Made by a program: the position numbers and the translations under genes
The notes under the pieces: model-generated
The model's input: the letters and a program-made list of their open reading frames with translations, nothing else
What the model was told of the DNA's origin: nothing
Databases searched by the model: none
In this document: piece after piece, positions 1-64,000 of the stretch
Position numbering within the stretch: position 1 is the first letter of the stretch
Layout of the letters: the number at the start of each line of letters is the position of its first letter
DNA from: Bacteroides faecis MAJ27
Lineage (GTDB): Bacteria > Bacteroidota > Bacteroidia > Bacteroidales > Bacteroidaceae
DNA: 64,000 nt
Assembly: GCF_900106755.1 (NCBI RefSeq)
Contig: NZ_FNNN01000030.1
Coordinates: 1-64,000, forward strand
Direction of reading: 5' to 3'

Positions 1-84
1 TGTCATCAGATACATACTGCTATGTATCCAACAAGCATTGACGGTTCTATTTTTTCTTGTACTACTTGTATTGTTTATCAATAT

Positions 85-294
85 TTCAAAGAACTAACGT
101 GACTTCTACCACGCAGCTTTCTTAGCGAAAGCGGATGCAAAGATAAGAACTTTTTCAGATAACATCCAAACTTTTTCGAAGTTTTTTTGTTTTTATTTTC
201 TGAAGCCATATTCTCTAGCAGAATGTCAATTGTTAGGCTCTGTCTCTCTAGCAAAGCGGGTGCAAAAGTAGAGAACTTAATGACAATATCCAAA
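85..294 (-). promoter_or_regulatory. rRNA operon leader with two tandem promoters
   Basis: Read on the minus strand, two Bacteroides-type promoters lie in tandem. The upstream one has TTTG (291-294), a 20-bp spacer and TACTTTTG (263-270). The downstream one has TTTG (167-170), a 21-bp spacer and TATCTTTG (138-145). Each -7 element is followed by a similar CATCCGCTTT or CACCCGCTTT initial-transcribed segment. A boxA-like GTTCTTTGAA follows at 85-94. This arrangement is typical of Bacteroides rrn leaders, so a 16S gene probably starts just left of base 1, outside the window. The promoters are seen directly; the rRNA assignment is inferred from the leader. The 71-codon frame across the region is not a gene. 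Confidence 0.72.
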
Positions 295-440
295 TATATA
301 CTACTCTTTTTTCAAAGTTTTTTTTGAATAAAAATATAACTTACTGATTGACAAGGATGTCGAAAAGAGATTTTTTCTTTATAGCTTTAAAAGTAGGAAG
401 AATCTATATACATTATTATATAGTTATATCATTAAAAAAA

Positions 441-528
441 GATAGTGACACTATCCTGTTACGATAGTGACACCATCCAACAAAGATACTGTCACTATAA
501 TAACGACATAGTGTCACTAAGTTTTTAG
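441..528. repeat. 22-bp-period tandem array, four units
   Basis: Four units start at 441, 463, 485 and 507, exactly 22 bp apart. Units 1 and 2 begin GATAGTGACAC. Unit 1 is palindromic (GATAGTGACACTATC). Units 3 and 4 carry the arm in the other orientation (GATACTGTCAC, CATAGTGTCAC). The array lies between the rRNA leader and the 3' end of the C11 protease gene. It is not CRISPR because there are no unique spacers. Two other arrays with the same period but unrelated sequence lie at 10007 and 56041. Role unknown. Confidence 0.8.
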
Positions 529-573
529 AAGAATATGGCAAGTACTTCCAAGTGTATCTACCTTTTCACAAAA

Positions 574-1791
574 TCACCATCCTGTTGCATTCCAGCCCGC
601 TGCAGAATACCATGACAAGGTACGATAAAAAGTATTCATCTTAGAATTACTTTCACCATTAGGAATATAAGTAGAAAGACCTTCCGAACCTTCCATTGTG
701 AACATACGACGAATAATACCAGAATAATTTTTAGAAGTTGTCTTCCGATACACTACTGCATTATCAAAAGCTATTCGCCAAGATTGATACTCTGCATTAT
801 CCGCTCCACCAGTCAAATACTGAATCAGTTCATCAAAATCGTAATTGGCATCATCATTAAAATCATAAGCCAATAGACCACTGCGATTTACTTCCCTTTT
901 ATCTTGAATATATTTAGGAATAATTGTCTTAGTTGCCGCTGCCAGATTATCCAAAGCGTCACTCTTTATCACAGAAGTAGCAATGCCTCCTGTCCAATTC
1001 TCATTACTAATAGGACTAACCCCTGTATAAAGTTTTTCATAATACCCGTAATATGCCTCTGCTATATTCATCGCCAAATTTGTTTCAGTAAACATTTCCG
1101 GCACTACTGCTTTATAGGGGGCACCAGGACCAGGAATTTCAGTCGGAGAACCAATAAAATATTCAGCACAGTCACGAAGTTCATAGGCGACTTCCACAGA
1201 TTGCATATTACATGAGTCAAACAATATGAACTTTAACGGTTTTGGAAAAGCTGAAAATAACGCTTCACGAAAATCCGGAATATTCATCTGAGTTTTACGA
1301 TAATACCCGATTGAACGAGAATTTGCATTATTACTAGCCGATACCCACGAAGAACTATGAGACAAAAATACAAAGCCATAGCTATCTGCAGGGAAATAAT
1401 CGACTGTTTGAGCAATAACTTTAGACATAACTTCTTTATCTAAAGGATTCTGTTCTGCATAAGTAAAAAGAGTATCTGCTACTACTTTACCATTCTTCTG
1501 TTTCAATGAAATCAAATGAGGTAAGTCATTTTTCATCTCACTGTAAACAACCAAATTACATTTTGAATAATCAACCTCTTCCATGCCCGCTTTCATATCG
1601 CTAAAATTGATCTTAAAAAGGTCAGACAATTCATTAGAATCTCCTGCATCTCCTACAATATACACCAGTACGGTACGTCCTACCTGCTCACGTGGCTCAG
1701 GGGTTACAGGTCCCTCATTATCATTATTCTCACAAGCAGCAAATAATGCGGCCAAACCTACAAGAAAGGATAATATTTTAATATTTTTCAT
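574..1791 (-). CDS. Clostripain-family (C11) cysteine peptidase lipoprotein
   Basis: A 405-residue protein with a lipoprotein signal (LFAAC, lipid-anchored Cys20), so it is probably anchored in the outer membrane or exported to the surface. The C11 fold is recognisable by the catalytic pair: His145 in the FLSHSSSW segment and Cys194 in the FDSCNMQ segment, about 50 residues apart. C11 enzymes cleave after Arg or Lys and often self-process. The natural substrate cannot be read from sequence. The gene stands alone, with its own TATCTTTG -7 element on the minus strand (1816-1823) and a terminator of the preceding gene just upstream. Family assignment is firm; specificity is inferred from the family. 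Confidence 0.85.
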   Translation of the reverse strand: MKNIKILSFLVGLAALFAACENNDNEGPVTPEPREQVGRTVLVYIVGDAGDSNELSDLFKINFSDMKAGMEEVDYSKCNLVVYSEMKNDLPHLISLKQKNGKVVADTLFTYAEQNPLDKEVMSKVIAQTVDYFPADSYGFVFLSHSSSWVSASNNANSRSIGYYRKTQMNIPDFREALFSAFPKPLKFILFDSCNMQSVEVAYELRDCAEYFIGSPTEIPGPGAPYKAVVPEMFTETNLAMNIAEAYYGYYEKLYTGVSPISNENWTGGIATSVIKSDALDNLAAATKTIIPKYIQDKREVNRSGLLAYDFNDDANYDFDELIQYLTGGADNAEYQSWRIAFDNAVVYRKTTSKNYSGIIRRMFTMEGSEGLSTYIPNGESNSKMNTFYRTLSWYSAAGWNATGW

Positions 1792-1828
1792 TAGATTTCC
1801 AATTTGTTATGACCGCAAAGATAAAAAA

Positions 1829-1856
1829 ATAAGAGATGCAAACTTGCATCTCTTAT
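1829..1856 (-). terminator. Intrinsic terminator after the 144-codon gene
   Basis: A 13-bp perfect stem (ATAAGAGATGCAA with its complement) and a 2-nt loop are followed on the minus strand by a run of seven T. It ends the gene at 1876-2277. The TATCTTTG promoter element of the next gene lies immediately downstream. Confidence 0.8.
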
Positions 1857-1875
1857 CATATTAACAATAAATCTC

Positions 1876-2277
1876 TTACTCTTCCGGTTTTATAAAATGG
1901 AACTTATCAGTATCAATCCGTGTCACTGTTGTATTCCTGTTCCTTTTATATTTACTCAGAATTTTCGTTGCTTCTTTCTCCAGCTTCTTTCTGTTTTCTG
2001 AGAAATAGATCATACATGTACTATTCTGCTGCAGTCCGTTATCTTCCACATAGTTCTTCAACTGATAGCTATACAAATCACGATGAGTGAGGAAACCTTC
2101 CTTGCTAACCTTCGCACTATCCAATATCTGAATATCCGTAAAATACACAACCGTATCCGTAAAGGAGGCAGCAATTCCGAAGGCATAAACTGTTTTAGAG
2201 TGGTCTTTCTTTAAAGAGAAAGCCGAGCACATTGTCAACACAAGTGCCATTGCAAATAGTATTTTTACGTATTTCAT
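1876..2277 (-). CDS. Small secreted protein of unknown function
   Basis: About 133 residues from the methionine of MKYVKILFAM, which precedes a clear signal peptide (MKYVKILFAMALVLTMCSAF). A start 11 codons upstream is possible but would bury the signal. The mature part has no family motif I recognise: a short beta-rich segment (TVYAFGIAASFTDTVVYFTD), a central polar region and a lysine-rich helix (KKLEKEATKILSKYKRNR). Likely periplasmic. It lies downstream of the L,D-transpeptidase on the same strand with a 76-bp gap, so co-transcription is possible. Confidence 0.6.
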   Translation of the reverse strand: MKYVKILFAMALVLTMCSAFSLKKDHSKTVYAFGIAASFTDTVVYFTDIQILDSAKVSKEGFLTHRDLYSYQLKNYVEDNGLQQNSTCMIYFSENRKKLEKEATKILSKYKRNRNTTVTRIDTDKFHFIKPEE

Positions 2278-2353
2278 ATCATAAATTTTTAATTGTGGCA
2301 AAGGTAACAAAAAAGAAGAAATATCATCTATTTATCATTAAGATTTAGTATTT

Positions 2354-3010
2354 CTATTCATATATCCATAATAACACGGACTTCTTTTCGACTTTTAGCA
2401 GAGCATCCACTTTACGCATCACCTCGTCACAAATCACAGGACACCCCTGGCTAATACCTAATGGAAGATACATGGGGGATATCTCCGAAGCCGGCACCGG
2501 AGTATAAGAATGCAGTACGATATATCGTTTGAAAGCATTGCTATTTGTCGGCTCCAGCCCATGTAATTTATAATGCACATTAATTCCCCATTTGCTATAT
2601 GAGCGAATTCCGACCTTATACTTTCCCAAAGAAGAACAATAACTCCCTTCCACATTACTATATACCGGCTTTTTCAACGTGCTCTCCTTGCCATATCCAT
2701 GAGCACAGAGACTTGAATATTTGATGGAGTCACCTTTGAAGTCCCAGACAAAGAAACGTTTTTTACCGGAAGGAATACTGAAATCTATCAGAAAACAATA
2801 ATTCGTATTAAATCCATTCTCTATACAATAGGCTTTCGCAGCAAGAGCTTTCTCTTGCAAACGCTGTTCTTTGCTGGAGGGCGAAGGAACGGCATGAGAT
2901 GCAACAGTCCCAACTGCAGGCTCACCAGCGGTCCCAGTACATCGTCCGTAAGCGACAAAGCCAATACAAATCCCCACAAGAGTGAATAATATCAGAACAG
3001 ACTTCTTCAT
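2354..3010 (-). CDS. Murein L,D-transpeptidase catalytic-domain protein (YkuD_2 type)
   Basis: 218 residues with an N-terminal hydrophobic export segment (residues 4-20) and a low-complexity linker. The C-terminal domain ends in the hallmark ISQGCPVI motif, with candidate nucleophile Cys190 preceded by His167 in VLHSYTP. This matches the YkuD_2 family found in many Bacteroidetes exported proteins. Such enzymes act on peptidoglycan stem peptides, either cross-linking them or attaching lipoproteins. Which reaction this one catalyses cannot be read. Family call good, activity inferred. Confidence 0.75.
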   Translation of the reverse strand: MKKSVLILFTLVGICIGFVAYGRCTGTAGEPAVGTVASHAVPSPSSKEQRLQEKALAAKAYCIENGFNTNYCFLIDFSIPSGKKRFFVWDFKGDSIKYSSLCAHGYGKESTLKKPVYSNVEGSYCSSLGKYKVGIRSYSKWGINVHYKLHGLEPTNSNAFKRYIVLHSYTPVPASEISPMYLPLGISQGCPVICDEVMRKVDALLKVEKKSVLLWIYE

Positions 3011-3049
3011 AAATTTGCATAGTATAAGATAAACAACAGCTAAGTAAAA

Positions 3050-3105
3050 AGTCGCATAAGTACCTTCTTCAGATGATTACTCCAAGAAGTGTAACTTATG
3101 CGACT
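3050..3105 (-). terminator. Terminator of rpoD
   Basis: Long imperfect hairpin: AGTCGCATAAGT at 3050 pairs with ACTTATGCGACT ending at 3105, with an inner TTCTT/AAGAA pairing, followed by a T-rich run on the minus strand. It lies directly downstream of the sigma-factor gene. Confidence 0.75.
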
Positions 3106-3143
3106 CTAATTCTTTTTTTCTTTCAGAAACTGATATTCCTCAC

Positions 3144-4004
3144 TTATCCCAAGTAGGATTTGAGCAATTTACTACGATTACTTTGTCTTAGTCTTCTAAT
3201 TGCTTTTTCTTTAATCTGGCGAACGCGCTCACGTGTGAGACCAAACTTATCGCCGATTTCTTCCAATGTCATTTCTTGTTGTCCGATACCGAAAAACATC
3301 TGAATGATTTCTTTTTCTCTATCGGTTAACGTAGAAAGAGCTCTATCAATTTCCCTCGCAAGAGACTCATTAACCAGAGAGCGGTCCGCCATAGGCGAAT
3401 CGTCATTAACCAACACATCCAGCAGGCTGTTGTCTTCTCCTTCCACAAAAGGTGCATCCACCGAAATATGACGGCCGGATACCTTTAGCGTATCAGAGAT
3501 CTTGTCAACCGGAATTTCCAGCTCATCTGCCAACTCTTCGGGAGACGGACGCCGTTCGTTTTCCTGTTCGAACTTTGAGAAGGCTTTGCTGATCTTATTC
3601 AGCGAACCTACCTGATTCAACGGGAGACGAACAATACGCGACTGCTCTGCCAATGCTTGCAGAATAGACTGACGAATCCACCATACAGCGTAGCTGATAA
3701 ACTTGAATCCACGTGTTTCATCAAACTTTTCGGCGGCTTTGATCAGTCCTAAATTGCCTTCATTAATCAAGTCAGGCAAACTCAAACCCTGGTTCTGGTA
3801 CTGCTTAGCCACAGATACGACGAAACGAAGATTGGCACGTGTCAGTTTTTCCAATGCTACACGGTCACCCTTACGAATGCGCTGAGCGAGTTCCACTTCT
3901 TCCTCGACTGTAATCAGGTCCTCACGACCGATTTCCTGCAAATACTTGTCAAGAGAAGCGCTCTCTCTGTTAGTGATACTTTTGGTAATCTTTAGTTGTC
4001 TCAT
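3144..4004 (-). CDS. rpoD: Primary (housekeeping) sigma factor, Bacteroides type
   Basis: 286 residues, the short primary sigma factor typical of Bacteroidetes, which lacks the long N-terminal region 1.1 of E. coli RpoD. Visible in order: region 1.2 ([15 protein letters not shown]), region 2 with the -10-binding and core-binding segments ([40 protein letters not shown]), region 3 (SPEELADEL), and the region 4 helix-turn-helix ([19 protein letters not shown]) near the C-terminus. It directs RNA polymerase to the TTTG/TAnnTTTG promoters seen throughout this window. A TAACTTTG element lies on the minus strand at 4028-4035, about 25 bp before the start. Confidence 0.95.
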
Positions 4005-4107
4005 TCTTTAAAAACAGATTTGGAGTGCAAAGTTACGACAAATAATTTGTTAACATACATATTTAGGCAACTTTTTCACTATATTTTCAACTAATAAAAC
4101 AAAAAAG

Positions 4108-4133
4108 AATGCCGACAAGTTGTGTGACGGCAT
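4108..4133 (-). terminator. Terminator of the htrA/degP gene
   Basis: GATGCCG pairs with CGGCATT across a short loop, flanked by A and T runs on both sides, so it could work in either direction. It lies 50 bp past the protease stop codon. Confidence 0.7.
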
Positions 4134-4186
4134 CCTTTTTCTATTTCATTAGCTTATCCTACAATCTTCTTACCTTAATTTATAGT

Positions 4187-5722
4187 TTATTCCTGAGTCA
4201 GATCAACTGCAAAGTATCCGCGTTTACCGGATGGGAATACACCTGTCAGGAACAATACCTGATTCGGAGACTTAACAGCAGCTTTCATTGCTTCTTCCAG
4301 ATCACTGACTTTGCGCATCGGCTGGTCATTAGCTTTCAGGATGATGAAGCCTTTGCGGACTCCTGCATCTGACATCTTACCGGAAGAAACACCTGTCACT
4401 TGCAGGCCATAACCGAGGTTCAACTGTTTCTTCAAGTCATCCGGCAATTCTTTGAATGCAGCACCCAGGATGTCCATACCTGCGTCTTTTACAATCTTCG
4501 TTGTGCCTTGTTCGTTCTTCAACGTTACTTCAACAGTCTTTTCCTTCTTATCACGCATCAGTTTTACTTTCACCTTATCCCCAGGACGATGTTTAGCAAG
4601 AGCTTCCTGCAAGTCGGCCATATTTGAAACCTTCTTATTATCCAGACCGATAATTACGTCATCGACTTTGATATCAGCACCTGCAGCCGAACCACCTTCA
4701 ACGATTTCAGAAACCCAGACTCCTTCTACTACACCCAGTGCCTTAGCTTTATCTGCCAAAGTAGTACCGGACTTATCAATCGGTTGTCTGTCGTCCATCA
4801 AGCTGCTGCCAATAGATCCTCCACGGATACCGAGCAAAGCACGCTGCACAGTTCCATATTGTTTCAGGTCAGCAATAACCTTCGTCATAATGCTGGTCGG
4901 AATAGCAAATCCATATCCGGCATAAGCTCCGGTCGGAGAAGAAAGTACAGAGTTGATACCTACCAGTTCTCCCTTAGCATTGACCAGTGCACCACCACTA
5001 TTTCCCTGGTTAATGGCAGCGTCTGTCTGGATAAAAGATTCTATACCACCATTATATACACCCAATGAACGAGCCTTTGCGCTGACGATACCGGCAGTTA
5101 CAGTAGAGTTAAGATTGAACGGGTTACCTACTGCCAATACCCACTCGCCTACTTTCAGTGCATCAGAGTCACCTACCGGAATAGTCGGCAGATCATCTCC
5201 TTCTATTTTCACTAATGCAAGGTCAGTGCTCGGGTCAGTACCGATTACACGTCCTTTAAACTCACGATTGTCATTCAGCTTCACACTGATTTCATCTGCA
5301 CCTTCAATCACGTGATTGTTGGTTACGATATAACCGTCTTTAGAGATAATCACTCCCGAGCCAAAACCTACGCGAGGCTGGGTTTGTACCTGACGCTGTT
5401 GTCCACGTCCGTCACCGAAGAAGAAATCGAAAATATCCGGTGCCTGCTGAATCGTTTTAGTTTTGGATTCTTGCGTAGATCTTATATGTACAACAGCATG
5501 AAGGGAGTTCTCAGCAGCTTGTGTCAAATCAACCGGCTGAGCGTTTACCGCATCAAAAGCAGCCAATTTGACATTGGGATTCTGCTTGAACATCTCATTA
5601 AAAGATGTTTCCTTGGCAGCTTCGTTAGATTGCAACAATTTGTAAGTTGTCAATCCTGCAACTCCTGAGCTCAGAAGAATAATTGCTCCTACTCCCAGAA
5701 TGTTCTTTGTTGTCTGTTTCAT
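4187..5722 (-). CDS. degP: Do/HtrA-family periplasmic serine endopeptidase
   Basis: 511 residues with an uncleaved or late-cleaved N-terminal membrane segment (residues 8-27). The trypsin-like domain carries the full triad: His137 (TNNHVIEG), Asp167 (STDLALVK) and Ser242 (NQGNSGGAL). Two PDZ domains follow, roughly residues 295-400 and 410-500. The length and two-PDZ layout match DegP/DegQ-type quality-control proteases and chaperones acting on misfolded envelope proteins. The gene is monocistronic in appearance, with a terminator at 4108 and about 220 bp of non-coding DNA upstream. Confidence 0.93.
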   Translation of the reverse strand: MKQTTKNILGVGAIILLSSGVAGLTTYKLLQSNEAAKETSFNEMFKQNPNVKLAAFDAVNAQPVDLTQAAENSLHAVVHIRSTQESKTKTIQQAPDIFDFFFGDGRGQQRQVQTQPRVGFGSGVIISKDGYIVTNNHVIEGADEISVKLNDNREFKGRVIGTDPSTDLALVKIEGDDLPTIPVGDSDALKVGEWVLAVGNPFNLNSTVTAGIVSAKARSLGVYNGGIESFIQTDAAINQGNSGGALVNAKGELVGINSVLSSPTGAYAGYGFAIPTSIMTKVIADLKQYGTVQRALLGIRGGSIGSSLMDDRQPIDKSGTTLADKAKALGVVEGVWVSEIVEGGSAAGADIKVDDVIIGLDNKKVSNMADLQEALAKHRPGDKVKVKLMRDKKEKTVEVTLKNEQGTTKIVKDAGMDILGAAFKELPDDLKKQLNLGYGLQVTGVSSGKMSDAGVRKGFIILKANDQPMRKVSDLEEAMKAAVKSPNQVLFLTGVFPSGKRGYFAVDLTQE

Positions 5723-5941
5723 GATTTATAATTCTTTAAAATGTTAATATCTGACATTGTTTTAACTTTTACGACGTTAAAATAATAACAAATATCGTTC
5801 ACTTATTCTACTTGTCACTCTTTTTTGTCCTCTTTTAACAGAGAATATTTAGGGCTTAACAGCGCTTAACGACAGCAACTGACAAATTTACATTCGTTGT
5901 ATGTCAGATGGCTTTAACAGTCTGACATTCATTCAGTAAGA

Positions 5942-7093
5942 TCAGATTTTCATGACACCAATTCCGGGTAAGTCATTCAATGTGATTTTTCCATTCACCA
6001 CTTCCACTCCTTTGAAGCGGTCGTTGGAGATAAGCAGGTTTCCATCAAGGTCGGCAAAATCGACTGCCGGAGAAAATTGCGAGGCGGCAGATATCGCACA
6101 CGAAGTCTCCGTCATACACCCCACCATCACGCGCATTCCCAAAGCATGTGCCAGCGTGACCATCTTCCATGCTTCACGCATTCCGGTACATTTCATCAAT
6201 TTAATATTGATTCCCGTAAATGCACCTTTCAAAGCGGCTACATCCCCTAAACGCTGCAACGACTCGTCGGCAAATACAAGCAAAGGACTTTGTTGCGTCA
6301 CCCAGGCAATGTCATCCAACTGCTCTTTCGGCATAGGCTGCTCTATCATCACAATCCCTTTCTCTTTCAGCCAATGAATCATATCGAGTGCATATTGGCG
6401 GTCTTTCCAGCCCTGGTTAGCATCAACGGCTATCGGCAGGTCCGTTACCGAACGGATTGTCTCTATCATTTCCTTATCATTGTCTCTTCCCAGCTTCACC
6501 TTTAATATATTAAACAGACCGGCACATTCTTTTGTTTTCGCACGGACCACATCGGGCGTATCAATACCAATCGTAAAGGTGGTAGAAGGCGTCTTCTCTT
6601 TGTTCAATCCCCATATCTTATACCAAGGCGCTCCCAGCAGCTTTCCCACCAAGTCATGAAGGGCAATATCCACCGCAGCTTTTGCTGCCGTGTCTTTAGG
6701 CGACAGACTGTCAACGTATGACAAAATGTCCTCTAATTGAAAAGGATCGCTGAATTGCTCCAGATTTACTTTTTTAAGGAAGTTCATTACCGACTCCACT
6801 GTTTCTCCGAGATAAGGGGGCATAGACGCTTCTCCATACCCGGTCACCCCTTCATATTCGATCTCTACCTGCACATCGGGCGTAGTAGTACGCGAATAAG
6901 TGGCTACCGTAAAGACATGCCTCAACTTTAACTCATAAGGGAAAAAAGTCATTTTCATCTTTCCCCCTATACCATATTTATTAACATGAATAGCAGAAGG
7001 CATACATTCTCCCGCCAATACCTGACTGACAGCTATTCCGGAACCTAAAGTCGCAAAGGCAGCCGTTTTCAGAAAATCTCTTCTATTTGGCAT
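5942..7093 (-). CDS. L-Ala-D/L-Glu (dipeptide) epimerase, enolase superfamily
   Basis: 383 residues. The N-terminus looks like a Tat signal (NRRDFLKTAAFATLGSG). The muconate-lactonizing subgroup barrel shows the KxK acid/base lysine (LKVKLG, Lys198/Lys200), metal ligands Asp224 (VDANQGW), Glu251 (IEQPM) and Asp276 (FADES), and the second catalytic lysine Lys298 (INIKLMK). Known family members epimerise L-Ala-D-Glu from murein peptides. The gene follows the NlpC/P60 peptidase with an 18-bp gap, so the pair probably processes peptidoglycan fragments. The same pairing next to rpoD and htrA is recalled from B. thetaiotaomicron. Confidence 0.88.
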   Translation of the reverse strand: MPNRRDFLKTAAFATLGSGIAVSQVLAGECMPSAIHVNKYGIGGKMKMTFFPYELKLRHVFTVATYSRTTTPDVQVEIEYEGVTGYGEASMPPYLGETVESVMNFLKKVNLEQFSDPFQLEDILSYVDSLSPKDTAAKAAVDIALHDLVGKLLGAPWYKIWGLNKEKTPSTTFTIGIDTPDVVRAKTKECAGLFNILKVKLGRDNDKEMIETIRSVTDLPIAVDANQGWKDRQYALDMIHWLKEKGIVMIEQPMPKEQLDDIAWVTQQSPLLVFADESLQRLGDVAALKGAFTGINIKLMKCTGMREAWKMVTLAHALGMRVMVGCMTETSCAISAASQFSPAVDFADLDGNLLISNDRFKGVEVVNGKITLNDLPGIGVMKI

Positions 7094-7111
7094 TTGTTTA
7101 ATGGATAATGG

Positions 7112-8098
7112 TTAGTGATATAGATAATAGAGGTTATGGTCGGTGGTATTCATGCCTTTCTCCTTATTTATATAGGGCAGGAAACGAGTGGCAAAAAGCA
7201 GACGACCGGTATTGAACTCATCGTAGCGCTCGTCTTCGGGATCAAAGCTGCTGATATGTACGTCTCCCAAGGCATGGATGAAGCGTTTATTACCCAGGTA
7301 GATGCCGACGTGTGAGATGCCTTCTTTACGGTCGGCTGTAGCTTTACGACCGAAGAAGACGAGGTCTCCGCGTTGCACGTTGGAGAAATCAGGGGCTATC
7401 TCAATGCGTTCGCCTACATAAGCCTGTTGTGACGCATCCCTTGGGATGATAATATCATGCATAAAGAGTACGGTCCGGACCAGCCCGCTGCAATCAACTC
7501 CTTTCGAAGAAGTCCCCGCCCATAGATAGGGAATTCCGATCATTGTATAAGCAGTTTTAATAATACTTTCAGCATCTTGTTTCAACGAAGCTCTCCATTT
7601 ACTCTCTGGTTGTGAAATATGTTTGGAGATATAGGCCTGGCGGCCATCCGGATAAGACACCTTGTAAAAATGCCCTTTACTTCCCTCCCACTTCAGGCGA
7701 TTGCCGGCAACAACATCCGATACGGTCTGCGAGTCGTCATCCGGTTTTTCATACGTAAATCCGTAGTGGGAAGTCACCACAATCTTCTCTGCACGGTTCC
7801 ATTCATCATATTTCTCTTTCGACATCGGCGTAATCACCATCCGATGCACCCATCCCGTATAGTCATCCGGAGTCTGAATCTCGTACCAGTCGGTGTATTG
7901 CAATACCTTGACCGGCATCCCAAGCAGTGCCTGCGTGCTCATTCCGGAAGTAAACTTACCTTCATCACGCATATTACAAACAGAAATGTGTACTACCCCA
8001 TAAGCTGAATCAGCAGGCATGGGGCGTATTTCCTGAGCTTTCAGACTAACTACTGCTACTACCAGCAAGCAATAGAAAAAAAGGATATTTTTCTTCAT
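7112..8098 (-). CDS. SH3-domain NlpC/P60 (C40) peptidase
   Basis: 328 residues from the methionine of MKKNILFF, which gives a clean signal peptide ending near AQEIRPM. Two bacterial SH3-like segments occupy about residues 30-165. The C40 domain has Cys203 (GVDCSGLV), His263 (ISHVGIYLG) and a third polar residue at His275 (FIHALG). Enzymes of this group cut between D-Glu and the diamino acid of murein stem peptides. It is upstream of, and probably co-transcribed with, the dipeptide epimerase. Promoters of this gene and of rnpB diverge in the 100-bp gap at 8099-8190. Confidence 0.9.
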   Translation of the reverse strand: MKKNILFFYCLLVVAVVSLKAQEIRPMPADSAYGVVHISVCNMRDEGKFTSGMSTQALLGMPVKVLQYTDWYEIQTPDDYTGWVHRMVITPMSKEKYDEWNRAEKIVVTSHYGFTYEKPDDDSQTVSDVVAGNRLKWEGSKGHFYKVSYPDGRQAYISKHISQPESKWRASLKQDAESIIKTAYTMIGIPYLWAGTSSKGVDCSGLVRTVLFMHDIIIPRDASQQAYVGERIEIAPDFSNVQRGDLVFFGRKATADRKEGISHVGIYLGNKRFIHALGDVHISSFDPEDERYDEFNTGRLLFATRFLPYINKEKGMNTTDHNLYYLYH

Positions 8099-8154
8099 TG
8101 AATCATGATTTAATGATAGCAAAGGTAGAAATTATTTCTATTTGTGACACTTTC

Positions 8155-8187
8155 TTTGGCTAAAACAAAATAAATGACGTACTTTTG
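8155..8187 (+). promoter_or_regulatory. Promoter of rnpB
   Basis: TTTG at 8155-8158, a 21-bp spacer and TACTTTTG at 8180-8187: an exact match to the Bacteroides consensus. The mature RNase P RNA begins about 8 bp further on. Confidence 0.85.
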
Positions 8188-8194
8188 CAGTCTA

Positions 8195-8556
8195 AAGCAG
8201 TTGGCTGGTCTGTCGCGTGCGCGTTTCGTGCAGGAGGAAAGTCCGGGCAACACAGAGCATCCTACTTCCTAACAGAAAGCTGTCCGCGAGGGTAGAGTAA
8301 CGTAGAAGAAAATAACCGCCGCTCCTTTCGGGGAGAGGTAAGGGTGAGAAGGTGGGGTAAGAGCCTACCAGCAGCATGGTGACATGTGGGCTGTACGTCT
8401 TAGGAGTTGTAAGGTCATGTAAACCGGCGTTATGAGAGTTGCTCGCTCCATGTCGGAGGGTAGACCGCTAAAGTGTCGTGGTGACACGCCACTCAGATAA
8501 ATGACAGGCACCTTATTATATAAGGTACAGAACTCGGCTTATAGGCTGACTGCTTT
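8195..8556 (+). ncRNA. rnpB: RNase P RNA (class A)
   Basis: The catalytic RNA of RNase P, which matures tRNA 5' ends. Diagnostic segments: the conserved GAGGAAAGTCCGGGC near the 5' end (from about 8233), the AGAGTAACG segment, the GGTAAGAGCCTACCAGC region, and the 3' conserved ACTCGGCTTATAGGCTGACTGC. The two ends pair (AAGCAGT with ACTGCTT), giving the P1 helix, and a T run follows at 8553-8560. A minus-strand open frame across this RNA is not a gene. Confidence 0.96.
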
Positions 8557-8591
8557 TTTTCTTTTTTAAACTGCTTTTTAAATTCTGAGCC

Positions 8592-9911
8592 ATGAAGAAG
8601 AAAATCACCGATATATGGAAATTCATCACGTATGACATCTGGCGCATCACGGAAGATGAAGTGACTAGGACGAAGTTCTCGCTCTACAATATTATTAAAA
8701 CCGTCTATCTCTGCATCAATCGATTTACCAAAGACCGGATGGCTAATAAGGCCTCAGCACTGACATATAGTACACTGCTTGCTATTGTACCTATACTTGC
8801 TATCCTTTTTGCCGTAGCCCGCGGATTCGGATTTGATAATCTGATGGAGCATCAGTTCCGCAGCGGCTTCGGAGGAAACACCGAAACGACAGAAGCTATT
8901 CTTTCGTTTGTCAACTCCTACCTGTCTCAAACCAAAGGCGGTATTTTCATTGGAGTAGGTCTGGTGATGTTGTTATGGACCGTTATTAATCTGGTGAGTA
9001 ACATCGAAATCACCTTCAACCGTATTTGGGAAGTCAAGAAAGCACGCTCCATGTACCGCAAGATAACAGACTACTTCTCGATGTTTCTGCTCATGCCGAT
9101 TCTGATTGTCGTTTCGGGAGGACTTTCTTTATTTGTAAGTACTGTACTCAAGCAGATGGACGATTTCGTTTTACTGGCTCCTGTCATGAAATTCGCAATA
9201 CGCCTGATCCCATTTGTCTTAACCTGGCTGATGTTCACCGGACTCTACATTTTCATGCCCAACACGAAAGTGAAATTCAAACATGCACTGATTGCAGGCA
9301 TTTTGGCAGGCTCCGCTTACCAGGCTTTCCAGTTCTTGTATATCAACAGCCAGTTATGGGTATCGAAATACAATGCTATTTACGGTAGCTTTGCCGCCCT
9401 CCCCTTGTTTCTGCTATGGCTGCAAATTTCTTGGACAATCTGTTTGTTTGGAGCCGAATTGACCTATGCCGGACAAAATATCCGCAGTTTTAGTTTCGAT
9501 CAGGACACCCGTAACATCAGCAGACGTTACCGTGATTTCATTTCTATCCTTATCATGTCACTGATCGCCAAACGGTTTGAAAAAAACGAGCCGCCTTATA
9601 CGGCCATGGAGATATCGGAAGAACACCAAATCCCGATCCGACTGACCAATCAAGTACTTTATCAGTTGCAAGAGATAGATCTGATTCACGAAGTAGTGAC
9701 CGACCAGAAAAGTGAAGATATCGGCTATCAGCCTTCAATGGATATCAACCAACTGAATGTAGCGATTCTGCTTGACCGCCTGGATACGTACGGCTCCGAA
9801 AACTTTAAGATAGACAAGGATGAAGAGTTCAATGACGAGTGGAAAGTACTGACTGAATCCAGAGAAGAATACTATAAGAAAGCAAGTAAAGTACTACTGA
9901 AAGATCTGTAA
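8592..9911 (+). CDS. YihY/BrkB-family inner-membrane protein
   Basis: 439 residues. The central part (about 60-300) has the six membrane segments and signature stretches of the YihY/BrkB family (KASALTYSTLLAIVPILAI near the N-terminus, FHALIAG-like and LPLFLLWLQISW towards the end). The family was once called RNase BN, wrongly; its role is still unsettled. A soluble C-terminal extension of about 130 residues looks like a winged-helix domain (EISEEHQIPIRLTNQVLYQL), as in other Bacteroidetes members. The gene begins 35 bp after rnpB, so it may share its promoter by readthrough. Confidence 0.88.
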   Translation: MKKKITDIWKFITYDIWRITEDEVTRTKFSLYNIIKTVYLCINRFTKDRMANKASALTYSTLLAIVPILAILFAVARGFGFDNLMEHQFRSGFGGNTETTEAILSFVNSYLSQTKGGIFIGVGLVMLLWTVINLVSNIEITFNRIWEVKKARSMYRKITDYFSMFLLMPILIVVSGGLSLFVSTVLKQMDDFVLLAPVMKFAIRLIPFVLTWLMFTGLYIFMPNTKVKFKHALIAGILAGSAYQAFQFLYINSQLWVSKYNAIYGSFAALPLFLLWLQISWTICLFGAELTYAGQNIRSFSFDQDTRNISRRYRDFISILIMSLIAKRFEKNEPPYTAMEISEEHQIPIRLTNQVLYQLQEIDLIHEVVTDQKSEDIGYQPSMDINQLNVAILLDRLDTYGSENFKIDKDEEFNDEWKVLTESREEYYKKASKVLLKDL

Positions 9912-10006
9912 AAACAAGCTTTGTTGTATCTGTTTTTTACTAGAAAAATACTCATAAGCGCCCATATTCGTAAACAACTAATAGTCAACATCTTACAACG
10001 AATACT

Positions 10007-10096
10007 TTTTAGTTTAAAAGAAACAGTGCGTTGGTTTTAAAGGAAAGCCTCGTTGGTTTAAAAGGAAGAGGCCGTTCCTTTTAAGCCAACGAGGCT
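10007..10096. terminator. 22-bp-period repeat array that forms a bidirectional terminator
   Basis: Units start at 10007, 10029, 10051 and 10073, each 22 bp apart. The second and third share CGTTGGTTT..AAAGGAA. The fourth is an inverted copy of the third. Units 3 and 4 therefore make a near-perfect hairpin of about 21 bp (GCCTCGTTGGTTTAAAAGGA with its complement, one G-T wobble), followed by TTTTT. It lies between convergent genes (brkB and the nitroreductase) and can terminate both. Confidence 0.8.
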
Positions 10097-10146
10097 TTTT
10101 CTTATATATCTACTTCTCAAAAGTATGGAATATACATTTTTTTCAA

Positions 10147-10683
10147 TTAATACCGATTATAAGAAATGACCTTTTCTTTCGTCTTTCTCATCTTCTTTCG
10201 TTTTTCTTTCACCGGATACCCGATAGCGATATCCAACAGCAAGCGTTTAGAAGCAGGAATCCCAGTCAATTGCTTTATCTCTTTTTCATCAAACCATCCC
10301 AAAATACAAGACCCCAGTCCTTCACTTTCGGCAGCTAATGTAATATGAGCGGCAGCAATACCAATATCAATCAACGGGAAATGCTTATCCTTTACTTTAC
10401 CTCCAAGCAGGGATGTAATATTGGCAAACTCTTCCACTATCAGAATATGCACAGGGGCATCTTTAGCAAACTTATTCATCCCTAGTCCAGCTGCTGCCTT
10501 ACCTACTTTTAAAGCCAGCTCATGATCTGTCACTACCACAAACTTCCACGGCTGCGCATTGCAGGCAGAAGGAGACAGACGGGCAGCTTCCAGAATCCGT
10601 TCCAGCTTCTCCGCTTCTACCGGACGACCTTTATCATATGCCCGGTCACTTTGGCGAGACAACACTAATTGCAGAAAATCCAT
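10147..10683 (-). CDS. Nitroreductase-family protein
   Basis: 178 residues with the FMN-binding nitroreductase fold: the N-terminal RQSDRAYDKGRPV segment (phosphate contacts), SACNAQPWKFVVV, and the GLGSCILGWFDE substrate/flavin loop. It ends with a basic tail (KEKRKKMRKTKEKV). Family members are NAD(P)H-dependent flavoenzymes with broad acceptors. The physiological substrate is not deducible. It stands just downstream of riboflavin synthase on the same strand with a 58-bp gap, which may link it to flavin supply. Confidence 0.85.
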   Translation of the reverse strand: MDFLQLVLSRQSDRAYDKGRPVEAEKLERILEAARLSPSACNAQPWKFVVVTDHELALKVGKAAAGLGMNKFAKDAPVHILIVEEFANITSLLGGKVKDKHFPLIDIGIAAAHITLAAESEGLGSCILGWFDEKEIKQLTGIPASKRLLLDIAIGYPVKEKRKKMRKTKEKVISYNRY

Positions 10684-10741
10684 CCAAATTAGGGTTTTAC
10701 GATTTATAAATTACGATTGAAGCTAACAATTCCCAATTGAA

Positions 10742-11344
10742 CTATTTATATTGAATCATCCGGCTGATATACTTGCCGATGATATCAAACTCAATGTTCA
10801 CTACGCTACCGATCTCGAACGTATGAAAGTTAGTATGCTCATAAGTATAAGGAATAATAGCTACCTGAAAAGTATCATCCGTCGGATTACATACCGTCAA
10901 GCTGACACCATTTACAGTGACTGAACCCTTATCCACTGTGATATAGCCACGTTTCGCCATTTCCTTATCAAATGCATATTTGAATGTAAAATACCAGCTT
11001 CCGTCCGCATCCTTTATTTCCACACAAGTAGCGGTCTGGTCCACATGCCCCTGTACGATATGTCCGTCCAGACGGCCATTCATCATCATGCTGCGCTCTA
11101 CATTCACCTTATCGCCCACTTTCAGCAAACCAAGATTCGAACGGTCCAGCGTTTCTTTCATGGCAGTTACCGTATACGTATCATCGGTCAAGTTCACTAC
11201 CGTCAGGCATACTCCATTGTGAGAAATACTCTGATCAATCTTCAGCTCATTTACAAACGAACACTTAAATGTAAAGTGTATATTCTCCTGGTCTTTCACC
11301 AGTGCTACCAAGGTAGCATACTCTTCTACGATTCCAGAAAACAT
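10742..11344 (-). CDS. ribE: Riboflavin synthase, alpha subunit
   Basis: 200 residues made of two tandem lumazine-binding domains. Each has the typical start and core: MFSGIVEE then SISHNGVCLTV in the first, and GHIVQGHVDQ then GSVTVNGVSLTVC in the second. It makes riboflavin and a pyrimidinedione from two 6,7-dimethyl-8-ribityllumazine molecules. Length matches the family. I see no FMN riboswitch upstream. Confidence 0.95.
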   Translation of the reverse strand: MFSGIVEEYATLVALVKDQENIHFTFKCSFVNELKIDQSISHNGVCLTVVNLTDDTYTVTAMKETLDRSNLGLLKVGDKVNVERSMMMNGRLDGHIVQGHVDQTATCVEIKDADGSWYFTFKYAFDKEMAKRGYITVDKGSVTVNGVSLTVCNPTDDTFQVAIIPYTYEHTNFHTFEIGSVVNIEFDIIGKYISRMIQYK

Positions 11345-11751
11345 AATGTTAATTATTAATGTTCTACAATAAAAGACTGACTAAAAAGGGAAATAAGAGA
11401 GCTTCTAAACCTTTTAGCCAACTATACTAATATATTAGCTCTTTCATCAACAGCTGCGCTAATATAATAGCACAAAGATACGAATAAGGAAGGAAGTTGG
11501 AAAACTTTCTGTTTTTTTTCATATATTGCAAAGGTTAACTTGTGAATAAATTCCGAACTTTCTAATCAACACTCTGAATAATATTGATAGCCTGATTTGT
11601 TCCCATCCGAAGAAAGCTTCGAAATCACTAAAATGTAGGAAATGATACGATATATGATCCATGAAATCGACAGAAAAGCAATAGACGCAAAGAAGAATCC
11701 CCTCTCTCAAACACCGTATAACGCAACTTCCTGGCCTTCAGTATAGAGCAA
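11345..11751. other. Non-coding gap before the first integrative element
   Basis: About 400 bp between ribE and the left attachment repeat. A 63-codon frame at 11519-11710 has no recognisable domain or ribosome-binding site, so I do not call it. Before insertion of the element, the bases near 11751 would have been the T-tract side of the phoU terminator. Confidence 0.5.
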
Positions 11752-11771
11752 AAAAAATGGGGCTTTTCACA
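11752..11771 (+). repeat. attL: left 20-bp direct repeat of the tyrosine-integrase element
   Basis: The 20-bp sequence aaaaaatggggcttttcaca is identical at 21469-21488. The right copy is the 5' half (plus strand) of a hairpin that looks like the terminator of the phoU/pst operon, so this repeat marks the duplicated attachment core. Confidence 0.85.
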
Positions 11772-11810
11772 CTATATTGAGAATCAACAAATTAAACACA
11801 TTTTAACTTT

Positions 11811-11831
11811 TGGTTCTAAAAATGGTACTTA
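11811..11831 (+). repeat. Left arm-type direct repeat
   Basis: A 21-bp sequence beginning TGGTTCTAAAAATGGTACTT is identical at 21346-21366, in the same orientation, about 40 bp inside the left att repeat. A third partial copy of its core (TGGTACTTA) is at 21371-21379. Such repeats near both ends are typical arm sites for tyrosine integrases; binding is inferred. Confidence 0.7.
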
Positions 11832-11961
11832 TACTGCAAAGATACGGAAAAAACAGTATACCCCAATATTCTTTACACAATTTAAGTACAATAATTTTTC
11901 AAGCCTCATCCTAAACAAAATTATCAATCTCATTCATTTATTGAAAAATGTGACATATTGC

Positions 11962-12927
11962 TTAGCACCCTATATTATTATTTCCTGTTTGCATATATTG
12001 TTGTATCCATTTTCCAACTGTTTTATCAGATATAAACCCTATCTCTTTGGCTATTTTTCTGAAACTATAACCTTGATTGTACAAAGCGTATACTAAGTTT
12101 TTCATTTCAGTTTTATCTCGCTGTTTATTTTTAATGTCTAATAAATCAGATTCTGTTGCATAACCGCACTCAACGAAGCAAAGGAAGTTATTTACTTTTT
12201 CTCTTCTACATAATAATACATTATCTTCATGGTAAACAAATTCTCCTTCTCTAACTTTAATCTGCTTGATGTACACAATATCTCTGTCATGGGTAGATTT
12301 ACCCATTGCGAAACAACTATCTATGAAATTCATTATCTTTTTGGAACCAGCTAAGTCATCCTTAGCGATTGGTTTATTTACAGCGCGTTTAGGAGTGTGA
12401 GCGATAATTAGAAAACTCAATCCATATTGCATTTTTAAACCTCTCAATTTTTTTATAAATGTCATGGCATATTGACCGTTTTCTATGTTTTTGCATAGGT
12501 ATGTCATATTATCTAAAATAAAAATTTTCACTCCTTCTTTAGCTTTAATTTCAACTAATCTGAAAAAACGTTCCTCTACCTCTTCTTCTGAACATATCTG
12601 TTCTATTCTTAAGTCTGGATGAATTAGTTTATCAGAAAAAAGGTACATTTCACCAGTTTTTTCATTAGAATATCTCTTGTAGAATTGCTTAATAGATAGT
12701 TCGTAATCTAAATAAACAACATTTTTTCCATTACCAGCAATGTGCTCTCCTATTTGCATGGCAAGTATTGATTTGCCCACATTCGATTCTGCGAACAAAA
12801 CGCAAATTTCATTTTCATACCAAAGTTCTTTATATAATGATTGAGTGTCTTCCATGCTTGCCCCAATACGCATGACGTCATTAGCCGTCATATTCCAAAA
12901 TGCTATTTCATTTATCTTTTTATCCAT
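11962..12927 (-). CDS. RecA/RepA-like AAA ATPase with C-terminal helix-turn-helix
   Basis: 321 residues. Walker A is AESNVGKS (about residue 46-53) and Walker B is VKIFILDNMTYL. Further on, IIAHTPKR gives a sensor-like segment. This is the AAA_25/RepA-type fold used by plasmid and phage replication helicases and Sak4-like proteins. The C-terminus has a resolvase-type helix-turn-helix (GYSFRKIAKEIGFISDKTVGK). It probably loads or drives replication or maintenance of the element. About 820 bp of non-coding DNA with small repeats lies upstream and may contain its site of action. Confidence 0.75.
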   Translation of the reverse strand: MDKKINEIAFWNMTANDVMRIGASMEDTQSLYKELWYENEICVLFAESNVGKSILAMQIGEHIAGNGKNVVYLDYELSIKQFYKRYSNEKTGEMYLFSDKLIHPDLRIEQICSEEEVEERFFRLVEIKAKEGVKIFILDNMTYLCKNIENGQYAMTFIKKLRGLKMQYGLSFLIIAHTPKRAVNKPIAKDDLAGSKKIMNFIDSCFAMGKSTHDRDIVYIKQIKVREGEFVYHEDNVLLCRREKVNNFLCFVECGYATESDLLDIKNKQRDKTEMKNLVYALYNQGYSFRKIAKEIGFISDKTVGKWIQQYMQTGNNNIGC

Positions 12928-13751
12928 TATTTTTAATTAAAATATTGTTTAATACTATGAGGATGTAATTCACAATATCAATAACTAAATTATCGACATT
13001 TTTCTACGTCATAAGGCACCCTCCACACATTATGAACACATTTTCTCAAAAAATACGAAACTATTGTTGTATATCACCAATATCCTAAATGTTTCGTACC
13101 AGATAATAGTTTTTAGGATGAACTATCTCGTATCACAAGAATAAATTGTGCACATTTTTTTCTTGTTTTATTTGCAAATTTCACGATTGAACGGAAAGTT
13201 TCCTAAAAAACAGTACTAAAGGAAGTTAATTATTATACTTTAATTATTGAATATCAGAGTTTTTTTACGATATTTGCATCATAATAAGTTCCTGTAAAAA
13301 GGAAGAGTATTGTCGCCTTTGGATATTAAAATTTATAGTTAATTTTTTTTAAATAGACAATATTAAATCTTGGTAATCAATTCTATAACATAGAAATGAA
13401 AAAGTCTCCATTATATTGGAGACTTTTTTGTATAAAAGTGCGAACTATGCGAACTGCGCGAACTGTTTTAAAGTTCGCACCTTGCATATTTACTGCCACT
13501 TCTCCTTTTAAAAAAGGAAAATATCATAAACGGACTATTACTTTAATATTATCCAACCTAGAATGATATTCAAAAACTTAGTAAAAGAAATAAAAGTGAA
13601 CATTGTTTTATGGTTATTTTACGTATTTAAACGTAAACCACTGAAAAACAAAACATTATATATATTTCCGATATTCACTTCCTAGATTTGTGAATATTAG
13701 AAAAGAAAATGCGAACTACATTAGCTATAGTTCGCACTTTTTACAGGACTG
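12928..13751. other. Long non-coding region with iteron-like repeats and hairpins
   Basis: No gene is visible. It contains a perfect hairpin with a T run (AAAAGTCTCCA with its complement, 13401-13428), then three 9-bp direct repeats TGCGAACTA, TGCGAACTG, CGCGAACTG (13439-13465) followed by an inverted AGTTCGCA (13472-13479). A second hairpin near 13710-13742 uses the same GCGAACTA/TAGTTCGC arms. The combination of iterons and hairpins next to a RepA-like ATPase suggests a replication origin or operator; this is inference. Confidence 0.45.
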
Positions 13752-14360
13752 TTATTCATAATATTGTATTTCACGTATAGATACAACTTGTTCTGTTCTT
13801 TCGTAGTAATCTTGATTATAAGTACGTTTTGTCCAATTCCCGTATTTGTCGTATTCTTGATATTTATACAAGATATTTTTATCTTTATCAGCATATTCTG
13901 GCTTGCTTATAAGTGAAAGCAATAAGCTGTCGTACTGTTTTTTTTCATCTATAGAAATTGTTTTATCATATTTTTTATCATATTTTTCTTGTGTGCTATT
14001 AAATGCTATTGTATAATAAATTTTTAGGCTATCCCCAACTTCTTCATAAATATAATCTACTGTTTTTGTACTATTAACGTCCACTTCTTTTATACATAAA
14101 CCGTTTTTATAATATTCTATAGATTCTCCTTCTTCTCCCCAATTTCGCCTTTCTGTAAGATTCCCTTTATCATCGAAATAATAAGCTGTACTGTATCCGT
14201 ACATCATATTTCCCTCTATATCAGTGTAACTTACTTCGTCTTTTATACTTCTAATTTTTTGTTTTGGAGACAGGTTGTTATCATCACTATTCTTGGTTCC
14301 TCTTTGGTTACATGAAAATAAAAGTAACGATACAAAAAATAACAAATAAAAATTCTTCAT
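13752..14360 (-). CDS. Lipoprotein of unknown function (element cargo)
   Basis: 202 residues with a lipoprotein signal (LLLFSC, Cys17). The mature part contains toxin-repeat-like strands such as YDKYGNWTKRTY and DDKGNLTERRN, the 'D-x-x-G-N' pattern seen in MORN/YD-like repeat proteins of Bacteroidetes. No catalytic motif. It is the last of three co-directional cargo genes. The product is probably attached to the membrane, facing the periplasm or surface. Confidence 0.6.
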   Translation of the reverse strand: MKNFYLLFFVSLLLFSCNQRGTKNSDDNNLSPKQKIRSIKDEVSYTDIEGNMMYGYSTAYYFDDKGNLTERRNWGEEGESIEYYKNGLCIKEVDVNSTKTVDYIYEEVGDSLKIYYTIAFNSTQEKYDKKYDKTISIDEKKQYDSLLLSLISKPEYADKDKNILYKYQEYDKYGNWTKRTYNQDYYERTEQVVSIREIQYYE

Positions 14361-14376
14361 ATTATATTGTTTTAAA

Positions 14377-15645
14377 TTATAATTTGCTTGCCATTATGTT
14401 TTTCCCTAGAAAAGAGATATTTAAATTTCCATTCTTTATCCAGATAAGTATATTATTAGACCCACAATTACGGTCTGCTTCCCATTGTGGCATTCCATTT
14501 ATTAACTGTATAAAATGCAATCTAATGGATGCATTTTTTAGGCATGTGTAAGTACTGGTTTTAACATCTTGTTCTACATTATTAAAATTATATATATCTA
14601 TATATTTTGCCATTTCACTATTTGCAGATTGAAACATTGGTCCTGAAATAAATTGGTACATGGCATTACCACGAATTGTTATACGCTGTTCAGCAATGTC
14701 AATAATCCCATTCTCTACATATCCATCAATTGTACTAATACGATATCTTCCTTGAAGTTCGGATAAATATGAATTTTCAATTCTTTTAAAAATTGTTGAA
14801 ACATCATTTATCTGATAGCAACTAATCGCTGGACACCCTTCAAATGAATTATTAGAAAGAAATAGGTCGTTTTTTATATCGACCTGTTTTAAAGAGGTAC
14901 ATTGGGCAAAGGCATTTTCCTCAATTTTATCTACATTTTTTAAATTAATATTTTGTAGAGAACTACATAGATAAAAACACTCTTGACCAATTCTTTTTAC
15001 TTGTGATGGAAGTGATACAGATTCTAAATTAAAGCAGCCACTAAAGGCTTTTGAACGCAGTTCTGTTACCTTATCTGGTATTACGATAGATTTTAAATTA
15101 ACGCATTCTTTAAATGTTTCTTCAGAAATGACCTCTAATTTGTCAGGTAATTCTATTTCTGTGAAACAACATTGTTCAAAAGCACCTGGTCTTATAATTG
15201 AGAGATTATTGTTTAATAAGATTGGATTAAGTTTTTGGCAACCAGAAAAACATTTCATCCCTATCTCTGTGACAGACGCAGGGAGTATCACTTTTTCCAA
15301 AAGGTTACATCCAACAAAAGTAAAATCACCTGTATTAACTAATCCTTTAGGTAGTATTACTTCTTTTAAGCTGTCACAATGAGCAAGAGCGGAATCTGGC
15401 AAATATTGTAAATCGCAATTAGAAATGTCTAAAAAGTGTAGGTGATTAGCATTTCTAATTATATGAAAATCTTCTGCATTGAGTGTGCCAGATAAGGTTA
15501 ATTCTTTAACTGTTCTAATATTTCTTCCAATAAGTTTTTGTAAGGTTCCCTCGTCCGTTATTTGTATATTACAAGTTGTTTTTTCACAAGAAACAACACA
15601 AGACATCAGCACTGTTATCAATATTGGTATTCCGTACTTTTTCAT
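14377..15645 (-). CDS. BspA-type leucine-rich-repeat lipoprotein
   Basis: 422 residues with a lipoprotein signal (SCVVSC, Cys20). Residues about 60-270 are consecutive LRR_5 (BspA-type) repeats. The pattern 'F..C..L..I.LP..V..I....F..C' recurs at roughly 23-residue intervals, e.g. TFKECVNLKSIVIPDKV then AFSGCFNLESVSLPSQV. BspA proteins mediate binding to host or bacterial surfaces. The C-terminal 140 residues have no recognisable domain. It lies between two other cargo genes with gaps of about 15 bp, indicating an operon. Confidence 0.8.
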   Translation of the reverse strand: MKKYGIPILITVLMSCVVSCEKTTCNIQITDEGTLQKLIGRNIRTVKELTLSGTLNAEDFHIIRNANHLHFLDISNCDLQYLPDSALAHCDSLKEVILPKGLVNTGDFTFVGCNLLEKVILPASVTEIGMKCFSGCQKLNPILLNNNLSIIRPGAFEQCCFTEIELPDKLEVISEETFKECVNLKSIVIPDKVTELRSKAFSGCFNLESVSLPSQVKRIGQECFYLCSSLQNINLKNVDKIEENAFAQCTSLKQVDIKNDLFLSNNSFEGCPAISCYQINDVSTIFKRIENSYLSELQGRYRISTIDGYVENGIIDIAEQRITIRGNAMYQFISGPMFQSANSEMAKYIDIYNFNNVEQDVKTSTYTCLKNASIRLHFIQLINGMPQWEADRNCGSNNILIWIKNGNLNISFLGKNIMASKL

Positions 15646-15660
15646 AATATTTATTGTATC

Positions 15661-16323
15661 TTACTTTCTAATAAAATTTCTACCATTATCTATCGATTTT
15701 ATATTTCCACCATCAAGCCTTACTTTAGGTGCTTTCTGCATATTATCCCCATCATTTACAAAGTATATATAGCTATCGTTAATTATACAGTCTGTATATG
15801 AGTTTTGAATAACAGGATTTCCATTACTATCATAAACTGTCATATCTGCTGAATAATCACTATTGATATCTATTCTAACAAGTGGTTGGATACCTTCATA
15901 TAACACCCAAGTTCCTACAACCCTATTTAATTGTTTGGACATATTCTTTAATTCACTCTCCTTATCATAGTTCTCTTGATTCAAAAAATAATCTTGATAT
16001 TCTGAAATAGAAGTGTGCTTTTCATCTTCATCTTTTGTAGTAAAATAACCTATCCCTCCGATTATAAGACATATAATTAGTATTGTTTTCCAATGAATCC
16101 TTTTTATGAATTGAAAAGTGGCATTAAGAAAACTAAAATTACAGGGATATCGATTTTGCACATAATAAAATAAAAAACCGATTAAAACTATAGGAATAAG
16201 TACTTCCATGAAAGAAATACAATTCCTATAGAGCAATTCATGCTTAGAATAAGGTGCTGGTACTTGAGCGCAAAGCCATATAGGTACAATTGATAATAGC
16301 AAAACGCTAGTTAAACGCTTCAT
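15661..16323 (-). CDS. Membrane protein of unknown function (element cargo)
   Basis: 220 residues from the methionine of MKRLTSVLL. A signal-like N-terminus is followed by two membrane segments (about 39-56 and 79-95) and a soluble C-terminal half with a lipocalin-like or DUF-type strand pattern (GTWVLYEGIQPLVRIDINSDYSADMTVYDSNG). First gene of the cargo operon. Its start lies 50 bp from the structured element at 16373. Confidence 0.55.
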   Translation of the reverse strand: MKRLTSVLLLSIVPIWLCAQVPAPYSKHELLYRNCISFMEVLIPIVLIGFLFYYVQNRYPCNFSFLNATFQFIKRIHWKTILIICLIIGGIGYFTTKDEDEKHTSISEYQDYFLNQENYDKESELKNMSKQLNRVVGTWVLYEGIQPLVRIDINSDYSADMTVYDSNGNPVIQNSYTDCIINDSYIYFVNDGDNMQKAPKVRLDGGNIKSIDNGRNFIRK

Positions 16324-16372
16324 AGTATACAAAATATCTCAATCGGCTCTAAAAGAGGGGTTATAATAAAAG

Positions 16373-16632
16373 AAGTGTGAGCCTACTTAGCTTATCTTGC
16401 CAAAGGCTCTCGACTGCCGCACAGAGATAAGAAAAATAGCCCACACTTTGCGTTATATGTAAGGTTGTACATATACACCACAAAGGGAACGTTATTTCTA
16501 TTCCGCTGTGCTTTGAAGGGTCGAGATTCTTGGCACGAAATACGCTAAACGCTTCCTATAATTTATGTCTACTACAATTGTAGTATTGCAAAAATAGAAA
16601 TTATTTAGCAAATAATATTCATGTGGGCTATT
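16373..16632. ncRNA. Structured element A (pseudoknot-like; RNA or folded DNA site)
   Basis: Helix 1: AAGTGTG (16373) with CACACTT (16442), continued by CTTATCT (16391) with AGATAAG (16425). Its 27-base loop pairs again with a downstream segment: TGCCAA (16398) with TTGGCA (16530), TCTCGAC (16408) with GTCGAGA (16520), GCACAG (16419) with CTGTGC (16506). Unpaired AGGC, TGCC and TTC separate these helices. A hairpin (TATATGTA/TACATATA) lies between. An 11-bp strand AATAGCCCACA (16435-16445) recurs inverted at 16622-16632, near the recombinase stop. Element B at 46912 has the same plan with compensatory changes. Which strand acts, and whether as RNA or DNA, is unknown. Confidence 0.65.
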
Positions 16633-16658
16633 ATTTTTTACAAAGATACCGTTTTTAA

Positions 16659-17255
16659 TTAAAAACTTAGCAAATTATATGCTTCTAAAAGCTCTTCAGA
16701 CCGAAGCCCCAAATAACGTCTTGTAGTTTGTACATCCGCATGATTAAAAAGTTCTGCCAATTTAATTAATGCAAATTCACTATTCTCTTTAGAAGCCTCA
16801 ACTATTTTTCTTCCAAAAGTTTTTCTCATAGAATGCGTGCTGAAATGCTCAACTTTTAAATTATATTTCACTTTAATCTCCTTGAAAAGATTATTTATCC
16901 GCTGGACACTATATACAGTTCTTTTGCGACTTATAAAACATTTCTCATTTTTATCTTTAATATTAAGTTTTTTGTAACAATCTAAAATATGCTTTTGAAA
17001 TCCATAATTAACTTTTATTTCTCTTCTTTTTTTTGTTTTCTTTTCAATTATAATAAAAGAATCACTATCCAATAACATAGACCATGTCAAAGTGAGTAAA
17101 TCTGAAATGCGTAGACCGAAAAAAGAGCCACAACCAATCAGTAAACTCATCCGATATTCTTGGTTCCTATATAATTTATGAATCAATGCAAGCATTGTGT
17201 CCCACTCAACGTAATCACTTGTCACATAACTATTTTTTAAACTCATAACATTCAT
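16659..17255 (-). CDS. Small tyrosine recombinase
   Basis: 198 residues, only the catalytic domain plus a short N-terminal part. Catalytic residues are visible: Arg49 (FFGLRISDLLTLTW), the HxxR box (THSMRKTFGRK), the second His in FNHADVQTTRRYLG, and Tyr in the same stretch. It lacks a full core-binding domain, like Bacteroides DNA invertases and short integrases. It is not the integrase next to the att repeat. Its 3' end adjoins structured element A, suggesting that it acts there or on the inverted repeats there. Confidence 0.85.
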   Translation of the reverse strand: MNVMSLKNSYVTSDYVEWDTMLALIHKLYRNQEYRMSLLIGCGSFFGLRISDLLTLTWSMLLDSDSFIIIEKKTKKRREIKVNYGFQKHILDCYKKLNIKDKNEKCFISRKRTVYSVQRINNLFKEIKVKYNLKVEHFSTHSMRKTFGRKIVEASKENSEFALIKLAELFNHADVQTTRRYLGLRSEELLEAYNLLSF

Positions 17256-17357
17256 TTTTTAGTGAATTTCATAGTTTGTGAACTAACTATGAAACTTTAT
17301 TTTGTTAAACTATTGATAATCAATCTATATTCAATAATTACAGAAGTGAATATTGCT

Positions 17358-17657
17358 TTATGCAGCCATTTTTACTTCTAATGGTAAAATAGCGTTCATC
17401 AATTCTACCCTTATAGATTCATACTTAGCTTTCTTTTCTTTATCATCCGTCCAAGCCTTGTGAGCGGTAACTTCCCATAACTCACGTAAGGTAGAAGCGA
17501 TAGTTACATCAGAGATTTCAGCGATAAACTCCACAAATACTCTCATGTGCCCATACGCTTTATCACGTGCATTATCAGAATACTCTGCCCATGCCCACCA
17601 CCAGTCATGTTCGTTAATCATTTGGAGTGCTTTCTCTACTTTATCCATAGTTGTCAT
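17358..17657 (-). CDS. Small conserved-looking protein, unknown function
   Basis: 99 residues (97 from the second methionine). Rich in Trp and charged residues, predicted all-helical (EHDWWWAWAEYSDNARDKAYGHMRVFVEF). No signal peptide or known motif. It has its own upstream region of about 150 bp and lies upstream of the small recombinase on the same strand. Confidence 0.55.
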   Translation of the reverse strand: MTTMDKVEKALQMINEHDWWWAWAEYSDNARDKAYGHMRVFVEFIAEISDVTIASTLRELWEVTAHKAWTDDKEKKAKYESIRVELMNAILPLEVKMAA

Positions 17658-17815
17658 ATCTCTAATATTTAAGTATTAATCTTGTTTCTTATTACCCTGC
17701 AAAGATATGACATATATTTAATTAGTGCAATATTTCACAGTTAATCAAAGTTAAATTTATGACATTTATTTATTATATGTAATATATTTATTATTTTTGT
17801 AGCAAAGTTGAGATT

Positions 17816-18091
17816 ATGAGTGCAGAAAAGAAGGAAAGAACAGTGATTCATTTGGAACTAACTAGTGGTGAACACCATTATTTTGGCTCAATAGCTAATA
17901 TCTATGAATATTTTAGTGCAGAAATAATAGGAATTAGCTATGGTGCATTGAGAAATTATAAATTATCTAGCGAGAAACCATATCAAAATACGAAATGTAT
18001 AATCAGGAAAGGTGTTTTGCTTTCCAAAGAAGGAAATAGAGGGCGAAAAAAAGAAAAAAGTGATGAAACGAACCGTACTAACACAGCATAA
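17816..18091 (+). CDS. Small protein, possible DNA-binding accessory factor
   Basis: 91 residues. The core (HHYFGSIANIYEYFSAEIIGISYGALRNYKL..KPYQNTKCIIRKG) matches a small-protein type I have seen repeatedly on Bacteroides mobile elements, but I cannot name a function. The basic tail (GRKKEKSDE) would fit nucleic-acid binding. It is transcribed opposite to the flanking genes. Confidence 0.55.
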   Translation: MSAEKKERTVIHLELTSGEHHYFGSIANIYEYFSAEIIGISYGALRNYKLSSEKPYQNTKCIIRKGVLLSKEGNRGRKKEKSDETNRTNTA

Positions 18092-18131
18092 ATAGCTGAT
18101 TTTCAATACATACCCCATAATGAATTACATA

Positions 18132-18503
18132 CTAGACGTGTTCCAAATAACATTTAACAATCTCATAAACAATCGGTTTTAGATAATCTTCAAGTACTTT
18201 TCTATCTTCACTAGTCATTATTGTAACAAAATTACGAGCTTGTTGAACATCTCTAAATGAGATGGTATTTGTATTTAGAGCCTGATTCAATAAGTCTTTA
18301 CGAGCTATTATATCAGTTTTTCCAAGTTCCTCTTTTATAGCCTGTTTGATTGCCTTCCAACGTTTTTTTTGACTGTCGCTAATTTTCTTCTTGGTGGCAC
18401 TAGTATGACATTTATTATACATTGGATTCAAACTACCTTCCTTTTTCTGTGATTGTTTCTTTTTCATATCTACATATGATTGAGCTAAATATTTATCTTC
18501 CAT
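18132..18503 (-). CDS. Small basic protein with NUMOD3-like motif
   Basis: About 123 residues from the methionine of MEDKYLAQ, preceded by AAAAAGGAAG. A TTG start 18 codons upstream is possible. The segment GSLNPMYNKCHTSATKKKISDSQKKRW closely resembles NUMOD3, the DNA-binding repeat of GIY-YIG and HNH homing endonucleases, but no nuclease domain is attached. The rest is helical. It may be a remnant of a homing endonuclease or a free-standing DNA-binding protein. Neighbouring genes on both sides are on the opposite strand. Confidence 0.55.
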   Translation of the reverse strand: MEDKYLAQSYVDMKKKQSQKKEGSLNPMYNKCHTSATKKKISDSQKKRWKAIKQAIKEELGKTDIIARKDLLNQALNTNTISFRDVQQARNFVTIMTSEDRKVLEDYLKPIVYEIVKCYLEHV

Positions 18504-18641
18504 CTTCCTTTTTACATTTAGTATATATTTATTAAAGAAAAAATTAAGTAACTTCAACTACTTTCCTTTCATAAATAGTAATTAATTAACAAAAAGTTGG
18601 TTTTCAATAAAAAAATATATACGTTTGAGAAAAAAGAAATT

Positions 18642-19463
18642 ATGAAGGAAAAGGTAGATTATCAATTTATAGCGGTTCCATATAAAGCCGCTTATGCGTG
18701 CGATGCATTATGTTTAGCAGTATTAATAATACTCATACAAAAAGAAAATTATTGGAAGGACAAAGGACGTTTAGATTCAAATGGCTTTTTTTATACAGCT
18801 AATGCAGAAATTGAAAGCCGAATCGGTTACAAAAGGAATGTAGTGAACGAAACGATTGAAGGATTATTTAGAGGCAACATGATAGATATAATTCCATCTT
18901 CATCCAAAAAAGAAAGCAATAAATATAGAATAAATTGGAATACTATATTAGCCTATGACAAACTGTCTCTTGAAGAACTGAATCATCCCGCAATGAGAAT
19001 ACATAAGGTTACACGTAAAGAAACGCTTACCTATACCTATTCCAAATTGGATGCAAAAAATGAAACAAATTGCACTACTACTTTAAATAAATCAGATATA
19101 ATAAATACTATAGATAAAGATATTAATAATAATGATAGTGCAAATTGCACTACTACACCTAATTGTTATTTGCCTGAATTTACAAGAAAAGAAACTTGTG
19201 ACAACAGTGAAAATGAGATTTTAGATATATTTAGATGTATTGTTTTTGAAGAATGCTATGAACACAAAACATATTTCACAGATAAGGAACATGCAGTTTT
19301 AAAAGATATACTTTCTCAATTCAGGCAAGAAAGACCAAATATTGAAGACATCTGTTTTGAGCTCAAATCTTGGAGTAATGAACTTACACGAGAAGAAGTA
19401 AAGAAAGCGATATTAAACATTGTACCTAAATTTAAAGAAGCATATCAAGTTGTAGCTCAATAA
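18642..19463 (+). CDS. Winged-helix protein, replication-initiator-like
   Basis: 273 residues from the ATG at 18642, after a purine-rich AAAAAAGAAAT. The N-terminal 110 residues look like a winged-helix module of Bacteroides Rep-type proteins (DALCLAVLIILIQKENYW..., then NAEIESRIGYKRNVVNETIEGLFRGNMIDI). A variable Asn/Thr-rich linker follows (residues 150-195), then a helical C-terminal domain. It ends about 130 bp from the convergently transcribed integrase. Replication or regulation is inferred. Confidence 0.55.
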   Translation: MKEKVDYQFIAVPYKAAYACDALCLAVLIILIQKENYWKDKGRLDSNGFFYTANAEIESRIGYKRNVVNETIEGLFRGNMIDIIPSSSKKESNKYRINWNTILAYDKLSLEELNHPAMRIHKVTRKETLTYTYSKLDAKNETNCTTTLNKSDIINTIDKDINNNDSANCTTTPNCYLPEFTRKETCDNSENEILDIFRCIVFEECYEHKTYFTDKEHAVLKDILSQFRQERPNIEDICFELKSWSNELTREEVKKAILNIVPKFKEAYQVVAQ

Positions 19464-19540
19464 AAAATATCCCAAAGATGCAAAGCCAACAGTATGAACG
19501 AAATGGACTTACTTCAATTCATACATCCAATAACAGGGTA

Positions 19541-19571
19541 CATAAGGGGGGGGATACCCCTCCCCCTCATA
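19541..19571. terminator. G/C-rich hairpin between convergent genes
   Basis: A run of eight G followed by ATA and CCCC..CCCCC forms a short, very stable hairpin in an otherwise AT-rich element. It sits between the end of the winged-helix gene and the end of the integrase gene, so it can act as a bidirectional terminator. It lacks a long T tract. Confidence 0.4.
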
Positions 19572-19591
19572 TTACAATCCAAGCATACTAA

Positions 19592-21295
19592 TCAAATAGT
19601 ATCCACATCTAACACTTCATTCAAATCTTTATTTGTTATCATCAAAAATGTATCGTGCAGCATTTTAACTTTTTGTGATAATTCCTTTGGAGCATTATAT
19701 AAACGCTTTACATCTTCTAATTTATATCCTGCTGCAAGCATCTGTCCTTGAAGTTGTCCCACCATTCTCCATAATTTAGAAATATCAACGCAATCGACAA
19801 ATTTATATGCTGGAACATTGAAAAACGTTAGCACAGCTTTAGCTTCTCTAATAGATTGTTCAATAGTTAGTTCTTTAGTTTCATTTTCTACTTTGTCTTT
19901 CGCAAACTTTCTAATTTTATCTTTTACTACTTCTTTTCTAATATGATTATAATTTTTTTCTATAATTTCTTTTGATTGTCCTGTAACAAGTTGTATCATT
20001 TCCGCCTTCCATCCTTCTTCAAGCCTATTGGTAATAAAAGTATGACGTGCAGTATGGCTGACTATAATGTCACATATTCTATCACTACGTTCCTCTAACG
20101 TATCGCCTGTCTGAACTTGATAATTATGCGTTCTCGTCAATCCCGCTTTTTCTGCAATTGTTTTAATTTCTCTTGTTATATAATTTTCGATTGTAATATC
20201 TCTAACTTCTTCTTTATTTGAATGCTTCTGCTTATTTTTAAATAAAGTAAACTCTGTGTCTTTATATTTATCTATTAATGATTTAATTCTCTCATTCAAA
20301 TGTATGCTAACTGCCTTGCTGCCTTTCTCTGTCTTCGCACAATTAATAAAATCATCTTCAATCGTATAATTTTGATTTCTAACAATATCTATCAATTTTG
20401 AAACTCGCTGTCCCATTTCTGCTTGAAGAATGAACAAATCTCTTATTTCTATTTCTCTTTTGTTCAATTTATCGTCACACTGCATTAATAATTGAAGTTC
20501 ACCATCAGTTAACGCAAAACGTGATGTTGCATCATCATCGAGAATTTTCTTCGTTCTTAGCTTATAATCCTCAATCCCTTCATTAATATTTTTAGGAAAC
20601 AAGTCAAATTCACGTGCCTTTCTAATGACAGACATAATGTGCCCAATCTTCGTTTTTATAGTTTTCCATTTTTTATCTTTTAGTGTCATTTCATATTTTG
20701 AGAGATTGACCTTGCTAACGCTAGATAACCTATCACCACCATTTTTTTTCAAAAATTCACAGAACTCTTTAATAGTACTAGCCTTTTGAGTCGTACCTTG
20801 ACTAGCCTTATAATGCTCGACAATAACTTTGGTGAAAATTAAACTGGCTGGAGTATCGCCATCCACCTCTTTAGTTGAAGGTTTTCTCTTTATCGTTTTT
20901 TCCTTTTGAACAGTCACAGCTTCTTCTATCTTATTAGTCATAGTATATTTTGCTTTTGTACTGAATAAACTTTGTTTTATATACTCTAGTGTAATGTTGT
21001 CAATTGACTTATTAGACAAAGATAACTTCAATTCCTCAAATTTCTCCCTAATTTCAATGATTTTTTTGTTGGCGATACTATTATTCAAATTTTCTTGTTT
21101 AGTCAAATAAGGCTCTACTTTAGCCTTCTGATTCCTGTAATCCCAATTAAGTTTATAGACTTTCATATTGGTATTCACCTTAAATTGTTGACCCTTGAAA
21201 TTTACAACTGCATAAATTATTGCCATTACAGACTTGTCCTTGACACTTCTTAAATTGAAGTTCAGGCTTAATTTTACAAAAAGCTGTTTTTCCAT
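19592..21295 (-). CDS. int: Tyrosine integrase of the 9.7-kb element
   Basis: 567 residues, long for the family. The order is an arm-binding/SAM-like N-terminal half (Arm-DNA-bind-like start KLSLNFNLRSVKDKSVMAIIYA), a core-binding segment (residues about 150-235), and the catalytic domain with Arg in MGQRVSKLIDI, HxxR in SHTARHTFITN, and Tyr in IIEKNYNHI. About 120 extra residues follow the tyrosine (from REAKAVLTFF), an unusual helical extension. The gene lies beside attR, with arm-type repeats between its start and the att core, the usual position for the element's own integrase. Confidence 0.9.
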   Translation of the reverse strand: MEKQLFVKLSLNFNLRSVKDKSVMAIIYAVVNFKGQQFKVNTNMKVYKLNWDYRNQKAKVEPYLTKQENLNNSIANKKIIEIREKFEELKLSLSNKSIDNITLEYIKQSLFSTKAKYTMTNKIEEAVTVQKEKTIKRKPSTKEVDGDTPASLIFTKVIVEHYKASQGTTQKASTIKEFCEFLKKNGGDRLSSVSKVNLSKYEMTLKDKKWKTIKTKIGHIMSVIRKAREFDLFPKNINEGIEDYKLRTKKILDDDATSRFALTDGELQLLMQCDDKLNKREIEIRDLFILQAEMGQRVSKLIDIVRNQNYTIEDDFINCAKTEKGSKAVSIHLNERIKSLIDKYKDTEFTLFKNKQKHSNKEEVRDITIENYITREIKTIAEKAGLTRTHNYQVQTGDTLEERSDRICDIIVSHTARHTFITNRLEEGWKAEMIQLVTGQSKEIIEKNYNHIRKEVVKDKIRKFAKDKVENETKELTIEQSIREAKAVLTFFNVPAYKFVDCVDISKLWRMVGQLQGQMLAAGYKLEDVKRLYNAPKELSQKVKMLHDTFLMITNKDLNEVLDVDTI

Positions 21296-21345
21296 CTTTT
21301 TTATCCCGACTGATTATCAAGCACTTACATTTTCACAACTCTAAA

Positions 21346-21379
21346 TGGTTCTAAAAATGGTACTTAAAATTGGTACTTA
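21346..21379 (+). repeat. Right arm-type repeats
   Basis: 21346-21366 is identical to 11811-11831. TGGTACTTA recurs at 21371-21379. These lie between the integrase start and attR, overlapping its promoter region, so integrase binding here could also repress its own gene (inference). Confidence 0.65.
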
Positions 21380-21468
21380 AAGTTATTTACGTGTGTACCT
21401 TTTTCAAAGCCAAAATTTTATACACCACTGATAATCAATATTTTAAAGCGCCAAAAATGTAAGGATAT

Positions 21469-21500
21469 AAAAAATGGGGCTTTTCACAAAGCTCCATTTT
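21469..21500. repeat. attR within the phoU/pst terminator hairpin
   Basis: Bases 21469-21488 are the 20-bp att repeat. Together with the following AAGCTCCATTTTT they make a 13-bp stem (one G-T pair) with A/T tracts on both sides. Read on the minus strand it is a standard terminator for phoU: the stem, then six T supplied by the repeat. The element therefore integrates into a terminator and restores it. Confidence 0.8.
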
Positions 21501-21745
21501 TCAGTTTTCAATAGGTATTAGTTTTTTTTTAAGGTAAAAAGATTGTTTTCAGGATAACGGTGCAAATATAGTCGCTTTTACTGTTATTCTCCAAATTATA
21601 AAACATGTCATATAACATCTTTTTGAAATATCTTTGGATTTATTATCATTTGCAGTAAAAACGCCCGTAACTTGTCCGTTACAGGTGACAAATATAGGAC
21701 TATTTTCTAAGTAGCCCTAATTTTTGTTTAAAAACATGCAAAAAA

Positions 21746-22435
21746 TTACGATTTTGGATAGTTTTCGTCTACTTTTCCGCTATGTTTTAAGACTTTTGCA
21801 TCAATAAAGAATACTATTTCCTCTGCAATGTTGGTAATGTGGTCACCTGAACGTTCCAATTTCCGGAACACGCCAACCAAGTCTACACAAGTATGAGCCG
21901 TTTCCGGATGTTCACGGATATAATCTGCCAGAATACCCGTTGCTTCCGCATTAATGTCATCCAACAGGTTGTCTTTACCAAATACCGCAGTCGCCATCTC
22001 AATATTTTCTTCGTTCAAGGCACGTTTCGCCAGTTCCAGCATCGATAAAACCTCTGCCTGCATCTCTCCCAGGCGCAGACGGGCCAGCAAATCGGCATCC
22101 AGCACCGGTTCCTTGCAGCGGATAACGAAACGGGCTATACCTTCTGCAAAGTCTCCCAGACGTTCCAGATTCGTATTGATTTTCAGCATTGCCAGTACAA
22201 AACGGAGGTCAATCGCTACCGGATTGTACAATGCGATGATATCCTCTATATCACTGTCTATCTTCAGTTCAAAGGCATTCACCCGACGTTCGCGCACCAT
22301 CACTTGCTGTGCCAGTTCTTTATCAAGCGTCATCACGGCCTCCCCCGCACGGTCAAGCTGATTGTACACCAATGTCCACATTTCATCCACTTCTTTCTTC
22401 AATAGAATAAGCTCCGATTCTATAAACTTTACCAT
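21746..22435 (-). CDS. phoU: Phosphate signalling protein PhoU
   Basis: 229 residues forming the two three-helix PhoU repeats. The metal/phosphate-loop signatures are seen as IALYNPVAIDLRFVLAMLKINTNLERLGDFAE (first) and VGVFRKLERSGDHITNIAEE (second). It connects the Pst transporter to the phosphate-responsive histidine kinase and damps uptake. Last gene of the leftward pstC-pstA-pstB-phoU operon, 57 bp after pstB. Confidence 0.95.
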   Translation of the reverse strand: MVKFIESELILLKKEVDEMWTLVYNQLDRAGEAVMTLDKELAQQVMVRERRVNAFELKIDSDIEDIIALYNPVAIDLRFVLAMLKINTNLERLGDFAEGIARFVIRCKEPVLDADLLARLRLGEMQAEVLSMLELAKRALNEENIEMATAVFGKDNLLDDINAEATGILADYIREHPETAHTCVDLVGVFRKLERSGDHITNIAEEIVFFIDAKVLKHSGKVDENYPKS

Positions 22436-22492
22436 AGTCTCTTTATATATAAATGATTAATATTCTGTTTTCTGCAAACACTCCGGCAATAC

Positions 22493-23251
22493 TTAACCGA
22501 AACGACCGGTTATATAATTCTGAGTAGCCTCTTTTTCCGGATTGGTGAATATCTTCTTCGTATCATCATATTCCACCATCTCTCCCAGATAAAAGAAAGC
22601 CGTTTTGTCGCTGACACGGGCGGCCTGCTGCATATTATGCGTCACGATTACAATGGTATAATCCTTCTTCAGTTCATGAATCAATTCCTCTACTTTAGCC
22701 GTAGAAATAGGATCGAGTGCGGAAGCTGGTTCGTCCATCAGCAATACCGAAGGAGATACCGCCATTGCACGGGCAATGCAAAGACGCTGCTGCTGTCCAC
22801 CGGACAAAGCATAGGCAGATTCCTTCAACTTATCTTTGACCTCATCCCAAAGCGCAGCCCCTTTCAGTGTCTCCTCTACCCGCTGACGAATGAAAGCATT
22901 ATCTTTCACCCCATTGACACGGAGCCCATAAGCTACATTCTCGAATATACTTTTCGGGAAAGGATTAGGACGCTGAAAAACCATTCCCACATTCTTTCGA
23001 AGTTCATCCACTTCCACTCCTTTGGCATAAATATTATGTCCGTCAATCCGGATCTCCCCTTCCAAGCGAGTAGCAGGAATCAAGTCGTTCATCCGGTTGA
23101 AAAGACGGAGGAAAGTCGATTTACCACATCCCGACGGTCCGATAAAGGCAACTACAGACTTTTCTTCAATCTGCATGCTGATCCCCTTCAAGGCATGAAA
23201 GTCACCATACCAGAAGTTGACATCGCGTGTATCTATTTTTACTGTATCCAT
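22493..23251 (-). CDS. pstB: Phosphate ABC transporter ATP-binding protein
   Basis: 252 residues. Walker [11 protein letters not shown]-loop [12 protein letters not shown], the signature LSGGQQQRL, and Walker [13 protein letters not shown] followed by the switch His (VIVTHNMQQ). It powers import through PstA/PstC. Spacing to pstA is 7 bp. Full length and intact. Confidence 0.97.
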
Positions 23252-23258
23252 ATACTAA

Positions 23259-24134
23259 TCAATTCGTTTTTACTCTTTTCTCAAAATATTTTCTCAATGC
23301 ATTTGCCAGCAGATTAACCAGAAGGATAATCACTATCAGCACCAAAGCGGTACCATAAGCCAACGGTAACTGTGCTTCCATATCCGTTCCGCTGGTAGAA
23401 ATCACATACAGGTGATACGGCAATGCCATACACTGATCCAGAATGCTTGCAGGTAATTGCGGCAGGAAGTAAGCGGCACAAGTAAACAGAATCGGTGCCG
23501 TCTCACCCGAAACACGTCCCAAAGCCAGAATTAATCCTGTAATGATGTTCGGCATCCCCATCGGAAGAATCACATGCCAGATCGTCTGCAACCTGGTAGC
23601 TCCCAATGCCCGGCTTCCTTCACGCATGCTGTCGGGAATTGCTTTCAACGCCTCCTCCGTAGTACGGATAACCAAAGGTACGCAAAGTAAACCTAATGTC
23701 AAAGAACCAGCCAGAATACTGTCACCGAATCCCATGTAATTGACAAACAGAGCCATACCGAACAGACCGAAAACGATAGAAGGAATTCCGCTCAGGTTAT
23801 TCGTCATCACCCGGATAAAGCGTACCAGCTTCCCTTTCGGTGCATATTCATTCATGTAGATGCCACTCATCACTCCCACCGGGAAAGCGAAAAGCGCACT
23901 GCCTGCCATCAGATAGAAGGTACCGACGATAGCCGGCCAGATGCCTCCGCCGGTCATCCCATCCGTAGGAGCGGACGTGATAAACTCCCAACTGACAGCC
24001 CCCGCACCTTTATATATAATGAAACCGAGGATCGCAAACAAAATCAGCACAATACAGAGACTCAACAACCGGAAAATTCCGAAAGCCAGTTTCTGAGAAC
24101 GGTGTTTCGCTTTATTATTACTTCGTATTTCCAT
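23259..24134 (-). CDS. pstA: Phosphate ABC transporter permease PstA
   Basis: 291 residues, six membrane segments, with the EAA-type coupling motif (ALKAIPDSMREGSRALGATRLQTI) that docks to PstB. It starts 2 bp after the pstC stop, so translation is probably coupled. Confidence 0.95.
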   Translation of the reverse strand: MEIRSNNKAKHRSQKLAFGIFRLLSLCIVLILFAILGFIIYKGAGAVSWEFITSAPTDGMTGGGIWPAIVGTFYLMAGSALFAFPVGVMSGIYMNEYAPKGKLVRFIRVMTNNLSGIPSIVFGLFGMALFVNYMGFGDSILAGSLTLGLLCVPLVIRTTEEALKAIPDSMREGSRALGATRLQTIWHVILPMGMPNIITGLILALGRVSGETAPILFTCAAYFLPQLPASILDQCMALPYHLYVISTSGTDMEAQLPLAYGTALVLIVIILLVNLLANALRKYFEKRVKTN

Positions 24135-24135
24135 G

Positions 24136-25332
24136 TTACTTGCTACGTTTTATTCCTCTAGAAGAGATATACTCCACGCTAAAGTTGATGATTAATGTAA
24201 TAAAGAACAGTACGACGCCCAACAGGAACAACGCTTCGTAATGCGGTCCGCCTGCCGGAGCTTCTCCCAGTTCCGCTGCAATCGTTGCCGGAATGGTCCG
24301 GAGCGGTTCGAGAATCGTTGTCGGTATCACTGCAGCATTACCCGTCACCATCAGCACTGCCATCGTCTCTCCGATAGCCCGCCCGATGCCCAGCACTACT
24401 CCGGAAGTAATTCCGGAGATCGAATAGGGAATCACTACCTTATATATAGTCTGCCACTGCGAAGCTCCCAAAGCCAGACTCGCTTCCCGCATCGAACGCG
24501 GACAGTTCCGCATGGCATCTTCGGTCACTGTTATAATAGTAGGCAGCGCCATGATAGCCAGAATGATACTTCCTGCCAAACCACTCTCCCCTACCGGCAG
24601 ATCAAAGAATTTCTGAATCAGCGGGACAACGACAATCAAACCGAAAAAACCGTAAACCACCGAAGGAATACCACTCAACAGTTCAATGATCGGTTTCAGC
24701 CAGTTGCGCACCTTCGGATTAGCAACCTCAGACATATAGATAGATACCGAAAGTCCGAACGGAAGTGCAAAGAGGATAGCGAACAGACTTACCCACAAGG
24801 TGCCCGCAATCAACGGCAGAAATCCGAATAATGGAGCAGGAGTAGCTGTCGGGAACCACTCGGCACCTGCAAAAACATCTTTTACCGAAATGGTATTATC
24901 CTTGATAAAATGCACCGCATCAGGCTGCACTATAAATTTCTGCGGGACAAAAGCTACAATGCCGGGCGTCTTCTCCACCAGTTGCATGATTCTTTCACCG
25001 GCATACTCATAAGCGGGTCCGAGTTCTTCCTCTGTATAATACTCCGTGATGTCTTCCAAACGAAAAACCCGGATAGGGAGATCCTCCCCACCGAGTTCTT
25101 TCCAGTTTGTTATCTCTTCGTCGAAAACATCCTTTATCTGAGCAGGACTCAGCGTATTTACCCGATTACTTTTGTTCAAAGCCAACACATACCCTTCTTC
25201 AATCACTTTACTATTGAACAGCCCGAAAGCCTCTGTAAACAGGAAAAGTACGATCAGCAGGATAGTAATACTTGTTACGAAACCGCTACAAGTCAAAATT
25301 CCTTCTATTATCTTCTCAAAAATCTTCTTCAT
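24136..25332 (-). CDS. pstC: Phosphate ABC transporter permease PstC with a PstS-like insert
   Basis: 398 residues, about 80-100 longer than typical PstC. After the first membrane segment (residues 14-36) a periplasmic stretch of about 120 residues is inserted. It contains LSPAQIKDVFDEEITNWKELGG, closely matching LTRQQLEDIFRGKITNWKQVGG in the neighbouring PstS. The rest is a normal PstC with the EAA loop (AMRNCPRSMREASLALGASQWQTI). The insert resembles part of a type-2 phosphate-binding fold, although a complete site is not evident. First gene of the operon, divergent from pstS. Confidence 0.92.
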   Translation of the reverse strand: MKKIFEKIIEGILTCSGFVTSITILLIVLFLFTEAFGLFNSKVIEEGYVLALNKSNRVNTLSPAQIKDVFDEEITNWKELGGEDLPIRVFRLEDITEYYTEEELGPAYEYAGERIMQLVEKTPGIVAFVPQKFIVQPDAVHFIKDNTISVKDVFAGAEWFPTATPAPLFGFLPLIAGTLWVSLFAILFALPFGLSVSIYMSEVANPKVRNWLKPIIELLSGIPSVVYGFFGLIVVVPLIQKFFDLPVGESGLAGSIILAIMALPTIITVTEDAMRNCPRSMREASLALGASQWQTIYKVVIPYSISGITSGVVLGIGRAIGETMAVLMVTGNAAVIPTTILEPLRTIPATIAAELGEAPAGGPHYEALFLLGVVLFFITLIINFSVEYISSRGIKRSK

Positions 25333-25508
25333 ACCTATTGGTTTTCTGATGCAAAGAAAGCGACTCCTTATTAAGGAGGTGTGACTAATGTTTGAAGGAA
25401 GTATTTCAATGCTGTTACATTTGTGTTACAAACACTATTTCCCGCTTATCTGAAACAAAAATGTAATATGTGATTGTTTTATTTGCACCAACAATAAAAA
25501 GAATAATT

Positions 25509-26321
25509 ATGAAAGTGAGAAGAAATTTATTAATCGCCCTTTCCCTTCTGTCTCTCAGCGCCAACGCACAGCGCATCAAAGGCAGCGACACTGTATTGCC
25601 TGTTGCCCAACAAACAGCAGAGCGATTTATGAATCTGCAGCCGGATGCACGGGTCACAGTCACCGGCGGAGGAACCGGTGTCGGTATCTCTGCACTGATG
25701 GACAATACGACGGATATCGCCATGGCTTCCCGTCCAATCAAATTCAGCGAAAAGATGAAAACCAAGGAAGCCGGACAAGAGGTGGACGAAGTCATCGTAG
25801 CCTACGATGCCCTTGCCGTAGTGGTGCATCCTTCCAATCCGGTGAAACAGCTCACCCGCCAGCAACTGGAAGACATCTTCCGGGGAAAAATCACCAACTG
25901 GAAACAGGTAGGCGGCGACGACCGCAAAATAGTAGTCTACTCCCGCGAAACTTCTTCGGGTACTTATGAGTTCTTCAAGGAAAACGTGCTGAAAAATAAA
26001 AATTATATGGCAGGCAGCCTTTCCATGCCCGCCACAGGTGCCATCATCCAATCCGTCAGCCAGACGAAAGGAGCTATCGGATATGTCGGCCTGGCTTATG
26101 TATCTCCGCGCACCAAGACGCTTTCCGTATCATATGACGGAAGCCACTATGCCGCTCCGACGGTGGAGAACGCAACGAACAAAACTTATCCCATCGTCCG
26201 CCCCCTTTATTACTACTATAATGTGAAGAATAAAGAACAGGTAGCTCCTCTGATTGACTTCATTCTTTCACCCGAAGGGCAGGAGATTATAAAAAAGAGC
26301 GGTTATATTCCAGTAAAATAA
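25509..26321 (+). CDS. pstS: Periplasmic phosphate-binding protein
   Basis: 270 residues from the methionine of MKVRRNLL; a longer frame exists but would hide the signal peptide (residues 1-20, cut after ANA). The phosphate-binding loops are visible: KGSDTVLP, GGGTGVGISALMDNTTDIAMASRP, and SRETSSGTYEFF. It delivers phosphate to PstCA. Transcribed away from pstC, with about 175 bp between the two starts for both promoters. I do not see a clear Pho-box there. Confidence 0.94.
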   Translation: MKVRRNLLIALSLLSLSANAQRIKGSDTVLPVAQQTAERFMNLQPDARVTVTGGGTGVGISALMDNTTDIAMASRPIKFSEKMKTKEAGQEVDEVIVAYDALAVVVHPSNPVKQLTRQQLEDIFRGKITNWKQVGGDDRKIVVYSRETSSGTYEFFKENVLKNKNYMAGSLSMPATGAIIQSVSQTKGAIGYVGLAYVSPRTKTLSVSYDGSHYAAPTVENATNKTYPIVRPLYYYYNVKNKEQVAPLIDFILSPEGQEIIKKSGYIPVK

Positions 26322-26332
26322 AAAAAATGTCC

Positions 26333-26340
26333 TACTTTTG
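26333..26340 (+). promoter_or_regulatory. -7 element of glnS
   Basis: TACTTTTG matches the Bacteroides TAnnTTTG element and lies 33 bp before the glnS start, immediately after the pstS stop. A good TTTG at -33 is not evident in the A-rich stretch upstream. Confidence 0.5.
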
Positions 26341-26372
26341 TAGCCTATAAATAGAGTTAACATTTTAACGTT

Positions 26373-28112
26373 ATGACAGATATTAAAAACGAAGACACAG
26401 GCGATAAGAAAAGCCTGAACTTTATTGAACAGGCAGTAGAGAAGGATTTGAAGGAAGGTAAAAATGGTGGAAAAGTGCAGACCCGCTTCCCGCCCGAACC
26501 GAACGGATACCTTCACATCGGTCATGCCAAAGCTATTTGCCTTGACTTCGGCATCGCTGCCAAGCATGGCGGCGTATGTAACCTTCGTTTCGACGACACA
26601 AATCCGACCAAAGAGGATGTGGAATATGTAGAAGCCATCAAAGAAGATATTCAATGGCTGGGCTACCAATGGGGAAACGAATACTACGCTTCCGACTATT
26701 TCCAGCAATTATGGGACTTCGCCATCCGCCTCATCGAGGAAGGAAAAGCATATATTGACGAGCAAACTGCCGAACAGATTGCCCAACAAAAAGGTACTCC
26801 CACCCAGGCAGGTGTGAACAGCCCTTACCGCGACCGCCCTATCGAAGAAAGTCTGGAACTTTTCAAGAAGATGAACAGCGGTGAAATAGAAGAAGGTGCT
26901 ATGGTACTCCGTGCCAAAATCGACATGGCCAATCCTAACATGCACTTCCGCGACCCGATCATCTATCGTGTCGTAAAACATCCGCACCACCGTACAGGCA
27001 CTACCTGGAAGGCTTATCCGATGTATGACTTCGCCCACGGACAGAGTGACTTCTTTGAAGGAGTAACTCACTCTCTGTGTACACTTGAGTTTGTGGTGCA
27101 CCGTCCGCTCTACGACCTCTTCATCGACTGGCTGAAAGAAGGCAAGGACCTGAACGACAACCGTCCCCGTCAGACTGAGTTCAACAAACTGAACCTGAGC
27201 TACACGCTGATGAGCAAACGTAACCTGCTGACGCTGGTAAAAGAAGGACTGGTGAACGGATGGGACGACCCCCGTATGCCGACTATCTGCGGTTTTCGCC
27301 GTCGTGGTTACTCTCCGGAGTCTATCCATAAATTTATCGATAAGATCGGTTACACCACTTACGACGCACTGAACGATATCGCATTGCTGGAAAGCTCTGT
27401 CCGCGACGATCTGAACAGCCGTGCTACCCGTATATCCGCTGTCATCAACCCGGTGAAACTCATCATCACCAACTATCCGGAAGGACAAGTAGAACAACTG
27501 GAAGCCATCAACAATCCGGAAGATCCGGAAGCCGGAAGCCATATGATTGAGTTCAGCCGCGAATTATGGATGGAACGCGAAGACTTCATGGAAGACGCGC
27601 CCAAGAAATATTTCCGCATGACTCCGGGACAGGAAGTACGCCTCAAAAACGCTTACATCGTGAAATGTACCGGATGCAAGAAGGATGAAAACGGTGTGAT
27701 CACAGAAGTATATTGCGAATATGATGCAAATACCCGCAGCGGTATGCCGGATGCCAACCGTAAAGTGAAAGGTACGCTCCACTGGGTAAGCTGCAACCAC
27801 TGCCTGCAAGCAGAAGTGCGCCTCTACGACCGTCTGTGGAAAGTAGAAAACCCACGCGATGAACTGGCTGCTATCCGCGAAGCAAAGAAATGCGAAGCTC
27901 TGGAAGCAATGAAGGAAATCATCAATCCGGATTCTCTGAAAGTTCTTCCGAATTGCTATATCGAGAAGTTTGCGGCAACCTTGCCTGTACTCTCATACCT
28001 GCAATTCCAACGCATCGGCTATTTCAATATAGACAAAGACTCGACTCCGGAGAAACTTGTATTCAACCGTACGGTAGGATTAAAAGATACCTGGGGTAAA
28101 ATCAATAAATAA
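26373..28112 (+). CDS. glnS: Glutaminyl-tRNA synthetase
   Basis: 579 residues. Class I motifs: the HIGH box in PEPNGYLHIGHAKAI and the KMSKS-equivalent LMSKRNLL. The GlnRS-specific C-terminal beta-barrel anticodon-binding domain runs from about residue 340 onward. It charges tRNA-Gln directly, so this organism need not use the amidotransferase route for glutamine. Length and motifs are standard. Confidence 0.96.
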   Translation: MTDIKNEDTGDKKSLNFIEQAVEKDLKEGKNGGKVQTRFPPEPNGYLHIGHAKAICLDFGIAAKHGGVCNLRFDDTNPTKEDVEYVEAIKEDIQWLGYQWGNEYYASDYFQQLWDFAIRLIEEGKAYIDEQTAEQIAQQKGTPTQAGVNSPYRDRPIEESLELFKKMNSGEIEEGAMVLRAKIDMANPNMHFRDPIIYRVVKHPHHRTGTTWKAYPMYDFAHGQSDFFEGVTHSLCTLEFVVHRPLYDLFIDWLKEGKDLNDNRPRQTEFNKLNLSYTLMSKRNLLTLVKEGLVNGWDDPRMPTICGFRRRGYSPESIHKFIDKIGYTTYDALNDIALLESSVRDDLNSRATRISAVINPVKLIITNYPEGQVEQLEAINNPEDPEAGSHMIEFSRELWMEREDFMEDAPKKYFRMTPGQEVRLKNAYIVKCTGCKKDENGVITEVYCEYDANTRSGMPDANRKVKGTLHWVSCNHCLQAEVRLYDRLWKVENPRDELAAIREAKKCEALEAMKEIINPDSLKVLPNCYIEKFAATLPVLSYLQFQRIGYFNIDKDSTPEKLVFNRTVGLKDTWGKINK

Positions 28113-28147
28113 TTCAGCCTTCACAGGCTTGGTAACAACAAAAAGAC

Positions 28148-28286
28148 ACAGTGCCAAAAGCCGAAAAATAGCTTACTGATATTTTCAGGCACGGATTACA
28201 CGGATTAACACGGTTCTAAGTTACATCAACTTTCAGTTCCGTGTAATTTGTGTAATCCGTGCCTAAAACCTCTTTTAGCACTGTCT
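28148..28286. repeat. Large nested inverted repeat after glnS
   Basis: Outer arms ACAGTGC..AAAAG and CTTTT.GCACTGT enclose a long inner stem, AGGCACGGATTACAC...ACACGG pairing with CCGTGT...GTGTAATCCGTGCCT (28187-28264). It lies between glnS and the TPR gene, both on the plus strand. It may end glnS transcription, but its size and nesting are more than a terminator needs. Confidence 0.6.
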
Positions 28287-28309
28287 TATTCAAATCAAAA
28301 TAAATCAGA

Positions 28310-29746
28310 ATGGGGAGAAAAAATTCACCGTCCGCAAATAAAGAACTGAACGAGTTAATCGCTCAATATGAAACGGCCAGAGCGGAAAACCGGCAACTCT
28401 ATCTGGACGGAGACCAATTAGCCGACATTGCTGACCAATATGCCGCCGGACGTAAATTCAACGAAGCGCAAGAAGTCATAACTTACGGCCTCCACCTGCA
28501 TCCCGACAGTACAGATCTACTGGTAGAGCAAGCTTATCTTTATCTGGATACCGGCAAAATTCCTCTGGCAAAAAAAGTGGTGGAAAGTATTACAGACGAA
28601 TATGATACAGATGTGAAAATGCTGAAAGCGGAACTTATGCTGAACGAAGGACAACTGGAAAACGCCCGAAATGTACTGGATACTATAGAAGATGCTGATG
28701 AACTGGAAACGATCATCAACATCGTCTATCTTTATATGGATATGGGATACCCCGAAGCCGCCAAAGAATGGCTGGACAAGGGTGCTCCCCGTCATGGCAA
28801 AAAAGAAGATTTCATGGCGGTTATGGCGGACTACCTCACAGGTACCAACCAGCTCGAAGCCGCATCAACTTTCTACAATCAACTGATCGACATCGACCCC
28901 TACAACGCCAGCTACTGGGTAGGGCTTGCCAAATGCCGCTTTGCAGCCGAAGACTGTGAAAAAGCAATCGAAGCCTGCGACTTTGCACTGGCTGCCGACG
29001 ACAAATGTGGAGAAGCTTACGCCTATCGCGGACATAGCTATTTCTACCTGAACAATTCAGATGCCGCCATTGAAGATTATAAAAAGGCAATAAAGTACAA
29101 AGCTCTTCCTCCCGAAATGGGTTATATGTTTCTGGGGCTTACATATTCCAACAAAGAAGCATGGAAAGAAGCCGACGATTACTACCAACGTGTCATCGAC
29201 CGCTTTATAGAAGAGGGTCTCGGCAATTCTCCCTTATTGATAGATACTTATACCAATAAAGCCGTAGCCGCCTCCCGACTGGGCAAGTACGAGGAAGCGC
29301 ATCAGCTATGCAAAAAAGCCATAGCCATCCAACCGGATGATCCTGCCATCTATCTGGCAGAAGGCAAACTCTACATACAGGAAAATCAAAAGAAAAAAGC
29401 GGTCAAATCTTTTGATAAAGCACTGACAATGGAACCAAGTGCGGAAATGTGGTATATGGTAGCCTCGGCCTATTCGGACGCAGAGTACTTATATCAGGCC
29501 AAGCTCTGTTTTCAGGAGGCATACCGGATTGATCCCAACTATGCGGACATCGCAGAGAAACTGAGTGTCCTCAGCCTGATGCATAATGAAATAGACGACT
29601 TCTTCAAGTACAACAATGAAAGTGAGCATCCCATCAGCGAAGATATCATTCTGGACCTGTTATCCCGCCCCAACCAAACGGAAGAAGGAGAACAGATGCT
29701 GAGAGAAGTATGGGAACGCATGAAGAAAGAGAAAGGAAACAACTAA
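28310..29746 (+). CDS. Tetratricopeptide-repeat protein
   Basis: 478 residues built almost entirely of TPR helices. Typical repeats: AYAYRGHSYFYLNNSDAAIEDYKKAIKY, AVAASRLGKYEEAHQLCKKAIAIQPDDPAIYLAEGKLYIQ, and KAVKSFDKALTMEPSAEMWYMVASAYSDAEYLYQAKLCFQEAYRIDP. No signal peptide, so cytoplasmic. TPR arrays mediate protein-protein contacts; no partner is indicated. It is followed after 30 bp by the DedA gene on the same strand. Confidence 0.85.
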   Translation: MGRKNSPSANKELNELIAQYETARAENRQLYLDGDQLADIADQYAAGRKFNEAQEVITYGLHLHPDSTDLLVEQAYLYLDTGKIPLAKKVVESITDEYDTDVKMLKAELMLNEGQLENARNVLDTIEDADELETIINIVYLYMDMGYPEAAKEWLDKGAPRHGKKEDFMAVMADYLTGTNQLEAASTFYNQLIDIDPYNASYWVGLAKCRFAAEDCEKAIEACDFALAADDKCGEAYAYRGHSYFYLNNSDAAIEDYKKAIKYKALPPEMGYMFLGLTYSNKEAWKEADDYYQRVIDRFIEEGLGNSPLLIDTYTNKAVAASRLGKYEEAHQLCKKAIAIQPDDPAIYLAEGKLYIQENQKKKAVKSFDKALTMEPSAEMWYMVASAYSDAEYLYQAKLCFQEAYRIDPNYADIAEKLSVLSLMHNEIDDFFKYNNESEHPISEDIILDLLSRPNQTEEGEQMLREVWERMKKEKGNN

Positions 29747-29776
29747 TCATATTAATAAACTTTAGCCCAAAAACAT

Positions 29777-30415
29777 ATGGAATCAGTAGCTTTTATCCAG
29801 TGGTGTCTGGAACACCTGAATTATTGGACAATCACTTTATTAATGACTATAGAAAGCTCCTTCATCCCCTTCCCGTCGGAAGTGATCATCCCGCCGGCGG
29901 CTTACAAGGCAGCTGTCAATGACGAGCTTAATATTTATCTGGTAGTCTTGTTTGCCACCATCGGTGCAGATATCGGAGCATTAATCAACTATTATCTGGC
30001 AAAATGGCTGGGACGCCCCATCATTTATAAGTTTGCCAACAGCCGTATCGGCCATATGTGTCTGATTGACGAAGCAAAAGTACAGCATGCCGAATCGTAT
30101 TTCGACAAGCATGGCGCACTCTCCACATTCATCGGTCGATTGATTCCGGCAGTACGTCAGCTAATTTCCATACCGGCAGGACTTGCCCGCATGAAAATGC
30201 ACACCTTCCTGCTGTACACTACCATAGGAGCCGGATTATGGAACACCATCCTGGCTGTTATCGGTTATTACCTGTCAACAGTGCCCGGCATCGAAAGCGA
30301 AGAACAACTGATCGCCAAAGTTACAGAATACAGCCACGAAATCGGCTATTGCTTCATCGCCATCGGAATATTCATCGTAGGCTTCCTGGTCTATAAAGGA
30401 ATGAAGAAAAAATAA
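29777..30415 (+). CDS. DedA-family membrane protein
   Basis: 212 residues. The conserved DedA/SNARE-associated motifs are visible: ESSFIPFPSEVIIPPAA near the N-terminus, and GALSTFIGRLIPAVRQLISIPAGLARM with the essential arginine. Four or five membrane segments. DedA proteins are undecaprenyl-phosphate or phospholipid flippases or support the proton-motive force. Probably co-transcribed with the TPR gene. Confidence 0.9.
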   Translation: MESVAFIQWCLEHLNYWTITLLMTIESSFIPFPSEVIIPPAAYKAAVNDELNIYLVVLFATIGADIGALINYYLAKWLGRPIIYKFANSRIGHMCLIDEAKVQHAESYFDKHGALSTFIGRLIPAVRQLISIPAGLARMKMHTFLLYTTIGAGLWNTILAVIGYYLSTVPGIESEEQLIAKVTEYSHEIGYCFIAIGIFIVGFLVYKGMKKK

Positions 30416-30502
30416 GTATTAAGTATTAGGTATTAAGTATTAACCGAAGCTGCTGTTTATGAGCTTATCCGCATGGCTTAATACCTAATACTTAATACCT
30501 AA
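30414..30502. repeat. Intergenic inverted repeat, copy 1 (7-bp units)
   Basis: Tandem AGTATTA/GGTATTA heptamers are followed by a central CCGAAGCTGC...CCGCATGG segment and then the heptamers in reverse complement. A homologous copy with the same central words (CGAAGC.GC and CCGCATGG) lies at 31415-31510, on the other side of the DUF3078 gene. Probably a hairpin that ends the convergent dedA and DUF3078 transcripts. Confidence 0.7.
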
Positions 30503-30503
30503 A

Positions 30504-31388
30504 TTAGAAATTAAATTGCACTCCCACGCCTAACACCTCTTTGAATTGCAGGCGAGATCCCTTACTGCCGTCTTTTTGAACGATCTTGATATCATCGTCA
30601 TATACCATATTAGTGGTCAGTGTGGTGGAAAACCATTTATTAATTGCCATATTTATCTGTATTTCCCAGTTGACATCGATATTCTGAGGTTTATGCAAAT
30701 AATCAGAATACAGGTCCAGACGGGAGTATACAGTCATATTCTTCAAGAATTCATATTTCACCTCCCCTTTCAGGTTGGCACCGAAGCTCGACAACAGATG
30801 CTTGCCGGGATCTACTCCAAAGGCACCTTCGTCAGACAAACGGTCATTCAGAACAAAGGTTCCGCGCCAGGAAGCAGGAGACAATACAACCGTGAAAATC
30901 TTTCCCGGATCATACGTAAATCCCAGACCGGTGGTCAAATAGCCCGGCGACATAAATTCGGAGATAGCGACATCCTTATTGACAGAATAGTCATATCCGG
31001 GTGAGAATTGCGTCTGAAAAGTGGCAAATGCACTCGCATACCAGTTTTTGGCGATAGAATAACCATAGTTGGTATTCAAATATATTTTATCATTGGCTTT
31101 TCTCATGCCGTCCTCCCCTGTCTTATTCAATCCATAAGCCAGTTCAAGGCGGTTATTCCATATATGCTTTCCTTTTTTATAATTAGCTTGATAAGTACCT
31201 TGCAAGTCAAAAGCGACGGAGTTATCACCTCCGGCAGACCAGTTGGTCAGGCTTACTTGCGTCAGTTTGAGTCCGGCAAAACCTTCCGTTGTCCAGGGAG
31301 AAGTTTTTGTACTATCGGCGGTTTGAGCCGACAAGTGGGCAGCGCCCATGCCTAACAGGGCGATGAAGAAAAATCGAATTTTGTCCAT
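30504..31388 (-). CDS. DUF3078 outer-membrane-type protein
   Basis: 294 residues with a signal peptide (cleavage after LSA). The mature region opens with the DUF3078 signature (WTTEGFAGLKLTQVSLTNWSAGGDNSVAF) and continues as alternating amphipathic strands ending in an aromatic residue (GVGVQFNF), as expected for an outer-membrane beta-barrel. Function unknown in the family. The gene is flanked on both sides by copies of the same hairpin repeat. Confidence 0.83.
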   Translation of the reverse strand: MDKIRFFFIALLGMGAAHLSAQTADSTKTSPWTTEGFAGLKLTQVSLTNWSAGGDNSVAFDLQGTYQANYKKGKHIWNNRLELAYGLNKTGEDGMRKANDKIYLNTNYGYSIAKNWYASAFATFQTQFSPGYDYSVNKDVAISEFMSPGYLTTGLGFTYDPGKIFTVVLSPASWRGTFVLNDRLSDEGAFGVDPGKHLLSSFGANLKGEVKYEFLKNMTVYSRLDLYSDYLHKPQNIDVNWEIQINMAINKWFSTTLTTNMVYDDDIKIVQKDGSKGSRLQFKEVLGVGVQFNF

Positions 31389-31414
31389 GTGGTTGAGGTT
31401 TAGGAAAAAAGTAA

Positions 31415-31510
31415 TTAGGTAATAAGTATTAAGTATTAATCGAAGCCGCTTATTGTACTATTGGTACCAACCGCATGGAATAATACTTAATACTTATTAC
31501 TTAATACTTA
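31415..31510. repeat. Intergenic inverted repeat, copy 2 (7-bp units)
   Basis: Heptamers of the TAAGTATTAAGTATTAA type flank the centre TCGAAGCCGC...CCGCATGG. Homologous to the element at 30414-30502. It lies between tpx and DUF3078, both on the minus strand, and can terminate tpx. Confidence 0.7.
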
Positions 31511-32011
31511 TTCTTTAACTGCCGCTAATGCTTTGTCATAGTCCGGTTCCTGAGTAATCTCCGGAACAAGTTCCGTATAAGCTACCTTGCCGTCTTTACC
31601 GATCACGACTACTGCACGTGCCAGTAATCCTGCCAGCGGTCCGTCTGCCATACGCAGTCCGTAGCTCTCGTCGAAGTCAGAGAAGCGGAAGTCAGACAAT
31701 GGAATTACGTTCTCAATGCCTTCAGTCGTGCAAAAGCGTGCATGAGCAAAAGGAAGGTCTTTGGAAATAGCCAGTACGACCGTATCTTTGAGGCCTGCTC
31801 CCATTTTATTAAATTTGCGTACCGATGTTGCACAAACGCTCGTATCCAGACTTGGAAAAATATTTAGAATTACATTTTTGCCGTTCAGGTCTTTCAGAGA
31901 GAAAGAAGACAAATCAGTTTTTACTAACTCAAAGTCAGGAGCGACTTTACCTACTTGTATAAATTCACCGATCAGTTTCACCGGTTGTCCTTTGAAATTT
32001 GTTGTTGCCAT
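31508..32011 (-). CDS. tpx: Thiol peroxidase (atypical 2-Cys peroxiredoxin)
   Basis: 167 residues. The peroxidatic cysteine is in FPSLDTSVCATSVRKFN and the resolving cysteine in ARFCTTEGIENV, the spacing typical of Tpx. It reduces hydrogen peroxide and organic peroxides with electrons from thioredoxin, in the cytoplasm. It appears monocistronic. Confidence 0.95.
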   Translation of the reverse strand: MATTNFKGQPVKLIGEFIQVGKVAPDFELVKTDLSSFSLKDLNGKNVILNIFPSLDTSVCATSVRKFNKMGAGLKDTVVLAISKDLPFAHARFCTTEGIENVIPLSDFRFSDFDESYGLRMADGPLAGLLARAVVVIGKDGKVAYTELVPEITQEPDYDKALAAVKE

Positions 32012-32147
32012 ATTGCATTTACATTTTAAAATTACTTTATAATAAAAACAACTTATCCCCGGAATATGTTCACACGAAAACCTTTTCTAAAATCAATTTG
32101 TTATTCCTCCACAAATTCACAGAATATTCATTTAAAATTTAAAACGT

Positions 32148-32711
32148 ATGGAAACTGTATTCAACGAGATCCAGCACTCAGTAAAAAACTGGTGGACTTC
32201 TCTTTTATTAGGAATTGTGTATATCATTGTCGCCCTTTGGCTTATGTTCTCACCCCTCAGTAGCTATGTCGCATTGAGCATCGTTTTCAGCATATCGATG
32301 CTGATAAGTGGTATTCTCGAAATCATATTCTCTCTCAGTAACCGCAAGGGAGTACCCAGTTGGGGCTGGTATCTGGTGGGAGGAATCATCGACCTTATTT
32401 TAGGTATTTACCTGATCGCCTATCCGATGGTCAGCATGGAAGTCATTCCGTTTATCATCGCCTTCTGGCTTATGTTCCGGGGCTTCTCCTCCACCGGCTA
32501 CTCCATCGACCTCAAACGTTACGGCACTCGCGACTGGGGCTGGTACATGGCTTTCGGCATCCTTGCCATTATCTGCGCCCTGATCATATTGTGGCAACCG
32601 GCAGTAGGCGCATTATACGTAGTCTACATGATCTCCTTTACTTTCTTCATCATCGGACTTTTCCGCGTCATGCTTTCGTTCGAATTGAGAAATCTGCATA
32701 AAAGAAAATAA
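32148..32711 (+). CDS. HdeD-family (DUF308) membrane protein
   Basis: 187 residues with six membrane segments in three hairpin pairs. The family signature of repeated 'G..Y...G......P' blocks is visible (WYLVGGIIDLILGIYLIAYP, WYMAFGILAIICALIILWQP). The E. coli homologue is associated with acid resistance; here only membrane location can be claimed. Confidence 0.85.
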   Translation: METVFNEIQHSVKNWWTSLLLGIVYIIVALWLMFSPLSSYVALSIVFSISMLISGILEIIFSLSNRKGVPSWGWYLVGGIIDLILGIYLIAYPMVSMEVIPFIIAFWLMFRGFSSTGYSIDLKRYGTRDWGWYMAFGILAIICALIILWQPAVGALYVVYMISFTFFIIGLFRVMLSFELRNLHKRK

Positions 32712-32742
32712 AAATCTTTCGGCAGTTACTTCGTATTTTGTT

Positions 32743-32750
32743 TATCTTTG
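32743..32750 (+). promoter_or_regulatory. -7 element before the DUF4494 gene
   Basis: TATCTTTG lies 45 bp before the start codon and matches TAnnTTTG. Upstream, TTTC at 32717-32720 is a weak -33 candidate. Confidence 0.5.
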
Positions 32751-32794
32751 TAGGCAATTTACACGAATCAATAAACTAAAAAAGAAGAAAAATT

Positions 32795-33274
32795 ATGGCA
32801 ATGCATACTTGGTTTGAGTGCAAAATCCGTTACGAGAAAACAATGGAAAACGGAATGCAGAAGAAAGTAACGGAACCTTATCTGGTAGATGCACTCAGCT
32901 TTACAGAAGCAGAAGCACGTATTATCGAGGAGATGACTCCATTTATCACAGGAGAATTTACAGTATCGGACATCAAACGTGCCAACTATAGCGAACTTTT
33001 CCCCAGCGATGAAGAAAGCGCTGACCGCTGGTTTAAGTGCAAACTGATCTTTATCACCCTTGACGAGAAAAGCGGCGCCGAGAAAAAGACTTCTACCCAA
33101 GTGCTGGTTCAGGCTGCCGACTTGCGCGACGCAGTGAAGAAACTGGACGAGGGCATGAAAGGAACAATGGCTGACTATCAAATCGGTATGGTATCAGAAA
33201 CTCCGCTGATGGATGTATATCCTTATAGCGCCGGACCGAATGACAAACCGGAATTTGATCCGTCAAAAGCATAA
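32795..33274 (+). CDS. DUF4494 protein
   Basis: 159 residues, cytoplasmic, beginning MAMHTWFECKIRYEKTMENG, the recognisable start of the Bacteroidetes-specific DUF4494 family. No catalytic motif. The yggS homologue starts 7 bp downstream, so the two are probably one operon with the DHOD-like gene. Confidence 0.82.
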   Translation: MAMHTWFECKIRYEKTMENGMQKKVTEPYLVDALSFTEAEARIIEEMTPFITGEFTVSDIKRANYSELFPSDEESADRWFKCKLIFITLDEKSGAEKKTSTQVLVQAADLRDAVKKLDEGMKGTMADYQIGMVSETPLMDVYPYSAGPNDKPEFDPSKA

Positions 33275-33280
33275 GTAACC

Positions 33281-33955
33281 ATGAGTATTGCTGACAATCT
33301 AAAGCAAGTGCTGGCCGAACTCCCACAAGGAGTCCGGCTGGTTGCTGTCTCAAAATTCCACCCCAATGAAGCGATAGAAGAGGCTTATCAGGCGGGACAG
33401 CGTATTTTCGGAGAAAGCAAAGTGCAGGAAATGACAGCTAAATACGAAACTTTGCCGAAAGACATCGAATGGCATTTTATCGGGCACTTGCAGACAAATA
33501 AGATTAAGTACATGATTCCCTACGTAGAAATGATACACGGGATCGACACTTATAAGCTACTGGCGGAAGTCAACAAGCAAGCAGCCAAGGCGGGACGTAT
33601 CGTGAACTGCCTGATACAAATTCACGTTGCCCAAGAAGAAACCAAATTCGGTTTCAGCCCCGAAGAATGCAAAGACATGCTACATGCCGGCGAATGGAAA
33701 GAGCTGTCTCACATACGCATCTGCGGATTGATGGGAATGGCAAGCAACACCGACGATGTTGAACAAATTAACCGGGAATTTTGTTTACTGAATAGGCTCT
33801 TTCAGGAAATAAAAGCAAACTGGTTTGCCGATTCGGATACTTTCCGCGAATTGTCGATGGGTATGTCACACGACTATCACGAAGCAATCGCTGCAGGAAG
33901 TACTTTAGTGCGGGTCGGAAGCAAGATATTCGGAGAAAGAAACTATAATACTTAA
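33281..33955 (+). CDS. YggS-family PLP homeostasis protein
   Basis: 224 residues. The PLP-binding lysine is in RLVAVSKFHP near residue 27. The family signature FGESKVQEMTAKYE and the phosphate-binding C-terminal LSMGMSHDYHEAIAAGSTLVRVGSKIFG are intact. YggS/PROSC proteins bind PLP as single barrels without a known reaction and buffer vitamin B6 and amino-acid pools. Confidence 0.93.
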   Translation: MSIADNLKQVLAELPQGVRLVAVSKFHPNEAIEEAYQAGQRIFGESKVQEMTAKYETLPKDIEWHFIGHLQTNKIKYMIPYVEMIHGIDTYKLLAEVNKQAAKAGRIVNCLIQIHVAQEETKFGFSPEECKDMLHAGEWKELSHIRICGLMGMASNTDDVEQINREFCLLNRLFQEIKANWFADSDTFRELSMGMSHDYHEAIAAGSTLVRVGSKIFGERNYNT

Positions 33956-33970
33956 TCAATCATTATTACC

Positions 33971-34951
33971 ATGACCGATTTAAAAACTACTTTCGCAGGG
34001 CTTTCTCTCAGAAACCCAATCATTATCAGTAGCTCGGGACTGACCAACAGTGCCGGCAAGAATAAGAGACTGGCAGAAGCAGGAGCAGGTGCCATTGTAC
34101 TGAAATCTCTGTTTGAAGAGCAAATTATGCTGGAAGCGGATCAACTGAAAGACCCCGCTTTTTATCCGGAAGCAAGTGATTATCTGGAAGAATATATCCG
34201 TGAACATAAGTTAGCTGAATATCTCACTTTAATCAAGGAAAGCAAGAAAGAGTGTTCTATTCCCATCATAGCCAGCATCAACTGCTATTCAGACTCGGAA
34301 TGGGTAGACTTTGCCAAACAGATACAAGAGGCCGGCGCCGATGCACTGGAAATCAATATTCTGGCATTGCAATCGGATGTGCAATATACGTATGGCTCAT
34401 TTGAGCAGCGTCACATCGACATTCTGCGTCATATCAAACAAACGGTAACCATTCCGGTTATTATGAAACTGGGTGACAACCTGACCAACCCCGTAGCCCT
34501 GATCGACCAGCTATATGCTAACGGAGCAGCTGCAGTGGTTCTTTTCAACCGTTTCTACCAGCCGGACATCAACATTGAGAATATGGAACAAGTATCCGGT
34601 GAAGTGTTCAGCACCTCCGCCGACCTTGCCACTCCTCTCCGCTGGATTGGAATCGCTTCTTCAGTGGTAAACAAAATCGATTATGCAGCCTCCGGCGGTG
34701 TCGCCAATCCGGAAGCGGTAGTAAAAGTAATCCTTGCCGGTGCTTCAGCCGTAGAAGTTTGCAGTGCTATCTATCAGAATACGAATGCATTTATCGGAGA
34801 ATCCACCCGTTTCCTCTCCGCATGGATGGAACGCAAAGGTTTCAATAATATCGCTCAATTCAAAGGAAAGCTGAATATTAAAGACGTTCAAGGTATCAAT
34901 ACATTCGAACGTACCCAATTCCTGAAATACTTCGGAAAGAAAGAAGCCTAA
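33971..34951 (+). CDS. Dihydroorotate dehydrogenase-like protein
   Basis: 326 residues, an FMN-binding TIM barrel related to class 1B dihydroorotate dehydrogenase (start TTFAGLSLRNPIIISSSGLTNSAGK; later PVIMKLGDNLTNPVALIDQL, SGGVANPEAVVKVILAGASAVEVCSAIY). It differs from canonical PyrD in the active-site loop, and no pyrK or other pyrimidine gene is nearby, so its substrate may differ. Starts 16 bp after yggS, same strand. Confidence 0.85.
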   Translation: MTDLKTTFAGLSLRNPIIISSSGLTNSAGKNKRLAEAGAGAIVLKSLFEEQIMLEADQLKDPAFYPEASDYLEEYIREHKLAEYLTLIKESKKECSIPIIASINCYSDSEWVDFAKQIQEAGADALEINILALQSDVQYTYGSFEQRHIDILRHIKQTVTIPVIMKLGDNLTNPVALIDQLYANGAAAVVLFNRFYQPDINIENMEQVSGEVFSTSADLATPLRWIGIASSVVNKIDYAASGGVANPEAVVKVILAGASAVEVCSAIYQNTNAFIGESTRFLSAWMERKGFNNIAQFKGKLNIKDVQGINTFERTQFLKYFGKKEA

Positions 34952-34967
34952 AAAATGAAGAACTTTG

Positions 34968-35056
34968 GGGAAATGAAGAATGAAGAATTCGCTAGCGCAT
35001 TTATGCTGCAAGTAATTCTTCATTCTTTTTTCTTCATTCTTATTTCTTCATTTTTA
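34968..35056. terminator. Inverted-repeat terminator between DHOD-like and phoH genes
   Basis: GAATGAA heptamers (AATGAAGAATGAAGAATT) pair with AATTCTTCATTC and further copies after the centre TCGCTAGCGCATTTATGCTGC. It lies between convergent genes and ends in T-rich DNA both ways. Its build, 7-bp units in an inverted pair, resembles the repeats beside DUF3078. Confidence 0.65.
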
Positions 35057-36379
35057 TAACAAGTTGCTAGCCAACTCACTCAACTGACTACGTTCCCCTT
35101 TCACCAGATTGACATGTGCAAAGATATTCTGGTCTTTCATACGGTCGATCATATACACAAGACCATTGGACTGGCTATCCAGATAAGGCTGGTCAATCTG
35201 CTGGATATCTCCTGTGAATACCATCTTCGTACCTTCACCTGCACGGGTAATAATCGTTTTTATTTCATTCGGGGTAAGGTTCTGCGCTTCGTCAATGATA
35301 CAGTACATTTCGCTCAAACTACGTCCGCGGATAAATGCCAATGCTTCAATCACCAGCTGCTCGCTTTTCTGCATATCTTCGATACGCTTCACTTCGGTCG
35401 AGTTGGCGGCAAACTGACGCTTGATCACATTCAGATTATCGAATAGCGGCTGCATGTAAGGAGCCACTTTTTCCTGGGCATCCCCCGGAAGAAAACCGAT
35501 ATCCTTGTTGGACAATGCCACTACCGGACGTGCCAGCAATATCTGCTTATAGTCAGTCAACTTGCCTAAAGCTGCTGCCAAAGCCAGCAATGTCTTACCT
35601 GTTCCCGCTTTTCCGGTCAATGCCACTAATTTGACGTTCGGATCATTCAGTATCTCGAAAGCGAAACTCTGTTCGGCATTACGGGGCTCAATACCATAAT
35701 TACGTCCTTTCGTTACCCGGCAAATGGAATGAGTAAAAGGATTGTAGCGCGCCAGTACACTGTTACGATCACTCTTTAAAACGAAGCATTCGTTAGGGTG
35801 AATGACATCCTTAAAGTCAAATTCGCTCAGATCAATGCCCTCTTTAGATGAATAGATGCGATCGATCAATGCCGGATCTACATTTTCAAAGATCTCATTG
35901 GATTTCTCGAATATATCGACATTGGATACCTTATCTGTGATATAGTCCTCACTGGTAATACCGATAGAACGGGCTTTCATACGCAAGTTTACGTCCTTGG
36001 TCACCAATATAGCCGGAGTTTTCGGATATTTGGCTGCCAGATATTCAACAGCTGCCAGTATCAGATGGTCGGGTTTCTTCACCGGAAAAGACTCATGCAC
36101 TTTGGGAGCATCCACATTTCCGGGAACTACAAACAGGCGACCCATTCCTTCTCCCAGACTCACCCCTTGGGAGAACAGCTCGTCACTCGTCAGCAAATCC
36201 AGTTCCCGGACAAATTCACGGGCATTGAAATTTATCTGCTCGTTTCCTTTCTTGAACTTGTCCAGTTCTTCCAGTACGACAAGGGGAAGATGAATATCAT
36301 TTTCCTGAAAATTCTTCAAGCAATTGTAGTCGTGAAGAATAACATTTGTGTCAATTACAAAATTTTTCTTAGTTCCCAT
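35054..36379 (-). CDS. PhoH-family protein with PIN domain (YlaK/PhoH2 type)
   Basis: 441 residues: an N-terminal PIN-like nuclease domain (FVIDTNVILHDYNCL, later TPAILVTKDVNLRMKA) fused to a PhoH ATPase (Walker A LTGKAGTGKTLLAL, Walker B MYCIIDEAQNLTPNE). PhoH2 proteins combine RNA unwinding and cleavage. PIN acidic residues are present at the expected places. Standard length. Transcribed leftward and divergent from folC. Confidence 0.92.
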   Translation of the reverse strand: MGTKKNFVIDTNVILHDYNCLKNFQENDIHLPLVVLEELDKFKKGNEQINFNAREFVRELDLLTSDELFSQGVSLGEGMGRLFVVPGNVDAPKVHESFPVKKPDHLILAAVEYLAAKYPKTPAILVTKDVNLRMKARSIGITSEDYITDKVSNVDIFEKSNEIFENVDPALIDRIYSSKEGIDLSEFDFKDVIHPNECFVLKSDRNSVLARYNPFTHSICRVTKGRNYGIEPRNAEQSFAFEILNDPNVKLVALTGKAGTGKTLLALAAALGKLTDYKQILLARPVVALSNKDIGFLPGDAQEKVAPYMQPLFDNLNVIKRQFAANSTEVKRIEDMQKSEQLVIEALAFIRGRSLSEMYCIIDEAQNLTPNEIKTIITRAGEGTKMVFTGDIQQIDQPYLDSQSNGLVYMIDRMKDQNIFAHVNLVKGERSQLSELASNLL

Positions 36380-36510
36380 GATTTCTTAGAATTTAATGTT
36401 GATATTTGCAGTCTGATTCATCAATCCTCCGCTATCGGTTGAATTGATGGTTCTAAAGATAAACAATTTTGCGAGCAATAAAGATTGCCCGGAGTTAAAT
36501 ATTATAAAAC

Positions 36511-37986
36511 ATGGATTATCAGAACACTTTAAAGTACTTATATGAAAGTACACCTATGTTTCAGCAAATTGGTGGAAAAGCATATAAGCCGGGTTTAGAG
36601 ACAACACACAAATTGGACGAACATTTAGGTCATCCGCATCAACAATTCAGAACGATTCACATCGCCGGAACAAATGGAAAAGGCTCCTGTTCACACACGA
36701 TCGCAGCCGTACTGCAAGCAGCAGGATACAAAGTCGGGCTATTTACTTCCCCGCATCTGATTGACTTCCGCGAGCGTATCCGTATCAACGGTGAAATGAT
36801 TCCCGAAGATTATGTAGTCAGCTTTGTAGAAGAACACCGTTCTTTCTTCGAACCTCTGCACCCCTCTTTCTTCGAACTCACCACAGCAATGGCATTCCGC
36901 TACTTTGCCGACCAGCAGGTAGATGTAGCTGTAATCGAAGTAGGTATGGGCGGACGTCTGGACTGTACCAATATCATCACCCCCGATCTGTGTGTCATTA
37001 CCAATATCGGTTGGGATCATATGCAATATCTGGGCAACACACTGACTAAAATCGCCAAAGAAAAAGCAGGAATCATCAAAGAAGACATTCCGGTAATAGT
37101 GGGTAAAGTATCAGGAGCAGTGAAAAGAGTCTTCACGATGAAAGCCAAGGCTATGAATGCCTGCATCGTCTTCGCGGAAGAATTAAAGAGTTGCACCAAT
37201 GTGAGATATGCCCCCTATGATACCCTGAAAGAATCCAGAGCCGAGTTGCAGGAGTTATTGGAGGAGGAAATAAAACTTCAGCAGATACAGGAGCTTCCGA
37301 TGAAAATGATGCAATTTGTCTCTCTTATCAACCCGACCGACGCCATACACGCCATAGACAGAATCATTGATAAAAGAAAAGACGCGATATTGATTCATAA
37401 TTCCAGTTTTATGACGGGACTCTACTACGAACTGAGCGGCCTCTGTCAGACAGAAAATTGCCTCACGATCCTCGCAGCCCTGGAGATTCTGAAGAACCGG
37501 GGATATGAAATCAGCAAGAAGGATTACCATACCGGATTCTCTGACGTATGCGAAATGACCGGTCTGATGGGACGCTGGCAAAAGCTCCAGAGCTACCCCG
37601 ACGTCATCTGCGACACAGGTCACAATGCCGACGGCTTCAAATGTATCCGTCAGCAGCTTAACTATATACACAATAAATTAAATCAGGAACTGCATATTGT
37701 ATTCGGCATGGTCAATGACAAAGATATCAGCAGCGTCCTGGAACTGTTGCCGAAAGACGCCACCTACTATTTCACCAAAGCGAGCGTGAAGCGTGCGCTG
37801 CCGGAAGATGAGCTGATGAAAATGGCTTCGGAAGCGGGACTGAAGGGTACCTCCTATCCTACCGTAGCAGACGCCGTGCGGGCGGCAAAAGAAAACTGCC
37901 CCCCTAAAGACTTTATCTTCGTGGGAGGCAGTAACTTTATTGTTGCCGATTTGTTAGCGAACCGCGATACACTCAATCTCTACTAA
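36511..37986 (+). CDS. folC: Bifunctional folylpolyglutamate/dihydrofolate synthase
   Basis: 491 residues. The P-loop is in HIAGTNGKGSCSHTIAAVLQ, followed by LFTSPHLIDFRERI, the Mur-ligase centre VIEVGMGGRLDCTNII, and the C-terminal DTGHNADGF and VGGSNFIVADLL. Members are usually about 420-440 residues. Here the stretch from about 230 to 305 (ELLEEEIKLQQIQEL..., DAIHAIDRIIDKRKDAILIH...) is an extra or replaced central segment with no resemblance to the family that I can see. The reading frame is intact. The 3' end overlaps ridA tail to tail by 33 bp. Confidence 0.88.
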   Translation: MDYQNTLKYLYESTPMFQQIGGKAYKPGLETTHKLDEHLGHPHQQFRTIHIAGTNGKGSCSHTIAAVLQAAGYKVGLFTSPHLIDFRERIRINGEMIPEDYVVSFVEEHRSFFEPLHPSFFELTTAMAFRYFADQQVDVAVIEVGMGGRLDCTNIITPDLCVITNIGWDHMQYLGNTLTKIAKEKAGIIKEDIPVIVGKVSGAVKRVFTMKAKAMNACIVFAEELKSCTNVRYAPYDTLKESRAELQELLEEEIKLQQIQELPMKMMQFVSLINPTDAIHAIDRIIDKRKDAILIHNSSFMTGLYYELSGLCQTENCLTILAALEILKNRGYEISKKDYHTGFSDVCEMTGLMGRWQKLQSYPDVICDTGHNADGFKCIRQQLNYIHNKLNQELHIVFGMVNDKDISSVLELLPKDATYYFTKASVKRALPEDELMKMASEAGLKGTSYPTVADAVRAAKENCPPKDFIFVGGSNFIVADLLANRDTLNLY

Positions 37987-38328
37987 CGCATCCTTCGGCA
38001 AAGCCTTTACAGCAACTGCCGAACGTGCCGGAAAAGCTCCGTCAAAATACGTAGCATATACACCGTTCATCCCGGCGAACAATGACATATCCTGGAGGAA
38101 TACAGTCGTTTTCACAATGTTTCCCATTGTCAAACCTGTCTCTTCCAGGATGTGTTTTATATTCTCCAGCGACTGGCGTGCCTGTTCTTCAATTCCTTCC
38201 GCCATCTTTCCGGTAGCCGCATCAATAGGCAACTGACCGGATACAAATACCATTCCATTGGCTTCTATCGCCTGACTATAAGGTCCGATAGCTCCCGGCG
38301 CTTTTTCACTGCAAATTACTTTTTTCAT
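37954..38328 (-). CDS. ridA: RidA-family enamine/imine deaminase
   Basis: 124 residues from the methionine of MKKVICSEKAPGAIGPYSQA; a start 9 codons upstream is less likely. The family signature is visible: GPYSQAIEANGMVFVSGQLPID, then NIKHILEETGL and RSAVAVKALPKDALVEIECIA with the catalytic arginine. It hydrolyses reactive enamines from PLP enzymes. A TACCTTTG element on the minus strand (38360-38367), with TTTG 18 bp upstream, is its probable promoter; it overlaps the DUF805 terminator. Confidence 0.93.
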   Translation of the reverse strand: MKKVICSEKAPGAIGPYSQAIEANGMVFVSGQLPIDAATGKMAEGIEEQARQSLENIKHILEETGLTMGNIVKTTVFLQDMSLFAGMNGVYATYFDGAFPARSAVAVKALPKDALVEIECIAVR

Positions 38329-38376
38329 ATTTATCTTTCTTTTTTTGTTTACCAATCCTCAAAGGTAGCAAAAAAA

Positions 38377-38408
38377 TGCCTCCCGCAAAACGAATTTTGC
38401 AAGAGGCA
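38377..38408 (-). terminator. Terminator of the DUF805 gene
   Basis: TGCCTC..GCAAAA pairs with TTTTGC..GAGGCA around CGAA, and a run of seven T follows on the minus strand. The -33 box of ridA overlaps its distal arm. Confidence 0.75.
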
Positions 38409-38431
38409 ACCATATTTCTTCTTATTAAAGA

Positions 38432-38959
38432 CTATTCAGCTTTTTCTGTTTTTTCTTCTTCAGCAGGAGCTTCAGCTGAAGTTTCAGCCGATGCTTCGGC
38501 AGGAGTGGCTTTCACCGTCTGATCCACCTTTACTCCGTCTCTCGACACGTTCACCGTTACATTGACAGAAGCAGGCTGTGGCTGATACGGCATACGGTTT
38601 TTCGGATCTTCACCATACTGGTTAGGACCTACCGTACCATCGGCAAACAACATATAAAGGCCGAATACCCAACCAATGATAGGAACACAGCAAATCAGAA
38701 TCAGCCAGCCGGATTTGTTCAAGTCGTGCAAACGCTTAACGCCCTGTGCCAAAGAAAACCACAGGGAGGCAATACCTGCCACGAAACCAATCAGGATACC
38801 GAAAACAGAACCACCTGCAGAACCGGCAGCCGCACCAAGAAATAAAGTAGCTAATCCCAGAGAATAGGCAATACCAAAAACGATACCACCGATAATACCA
38901 GACAGGAAATATTCGATCCTGCGAATACGACCGTCAAAAGAAAAAGGAGCTTTGAACAT
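38432..38959 (-). CDS. DUF805 inner-membrane protein
   Basis: 175 residues. DUF805 core: FKAPFSFDGRIRRIEYFLSGI, then membrane helices and the RLHDLNKSGWLILICCVPIIGW motif. The last 50 residues are a low-complexity Ala/Glu-rich tail (TPAEASAETSAEAPAEEEKTEKAE), variable in this family. Function unknown. Confidence 0.85.
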   Translation of the reverse strand: MFKAPFSFDGRIRRIEYFLSGIIGGIVFGIAYSLGLATLFLGAAAGSAGGSVFGILIGFVAGIASLWFSLAQGVKRLHDLNKSGWLILICCVPIIGWVFGLYMLFADGTVGPNQYGEDPKNRMPYQPQPASVNVTVNVSRDGVKVDQTVKATPAEASAETSAEAPAEEEKTEKAE

Positions 38960-39296
38960 AATTTTACTAAGTTTATGTGAATAAATAGTTGATTGTAATC
39001 TTGATACACTAGCAAAGATATAAAATAAATTAAATAAAGAAAGCTTTTATGCCAAAAAGTATGTATCAATATTTAATTAATCCCATACATACATTCTAAG
39101 AAAAAAACATGTATTTTGCCATCATCCGTCACTTTCAAAATCAAAACACTGATATACAACCATATAGGAGTAATGACAAGCAGTGACGACAAAGTGACGG
39201 TAAAATCCTCCGGTATTTTGCCGTCACTCCGTACCACAGCTTTGCCGGCATCTGTATCATTCGGATACTGAAGTACCGGCAAATGCTTTCTACATT
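38960..39296. other. Non-coding gap with AGTGACGG repeats (left end of VapE unit)
   Basis: No gene is supported. It contains copies of CCGTCACT/AGTGACGG at 39126, 39182 (variant ending GACGA), 39193 and 39221. The outermost, CATCATCCGTCACTT (39120-39134), has a perfect inverted partner at 56406-56420 on the far side of the interrupted VapE gene. Two short frames here are not genes. Confidence 0.6.
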
Positions 39297-40043
39297 TTAT
39301 AATTTTACGACCTTATAGAGCCTTCCCCTATTCGTATGTTTCGAGGGTATCCCCGCTTTTTGCAGCAACCTTCCAAAGTAATTGACCTTATTGGAAGACA
39401 AAGGAATAGTCGATTTCTTCTGCAAATAATTCAATATATCCATTAAATACAAGTATTCTCCTTCCTCATGATCCTCAGCACCCCTAAAGTAACGATAGAA
39501 CAACTGCACCATTGGCGGAGTCTGTTCAAACTCCTGATTGCTTTCCGTCATAACGGCTTCATCTTCATCATCAAACCAGTAGCGTTCTCCATGATAAATC
39601 TCATACATAGCCTGTGCATACAACTGTCCGTAGTCAATGGGACGGGTCGTATCAATAGTATCGGTTACTTCTATACAGATGAAACGGCGGCTGCCGGAAG
39701 GGTCAGTCAGCAAATCCTTCTGATTGCTGGTTCCTATAAACGAGGCATAACGCCGAAGTTCCTGTATCGAATTACCATAAGGTTTGCGAAGATTCACCAC
39801 CGGTTTCTGAAGAATATGCTTCAAAAATCCCTGTTGTGTCAACGTCACCTGATCAAATTCATCAATATTGATCAGCGCAAAGCGATTCAAATACATCTCT
39901 GCATCCCGCTTGCGGCCAAAGTCGATACTATCAGTGTAATAACCGCGAAGTTCCGGCGGTATCAGATCCCGGCAGAAGGTAGACTTACGTGTACCTTGCG
40001 CACCTACCAAGAGTGGAGATGTACTGTTCGCATGCTGTTTGTC
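39297..40043 (-). pseudogene. VirE/VapE primase-helicase, C-terminal fragment
   Basis: The 3' part of a gene split by the serine-integrase element; the 5' part is at 54488-55824. It opens inside the ATPase: KQHANSTSPLLVGAQGTRKSTF holds the Walker A GAQGTRKST, Walker B is FALINIDEFDQ, and sensor-type residues follow (ASFIGTSNQKDLL, SGSRRFICIEV). A winged-helix-like C-terminus follows. Fusing 55824-54488 to 40038-39297 at the shared TTGTC gives 2079 bases, an exact multiple of three, coding for 692 residues. Alone it has only a TTG start after the ATP-binding loop begins, so it is probably inactive. Confidence 0.85.
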
Positions 40044-40072
40044 CTATTTTCACTTACACATAATACTACCAT
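40039..40072 (+). repeat. attL of the serine-integrase element
   Basis: Core TTGTC at 40039-40043, then a right-hand half-site ending CACATAATACTACCAT (to 40072). The mirror half-site ATGGTAGTATTATGTG is at 54462-54477. Placed head to head they form a nearly symmetric attP centred on the core, as expected for large serine integrases. Confidence 0.8.
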
Positions 40073-40177
40073 ATCGCGTTTTAATATTAATTTACAATAA
40101 AATAGCTAATTACCATTTCTGATAATCAGCTTTATTATAATAATACCGCTTATAAAAACATAGTAGATTCTATCTCA

Positions 40178-40831
40178 CTATTCATAAAACTGAAATCTCA
40201 TTTTCTTCTTCGACTTAAAAAACTTCCCTATTTTTAGTTCTTTACTATGTGCCATTTTATAAGGTGCCACTAACTCCTTTAGTAATTCATATAGTATTTG
40301 ATTTACTAATAACATATCTTTATATATATCCCTTAATTGTTCTTCATCGTCATAATAGTGCTTATCTTTATAACCTATAAAAAACATATCAGACTTAGTC
40401 TGGTCATATTGAGGAGCTGTAAATCTAAACATAACTTTACTAGGATGAACCCACTTGCAGCCCTCTTTGTATATTTCTGATATTCCGGAATATCTCTTAT
40501 TTAATTCTCCGCAAAGATAGCCGGCAGTAAGATATTGTTTACCTATACAAAGTTTATTAGTAGGTTTGCCGTCCATGAAATATTTAAAGAAACGTTCTTT
40601 ATCTCTATATAAGAGACAAGCATAAACTTCCAAACAGCAATCTACCTGCATCCTAATAAAGTGTATAGCAGATAATTTATGTTTTGATAAAGCATTAAAA
40701 GCCGAATTATTCTCTAAAGCATACATTATAATGATATACATAAACATATATAAAGGATAGTGATTGTCTGGATTAATACTACCTAATACTTTACCATACC
40801 GTTTTGAAAATTTAATAATAGGTCTACCCAT
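40178..40831 (-). CDS. Unknown protein, helical
   Basis: 217 residues, cytoplasmic. Mostly helices, with conserved-looking LCGELNKRYSGISEIYKEGCKWVHPSK in the middle, which resembles the His-containing core of HEPN-like/AbiV-type proteins, but I cannot confirm a catalytic motif. Basic C-terminus (KFFKSKKKMRF). Last gene of the leftward series before the att site, a position where accessory cargo is often found. Confidence 0.5.
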   Translation of the reverse strand: MGRPIIKFSKRYGKVLGSINPDNHYPLYMFMYIIIMYALENNSAFNALSKHKLSAIHFIRMQVDCCLEVYACLLYRDKERFFKYFMDGKPTNKLCIGKQYLTAGYLCGELNKRYSGISEIYKEGCKWVHPSKVMFRFTAPQYDQTKSDMFFIGYKDKHYYDDEEQLRDIYKDMLLVNQILYELLKELVAPYKMAHSKELKIGKFFKSKKKMRFQFYE

Positions 40832-40850
40832 AGTATAATTGGAATAAAAA

Positions 40851-40870
40851 AGGCTAGCCGAAGCTAGCCT
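40851..40870 (-). terminator. Terminator of the 97-residue gene
   Basis: AGGCTAGC, loop CGAA, GCTAGCCT: a perfect 8-bp stem. On the minus strand six T follow. Confidence 0.85.
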
Positions 40871-40882
40871 AAATTTAATGCA

Positions 40883-41176
40883 TTAGTTCAATAGTGCCTT
40901 TATATCTTCTTTTTCATTCTCATCAAGAGCTGAATATAGACGTTTAACCCTAGCTTTTCTCATTTCAGAAGCAAGTTCATCCCCCGAATTAATGATTACA
41001 TTCAAGTTAGCTATATAAGTCTCAAATCTTGCGACAAAGCTCTTACATTTAGCTTTAACTTGCTCGGGAGTATCTGTTTCTGAAACAAACATACCGACAC
41101 CAAAAGTTTTGCCCAGTTCACTACGGTTGTTAGACACTAATGCTTCCAATACATTTGTTGAATTTGTTAATTCCAT
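40883..41176 (-). CDS. Small helical protein, unknown function
   Basis: 97 residues, acidic and helical (TPEQVKAKCKSFVARFETYIANLNVIINSGDELASEMRKARVKRLYSALDENEKEDIKALLN). No signal peptide and no family I recognise. It has its own terminator and about 200 bp of upstream space, so it is probably an independently transcribed cytoplasmic protein. Confidence 0.6.
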   Translation of the reverse strand: MELTNSTNVLEALVSNNRSELGKTFGVGMFVSETDTPEQVKAKCKSFVARFETYIANLNVIINSGDELASEMRKARVKRLYSALDENEKEDIKALLN

Positions 41177-41610
41177 AATTATTATAATTTTAATTATGCC
41201 AGCACTATTACTGGCTATTCAGAAGATAGTGCTATCTACAAATTCCGCCACAAATGTAGTATATTATTATAATAACACAAACAAATTCCAACAAAATTTG
41301 AACACTCTATGTAAAAAAAGCTATGATAGTATAGCTTTTTAAGAAAAAGCCCTCCATATTAATACCCAACATTATTATACTAATCCTATTAATACTAGAA
41401 CTAGTATATCTATTATTATAGTATAAAATATAACTGTAATAATAGCCAACTTATTAGTGACCATATTAATACTGATTGATGTATTAGTATTGAATTTCTG
41501 TAAAAATAAAAATAGCAAATGAATTTCTTCAAATGGTGATAACCATGTTAGTTTCCACCATACCAAAGAGATATTTAATTCAAAATGTCAAAGTTACATT
41601 TATAGGGTAA
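41177..41610. other. Non-coding gap with a decayed hairpin
   Basis: About 430 bp. A 63-codon minus-strand frame (41375-41566) is a weak candidate for a small membrane protein but overlaps a decayed hairpin. The 22 bases at 41514-41535 are identical to 42460-42481, where they form the stem of a terminator. Here the outer arms no longer match, so it looks like a degraded duplicate. Confidence 0.5.
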
Positions 41611-42312
41611 TTACCAATCATCATCACTTGTTTGCAATGGCTTCTTTAGAACTGTATCAATTTTGTCTACAAGGATTTTATAACATGATAGTGAATAAAC
41701 AAAAGCTCGTGATGAGGTCACTTTAGGATGTTGTCTGTTTTCTGCAAATGGAAAGCAATCAGAAAGTGCCCATATTTGGGTATCTTTAGTAACGCCATTA
41801 CCTGTTACACCAAAACCACCACCAAACATTATGACATATCCACTATCGTCATTTATCTTTAATACCTCATAGTTCTGTAAAGTATATGTCATTCGAATAC
41901 GTTCTTCTTTAAAATCAAATTTAATAAGTGGTCGAATACTTACTCTATATGAGTTATCTCCCATAGTCCGTTTTGCAATATTAGGCAGATAACAACGTGC
42001 CATGATTGTTCCTTCTTCCTCATTTGAAACCTGTATAGCTGACTTTGCATCAGAAGACATAGATATGACCCAATCTATAATTTTGCGATATAATTGAGAT
42101 TTGGACTGACCTTTATACTCTTTTATAACCGATAATGATAGTTCACCCAATTCATTCAGCTTATATTCATTAGATAGCTCCTTAGCCTTAGCTGACCAAG
42201 ACATATCCCCTATATTAGTATATTCTTCTAATTCTTGTTTAGTTACAATTTGGGCATTAATTGTATTACAGACTAATCCTAATAACATTATAAAAATAAT
42301 CTTTTTCATGTT
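41611..42312 (-). CDS. Exported DUF4468-type protein
   Basis: 233 residues from the methionine of MKKIIFIMLLG; signal peptide ends after INA. The segment LYRKIIDWVISMSSDAKSAIQVSNEEEGTIMARCYLPN...RVSIRPLIKFDFKEERIRMTYTLQNYEV fits the DUF4468 (TBP-like fold) family of Bacteroidetes envelope proteins. Function unknown. Likely periplasmic. Confidence 0.7.
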   Translation of the reverse strand, partial: NMKKIIFIMLLGLVCNTINAQIVTKQELEEYTNIGDMSWSAKAKELSNEYKLNELGELSLSVIKEYKGQSKSQLYRKIIDWVISMSSDAKSAIQVSNEEEGTIMARCYLPNIAKRTMGDNSYRVSIRPLIKFDFKEERIRMTYTLQNYEVLKINDDSGYVIMFGGGFGVTGNGVTKDTQIWALSDCFPFAENRQHPKVTSSRAFVYSLSCYKILVDKIDTVLKKPLQTSDDDW

Positions 42313-42456
42313 GACTTGAAGCTTACTATTAGTATGATGTATTTTTGTGTTCAAATGTACAAAAAACAAATTAATTAATCAGATTTTATTATATATATTT
42401 TCTAACAAGCCTTGTTGTAAAAGATGTGTTGTAATTATTGATAGAACAATAAAAAA

Positions 42457-42487
42457 AACAGCAAATGAATTTCTTCAAATGCTGTTT
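42457..42487 (-). terminator. Terminator of the 78-residue membrane-protein gene
   Basis: AACAGCA and TGCTGTT enclose inner TGAA/TTCA pairs; on the minus strand eight T follow. Its inner 22 bases recur at 41514. Confidence 0.8.
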
Positions 42488-42497
42488 TACTCAATAT

Positions 42498-42734
42498 TTA
42501 CAAATAATTCATTTGTTTAATTATTAATACGGTATCTAATATGATGAATGCCACAACATCTTGTATATCCCAAACACAAGGTCCTTTTAGTATTATCTCG
42601 CATGCCTTATCAAACATAGTAATTATAATAGCTATGAGCATTTGGGTAATAATTATCTTTTTCATAGAAGATAGTGTAAACCAATTAAACACACTAATTA
42701 GCCATTGAGGCATTTTAAGTAATATAATTCCCAT
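42498..42734 (-). CDS. Small membrane protein
   Basis: 78 residues with two membrane segments (about 26-44 and 58-72). No family recognised. It is 30 bp downstream of the 431-residue gene, so it may belong to the same transcript, which the terminator at 42457 ends. Confidence 0.5.
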   Translation of the reverse strand: MGIILLKMPQWLISVFNWFTLSSMKKIIITQMLIAIIITMFDKACEIILKGPCVWDIQDVVAFIILDTVLIIKQMNYL

Positions 42735-42764
42735 TATTTCTTATTTAATAATTCTACCTTCATA

Positions 42765-44060
42765 TTATTCTTCTGATGCAATATTATTTATGCCTTTTAG
42801 TTTTTTCAATTCTTGAATATACTCCAGTTCACCTTTGGCATATTCCTTATTTGCATCTTCATTCAGCATTTCCTTAAATGCTTCCTCTGCATCATCCAAC
42901 CGTCCCATATCAACAAAAGTATATGCTCTTCTCCTACGTAGGAAATTGTGATAAAATATAATGCCATCCGTAATCTCACTTTCTTTTAACTGCGCCAATT
43001 GATTAAGTTCATTATGGATTGTATTAATTGCTCTTATATCTCTACTATTTGCCAAACAATTTATGTATTCTATGTTGTATCTAATGTTATTTAAGGGACG
43101 AACTATTTCCAGAAAGAAAAGGGCTTTCTCATATAAACCCATTTCTGCATAGCAATATCCAATGAGATAACAGGTTTGATAAAACATTCTTTTATCATCA
43201 TCTGTAATGCTACCCCTTAGCCAACTTTCTCTCAAAGCATGATATACATTTTCCAAATACACAATTGCATCCCAATATCTATTTTCTTTCAAAACTTCAT
43301 TACCCCAATAAAAATCCTTTCCAATGGCAAGCGTCATTTGAGACATAATACAATATTCATAAAAATCCAATTCTTCTCCATTGTTGAATTTTTCAATTGC
43401 TTTGTCATGAATAGCCTTATATTCCTCTATCCTTTGCTGTGGGCTTGTATGGTCATAGGCAAACAAAACACTCAGTGTTTGAGGTTGATTCGCATTTCTG
43501 GCATATGTCTTATCTCCTTCATGGCTGAATGTTGGTAACATGATAGATGCACGGATAAACCATGTTTCCTTTCCACCTCCACATCCTCTTAGGTGTACAA
43601 TGATATTGTCGTTCACTCTGCTAATGGACTTATCATCATCTTCTTGTTTGACATATCCCTTCCTATAGGAAATAGACAAAATGACATTTTCACTAAATCT
43701 ATAGCCCATATCTCCATTGTCCTGTTTGATAAGGACTGCATTGCATAAATCAAAACTCCAGATTTCATTGCTGTCTACAACAAGTATCCCTTTTTTCTCA
43801 TGAATGTTGTCTGTGACAATATATAAATCAGAAACCTCTTCTTGCCTTATGTCAAAAGTTCTATTAAGTAGTACCCCTAAAGTTACTTTCTCATTAGGAG
43901 TGGCTCGTAATTGATACTTTTCATTTTGGTGTTGAAATCTAAATTCATTTGATAGATACGTTTCATTTTCCAATCTATCAATCAAATCATCCTCTTTATC
44001 TTTAGAGATGTTCTTTACTTGAGGATGAGCATTAAATATGGAACTAAAAAACTTCTTCAT
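42765..44060 (-). CDS. TPR-like protein of unknown function
   Basis: 431 residues, no signal peptide. The N-terminal 200 residues are beta-rich and unknown. The C-terminal half has TPR-like helices (FYQTCYLIGYCYAEMGLYEKALFFLEIVRPL; RRRRAYTFVDMGRLDDAEEAFKEMLNEDANKEYAKGELEYIQELKKLKG). It precedes a small membrane protein and follows a membrane-anchored protein at 8 bp, suggesting a three-gene operon. Confidence 0.65.
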   Translation of the reverse strand: MKKFFSSIFNAHPQVKNISKDKEDDLIDRLENETYLSNEFRFQHQNEKYQLRATPNEKVTLGVLLNRTFDIRQEEVSDLYIVTDNIHEKKGILVVDSNEIWSFDLCNAVLIKQDNGDMGYRFSENVILSISYRKGYVKQEDDDKSISRVNDNIIVHLRGCGGGKETWFIRASIMLPTFSHEGDKTYARNANQPQTLSVLFAYDHTSPQQRIEEYKAIHDKAIEKFNNGEELDFYEYCIMSQMTLAIGKDFYWGNEVLKENRYWDAIVYLENVYHALRESWLRGSITDDDKRMFYQTCYLIGYCYAEMGLYEKALFFLEIVRPLNNIRYNIEYINCLANSRDIRAINTIHNELNQLAQLKESEITDGIIFYHNFLRRRRAYTFVDMGRLDDAEEAFKEMLNEDANKEYAKGELEYIQELKKLKGINNIASEE

Positions 44061-44067
44061 GATATTA

Positions 44068-44673
44068 TTAATTAAATCCTTTAACGACTACCCGTGGGCT
44101 TTCATGTTTTTCTTGTTTAAAATTAAGACGTATAAACTGTTCTTTTAGTAAGTCATGAGCTTTGAAGCAATCATCCAGTACAATTTTCAAATAATCTCCT
44201 ATATTTATTATGGAAGGAACAAATAGAATTACTGCCTTGCAATGTACTCCCATTTGCTTATTATCTTCATCTATGGAATAAACAGTGGAAACAATATTTC
44301 TTATGTTATTCAGATTTATTGCTTCCTTCAAATGCTCAACATTGGCATTATCCAAATCGACACATAGCCACCAAGTATCCCAAAGAGTGACAAACAGATA
44401 GTCATTATCTGCATCTATAAAAAACTCCTCACCTTGGTATTTAAAACAGATTCTATCCTTATCATCAACTTCTGGTTGACAACCAATCTCTTTTAATGTA
44501 TTGATAACTAAATTCCGTGTCTTGTTATCTTCTGCATTAATCGCCTTATCTATAGTTTCATTTGTTTTTGCATATTCTGACCGTTCTTTGTCTTCCTCAA
44601 CAGCGAACCCTATTCTACCAAAGAAATATGCGATAACTATCAATATTAATCCTAACACTATCCAACCTTCCAT
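44068..44673 (-). CDS. Membrane-anchored protein of unknown function
   Basis: 201 residues from the ATG at MEGWIVLGLILIVIAYFFG, one N-terminal membrane anchor; a TTG start nine codons upstream is also possible. The soluble part has the outline of a type III secretion-chaperone or YbjN-like alpha/beta fold (NTLKEIGCQPEVDDKDRICFKYQGEEFFIDADNDYLFVTLWDTWWLCVD... LKEAINLNNIRNIVSTVYSID). This resemblance is by pattern only. Probably co-transcribed with the TPR-like gene. Confidence 0.6.
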   Translation of the reverse strand: MEGWIVLGLILIVIAYFFGRIGFAVEEDKERSEYAKTNETIDKAINAEDNKTRNLVINTLKEIGCQPEVDDKDRICFKYQGEEFFIDADNDYLFVTLWDTWWLCVDLDNANVEHLKEAINLNNIRNIVSTVYSIDEDNKQMGVHCKAVILFVPSIINIGDYLKIVLDDCFKAHDLLKEQFIRLNFKQEKHESPRVVVKGFN

Positions 44674-44770
44674 ATTTGTACTTAAAATAATATTTGACAA
44701 ATGTATTATTGGTTATTTCTCATATCATTCCTAATATCAATTTCAACTAAAGAAATAAACTGCAATTTTA

Positions 44771-45433
44771 TTATTCTCTTGGTAGATTATATAAGTGAAT
44801 ATTGTTGTCAACTATTTCTTCTGCTTGCTTTTTAACAGACCTCGTATACTCCAACTTCACTGTTACAATAATCTCACGCTCATAAGCCTTCTTACAAATA
44901 GCTTTACTGTAAAAATATCTATCACCCTTAGTATTGCCTTCAATAGTATAACTATGGTCTGTAATATCTTTCTTGACAATTCTATTGCCTTGTTCTATTT
45001 CTGTATCAATCATTATATCAAACCATTCATGAAGCGAATAATCATCTTTAAAAACATCGAAGTATGTAGCATACACATTCAAACAGATTGTACTATCTTC
45101 ATTTACGAAATGATTGCCATTACTTAAATCTGATTCTTCTCCATGTGTAAAGTTAGAGGGATATATCAAGAAATAATCAAAAGTCCTATTCCAATAAAAC
45201 CTTGTATCATCATATTCGTATATCCCATTTCTATAATCAATCAATTTCACACCTTTTACTCCTAATACCGAATCCACCCATTGCAAATGCTTAGCTTCTG
45301 ATATATCCAAAGTAGGATGATTATCATATATAGATAAGCTAGCAATAGTAGCCTGTATATTACTATCCTTTTTACTAGTACAAGATAGTAATAGCATTAA
45401 TAGTAATATGTAAATCGCATATATATTCTTCAT
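44771..45433 (-). CDS. Lipoprotein of unknown function
   Basis: 220 residues from MKNIYAIYILL; lipoprotein signal LLLSC with Cys18. Mature part has no family I recognise. It is acidic, with aromatic-rich strands. Confidence 0.6.
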   Translation of the reverse strand: MKNIYAIYILLLMLLLSCTSKKDSNIQATIASLSIYDNHPTLDISEAKHLQWVDSVLGVKGVKLIDYRNGIYEYDDTRFYWNRTFDYFLIYPSNFTHGEESDLSNGNHFVNEDSTICLNVYATYFDVFKDDYSLHEWFDIMIDTEIEQGNRIVKKDITDHSYTIEGNTKGDRYFYSKAICKKAYEREIIVTVKLEYTRSVKKQAEEIVDNNIHLYNLPRE

Positions 45434-45458
45434 GAAGAATACCATTCTCTATAAAATA

Positions 45459-45611
45459 TCAATTATTACATATAAGATAAATCGCCAAAACCACAACAGG
45501 AACGATAATATACATTACTACCGCACCCTCTTCAAAACTCCCATTTTCTTTACGTGGACAGGTAATATATGCTATTATTGCATAAATTACAATTCCTATT
45601 ACTACTCCCAT
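45459..45611 (-). CDS. 50-residue membrane protein
   Basis: Translating the minus strand from the ATG at 45611 gives 50 residues: MGVVIGIVIYAIIAYITC, a short charged loop (PRKENGSFEEG), and a second membrane segment (VVMYIIVPVVVLAIYLI), then TGA. The frame fills the gap between two neighbours that have the same direction, and the two-helix hairpin is convincing. No homologue can be named. Confidence 0.55.
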   Translation of the reverse strand: MGVVIGIVIYAIIAYITCPRKENGSFEEGAVVMYIIVPVVVLAIYLICNN

Positions 45612-45620
45612 AAGATTTAG

Positions 45621-45992
45621 TTAATATTTACTAGTATAAAAAGTATCTTTTGTGCAAACGTACTGTCCCTCCTTAATTTTTTTATATTGAATCCAAAGTT
45701 TCTTAGCAATATCATTACAAGGGTCAACGACTTCTACCCAAACATTATATTTCATATCAACAGCTACTGAAGTAGTATAATTTATAATCTTATACTTCTT
45801 TTTTTGAATTGCTCCATTATTAAAACAAGCAACTTCTTTCTGTTTAACTCTTTCCAATGCAAGGTTAATGACTTCTTGCGGAACTTTAGGCGTAAAATCT
45901 AAGACAGTTCTTTTAGGGGACTGTGGAGATTGAGCCATTATTCCAATATTCGTAAATAGTGCAAAGACAAATAAAAATATATATTTTACCAT
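45621..45992 (-). CDS. Small secreted protein, unknown function
   Basis: 123 residues with a signal peptide (cleavage after GIMA). The mature part is basic with two cysteines possibly forming a disulphide (CFNNGAIQKKKYKI... DPCNDIAKKLW). No family recognised. Tightly packed between small membrane proteins. Confidence 0.55.
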   Translation of the reverse strand: MVKYIFLFVFALFTNIGIMAQSPQSPKRTVLDFTPKVPQEVINLALERVKQKEVACFNNGAIQKKKYKIINYTTSVAVDMKYNVWVEVVDPCNDIAKKLWIQYKKIKEGQYVCTKDTFYTSKY

Positions 45993-46004
45993 ATAAAGAA
46001 CGAA

Positions 46005-46244
46005 TTAATCATTAAAAATTTTCATTTCAACATAGAATGTTCCCAATAAAACCAATATCCAGTATAGCCATGATTCATCCCATATAAACATATTGAATCC
46101 CGCAAGTTCTTCTGCATCATATTGAAAAGATGGTTCTATAAACGCAATACCAAAAATAGGAAGTGCCAATACAAAAAGTGCTATTCTCATTGCCAATGCA
46201 ACAAGTGCAGGTGCAAATATTGCTAATACTATTTTTCTTTCCAT
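46005..46244 (-). CDS. Small membrane protein
   Basis: 79 residues, two or three membrane segments (7-36 and about 56-72). Starts 12 bp after the neighbouring lipoprotein's stop and ends 12 bp before the next gene, so it is part of one operon. Confidence 0.55.
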   Translation of the reverse strand: MERKIVLAIFAPALVALAMRIALFVLALPIFGIAFIEPSFQYDAEELAGFNMFIWDESWLYWILVLLGTFYVEMKIFND

Positions 46245-46256
46245 ATTGTCTTGTAT

Positions 46257-46742
46257 TTATAAATCTAGAGCTTTACTTTTTATAGTAATTATGTATGGCT
46301 TTCCACCTTTGTTTACATCAATCAACTGCCTTTTGGTATTTCCTGCTAAAAAAGTTTCGGTCAATACTTGTACATTTCCTTCTGTATCAACATATTCCAT
46401 GACAACCTTATCTATAGTAAAATCCGAATAATTCTTCAAAACCCAATATGTGGGTGGTTTAACTCCCCATTGTGCTAACAATGCAGAGAAAACGGAAATA
46501 TCAAAAAAAGTAGCTTGAAAAACATTCTCTTTCTTGTTGTTCAATCTTACTGCGCTTCCAACAGGCTGAGGCTCTTCACGTTCAATCACAAGATATTTTG
46601 CTATATTATTACGCACTTCTTCTTTTGTTGTCGTTTGTTTTTGTTCTTCCTTATCATCTACTCTTTGATTACTTTGGATGTTATTACAGGAAAATAGTAT
46701 AAACGAAAATATAAAGGATAATCCAATAAATAGTTTTTTCAT
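46257..46742 (-). CDS. Lipoprotein of unknown function (first cargo gene)
   Basis: 161 residues, lipoprotein signal ILFSC with Cys19. The C-terminal part (YWVLKNYSDFTIDKVVMEYVDTEGNVQVLTETFLAGNTKRQLIDVNKGGKPY) looks like an immunoglobulin-like or FxLYD strand pattern. First gene of the cargo operon, with structured element B starting about 170 bp upstream. Confidence 0.6.
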   Translation of the reverse strand: MKKLFIGLSFIFSFILFSCNNIQSNQRVDDKEEQKQTTTKEEVRNNIAKYLVIEREEPQPVGSAVRLNNKKENVFQATFFDISVFSALLAQWGVKPPTYWVLKNYSDFTIDKVVMEYVDTEGNVQVLTETFLAGNTKRQLIDVNKGGKPYIITIKSKALDL

Positions 46743-46911
46743 ATTGCTTTTTATTTTTTGATTAATAATTTAATTTGTAGTATAAGCTGCTCAAAAAATG
46801 AGTTGGCTACTTAAAAGATAGTAGCAAAAGTTGTTTCTTAATGTCTGATTCGTAGTTATATATCGTTTTATCTACCCTGTTCCCTTTGGATAGTATTACA
46901 CAATGAGAAAA

Positions 46912-47209
46912 GCGTGGGAACTATTGAATATTATCATATTGAGGCTCTGGACTGCCCAAGGTTGAATAATAAACAATAGCCCACGCCAAACGATATATAG
47001 ACTATCTTAACAAGATAGGTATATAACATTGACGTGAGCGTTCTTGCCTATTATCTTCAACCTTCGAAATTGTCCAGATTCCAATATGAGATAATATCTT
47101 AAACGCTCTTCGTTAACTAATATGTCCTTTCAGCCCCAACACATTAGGTATCTGAAATTGCCACAAAGTTACGAAAAGCGTTTGTAATAGCAAGAACTAT
47201 TGTTTATTA
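46912..47209. ncRNA. Structured element B (pseudoknot-like; RNA or folded DNA site)
   Basis: Helix 1: GCGTGGG (46912) with CCCACGC (46980), extended by CTATTG (46921) with CAATAG (46974). Its loop pairs with downstream DNA: TCATATTG (46934) with CAATATGA (47082), TCTGGAC (46946) with GTCCAGA (47072), AAGGTTG (46958) with CAACCTT (47058). Unpaired AGGC, TGCCC and TTC sit exactly as in element A. A hairpin (CTATCTT/AAGATAG, 47002-47018) and a closing helix GAGCGTT/AACGCTC (47036/47102) complete it. The 13-base strand 46967-46979 recurs inverted at 47197-47209, near the recombinase. Not a family I can name. Confidence 0.65.
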
Positions 47210-47247
47210 AAAGTTGAGGGTTATTTCTGCTTTATAAATTTATGGTA

Positions 47248-47300
47248 GTGGAAAAATTCAAGACTACCCATATAAAAACTAAATCTCTGAATTTTTCCAC
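47248..47300. repeat. 13-bp inverted repeat beside the small serine recombinase
   Basis: GTGGAAAAATTCA (47248-47260) has a perfect inverted copy at 47288-47300. An overlapping pair ATGGTAGT / ACTACCCAT (47242-47271) repeats the first eight bases of the element's attachment half-sites. It lies between the recombinase stop and element B. No T run follows, so a terminator is unlikely; a recombinase-binding site is possible. Confidence 0.5.
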
Positions 47301-47318
47301 CCCACCGATATTTTATGA

Positions 47319-47954
47319 TTATGGCTTTATAAACTGATTTTTTATCCGTTGAACGGTGGAAATACCAATACTTTGTAGCTTAGCTATATTTCTGATTGAA
47401 TAGCCTTTTCTTAGTAAAGCAATGACTTCCTTATATTCTTCTTTTTTCTTATCATCCGTTTTGGTTGAACCTGTCTTTCTGCCAAGCTTGCCACCTTTAG
47501 CAATATAATTCGCTCTACCACTATTCAAACGATATTGGATATTGCTTCTTTCGATATTTGCCATTTCTGCAAGTACTGTCACCATGATAGAAGCTATTGG
47601 ATTAACTTCCCCATTTGGTTGCAAAGTATATAAGCCCAAGTTCTGTATGTAAACCGATACTTTCGATTCATGCAATATATCCAAAGAGCGAAGAACCTGT
47701 AATGTACTTCTTCCTAGTCTTGACAATTCAGACAAAAGTAGAATATCCACAGATTCACGTTTACAGTATTCCAAACATTCTCCTAAAATCTGTCTTTCCT
47801 CTATTTTCTTTGCACCTGAAATATGCTCCTGGAATATATTCACTATTTCTATATCCTGTGAAATAGCATATTTCTTTAAATCCTCTATTTGTCTGCTCGT
47901 GTCCTGTCTGTCATTACTTGACGAAACACGAGCGTATATTACGGCTGTTTTCAT
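47319..47954 (-). CDS. Small serine recombinase (resolvase/invertase)
   Basis: 211 residues. Resolvase N-domain with catalytic Ser11 in YARVSSSNDRQ, and the conserved arginines in LLLSELSRLGRSTLQVL. After the long E helix (MANIERSNIQYRLNSGRANYIAKGG) comes a Hin-type helix-turn-helix (GYSIRNIAKLQSIGISTVQRIK). This is the invertase/resolvase size class, not the large integrase that moves the element. Its 3' end adjoins structured element B, mirroring the tyrosine recombinase beside element A. Confidence 0.9.
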   Translation of the reverse strand: MKTAVIYARVSSSNDRQDTSRQIEDLKKYAISQDIEIVNIFQEHISGAKKIEERQILGECLEYCKRESVDILLLSELSRLGRSTLQVLRSLDILHESKVSVYIQNLGLYTLQPNGEVNPIASIMVTVLAEMANIERSNIQYRLNSGRANYIAKGGKLGRKTGSTKTDDKKKEEYKEVIALLRKGYSIRNIAKLQSIGISTVQRIKNQFIKP

Positions 47955-48040
47955 TTTATTCTTTGATTAAATTGATAACATGAAAGAATGTGTTCAAACC
48001 ACCTTTGCAGATTTATTTGAACACATTTCTATTTTGAACA

Positions 48041-48172
48041 CTAACGAGGTTTATTCGCTTCCTCAATATCCCATAAACCTATAAAAATCACAAGCCATAT
48101 CAACGGCACACACGCACTAATCATAGCCAATACCACAAAAAAGAGCCAAACAAGTATCTTATAATAAAACAT
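48041..48172 (-). CDS. Very small membrane protein
   Basis: 43 residues from MFYYKILVWLFF: one long hydrophobic stretch that could be two short membrane segments, then a charged tail (DIEEANKPR). A longer TTG-initiated frame touching the DUF3871 stop is less likely. Evidence is limited to hydrophobicity and position. Confidence 0.35.
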   Translation of the reverse strand: MFYYKILVWLFFVVLAMISACVPLIWLVIFIGLWDIEEANKPR

Positions 48173-48237
48173 GATTCTTTGTTTTACGCAGTTAATAAAA
48201 TAGGAGAATACCCATTTCTGAATATCCCCCTGTTTAA

Positions 48238-49263
48238 TCAATCAATAAACCACTTATATTTAGTGTCTCCATGCAAAGCGGCATTTATTCCCGTTGCTAT
48301 TTCGGTAGCATTTACCGCTCTATCCAAGAATGAATCTATATAACTGCTCTTATTTGCTCCTGTCAATAGATTATACAATTTCCACATACTAATATCATTC
48401 CCCAAGCTCCCAAAGTTCTTATCATTGATATATGCTTTTGCAACTGTATTTATTTGCGAATCAGTAATAAGCATTTTAGGAATATCTTTCTGATAACCCT
48501 GTGGTAATGATTGATAAAGTCTCATTCTCCCAAGTAATTGGCAAAATTGATGTTCTGTGAGATATGAGTTACCAAGTGTTTGCATTAAGTGTATGTGTTT
48601 GGCTGTGTCGTATTTATTAAACATCTCTAATACAGTTTGATATAAATCCCTTGTATTAGTAACTTCCAAACAGCTAAGAAAACCGTCTGTTGATACACAC
48701 AAGTTTGTGCAAACTTTACAAATAAAGCCAATAAATACTTTAAACCTTTCTGCTCCCTTCTTGCTATACAAATTGGTATGATTATAAGCACGAACACCAC
48801 CAATAGTAAGAATTAGCTTATTTCCGTTCACTGTTTCGAAAATCGTAGGAATCTGAATAATAAAAGCACATCTTTCGTAGTAGATAGTCTTATCACTTTC
48901 AAGAAGTTGATTTGCAGGTTTGTGTATTGCTTCGGGTATTCTCCCCTTGATAATGTGACTTACACGAATATCGGGCTTATCAATGCTTTCACCACTGAAA
49001 AATGCATTTGCAGCGTCATAAACAGTATCAATAAATGCAGGGTGAGGAATTGTAAGCTCATTATCTTTAGCAAATACGGGTGTAATACAATCTTCTTTCA
49101 AATGTTGCATTGTTACCTCTAGTGTATTAGCTTCCAAGAAATGAGGATTCTCTTTTTTAACTTTTGGTTGTTCTTCGATTATTACCGCTTCTTCTGCATA
49201 CTCACCAAAGTTACTTTCTCTTCTTACCTGTGGCACATTGCCAATAATTTGTAGATTTCTCAT
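48238..49263 (-). CDS. DUF3871-family protein
   Basis: 341 residues, soluble. Matches the Bacteroidetes mobile-element family DUF3871, recognisable by the LEANTLEVTMQHLKEDCITPVFAKDNELTIPH segment and the central GGVRAYNHTNLYSKKGAERFKVFIGF. The family is found on phages and integrative elements; its function is unknown. It stands alone, with about 690 bp of non-coding DNA upstream. Confidence 0.8.
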   Translation of the reverse strand: MRNLQIIGNVPQVRRESNFGEYAEEAVIIEEQPKVKKENPHFLEANTLEVTMQHLKEDCITPVFAKDNELTIPHPAFIDTVYDAANAFFSGESIDKPDIRVSHIIKGRIPEAIHKPANQLLESDKTIYYERCAFIIQIPTIFETVNGNKLILTIGGVRAYNHTNLYSKKGAERFKVFIGFICKVCTNLCVSTDGFLSCLEVTNTRDLYQTVLEMFNKYDTAKHIHLMQTLGNSYLTEHQFCQLLGRMRLYQSLPQGYQKDIPKMLITDSQINTVAKAYINDKNFGSLGNDISMWKLYNLLTGANKSSYIDSFLDRAVNATEIATGINAALHGDTKYKWFID

Positions 49264-49792
49264 AACGAATAAAATTTTAAATGATTTATAAATTGATTAC
49301 GTGGATTGAAATATATTTCGTTTTCTATCCAACTACCCTAGGGGGACGTTAGAACTACTCTTTTCACCCGTACGTAACTTTCAATTCAGTAAATCATAGG
49401 AGAAGTAAGCTGATATATATTTAAGCTCTTATTTTAACAGGTAGGGGGTATTATATATAAAGTACCTATACTTTATTGCGTGCCTATGTATTACTATGCA
49501 CTATAATAGAAAGGAGAGTATTATACTGCCATATAAAGATATGCTAAGTAGTAATATCAGAAATTGAGTATTGTTTATTTTTTTACCTTGTTTATTATGA
49601 GTAACTTTGGGTATTCTTAAAAATCAAGAACTACCTGTTTGGCAATGGTTCAACTCCTTGAATTATATGTAAATCAAACAGGTCATAGTTGCATTTTCCC
49701 ACACTTCCATTGGGAAAATTAACTCCCATATTTAAAATTGCGAACTGCTATATCCCTTGTATTAGACAAGAATTTAGAAGTTCCACAAAAAA
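49264..49792. other. Non-coding, hairpin-rich region
   Basis: No gene seen. It contains an inverted repeat ACCTGTTTG / CAAACAGGT spaced by 36 bases (49635-49688), a hairpin of ATTTTCCCA with TGGGAAAAT (49692-49719), and a CCTAGGGGGACG patch near 49338. Placed between the Rep-like gene and DUF3871, it could hold an origin, an oriT or operators. The Rep-like gene's terminator follows at 49793. Confidence 0.4.
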
Positions 49793-49834
49793 AGCCGCAG
49801 TTGAGCACATTTGTAAGTGTACTCGCTTGCGGCT
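49793..49834 (-). terminator. Terminator of the replication-initiator-like gene
   Basis: AGCCGCA pairs with TGCGGCT and an inner GAGcACA with TGTaCTC; on the minus strand seven T follow. It lies about 120 bp after the stop codon at 49956. Confidence 0.8.
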
Positions 49835-49955
49835 ATTTTTGTTTTTAGTTGGGAGTAGACTAATTTATTCGTCAAAGTCTCTATAATGAGCTTATTTGAC
49901 CTTAGTAAGCATCTTTTCCTATACTTCATTTATCGAGTTTTCTAATAAACTAGGT

Positions 49956-51008
49956 TCAATCGTCACAATCCCAAACTGCTGATTTTTGTAACTTTTCGGG
50001 ATAAATACTTCTAGCTGCTATAAACGGATATTCACTTTCATTGTTTATACACATCTCTACTATTTGTGGCTTTCTTGCCTTTGTATTTATGTTTAAAAAT
50101 ACTTTTTTAAAATACTCCCAATGTGGTTCTTCTGGAAGTGTTGGAAATCTCATGGGTAAAAGAATAGCGTTTATATAAGCTTCAAACATTAAAGGGGGAT
50201 ATTCTTTACATCTTACTGCTTTTGCATTATATATATTCCACCTGTCAAATATATAAGGAGCACACATTAGAAGCCCGTCACATTCCATTGGATTACCTTT
50301 GCTACTAAATTCATATCTATTCGGTGGTACTACTTCTTTTTCTAAACAATACTTATATATACTATTATATACCCTATCTTCTAATGTACCATTGAGATTA
50401 AGTAGAAAGGAATCTTCTAAAATGATATACCCACGTGGTATAGCTCTTATTAATCCTAAATTCTCACACCTACTCAATAAACTTTTAGCTTTCTCCCTGC
50501 ACATCTTTAACTCTTCTGCTATGGACTTTATATTTGCTTTCTCCTTTCTGCAAATAGGAGTATAAATCTTAGTAGTACCTATGTCACATAAACAAGCAAG
50601 ACGAATTAAAAAGCCTTTTATCTCGTTCTCAATATCTGTCCTGTATATAAACTGTGGATTTAAAAAGTAGAATCTTTGTGGTTCATGGAAATAGTATAAA
50701 TTCTTTTTCCGTTTATCTCCCTCATAAGGTACACCAAGAGCTTTATCAATTTCTTTTTTATCCTCTTCATTATTGGGATTCAAAGTTTTTATGGATAATA
50801 TTGATTTATATTCTTTCAATTTGCCAATATAGCCCTCAACTGTACTTTCAGATAAATTTAGTTCTTCTTGCATCTTTTTCTCGCCAATAGCGGAAGCACA
50901 TTCTTTATTGCATTTAGTCCGTATATAATAAAGTAATAATGCTTCCATATTGGCACTTTTACTTTGAGGAATACGTATCAGGTCTTTGTTTACCGTTATA
51001 TATTTCAT
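49956..51008 (-). CDS. Winged-helix replication-initiator-like protein
   Basis: 350 residues. Two winged-helix-like modules: residues about 20-75 (MEALLLYYIRTKCNKECASAIGEKKMQEELNLSESTVEGYIGKL) and 140-205 (ENEIKGFLIRLACLCDIGTTKIYT...IAEELKMCREKAKSLLSRCENLGLIRAIPRGYII). This layout is usual for Bacteroides plasmid and element replication or regulatory proteins. No nickase motif. The 5' end overlaps the 3' end of the preceding frame by about 50 bp. Confidence 0.6.
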   Translation of the reverse strand: MKYITVNKDLIRIPQSKSANMEALLLYYIRTKCNKECASAIGEKKMQEELNLSESTVEGYIGKLKEYKSILSIKTLNPNNEEDKKEIDKALGVPYEGDKRKKNLYYFHEPQRFYFLNPQFIYRTDIENEIKGFLIRLACLCDIGTTKIYTPICRKEKANIKSIAEELKMCREKAKSLLSRCENLGLIRAIPRGYIILEDSFLLNLNGTLEDRVYNSIYKYCLEKEVVPPNRYEFSSKGNPMECDGLLMCAPYIFDRWNIYNAKAVRCKEYPPLMFEAYINAILLPMRFPTLPEEPHWEYFKKVFLNINTKARKPQIVEMCINNESEYPFIAARSIYPEKLQKSAVWDCDD

Positions 51009-51453
51009 CAGTAGCTATGAAGTCGTGGTTATCAATCAAAACAATCTCCTGTTTTTCTTTTTCTATCTTCCTGTATCGTGAAGTACCAAAAAATATCTTA
51101 GCTTCTTTTCTATTCTTAAAAATTATTCCTGTTGGTTTGTGTAGTATCATATATAAAATACGAAAAACGGGGTGTACCCCTATGGATATTAGTATATTTT
51201 GTATTAGTATATTATCCTTGAGTATCTGACACTTTGAAAAACGAGAATCTGACACTTTATAAAAATCTTGTTTAGTTTGCAACCGTACTAGGAAGTATAT
51301 CGTATTGGCAACGGGATTACTTTGGTCATTAAAATAGATACCTCTTTTTCTTACTAATTTTCTGTACTTGTGATTGCCAAAGAATATTTTGGTTTCTTTT
51401 TGTGTTGTAGAGTTTAATTTTGCAGATAGATTCCTAATCCCTGTTTTCCCTAA
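50959..51453 (-). pseudogene. Frame with duplicated 'KxxKIFFG' motif, no clear start
   Basis: Open from a stop near 51454 to 50959, about 165 codons. Two similar blocks occur: KETKIFFGNHKYRKLVRKRG (upstream) and KEAKIFFGTSRYRKIEKEKQ (downstream), each a basic stretch that could bind DNA. No ATG opens the full frame; a TTG at 51282 would give 107 residues containing only the second block. It may use a rare start, be a fusion of two tandem small genes, or be decaying. Confidence 0.4.
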
Positions 51454-51480
51454 TCAAATAATTGTTTAGAGGTAAAATAT

Positions 51481-52233
51481 TTACACGGATATTTGCCGTT
51501 GTATAGTCTGATGTTCTTGCAAACAATTATATGTAATCCAATCTTTTATATTGTTTTTGATATGCACATTCGTAAAACTCTGTAATTCATTAATAAGGCT
51601 TGATACTTTATTCTTGGGTGGTTCTAGCAACTGAATCATCTTATTAGTATTCTTACCTATATTGACCTGCTTTGGCTTGCAACGTCTTATGAAGTCAACC
51701 ATTTCATCCAAATCAAAATCCATAATTGGCTCAACTGTTACATAGGTATCTATGTCTAAATCTGCTATATCTTCCATAGCTTTTACTCTATCTTCGATTT
51801 TTGGAGAACATTGCATCACATCTTTATAAAATCTATTTGTTTCAATTGTAGTACAAACAGTTGAATATTTAAACACTGGATGTTTAATAAATTCCAATAT
51901 CCTCTTTGGATTTTTAGATTGGAATAAGTATCTATTGCTAAAGAATAGTGTATTACATGCAGCATTACAATAATCCAATGTCTTGACTATCCAGCTATTC
52001 GGAATGTCATTGGCAAACAAGTCTATGCCACTCCCCACAAATATGAAATTGTTACTTCCTAAATCTGTTCTAAATTCATTATAATCCAATCTAGGTTCAT
52101 TAGCAAATTCATTGTGCCTTATATCCTTTTTCATATAACAATATCTACAATTATGGAAACAGTCGCCTTTTACTGTATTCCATGTGTGCGTTACAAATTC
52201 ATACATTTCTCCACCAGCTTTATTTAAGCCCAT
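51481..52233 (-). CDS. Radical-SAM-like protein (DUF5131 / phage Gp37-Gp68 type)
   Basis: 250 residues. The motif CFHNCRYC (about residue 20) is the CxxxCxxC iron-sulphur cluster motif of radical SAM enzymes, preceded by THTWNTVKGD as in the phage-borne DUF5131 group. Later segments (VGSGIDLFANDIPNSWI, YVTVEPIMDFDLDEMVDFI, KPKQVNIGKNT) fit its partial TIM barrel. The reaction is unknown; members occur on phages and mobile elements. Confidence 0.75.
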   Translation of the reverse strand: MGLNKAGGEMYEFVTHTWNTVKGDCFHNCRYCYMKKDIRHNEFANEPRLDYNEFRTDLGSNNFIFVGSGIDLFANDIPNSWIVKTLDYCNAACNTLFFSNRYLFQSKNPKRILEFIKHPVFKYSTVCTTIETNRFYKDVMQCSPKIEDRVKAMEDIADLDIDTYVTVEPIMDFDLDEMVDFIRRCKPKQVNIGKNTNKMIQLLEPPKNKVSSLINELQSFTNVHIKNNIKDWITYNCLQEHQTIQRQISV

Positions 52234-52257
52234 AATTATTGCTGTTTATATTCTAAG

Positions 52258-52446
52258 TTAAAATCTGTATGTCTTGAAAATCTGTACTTGTGGTGCATAA
52301 TATATAGTATATACCTTCTTCTTTATCTGTTTTCTAGTCTTAATGTAGCCGTTCAAACTAGCCCACATACCGATGTGTACCTTGTTATCTGAAACTCCAT
52401 GTAACAATGCTTTTTTTCTGATTTCTTCATAGGTGAATGTTTGCAT
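52258..52446 (-). CDS. Small basic protein, unknown function
   Basis: 62 residues (MQTFTYEEIRKKALLHGVSDNKVHIGMWASLNGYIKTRKQ...). The start has a helix-turn-helix feel but no family can be named. It lies 24 bp upstream of the radical-SAM gene on the same strand, so co-expression is likely. Confidence 0.5.
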   Translation of the reverse strand: MQTFTYEEIRKKALLHGVSDNKVHIGMWASLNGYIKTRKQIKKKVYTIYYAPQVQIFKTYRF

Positions 52447-52660
52447 AGTAGTGTTTTAAATAAAAAATGGTGATAAAATAGTGTATCTTTTGTGCCTGTG
52501 CTATCTTATATACTATTTGTAATATATTGATACAAAGGTACTAAGTTTTTAGGGAGTGACCTAATACTAGTACCACAAACTGAAAAAATCGACTAGAAGT
52601 ATTAATAAAGTGTGATTACTGAATATCAAACCGATAAGAAGTATGTACATTAAAAGATTG

Positions 52661-54424
52661 TTACTTTTTGCTTCTCCTATTGATTGTTCTCTTTGTGTAG
52701 TCTGGTTTCCACTCTCTAAGGACTTCTGTTTTATTGTATTTTTCTAGTAAATCCCACACTTCTTGAAAACTATAGTCACCACATACATCATTATCAAACA
52801 TATCATTATTTCCAGCAGTTATAGAAAAATCAGGCAATATATCCCTTACAGAAGAATGGAGCTTGTTTATCAACAATTTATCTTTCTTATTAAAAGTAAT
52901 AGTTTCGTCACTGGCAAAAGCGTATTCTATTCTAAACTTGGGTTTGTTCACATTATAAAGAACATTATATTCAAGCCCACTGGCAAATAATACTGTGAAT
53001 ACCTTTTGATTCGTTTTTACGGAATAAATCTTGATAGCTTCAATTACTTTATGAAGTATGTCATATTTTTCCGATTCATCCGTAATATCTATGTCTTTAA
53101 TTTCCTCAATGGCTTTTATCCTTCTTTGAATTGCCTGTTTTTTACTTTCAATAATGTCTATTTCTTTTTGATAATTGTTAGCTTCCGTACTCATTTTGTT
53201 AAAATCCTCCATTTTGCTAGTAAACACTGTAGGGTTAGTGTCTCTAATTAAAAGAAGGGTATCAAATAGCTTAGCTGCATCTTTATTGATTTTATCTCTT
53301 TGCATCTCAAAATTGTTTTTCGACTCTGACAATTTAGATAATTGCTCTTGATAGGGTTCAATCCGTTCTTGTGCCTTGCTGGATGCAATAGTACTCTTAA
53401 ATAGTCTCTCAACTAAATTCCAAATTATAGGTTCAATATTGGTTGCACTAATACCTGCACTATGACAATCTGCAACATAATTAGCTCTAATGTTATCAAA
53501 CCTCGTTTGGCAGGCATATATATTTCTACCACTGTTGCATATATACCTTCTACCACAATCTGTACAAAATATCAATGCTCTTAACAATGGTTTATTAACC
53601 ATTTCAGACTTACTTCTATTCCTTCTTTCAGTCAATTCCTTTTCAGATTGTTCAAATACTTCTTCACTTACTATTGGTGGTGCTGAAACTAACTCAACAA
53701 CTTTTTTATTTCTAATAGTCATTGTATATTTCGGCACTCCTTTATATACAGGATTATGCAATATATCTCTTACTGTTGCTAAACTCCAATTAGGATTGCC
53801 CTTCTTTGTTTTTATACCCTCACTAGTTAAAATCTTACTAATCCTATTGGTTGATACTCCGTCTATAGATAGTTGATACATTCTTCTAACAACTTTTGCT
53901 TCATCTTCATTTATTGTTAATTGTTTTGTTATCGAATTATAATTATAGCCATAGGGAGCTATAGGAGTATAACTATGACCTTCTTTTAGAATATATCTTC
54001 TTTTACTGGAAATTGTTCGTTCTTTCAAAGTCTCTATTTCTTGCTCTGCTATCATTGATATTACTCCAATGGTAAACATTGCGTTCTTATTTTCCGTGCC
54101 GTCATCATTCAAAGTATAGAGACCTTCTTTTTTAGTAAAGATACAGATTCCCTTATTAGCGAAATTCTTCACCGTTTGCTGAATGAAGATAGACCTTCGA
54201 GAAAGCCTGGATAATTCCCACACTAAAATAATATCAATATCATTTTTAGTTAATTTCTCTAGTTTCTTAAATTCTGTTCTATCATCTTTAAAACCAGAAA
54301 CTTTCTCTTCAAAAATATATTTTACCTCAATATTATTACGGGCAGCATAATCCTTCAATTCATCCGTTTGCTTACCATAATCTTGTATTTCTGTAGATAC
54401 TCTACTGTAAATTGCACCTCTCAT
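52661..54424 (-). CDS. Large serine integrase
   Basis: 587 residues, the usual size of phiC31/TP901-type integrases. N-terminal catalytic domain with Ser10 (IYSRVSTEIQ) and the arginine cluster (ILVWELSRLSRRS); Recombinase domain (AKVVRRMYQLSIDGVSTNRISKILTSEGIKTKKG); zinc ribbon (FCTDCGRRYICNSGRNIYACQTR); coiled coil (residues about 365-450) and C-terminal tail. It sits 40-70 bp from attR and is therefore the enzyme that inserted this element into the VapE gene. Confidence 0.95.
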   Translation of the reverse strand: MRGAIYSRVSTEIQDYGKQTDELKDYAARNNIEVKYIFEEKVSGFKDDRTEFKKLEKLTKNDIDIILVWELSRLSRRSIFIQQTVKNFANKGICIFTKKEGLYTLNDDGTENKNAMFTIGVISMIAEQEIETLKERTISSKRRYILKEGHSYTPIAPYGYNYNSITKQLTINEDEAKVVRRMYQLSIDGVSTNRISKILTSEGIKTKKGNPNWSLATVRDILHNPVYKGVPKYTMTIRNKKVVELVSAPPIVSEEVFEQSEKELTERRNRSKSEMVNKPLLRALIFCTDCGRRYICNSGRNIYACQTRFDNIRANYVADCHSAGISATNIEPIIWNLVERLFKSTIASSKAQERIEPYQEQLSKLSESKNNFEMQRDKINKDAAKLFDTLLLIRDTNPTVFTSKMEDFNKMSTEANNYQKEIDIIESKKQAIQRRIKAIEEIKDIDITDESEKYDILHKVIEAIKIYSVKTNQKVFTVLFASGLEYNVLYNVNKPKFRIEYAFASDETITFNKKDKLLINKLHSSVRDILPDFSITAGNNDMFDNDVCGDYSFQEVWDLLEKYNKTEVLREWKPDYTKRTINRRSKK

Positions 54425-54461
54425 AAATCTTGGCTATTTTAATATAGTACAAAGATAATAA

Positions 54462-54492
54462 ATGGTAGTATTATGTGCAAATGTTTATTGTC
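54462..54492 (+). repeat. attR of the serine-integrase element
   Basis: Half-site ATGGTAGTATTATGTG (54462-54477), inverted relative to the left end, followed after ten bases by core TTGTC (54488-54492) and then VapE coding sequence. Confidence 0.8.
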
Positions 54493-55824
54493 ATATCCGC
54501 GCCAATGAGCTACCATATTGAGGAACCACCGATGAAAAAGCATCATCCAATGTATGTTTTCGCAAGGAACTCTGCCTGCCAGTTCTGCAATCCGGTCCTT
54601 TCCATCCCAATTGGGCAAATGAAAAAGAAACTCTTCCAACGGATTATAGACAGCAATGCGGTTGGAATGCAGATATCTGTCAATATCCCGATCCCATACA
54701 GAAATTCCTTCGCTCTGGGCATCCAGTAAAATACTGTTCTGTATCCGCTTATCTACAGGACGAAAACGAAAAAAGAACGAGCAGCGATCGCGGTACTCCA
54801 CCTCTCCTACCTGTGTATTATATCGGAATTCATATCGGCGATTCATAAATTCCTCTGTTTGCAGATTCAGATGCTGTTCTTTGGTCAGCAAGTCTTTCTT
54901 GCCGAATCCCTTGCATTCTTTATACACATTGCCTATCATTTCTCTGACCAGCAGCGACTGTTGCTGCCTGTAATAGCGGTGAATGGTCCGACGTACCACT
55001 TCTTCCTCCGGAATACCGGAATGAAAACAATTCTCCGCCAACCTCACCACCAGCGGCTGCAAATCATCATCCCGCTTCCAGCCATCTTCCATTTCCTCAA
55101 ATGTCTTCCTCAAAGCCGCCTCATACAGCACAGCCAACGCATCTTCCGTATCATACCCCGGTACGGCACGACTTAACGGAGACTTCTCTGCAATCGTTTT
55201 TTCCCGATAACTGTTCTCGGCAGGCATTCCGAAAGGCTGGGAAAGATAGAAAGGTACCGCATCCTCCCGATAAAATAATTCGGGGTCATAGCTCAACCGG
55301 GAATACTGATCCAAGAGCGGTTCTTTCATCTGAATATCAAAAGGAAGCTGAGGTTGATAACATTTCACCGCCAGCCGGTACGCATGTGCATGAAATATCT
55401 CTGCTTCTTCCTGTGTCTGGGGCAATGTCCCGTCCGGTCGGGTAAAATAGGTCCATATCTTGACGGTCTTTCCGCTCGATCCCATAAATGCAAGTTTGGT
55501 TTGCGGAAGTTCCGCCGCTTTCTTCTTTACGATCTCCACCTCAGCCTTTCCTGCAAGGGGACCGACACTCAACTCAACAATGCCATTGTAAGCCTTCATC
55601 CGCTTCACCCCATTGACACGTCCGCATGCGACTGCCGGAATTATTTTAGGTAGTTTGCCCGAAAGATGACAAGGTTCACCGGGCAAGACATAATGCAGAG
55701 CCTCACGAAATCCGGATACCGGACGCGCTTTGGTCTCTACTTTTATTTTCTCTACAAACGATTCAAAATTAAATACACTAATTGCTTCCGCACTTTCTGT
55801 TTCTCTTATTTGTGTTATCTTCAT
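54488..55824 (-). pseudogene. VirE/VapE primase-helicase, N-terminal fragment
   Basis: The 5' part of the split gene, from the ATG of MKITQIRETESAE. Residues 1-160 match the BT4734/VirE N-terminal domain (GFREALHYVLPGEPCHLSGKLPKIIPAVACGRVNGVKRM...). Then a PriCT-like helical linker, and the start of the VapE domain (EFLFHLPNWDGKDRIAELAGRVP...WFLNMVAHWRGYD). The frame runs 15 foreign codons into the element and stops, losing the whole ATP-binding site. The product may be stable but cannot be an ATPase. Confidence 0.85.
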
Positions 55825-56040
55825 TTCTACCTTATCCTGTTTTTTATATTTATAAACGGTTATGAGTCTCAAAGGTAGTCATTAAATATCGAGTTATAAA
55901 GGATTTTGGCGTTATTCTTTTAAATTAATTTTTGGGCTTATAATTTTACATAAGCTCCTCGATTTAATAGTAGAATACGGTTTTAGCAAGTTCTTTTCAA
56001 CGCTTGTTTTATGTATCTTTATAGTAATAAAAAATCGCTT
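55825..56040. other. Upstream region of the VapE gene
   Basis: About 215 bp of AT-rich DNA with no gene, separating the VapE start from the iteron array. It presumably carries the VapE promoter; I see no clear TTTG/TAnnTTTG pair. Confidence 0.4.
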
Positions 56041-56150
56041 CACGTACGTGGTTCCATCGGTTCACGTACGTGGTTCCATCGGTTCATGTACGTGATCCCG
56101 TGGGTTCACATACGTGGTCCGAATGTTTCACGTACGTGGAACGGGAACAT
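56041..56150. repeat. Iteron-like array, five 22-bp units
   Basis: Units start at 56041, 56063, 56085, 56107 and 56129. Each contains the palindrome CACGTACGTG or a one-base variant (CATGTACGTG, CACATACGTG), followed by about 12 bases of which GTTCCATCGGTT is repeated exactly in the first two. The 22-bp spacing puts each palindrome on nearly the same helix face. An origin or operator for the adjacent VapE protein is an attractive inference. Confidence 0.8.
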
Positions 56151-56311
56151 GCATCATACAAAATATATTAGTCAAGCCTTGTCTGCATAATAAGGTTACT
56201 GGTGTTTGTTCTAATGCACGCAGTATAGTTCAGAAATAAGCATTCGGTAAACTCTCTTAGTAATAAGTATCCAATTATCAATTGAATATCTAAACTCTAC
56301 ATAAAAAGAAA

Positions 56312-56420
56312 AGTGACGGCAAAATTTTGATTTATTCTGTCGTCACTTTGCCGTCACTGGTTGCCGTCACTTTTAGTTCATTGATTGATAACTGGTTAAC
56401 AGTTGAAGTGACGGATGATG
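56312..56420. repeat. AGTGACGG repeats, right end of the VapE unit
   Basis: AGTGACGG at 56312, CGTCACT at 56341, CCGTCACT at 56351 and 56364, and AGTGACGG at 56407. The last is part of AAGTGACGGATGATG (56406-56420), the inverted partner of 39120-39134. The cluster TCGTCACTTTGCCGTCACT mirrors AGTGACGACAAAGTGACGG at 39182-39200. Confidence 0.7.
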
Positions 56421-56484
56421 ACAAAAATGTGGTTTTAAAACTCTAAGAGTTGAATTAACAAGCTAATTACAAATGAAGTAAACT

Positions 56485-57036
56485 TTAAAATACACACTGC
56501 AAATCTTTCAACTTTGGATGCTTACTGTCTTTTTCAGAAAGTATCACTTCTTCAACAGGAATACGCCAATCAATATTTAAATCCGGATCATTCCAGGCTA
56601 TTGCTCCTTCACTCTGAGGTGAATAGAAGTTGTCACATTTATACTGAAAAATAACCTCTTCACTTAAAACACTAAATCCATGAGCAAATCCACGAGGAAT
56701 AAAAAACTGACGATGATTATCACCAGTTAACTCCACTGATACATATTGCCCAAATGTAGGAGAACCTTTTCTTATATCAACAGCAACATCTAACACTGCC
56801 CCTTTTATAACTCGCACTAATTTACTTTGAGCAAAAGGAGGTTTCTGGAAATGTAGTCCTCTCAATACTCCATAACCGGACTTGCTTTCATTATCTTGAA
56901 CAAAGGTCGTTTTACAAACCTTTTCCTCAAATTCTCTTTGAGAAAATGATTCAAAGAAATAGCCCCGATCGTCTTTAAAAATACGGGGTTCGATAATAAT
57001 CACTCCTTCTATATTAGTTTCTACAACTTCCATCAT
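56485..57036 (-). CDS. rfbC: dTDP-4-dehydrorhamnose 3,5-epimerase
   Basis: 183 residues, cupin fold. Catalytic His is in LRGLHFQKPPFAQSKLVRV, with Tyr/Asp partners in FFIPRGFAHGFSVLSEEVIFQYKCDNFYSPQSEGAIAWNDPDLNIDW. It makes the dTDP-4-keto-L-rhamnose intermediate from dTDP-4-keto-6-deoxyglucose. Last gene of the leftward polysaccharide operon; rfbA, rfbB and rfbD are not in this window. Confidence 0.95.
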   Translation of the reverse strand: MMEVVETNIEGVIIIEPRIFKDDRGYFFESFSQREFEEKVCKTTFVQDNESKSGYGVLRGLHFQKPPFAQSKLVRVIKGAVLDVAVDIRKGSPTFGQYVSVELTGDNHRQFFIPRGFAHGFSVLSEEVIFQYKCDNFYSPQSEGAIAWNDPDLNIDWRIPVEEVILSEKDSKHPKLKDLQCVF

Positions 57037-57176
57037 CTATCCTATCTAAAAAACCATTAATATATAGTAAACATTTTATCCCAATTCACCAATTAAGAAG
57101 CAAAATATCATAAATTGCTCACTATGCTAAAATATCCATATGAATTATTAATACTATAAACATCAACTCCATAAAC

Positions 57177-58250
57177 TCAATATAAAGCTTCATATTGTTC
57201 TGCTATTATTTTCCATCGATATTTTCTATTTGCTATTTCGTACATACTTCTTGAATTACAATAATAATCACGATTTTGAGATAATAATCGTTCTAACTCT
57301 TCCACAGAAGAAAAGTAATCAGCTTTATTTTCTGTTGTCTCTCTATTGTATATTACATCAAATGCAATAATGGGTTTTCCAAAAAACATAGCTTCAACTA
57401 AAGAAGGATTAGTTCCTCCCGCACTATGCCCATGTATATAAAACGAGCAATTAGAACGTAGAATATTAAGAATACTAATATCATATATTGGAGAAAGCAT
57501 TTTTATATTAGTATAATTCTTATATTGATGCAGCAAATGTATACCATATTCATTCTTTTCCCAATTTCCAACAATAAGCAGATTTCTTTTTGAATGAGCA
57601 AATGCTTCTAACACAATGTGAACATTATTTTCGGGCTCTATACGACAAACTGTAAATGAATATTCTTCTTTCCTTAAAGAATATTTATCCAATATTTCGT
57701 TTTCTTTTTCTTTCGTTATTGAACAAAGAACATGATCTCCACCATAGGCTATTAACTCAGAAGAAACTCCATATTCCTTATTTACATAATCTTGAATACC
57801 TTTATTATCAGATATTATAACATTTCCATATTTTATAGCCATTTGCTCTGAGAACTTAAGAAAACGTCTTGTCAATTTTCCCCATTTCTCTCTGCGATGT
57901 TCTAAACCATCAATATTAATAATCAATCTTTTCTTAGAAAATAATCTATAAATCGGTAGAAAACAACATCCTGACACACCTAGTATCAAAATAGAATCAC
58001 TATGCTTAGTAGCTTTTATTAAAGAATAGATATCATATAAAATACTTTGATATCCATTAGCGTCTAAAGAAATATACTGTAATACTGCACCCTTATAAAC
58101 ATCTGATCGTTCCGTATAAGCTTTGGAACTACAGTAAACTGTATAGGTCAACTTCTTAGAAGATACATTAGTGATTATATTTTCTACTAGCGTTTCAAAT
58201 CCGCCATAATTTGCAGGTACTCCAACTGTACCTATAATTGATATTTTCAT
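57177..58250 (-). CDS. Glycosyltransferase (DUF1972 / GT4 type)
   Basis: 357 residues. Starts with the DUF1972 signature IIGTVGVPANYGGFETLVENI and ends with the GT-B donor motif GHSAGGTNPSLVEAMFFGKPIIAFDV. Relatives are rhamnosyl- or other deoxyhexosyltransferases, which would fit the neighbouring rfbC. Soluble, membrane-associated. Overlaps the next upstream gene by 4 bp (ATGA-type coupling). Confidence 0.87.
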   Translation of the reverse strand: MKISIIGTVGVPANYGGFETLVENIITNVSSKKLTYTVYCSSKAYTERSDVYKGAVLQYISLDANGYQSILYDIYSLIKATKHSDSILILGVSGCCFLPIYRLFSKKRLIINIDGLEHRREKWGKLTRRFLKFSEQMAIKYGNVIISDNKGIQDYVNKEYGVSSELIAYGGDHVLCSITKEKENEILDKYSLRKEEYSFTVCRIEPENNVHIVLEAFAHSKRNLLIVGNWEKNEYGIHLLHQYKNYTNIKMLSPIYDISILNILRSNCSFYIHGHSAGGTNPSLVEAMFFGKPIIAFDVIYNRETTENKADYFSSVEELERLLSQNRDYYCNSRSMYEIANRKYRWKIIAEQYEALY

Positions 58251-59188
58251 TGATTAATAAGTATACTATAATAAGTTCCTTTTCGTTTTATATTATCCTC
58301 ATTTAGTTTATATGACAATTTGTGAAAACAAGTCATATCGACCAAAGCTTGATATTTTTCTTCATCATATTGTTGAAATAATCCTAATGATAATATATGA
58401 GGAATAGAATTACTAAATTTAACTACTTTATTATACTCTTCAGGATATTCCTCACATGCCATATACATGAAGTGATGAAACAAAAAATAATCTACTAGAA
58501 AATCATGTTCATGCCAATATGTATATAATAGCTCACGAGTAGCTATCAATATTTTATTATTAGAGATAGAAGTTATAAACCAACTAGATAAGGGAATACA
58601 ATCCCCATCTTTCCCAGGTTTTAACTTTTGGAAAAAGAACAAGTCAGAGTCAAACAAATATTTGGGATATTTACCACTTGTACATAAAACTGTTGCATCA
58701 ATCCATGTTCCACCATATTTAATCAATAATTCTAAACGTAACAAATCTGAGAAATGTGTATTCGTTATAACTCCAGCCTCCCATTTTTTTAAGATATAAT
58801 CAGGAAATTGTACGTAATTGAAAAGATTATCCTGTGTTATAAGAACAATCTCCCTATCTCTCAAATATTTACATAAAGATTCATAACATCTCCGTACTAA
58901 CAAAGGAGCATTTTCTACACCTTGAAACCAACAAACCCAAACTTTATTACTTTTTTGACATTTTCCTTTTTCTGGAATCGTTAGCTTTTTTGTTATAACG
59001 TACTTATACTTCCTCTTTAATTTCTCATGTATTCGATTATTAACAGCAAGGCGGAAAATCTCTAATGCAGTTTTACTTTTGCCTAATAATATGAATTCTA
59101 AAAAAGCATAACCTAAAACATGAGCTTTCCAATATTGAATAAGTAATTTGAAACCACCTGCTTGTTTATAATATTGCCATATTCCCAT
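58247..59188 (-). CDS. Capsular-polysaccharide glycosyltransferase (GT32-like)
   Basis: 313 residues. KVWVCWFQGVENAPLLVRRCYESL and HFSDLLRLELLIKYGGTWIDATVLC show the sugar-transferase fold with the DxD-like motif of GT32/Caps_synth proteins. Donor and acceptor are unknown. Overlaps the DUF1972 gene by 4 bp. Confidence 0.83.
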   Translation of the reverse strand: MGIWQYYKQAGGFKLLIQYWKAHVLGYAFLEFILLGKSKTALEIFRLAVNNRIHEKLKRKYKYVITKKLTIPEKGKCQKSNKVWVCWFQGVENAPLLVRRCYESLCKYLRDREIVLITQDNLFNYVQFPDYILKKWEAGVITNTHFSDLLRLELLIKYGGTWIDATVLCTSGKYPKYLFDSDLFFFQKLKPGKDGDCIPLSSWFITSISNNKILIATRELLYTYWHEHDFLVDYFLFHHFMYMACEEYPEEYNKVVKFSNSIPHILSLGLFQQYDEEKYQALVDMTCFHKLSYKLNEDNIKRKGTYYSILINQ

Positions 59189-59194
59189 AACTTT

Positions 59195-60004
59195 TTATTT
59201 CTTATATGCATAATACAAATGGTGTGGTTCTCTCTCCTTCTCAGGAGGAAGTTGCATATAATCACCATAAAATCCTGTCAATATCTGATGATATTGTTTA
59301 GGAATCCAAAACTGATTCTCTTCAAAATCATGCAAAATCATATTATCAATATCAGCTCTTCTAAACACTTCACGTTCCCACACAACACAACCAACAAACT
59401 CACTTTTATCATATTCATAAGAATAAGCCATACTTAATAATCTCTTCTCAAAAAATGCTTTCCCCATTATTTTAGCAAAAGTAAAAGCAAAAGGTTTTAT
59501 TATTTTTCTCTTCCAAGATTTAGTTCCACTGAAACTCAAATATTTTCTTGTGGAAAGATAAGCCAAAGAAGAGATACCTTTAGCCTTAGCCATTTTTTTT
59601 TCAGCCTTCTCCAAATCATTACCTAAACCATCAAGAGGATAAATATCAATAAATATACCCATACCACATTGTTTTTCATTTTGAGTATTCAACCAATAAT
59701 CAGAATTACTTATGCGAGTAATGATATAAGGATATCGAAAAGTGGTTTGAGAGTTTAAGACACATAACGGAAATAATTCATCTCTATGGCTTTCAAAATA
59801 TTTTAACAACTTTTCGTAATCTGGCCGTGGCATCATAATATCAACATCATCATCCCATGGAATATACCCCTTATGTCTAATTGCACCTAAAAGTGTACCA
59901 TAAGTTAAAACATAGCGCAAATTCAATTTATTACAAATCTCATCTACTTTTTTAAGGATACCCAAAGAAACTTTTTGAATTTCCGATATTGTTAATGGAT
60001 TCAT
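59195..60004 (-). CDS. LicD-family phosphotransferase
   Basis: 269 residues. The LicD core is clear: TYGTLLGAIRHKGYIPWDDDVDIMMPRPDYEKLL, with the acidic triad for metal-dependent nucleotidyl/phosphodiester transfer. LicD proteins attach phosphocholine or similar phospho-substituents to cell-surface glycans. Which group is transferred here is not known. Separated by 6-7 bp from its neighbours. Confidence 0.9.
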   Translation of the reverse strand: MNPLTISEIQKVSLGILKKVDEICNKLNLRYVLTYGTLLGAIRHKGYIPWDDDVDIMMPRPDYEKLLKYFESHRDELFPLCVLNSQTTFRYPYIITRISNSDYWLNTQNEKQCGMGIFIDIYPLDGLGNDLEKAEKKMAKAKGISSLAYLSTRKYLSFSGTKSWKRKIIKPFAFTFAKIMGKAFFEKRLLSMAYSYEYDKSEFVGCVVWEREVFRRADIDNMILHDFEENQFWIPKQYHQILTGFYGDYMQLPPEKEREPHHLYYAYKK

Positions 60005-60011
60005 TTTAACA

Positions 60012-61037
60012 CTATTTATTTAGATTTTCATTAATACAATGTACAGAGAATTCTCTTAGTGTATTCAACTTATCCCATACAAGATCATAGTCTATATCAT
60101 CTAAAAGAAACTTAGAGAAATTATCATAACCACTTTCTAAAAAACTTATTTTTTTTAATCCTATTTGTTCCAAATAATCTATAACCTTTATGGAAGGATG
60201 TATAACAACAAATTTTTTTTTCAGTAAAGTTGAAAATACAGTTCCATGATAAGTACTCGTCACAACATATTGAGCATGTTTCATTACTGAAAGAAACTGA
60301 CGTGGAGTTACTATTATTTGATCGTCACACCATTTATAATCAAAGCCTACAACAATTAATTTCAAATCATTTTCTTTTGCAAATTTCTTTATAAACTCCT
60401 TAAAAGGCGTATCATCAAGATAACTATAATAAATCATATATTTTTCAATTTGCATAGGATATCCCTGCATAAATTCTTCCCATCTATCATATAAAAGAAT
60501 TGTCGGATCTGAAACTTTTCTAGTCTCTTTTTTAATGATCCTCTTTACAAATTCCTCTGTAAAGGCATCTCTCATATAAAAAGCTGAAATATTGTTTTTT
60601 ATGCCATTAACAAATTCAGGATATTTTTTATAGCTTGTACCTGTAGCATACCCTAAACTAGGAGCATATGCTATTATTTGTTTTGCTGCACAATCAATAC
60701 CATAAAACTGTTTTATATGTTCAATAGACTCATTATCAATATTCCAAACCTCATCACTACCAACAATCATAAGATCTATTTGCTCTATTTTATTACCACG
60801 TTTTATATTAAGAAGTTTCCAATCCTTCCTATATACAAAATAACGATGCAGTTTCAAAACAGTTCTCTTTATGTTTTTCGCCAGGTATTTTCTAGCAATT
60901 CGACTTTTCAATGATACTGAAAAATCTAAGATATAAACTTCGTGCCCTTCATTAATTAAAAATTCCTGTAGAGCAAATGCTTGTAAGAAACTACCATAAT
61001 TATAGGCATCATAAATTGTAACTATTCCTATTTTCAT
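60012..61037 (-). CDS. Polysaccharide pyruvyl transferase-family protein
   Basis: 341 residues. N-terminal GIVTIYDAYNYGSFLQAFALQEFL and C-terminal VVTSTYHGTVFSTLLKKKFVV are the two hallmark segments of the PF04230 family. It adds a ketal-linked pyruvate to a sugar of the surface glycan (family role). It pairs with the adjacent F420-hydrogenase-beta-type gene, a combination common in Bacteroides capsule loci. Confidence 0.9.
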   Translation of the reverse strand: MKIGIVTIYDAYNYGSFLQAFALQEFLINEGHEVYILDFSVSLKSRIARKYLAKNIKRTVLKLHRYFVYRKDWKLLNIKRGNKIEQIDLMIVGSDEVWNIDNESIEHIKQFYGIDCAAKQIIAYAPSLGYATGTSYKKYPEFVNGIKNNISAFYMRDAFTEEFVKRIIKKETRKVSDPTILLYDRWEEFMQGYPMQIEKYMIYYSYLDDTPFKEFIKKFAKENDLKLIVVGFDYKWCDDQIIVTPRQFLSVMKHAQYVVTSTYHGTVFSTLLKKKFVVIHPSIKVIDYLEQIGLKKISFLESGYDNFSKFLLDDIDYDLVWDKLNTLREFSVHCINENLNK

Positions 61038-61044
61038 TTAATTT

Positions 61045-62319
61045 TCAAATTATTTTAATCCATTTTACATAACGATGCATTTTCTTGTAAAAATCTTCAA
61101 TTGAAATCTTTTTCTGCTTAAATAGCACCCATTGCTTCTCTGCATAATTTTGAATAGCATATTCTTGCCTTCCTCTAATAGAAAACTTCGTTATTTCTTT
61201 CAAAGAGAATTGCATATTAGAAATAGAATAGGGAATCCTAAATCCTTTACTAGCATAAAATTTATATTTAAAAATATTTTGTTTCTTCTTTCTAAGTACT
61301 AACCCTACATTACTTTGTGCTTGAATTGCAGAATCGATAGTAACCACTTTTACATTTTCAATTTGAGTAAAATAATTATTAGTAAATTCGGCTATATTCT
61401 CATTTCTAACAATGCAAATAGAAGTTCCTAATTCATCATACCGATGCTCTTGTAACCAAGCATCCATGAAAACAATATCTGCATATTCTGCAAATATGTC
61501 GTTACATAAATTACAAGCTTTGTAATGAAAAAGTTTATTAAGATAAGCAAAACCAAATTCTTCTTGTCGAAAATGACTTCTTATAACTTCATTATTAGTA
61601 AATTGCAACTTAATAGAATAATTACTATTAGTCACATTTTTCTCTTTTTCCCTAAATGTTATTCTTTTTACCTCGTCAAGACTATGACCATAGAAATTAC
61701 TAATATATTCAACCAGCCCCTTTCCTGGCATTCCTCCGCAAACCAAACCTGCTAGAACTAAAATTCGTTCTTCCAATTTTTTATATCTCTTTTGTAAAAT
61801 TCTAATAGCTTTAGCTTGACAAGGAAGAACAACAATAGCATAACGAGCATCATTTTTTAAAATATATTCTATCATTTCAGACATTTCAACAGGATAATAA
61901 GCCGATTTTGAATTCTGAATCAATCTACTAGGCTCAGATACAAAACTATATTTATAAAATTGAGTTGAATCTGAATTTTCCTTTAAACAAACAACAGTAT
62001 CTACAATATCTCCCTTTAAAAGTCCATATAAAAATGAAGTTAAAAGCCCTCCCGAAGCACTCGTTTTCCTATATCTATCATCGTACCCTTTATAACAATT
62101 TAAATAGTTACCTGTTATCGTATTATATTGAGCCTGTTTGGGTATTAGAATATTTTCATAAATAGGACAGACTTTCTCACAAATACCACACTCAAGACAC
62201 TGCTCTTTAGCAATTACCATTTCATATCTTCCCAATACATCTTCTTGCAATTTTACACATTTCTGCGGACAAGCAAATTTACAAGCTCCACAACCTATGC
62301 AAAAATCTTTTTTTCTCAT
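61045..62319 (-). CDS. Coenzyme F420 hydrogenase beta-subunit-like iron-sulphur protein
   Basis: 424 residues. Two 4Fe-4S motifs at the start (CIGCGACKFACPQKC and CLECGICEKVCP), then the FrhB N- and C-terminal domains (KTSASGGLLTSFLYGL, VVLPCQAKAIRILQKRYKKL, VCGGMPGKGLVEYIS). Bacteroides do not make F420, so this is a redox protein of the family acting on a glycan precursor. It is regularly found beside pyruvyl transferases. Confidence 0.9.
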   Translation of the reverse strand: MRKKDFCIGCGACKFACPQKCVKLQEDVLGRYEMVIAKEQCLECGICEKVCPIYENILIPKQAQYNTITGNYLNCYKGYDDRYRKTSASGGLLTSFLYGLLKGDIVDTVVCLKENSDSTQFYKYSFVSEPSRLIQNSKSAYYPVEMSEMIEYILKNDARYAIVVLPCQAKAIRILQKRYKKLEERILVLAGLVCGGMPGKGLVEYISNFYGHSLDEVKRITFREKEKNVTNSNYSIKLQFTNNEVIRSHFRQEEFGFAYLNKLFHYKACNLCNDIFAEYADIVFMDAWLQEHRYDELGTSICIVRNENIAEFTNNYFTQIENVKVVTIDSAIQAQSNVGLVLRKKKQNIFKYKFYASKGFRIPYSISNMQFSLKEITKFSIRGRQEYAIQNYAEKQWVLFKQKKISIEDFYKKMHRYVKWIKII

Positions 62320-62326
62320 CTATGAT

Positions 62327-63262
62327 TTATTTTATAAAAAAAGACTTGAATTTTCTTTTAATCCGGAAGGCATATTCATTAATAAATTCTTCTATCAATT
62401 CATTAACTTTCCCTCTATATGGATTAATTTCCCTAATATCGCAAACTTCAACAGTTCCTGCAAAAGGAATAAAACTATCAGGAGCCACATAATAGCAATC
62501 ATGATTATTTATAGTCCCAGTATAAGCTCGTTTTTGGAGATGAATGTAACAAAATTCCTCATAGTGTAAAGTTCCACAAGATTCAAACACTCTATAACAT
62601 TCTCCATTCTTCATAAAGAAAGCTTGTGACATATAATTTTTGAAACTCGGTCCTACAAGTTTCATTCTTTTTACAAAGTAATTAATGTCCGCACAATCTC
62701 TTTTTTCATATAGAGGAAGCTTATTATACTCAAAAATCTTATCAATCCCATAGACTTCATCAAAAACACAACTCTTGGATGTTGAGATCACATATTTATA
62801 ATTTCCGACTAGACTACCTTCTAATTTAAAATAGAGATTACATTTATCCGAATTTCTATATAAAGAAAAATGTCCTAATGGATATATTTTATCATATTTG
62901 TCTAGAAGTTCATCTGTAACAAATTTGCGAATATTTCCAAAAATAACATCCATATCACAATGCCCCCAAAAATCATATCCAATTAGTTCTTTCTGAAAAA
63001 TATATCCAAACATAGGCCGAAAATCACAGGATTTATATGGTTTATCCAATACTATTTTCTCTTTCATCCCTATTTGTATTCTTTCACGCAATTCTTGCAA
63101 TGTCATATTCTTTAAAATAACATTAGGAGGACAATTTTGTATTGTTTGATCTGTTATTAGTAAAAAATCAATTGTATAATTGCGTTGACATGAATCAAGC
63201 CACAAATTACTGTAAATAGGAAATTTTCCCATATATACACAGATAACACAAATTCGATACAT
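62327..63262 (-). CDS. DUF6625 glycosyltransferase-like protein
   Basis: 311 residues from the methionine of MYRICVICVYMGKFP. Segments FLLITDQTIQNCPPNVILKNMTLQELRERI, KSCDFRPMFGYIF, and FWGHCDMDVIFGNIRKFV (DxD-like) agree with the DUF6625 family of capsule loci. Likely a nucleotide-sugar transferase; specificity unknown. Confidence 0.78.
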   Translation of the reverse strand: MYRICVICVYMGKFPIYSNLWLDSCQRNYTIDFLLITDQTIQNCPPNVILKNMTLQELRERIQIGMKEKIVLDKPYKSCDFRPMFGYIFQKELIGYDFWGHCDMDVIFGNIRKFVTDELLDKYDKIYPLGHFSLYRNSDKCNLYFKLEGSLVGNYKYVISTSKSCVFDEVYGIDKIFEYNKLPLYEKRDCADINYFVKRMKLVGPSFKNYMSQAFFMKNGECYRVFESCGTLHYEEFCYIHLQKRAYTGTINNHDCYYVAPDSFIPFAGTVEVCDIREINPYRGKVNELIEEFINEYAFRIKRKFKSFFIK

Positions 63263-63263
63263 A

Positions 63264-64000
63264 TTATTTATATTTTTGAGAAAGAGCAATACCTAAAGAA
63301 AAAACTAGGATGGAAGCACACCCAATATAGTGGACAAATATAGGCCCTCCTATAGAAGAATAAATTAACAAAAAGAAAAGTATAAAACCAGCTATTTTGA
63401 GTTGTTTTAAAGAAAATTCAATATTTACTATTTTAAAAAATAAGACCAAAATAAAAGCGTACAAAATAAAACTAATCCAACCAAATTGAGCAATAATCAT
63501 AGGCCAAAAATTATCGTTAAGAAACTGAGGCTGTTCCGCACTCATTCCATAATAAGAGGAAAAACCATATTCAGTATATAATGGAGAATAATTTACTTTA
63601 GCCATGTTTGATCCGTAAGTAGAAAAGCCCGCTCCAAATGGGAAAAAATTATTAGCAGTTATTAATCCATACAACAAAAACAGCCCCCTAGCAGTAATAT
63701 TATCTACGAAATAGAATTTTATTTGCCAATATGCACCTCCAAAACCAATCATCGCTAAAATAGCTAGAGATTTTAATGATATTCCTTTATAATATTTCAA
63801 AAGCCATATAAGAACAGTATAAGTTAAAACCATACCAATAGCTTTACCTCTTAATGTTAAAATCAAACAAAATAGTGTCAGTAATTTCAAGAAAATATAT
63901 TTTTTCCCAGTCATTCCTGATTGTAAATGTACAATTGACAATGCTATGATAAGGATAGATGCATAATCACCACTATTTGAATTAATAAAACGAAAATTTC
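63264..64000 (-). CDS. O-antigen ligase/polymerase-like membrane protein (partial)
   Basis: The frame continues past the right edge, so the N-terminus is missing; about 245 residues are visible. Multiple membrane segments and a large polar loop (GAGFSTYGSNMAKVNYSPLYTEYGFSSYYGMSAEQPQFLNDNFWPMIIAQFG) are typical of Wzy-type polysaccharide polymerases. The stop overlaps the 5' end of the DUF6625 frame closely, so the genes form one operon. Confidence 0.75.
   Translation of the reverse strand, partial: NFRFINSNSGDYASILIIALSIVHLQSGMTGKKYIFLKLLTLFCLILTLRGKAIGMVLTYTVLIWLLKYYKGISLKSLAILAMIGFGGAYWQIKFYFVDNITARGLFLLYGLITANNFFPFGAGFSTYGSNMAKVNYSPLYTEYGFSSYYGMSAEQPQFLNDNFWPMIIAQFGWISFILYAFILVLFFKIVNIEFSLKQLKIAGFILFFLLIYSSIGGPIFVHYIGCASILVFSLGIALSQKYK

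Follow-up and report, generated by a model that had tools for sequence, protein, structure and literature searches.

A widespread and apparently uncatalogued family of probable leader RNAs in Bacteroidota with two alternative, covarying folds

The 64,000-nucleotide stretch of Bacteroides faecis MAJ27 DNA that was analysed here (the window) carries two elements which are members of a widespread and apparently uncatalogued Bacteroidota RNA family. Four main strands, numbered 1 (E), 2 (B), 3 (C) and 4 (D), are predicted to adopt two mutually exclusive folds, and the pairings of both are shown by comparison of copies to covary. The element looks like a directional gene leader RNA, and on balance we favour the view that each copy forms the 5′ leader of the gene that follows and attenuates transcription through its alternative folds, probably serving as a genetic on/off switch.

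A first-pass annotation of the window had proposed that the segments 16373-16632 and 46912-47209 share a pseudoknot-like fold and that each lies between a small recombinase gene and a block of cargo genes. Both elements are real, but the right-hand ends at 16632 and 47209 fall outside the family core since they are part of the upstream segment ahead of the promoter motif, and an additional conserved hairpin was found beyond the annotated range on the downstream side of the minus strand (Table 1). The functional strand of both elements is the minus strand; element 2 folds as RNA much better than shuffled sequences on this strand (z=-9.6; plus strand z=-4.2). Read on the plus strand, element 1 runs AGGCTCTCGACTGCC ... 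GGGTCGAGATTC and element 2 runs AGGCTCTGGACTGCC ... TTGTCCAGATTC. The middle helix that had been reported, TCTCGAC/GTCGAGA in element 1 and TCTGGAC/GTCCAGA in element 2, is present on direct reading together with its AGGC, TGCC and TTC flanks. Along the minus strand the gene order is recombinase, core and gene in both cases, with a tyrosine recombinase at element 1 and a serine recombinase at element 2; these neighbours are borne out by Pfam and are typical of the close subgroup of element 2. Among named records, the nearest matches are those of B. finegoldii plasmids (91.5%).

Table 1. Coordinates of the two elements and their neighbours in the window, all on the minus strand, with the evidence for each. 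Strand roles and promoter motifs are predictions.
Feature	Position	Strand	Evidence
Element 2, conserved leader RNA core	46908..47110	-	cmsearch with R2 (no window sequences), 235.2 bits
Element 2, putative Bacteroides-type -7 promoter motif TAACTTTG	47164..47171	-	sequence; TAnnTTTG in 95/126 copies against 7.7% of shuffles
Element 2, strand 1 (E)	47101..47110	-	E:B covariation, z=-8.0
Element 2, hairpin H1 GGAATCTGGACAATTTC, apex of left hairpin; loop carries 5′ strand of middle helix	47066..47082	-	own versus foreign flanks, z=-4.5
Element 2, strand 2 (B)	47030..47042	-	B:C z=-13.3, E:B z=-8.0
Element 2, strand 3 (C)	46974..46988	-	B:C z=-13.3, C:D z=-17.0
Element 2, hairpin H2 GGGCAGTCCAGAGCCT, apex of right hairpin; loop carries 3′ strand of middle helix	46942..46957	-	own versus foreign flanks, z=-8.5
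Element 2, strand 4 (D), 3′ side of terminator-like stem	46912..46926	-	C:D z=-17.0; isolated C..D pairs C:D in 124/126 copies
Element 2, T-rich tract behind strand 4	46902..46912	-	mean over the family, 6.4 T per 8 nt (2.1 further downstream)
Element 2, strand 5 / F hairpin CTATCCAAAGGGAACAGGGTAG; loop GGGAAC complementary to GTTCCC of D	46872..46893	-	D:F z=-14.9; negative control D:F2 z=-0.4
Element 2, segment A, complementary to part of strand C; ahead of promoter motif, outside family core	47190..47209	-	sequence
Serine recombinase upstream of element 2	47319..47954	-	Pfam Resolvase, E=4.2e-32
DUF3871 protein, same island as element 2	48238..49263	-	Pfam, E=1.9e-155
First gene behind element 2, 161 aa, putatively lipoprotein-like	46257..46742	-	ORF; start codon 166 nt past element; no Pfam match
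Element 1, conserved leader RNA core	16371..16556	-	R2, 63.5 bits, E=1.9e-15 (16371-16554); R1, 86.6 bits (16371-16556)
Element 1, putative Bacteroides-type -7 motif TATTTTTG	16589..16596	-	sequence
Element 1, strand 1 (E)	16544..16556	-	sequence; fold of isolated E..B
Element 1, hairpin H1	16515..16529	-	family test (H1 z=-4.5)
Element 1, strand 2 (B)	16481..16495	-	sequence; isolated-half fold
Element 1, strand 3 (C)	16435..16450	-	sequence; isolated-half fold
Element 1, hairpin H2	16405..16420	-	family test (H2 z=-8.5)
Element 1, strand 4 (D)	16373..16388	-	isolated C..D fold, -30.0 kcal/mol
Element 1, T-rich tract behind strand 4	16361..16375	-	sequence
Element 1, strand 5 / F hairpin; loop GAGCC complementary to GGCTC of D	16338..16357	-	sequence; family test D:F
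Tyrosine recombinase upstream of element 1	16659..17255	-	Pfam Phage_integrase, E=4.7e-19
First gene behind element 1, 220 aa, putatively membrane-type	15661..16323	-	start codon 48 nt past element; no Pfam match

The likeness of the two elements goes beyond chance. An alignment of 38 copies (A1), which includes both window copies, gives a consensus fold of 52 pairs, 26 of which have at least one sequence changed on both sides. Because A1 contains the window copies, a separate model, R2, was made from 33 relatives, neither window element among them; alignment A6 omits L033, L041 and L093 as well as both window copies. Across the 64-kb window R2 recovers element 2 at 235.2 bits and element 1 at 63.5 bits (E=1.9e-15), the sole extra match up to E=10 being a reverse-strand echo of element 2 (E=0.14). 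The corresponding scores of a sequence-only model are 171.3 and 37.2 bits, and since the R2 scores lie above these, structure contributes to the score.

Relatives are numerous. Searches with blastn found matches to element 2 in 66 of the 149 genomes of the genus, its own included, and to element 1 in 19 of the 149. The search model R1 gave 15 matches in this genome at E<=0.1, or 13 copies after removal of two reverse-strand echoes. Under stricter filters R1 found the element in 63/198 genomes and 49/146 sampled genera of the order and in 30/392 genomes and 16/178 genera of the phylum, while at a sensitive setting 7 of 39 genomes of the class contained it. A pattern scan of named genomes returned at least 80 loci; among the 80 listed, R1 confirms 68 (E<=0.001), and the 12 unconfirmed are ten titled outside Bacteroidota (all of that kind), one Rikenellaceae and one Chitinophaga. 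Among the listed matches, R1 confirms copies in named Flavobacteria, in Sphingobacteria and in one Spirosoma; named species with a confirmed copy include Capnocytophaga canis, Gelidibacter pelagius, Paenimyroides aquimaris, Sphingobacterium lumbrici, Spirosoma fluviale and Parabacteroides goldsteinii. In fragmented genomes (such as G550, G688, G608 and G687) several copies stand no more than a few hundred bases from the start of a contig, as would be expected of repeats at which assemblies break.

Rfam 15 yields no match at either element at the gathering threshold, and with E up to 10 the matches there lie far below gathering scores; scans of the elements at 36 distinct further loci (E<=0.05 or E<=2) likewise gave no match. 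At gathering scores the only Rfam 15 matches in the whole window are BTnc060 and RNase P. Nothing in the open PMC literature was recognised as describing this RNA, although an earlier listing without a name is possible among the candidate RNAs of PMC8040213, which number thousands. For the B. thetaiotaomicron transcriptome PMC7366714 gives 13.5% of mRNAs with a 5′ UTR longer than 100 nt, about 2% of these having a predicted riboswitch. The earlier suggestion of a structured RNA family outside Rfam has thus held up: further homologues carry compensatory changes, the proposed helices are not broken and the elements match no Rfam 15 family at gathering scores.

In fold A the RNA is predicted to form one long hairpin, in which strand 2 pairs with strand 3 and the outer arms pair with each other while strands 1 and 4 are free. 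Fold T consists of adjacent hairpins, 1:2 with the apical hairpin H1 and 3:4 with the apical hairpin H2; the 3:4 stem is GC-rich and a conserved T-tract stands directly behind it. The loops of H1 and H2 are mutually complementary, so that the middle helix could exist in both folds, in fold T as a loop-loop contact. A fifth strand, complementary to strand 4, forms the loop of a small hairpin (F) located at most about 50 nt past the T-tract. The two window elements differ here by a compensatory change, the D:F pairing being GGCTC/GAGCC in element 1 and GTTCCC/GGGAAC in element 2.

For the long hairpin, 48 of the 52 pairs are changed on both sides among 80 copies (999 cells against 283 in shuffles) and 93.9% of cells are paired against 64.8% in shuffles, in an alignment that was itself fitted to this fold. 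The alternatives were compared in a chimera test on 126 copies with 25 permutations each, for which halves were split at the apical loop and quarters were swapped between copies. Own combinations were favoured over chimeric ones for x1+x2 (z=-15.1), y1+y2 (z=-27.2), x2+y1 (z=-32.8) and x1+y2 (z=-20.0), whereas the two combinations absent from both folds, x1+y1 and x2+y2, gave z=+1.5 and z=+1.1. Relatedness of the copies is an unlikely cause of this result because the controls should feel relatedness too. Duplex energies of own versus foreign strands in the same 126 copies agree, with z=-17.0 for C:D, -13.3 for B:C, -8.0 for E:B and -14.9 for D:F. Six of the eight strand controls fall between -0.8 and +0.7 (D:F2 -0.4, C:F 0.6, B:F 0.5, E:D 0.3, B:D 0.7, C:U -0.8), and two give a weak signal (E:F z=-2.4, D:U z=-2.2). 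A replication set of 64 copies gave z=-9.7 for C:D, -5.5 for D:F, -3.3 for B:C and -0.8 for E:B, with controls between -1.9 (C:F) and +1.2; E:B is weak and B:C partly so in this set, for which B and C were fixed by the search pattern itself. Taken jointly in the fitted alignment, C:D and E:B are paired in 85.6% of cells against 82.7% in shuffles, and 66 cells are changed on both sides against 30. The apical hairpins covary as well (H1 z=-4.5, H2 z=-8.5; controls 0.1 and 1.6), and the H1r:H2l test gave z=-1.6.

Isolated left halves (E..B) form E:B in 124 of 126 copies, compared with 76 of 126 when E is shuffled, and isolated right halves (C..D) form C:D in 124/126 as well; when the whole element is folded, B:C appears in 119/126. 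A pure pseudoknot reading of C:D and E:B was rejected and replaced by a two-state reading because the isolated halves fold as hairpins and the chimera test separates the four true pairings from the two false ones. The contacts initially described as pseudoknot-like are more readily accounted for by an RNA that alternates between two sets of pairings.

The family counts rest on the 126 distinct copies that remained of 151 matches (A2 and A3). The next open reading frame lies on the strand of the element in 118 of these, on the opposite strand in 7, and was not found in 1. Start-codon distances peak at 45-65 nt (47 of the 118 same-strand genes); they exceed 100 nt in 34/118, and in 11/118 the called start lies inside the element. 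In the independent replication set, from which one duplicate was left out, the next gene has the same strand in 60 cases and the opposite strand in 4, and in 4 of the 68 the downstream sequence, at under 300 nt, is too short to tell; 23 of the 60 starts fall at 45-65 nt. The motif TAnnTTTG, the Bacteroides -7 promoter consensus, occurs within 110 nt upstream of 95/126 copies, compared with 7.7% of mononucleotide shuffles, and in 38/67 of the replication set. Right behind the element the T content averages 6.4 of 8 nt, compared with 2.1 of 8 further on (126 copies).

The genes that follow are diverse. Pfam and PADLOC scans covered 105 of 116 downstream genes and found 134 Pfam families among these 105 proteins, the commonest being TonB plug, CarbopepD_reg_2 and Por_Secre_tail (6 each) and then BspA-type repeats (5). 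A simple heuristic classes 83/116 first genes and 49/77 second genes as exported, against 7/49 same-strand upstream genes; the first-gene figure covers 116 of the 118 same-strand downstream genes and counts the gene behind two L165 copies twice. Such calls remain heuristic, and the score of second genes comes close to that of first genes. A defence regulon was considered and rejected, PADLOC matches being few and ZorA models each matching at most 2/105 proteins. L209 is apparently a copy whose gene matches ZorA (MotA/ExbB-like) models. Of 65 within-genome copy pairs whose RNAs are at least 70% identical, 52 precede DNA without detected similarity and 13 precede similar DNA; cargo was compared by tblastx or else by blastn, such that 'unrelated' may mean only that nucleotide similarity is lacking. 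Similar leaders ahead of dissimilar DNA indicate that the leader is placed before unrelated genes, and it may be a promoter unit that serves whatever gene arrives.

In the attenuator mechanism that we propose, transcription would start at the TAnnTTTG motif just upstream. Fold T would act as an intrinsic terminator, leaving the gene off, while fold A, with strand 4 held by strand 5 in a 4:5 pairing, would let RNA polymerase pass. A signal shared by every copy in the cell, be it a small molecule, a protein or transcription speed, would decide between the folds, and one type of leader would precede unrelated accessory genes, often for exported proteins. Leader-peptide translation would not be the trigger: a search for a leader-peptide signature found an ORF of at least 8 codons in 0.74 of leaders compared with 0.93 in shuffles, and a translated leader peptide overlapping strand 1 is unsupported, leader ORFs being rarer than in shuffles. 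As no such signature was seen in the leaders, a ligand, a protein or the speed of transcription is the expected trigger. Fold A is more stable than fold T by a mean of 16.5 kcal/mol (minimum free energy, the loop-loop contact not counted), so that fold T would need to prevail while the RNA is being made, or to receive help. Unlike in textbook terminators, the loop within the 3:4 stem is long, being made up of H2 and its flanks, and a simple terminator scan with loops of 3-8 nt flags neither window element. A DNA cruciform would follow the same pairing rules, and 23/25 close relatives of element 2 stand behind a recombinase, both of which we count against the attenuator reading. The copies whose next frame is on the opposite strand or missing, and the start codons that lie far from the element or inside it, also weigh against it.

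The closest parallel in logic is with the trp and his attenuators of enterobacteria, which alternate between 1:2 together with 3:4 (a terminator with a T-tract) and 2:3. The family shares this strand logic and is likewise sited between a promoter motif and a gene; its 1:2 and 3:4 pairings exclude 2:3, and a U-tract follows 3:4, with a long enclosed loop. It differs in lacking the leader-peptide signature, in having unrelated genes downstream and in possessing a covarying apical hairpin in each half, complementary loops and a fifth strand. Riboswitches with a transcription-terminator platform offer a second parallel as large conserved leader RNAs with an alternative terminator-like fold ahead of genes, and a structured cis leader with an alternative expression platform describes the family as far as sequence comparison goes; however, the genes behind it share no pathway, Rfam 15 has no match at the elements and a ligand role is here a candidate one.

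More tentatively, the family may be a phylum-wide, unnamed class of regulatory RNA, a four-strand switch in which two hairpins with complementary loops can merge into one and which would bring numerous unrelated genes, horizontally variable and often for exported products, under the control of a single shared signal; it might be a new class of riboswitch responding to a general signalling molecule. Such a complex leader, present in 49/146 sampled genera of the order yet absent from Rfam 15, would represent a large and apparently undescribed regulatory RNA class of a dominant gut phylum. If one signal controls all copies, they would constitute a regulon of accessory genes that is invisible to gene annotation and that includes TonB-dependent receptors, T9SS-sorted proteins, BspA-like repeats, lipoproteins and a ZorA-like protein. 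The explicit two-fold model predicts which mutations would switch the gene on or off.

The leader could instead promote processive antitermination or enhance translation, in the manner of put, EAR or ops/RfaH, by acting on RNA polymerase or the ribosome, the T-tract then not being a regulated terminator. NusG-like antiterminators are used at leaders in Bacteroides, and such a role would suit a promoter-proximal site ahead of unrelated genes as well as the conserved downstream hairpin F, which covaries with D and lies near the start codon where the distance is short. On its own it leaves unexplained why both folds and the T-tract directly behind strand 4 are conserved, and we consider it unlikely. 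The put, EAR and ops/JUMPstart leaders and the UpxY loci of Bacteroides resemble the family in being leaders that precede variable genes of surface-related or mobile kinds, and differ in that alternative folds and a T-tract are conserved here; by structure they were compared through the Rfam scans. Hairpin F was also compared with DUF805 RNA (RF03081), likewise a cis element (Rfam type Cis-reg) but a separate family with a 68-nt model. In L154, DUF805 RNA occurs between the element and the start codon (1702-1767) and again before the next gene (2666-2734); behind a set of 20 scanned copies, the search gave only a sub-threshold DUF805b further downstream in L174. Its restriction to L154 led us to reject an identity of F with DUF805 RNA. 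By eye, a second F-like hairpin with a GGAAC/GGGAC-type loop is seen directly before the start codon of the first gene in L078, L080, L090 and their relatives, all long-leader copies.

A different view, and one already voiced in the first-pass annotation by analogy with integron att sites, is that the element is a folded DNA site, attC-like or cruciform, at which neighbouring recombinases capture or exchange cargo genes. For the family as a whole this fares poorly. A recombinase related to either of those in the window lies within 1.5 kb upstream of only 6 of 126 copies, 117 of which have at least 600 nt of upstream sequence, and the promoter motif, the T-tract and the peaked same-strand start distance are one-sided features that would not be expected of an att site. 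The close relatives of element 2 tell otherwise: among 25 distinct loci, the window included (the overlapping pairs L022/L075, L024/L077, L030/L082, L032/L083 and L029/L090 each counted once), a recombinase stands just upstream in 23, of which 13 are of the serine and 10 of the tyrosine type, L078 and L035 being the two with neither. The recombinase of these 23 loci nearly always follows DUF3871 and occupies the same place between DUF3871 and the leader. The order of recombinase, element and gene is thus a rule in one mobile subgroup, within which two unrelated recombinase types are interchangeable. That the same element should be common to recombinases of two unrelated chemistries itself speaks against a recombination site.

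The limits of homology bear on the same question. At 12 distinct loci homologous to the serine-recombinase locus, similarity to the element-2 locus ends at query positions 3746-3765 in 7 and 3557-3634 in 5, where the element ends at 3593 and the first gene starts at 3759. In the former 7 homology thus runs 153-172 nt past the fold, to near the first start codon of element 2, which tends to speak against exchange at the folded site; in the latter 5 it stops between 36 nt before and 41 nt after the element end. Of the 6 distinct serine-type loci aligned first, 4 share a lipocalin-like lipoprotein (so named in L092) as first gene, and element 2 and L072 carry others. The first gene has therefore been exchanged behind the leader at least there, as the first-pass annotation suspected, though for the most part away from the fold. 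Like integron attC sites, the window copies and 23/25 close relatives are imperfect palindromes next to a recombinase gene, and the four mutually complementary strands would also permit a DNA four-way junction; unlike attC, the family has a leader with a promoter motif and T-tract and mostly lacks a related recombinase. Capture of cargo at an attC-like site was accordingly not adopted as the main function of the family, on the leader features, the 6/126 recombinase rate and the homology ends, notwithstanding the strong recombinase link in the subgroup, and we regard the DNA-site explanation as very unlikely.

In both recombinase-linked window copies segment A, located ahead of the promoter motif, repeats a portion of strand C in inverted form, the portion differing between them (47190-47209 with 46967-46986; 16620-16632 with strand C of element 1). 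This complementarity is in keeping with a DNA site, and the repeat could be a recombinase site or the arm of an invertible promoter. In a search for inversion of the promoter between segment A and strand C, the motifs A, P, C and D appeared in one order and none inverted in 14 complete loci. A plasmid search with the tyrosine recombinase of the window (E<=1e-20) gave no match.

That the element is a free trans-acting small RNA of about 200-250 nt ending at the T-tract, with the gene behind read by leak-through only, would fit its own promoter motif, its terminator-like 3′ end and the several copies per genome, but is highly improbable given that the same-strand gene with its peaked start-codon distance and the D:F pairing with a segment past the T-tract tie it to the gene downstream.

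The surroundings of the elements in the window recall the rAID systems of Bacteroidales, for which PMC12247911 describes a recombinase followed by co-oriented short low-GC genes and mentions conserved intergenic motifs. Each window island shares the recombinase and the run of co-oriented short low-GC genes and differs from that description in having, by model search, one element per island and not one between every gene pair. A search of the window cargo regions for a motif repeated between array genes found nothing beyond short, incomplete repeats (16-25 nt, families D2 and D4) touching element 2, and no SUKH domain was found among the 20 window proteins scanned; an rAID identity was rejected since no repeated element lies between the genes. 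The window regions at about 11000-22000 and 40000-54000 contain about 28-36% GC, next to parts with 40-50%, and both hold a recombinase, an element and a co-oriented gene run, and 57000-64000 is likewise low, at about 28-30% GC. At the edge of the low-GC stretch with element 1, the Rfam match to the BTnc060 sRNA lies at 21469-21682 on the minus strand (246 bits).
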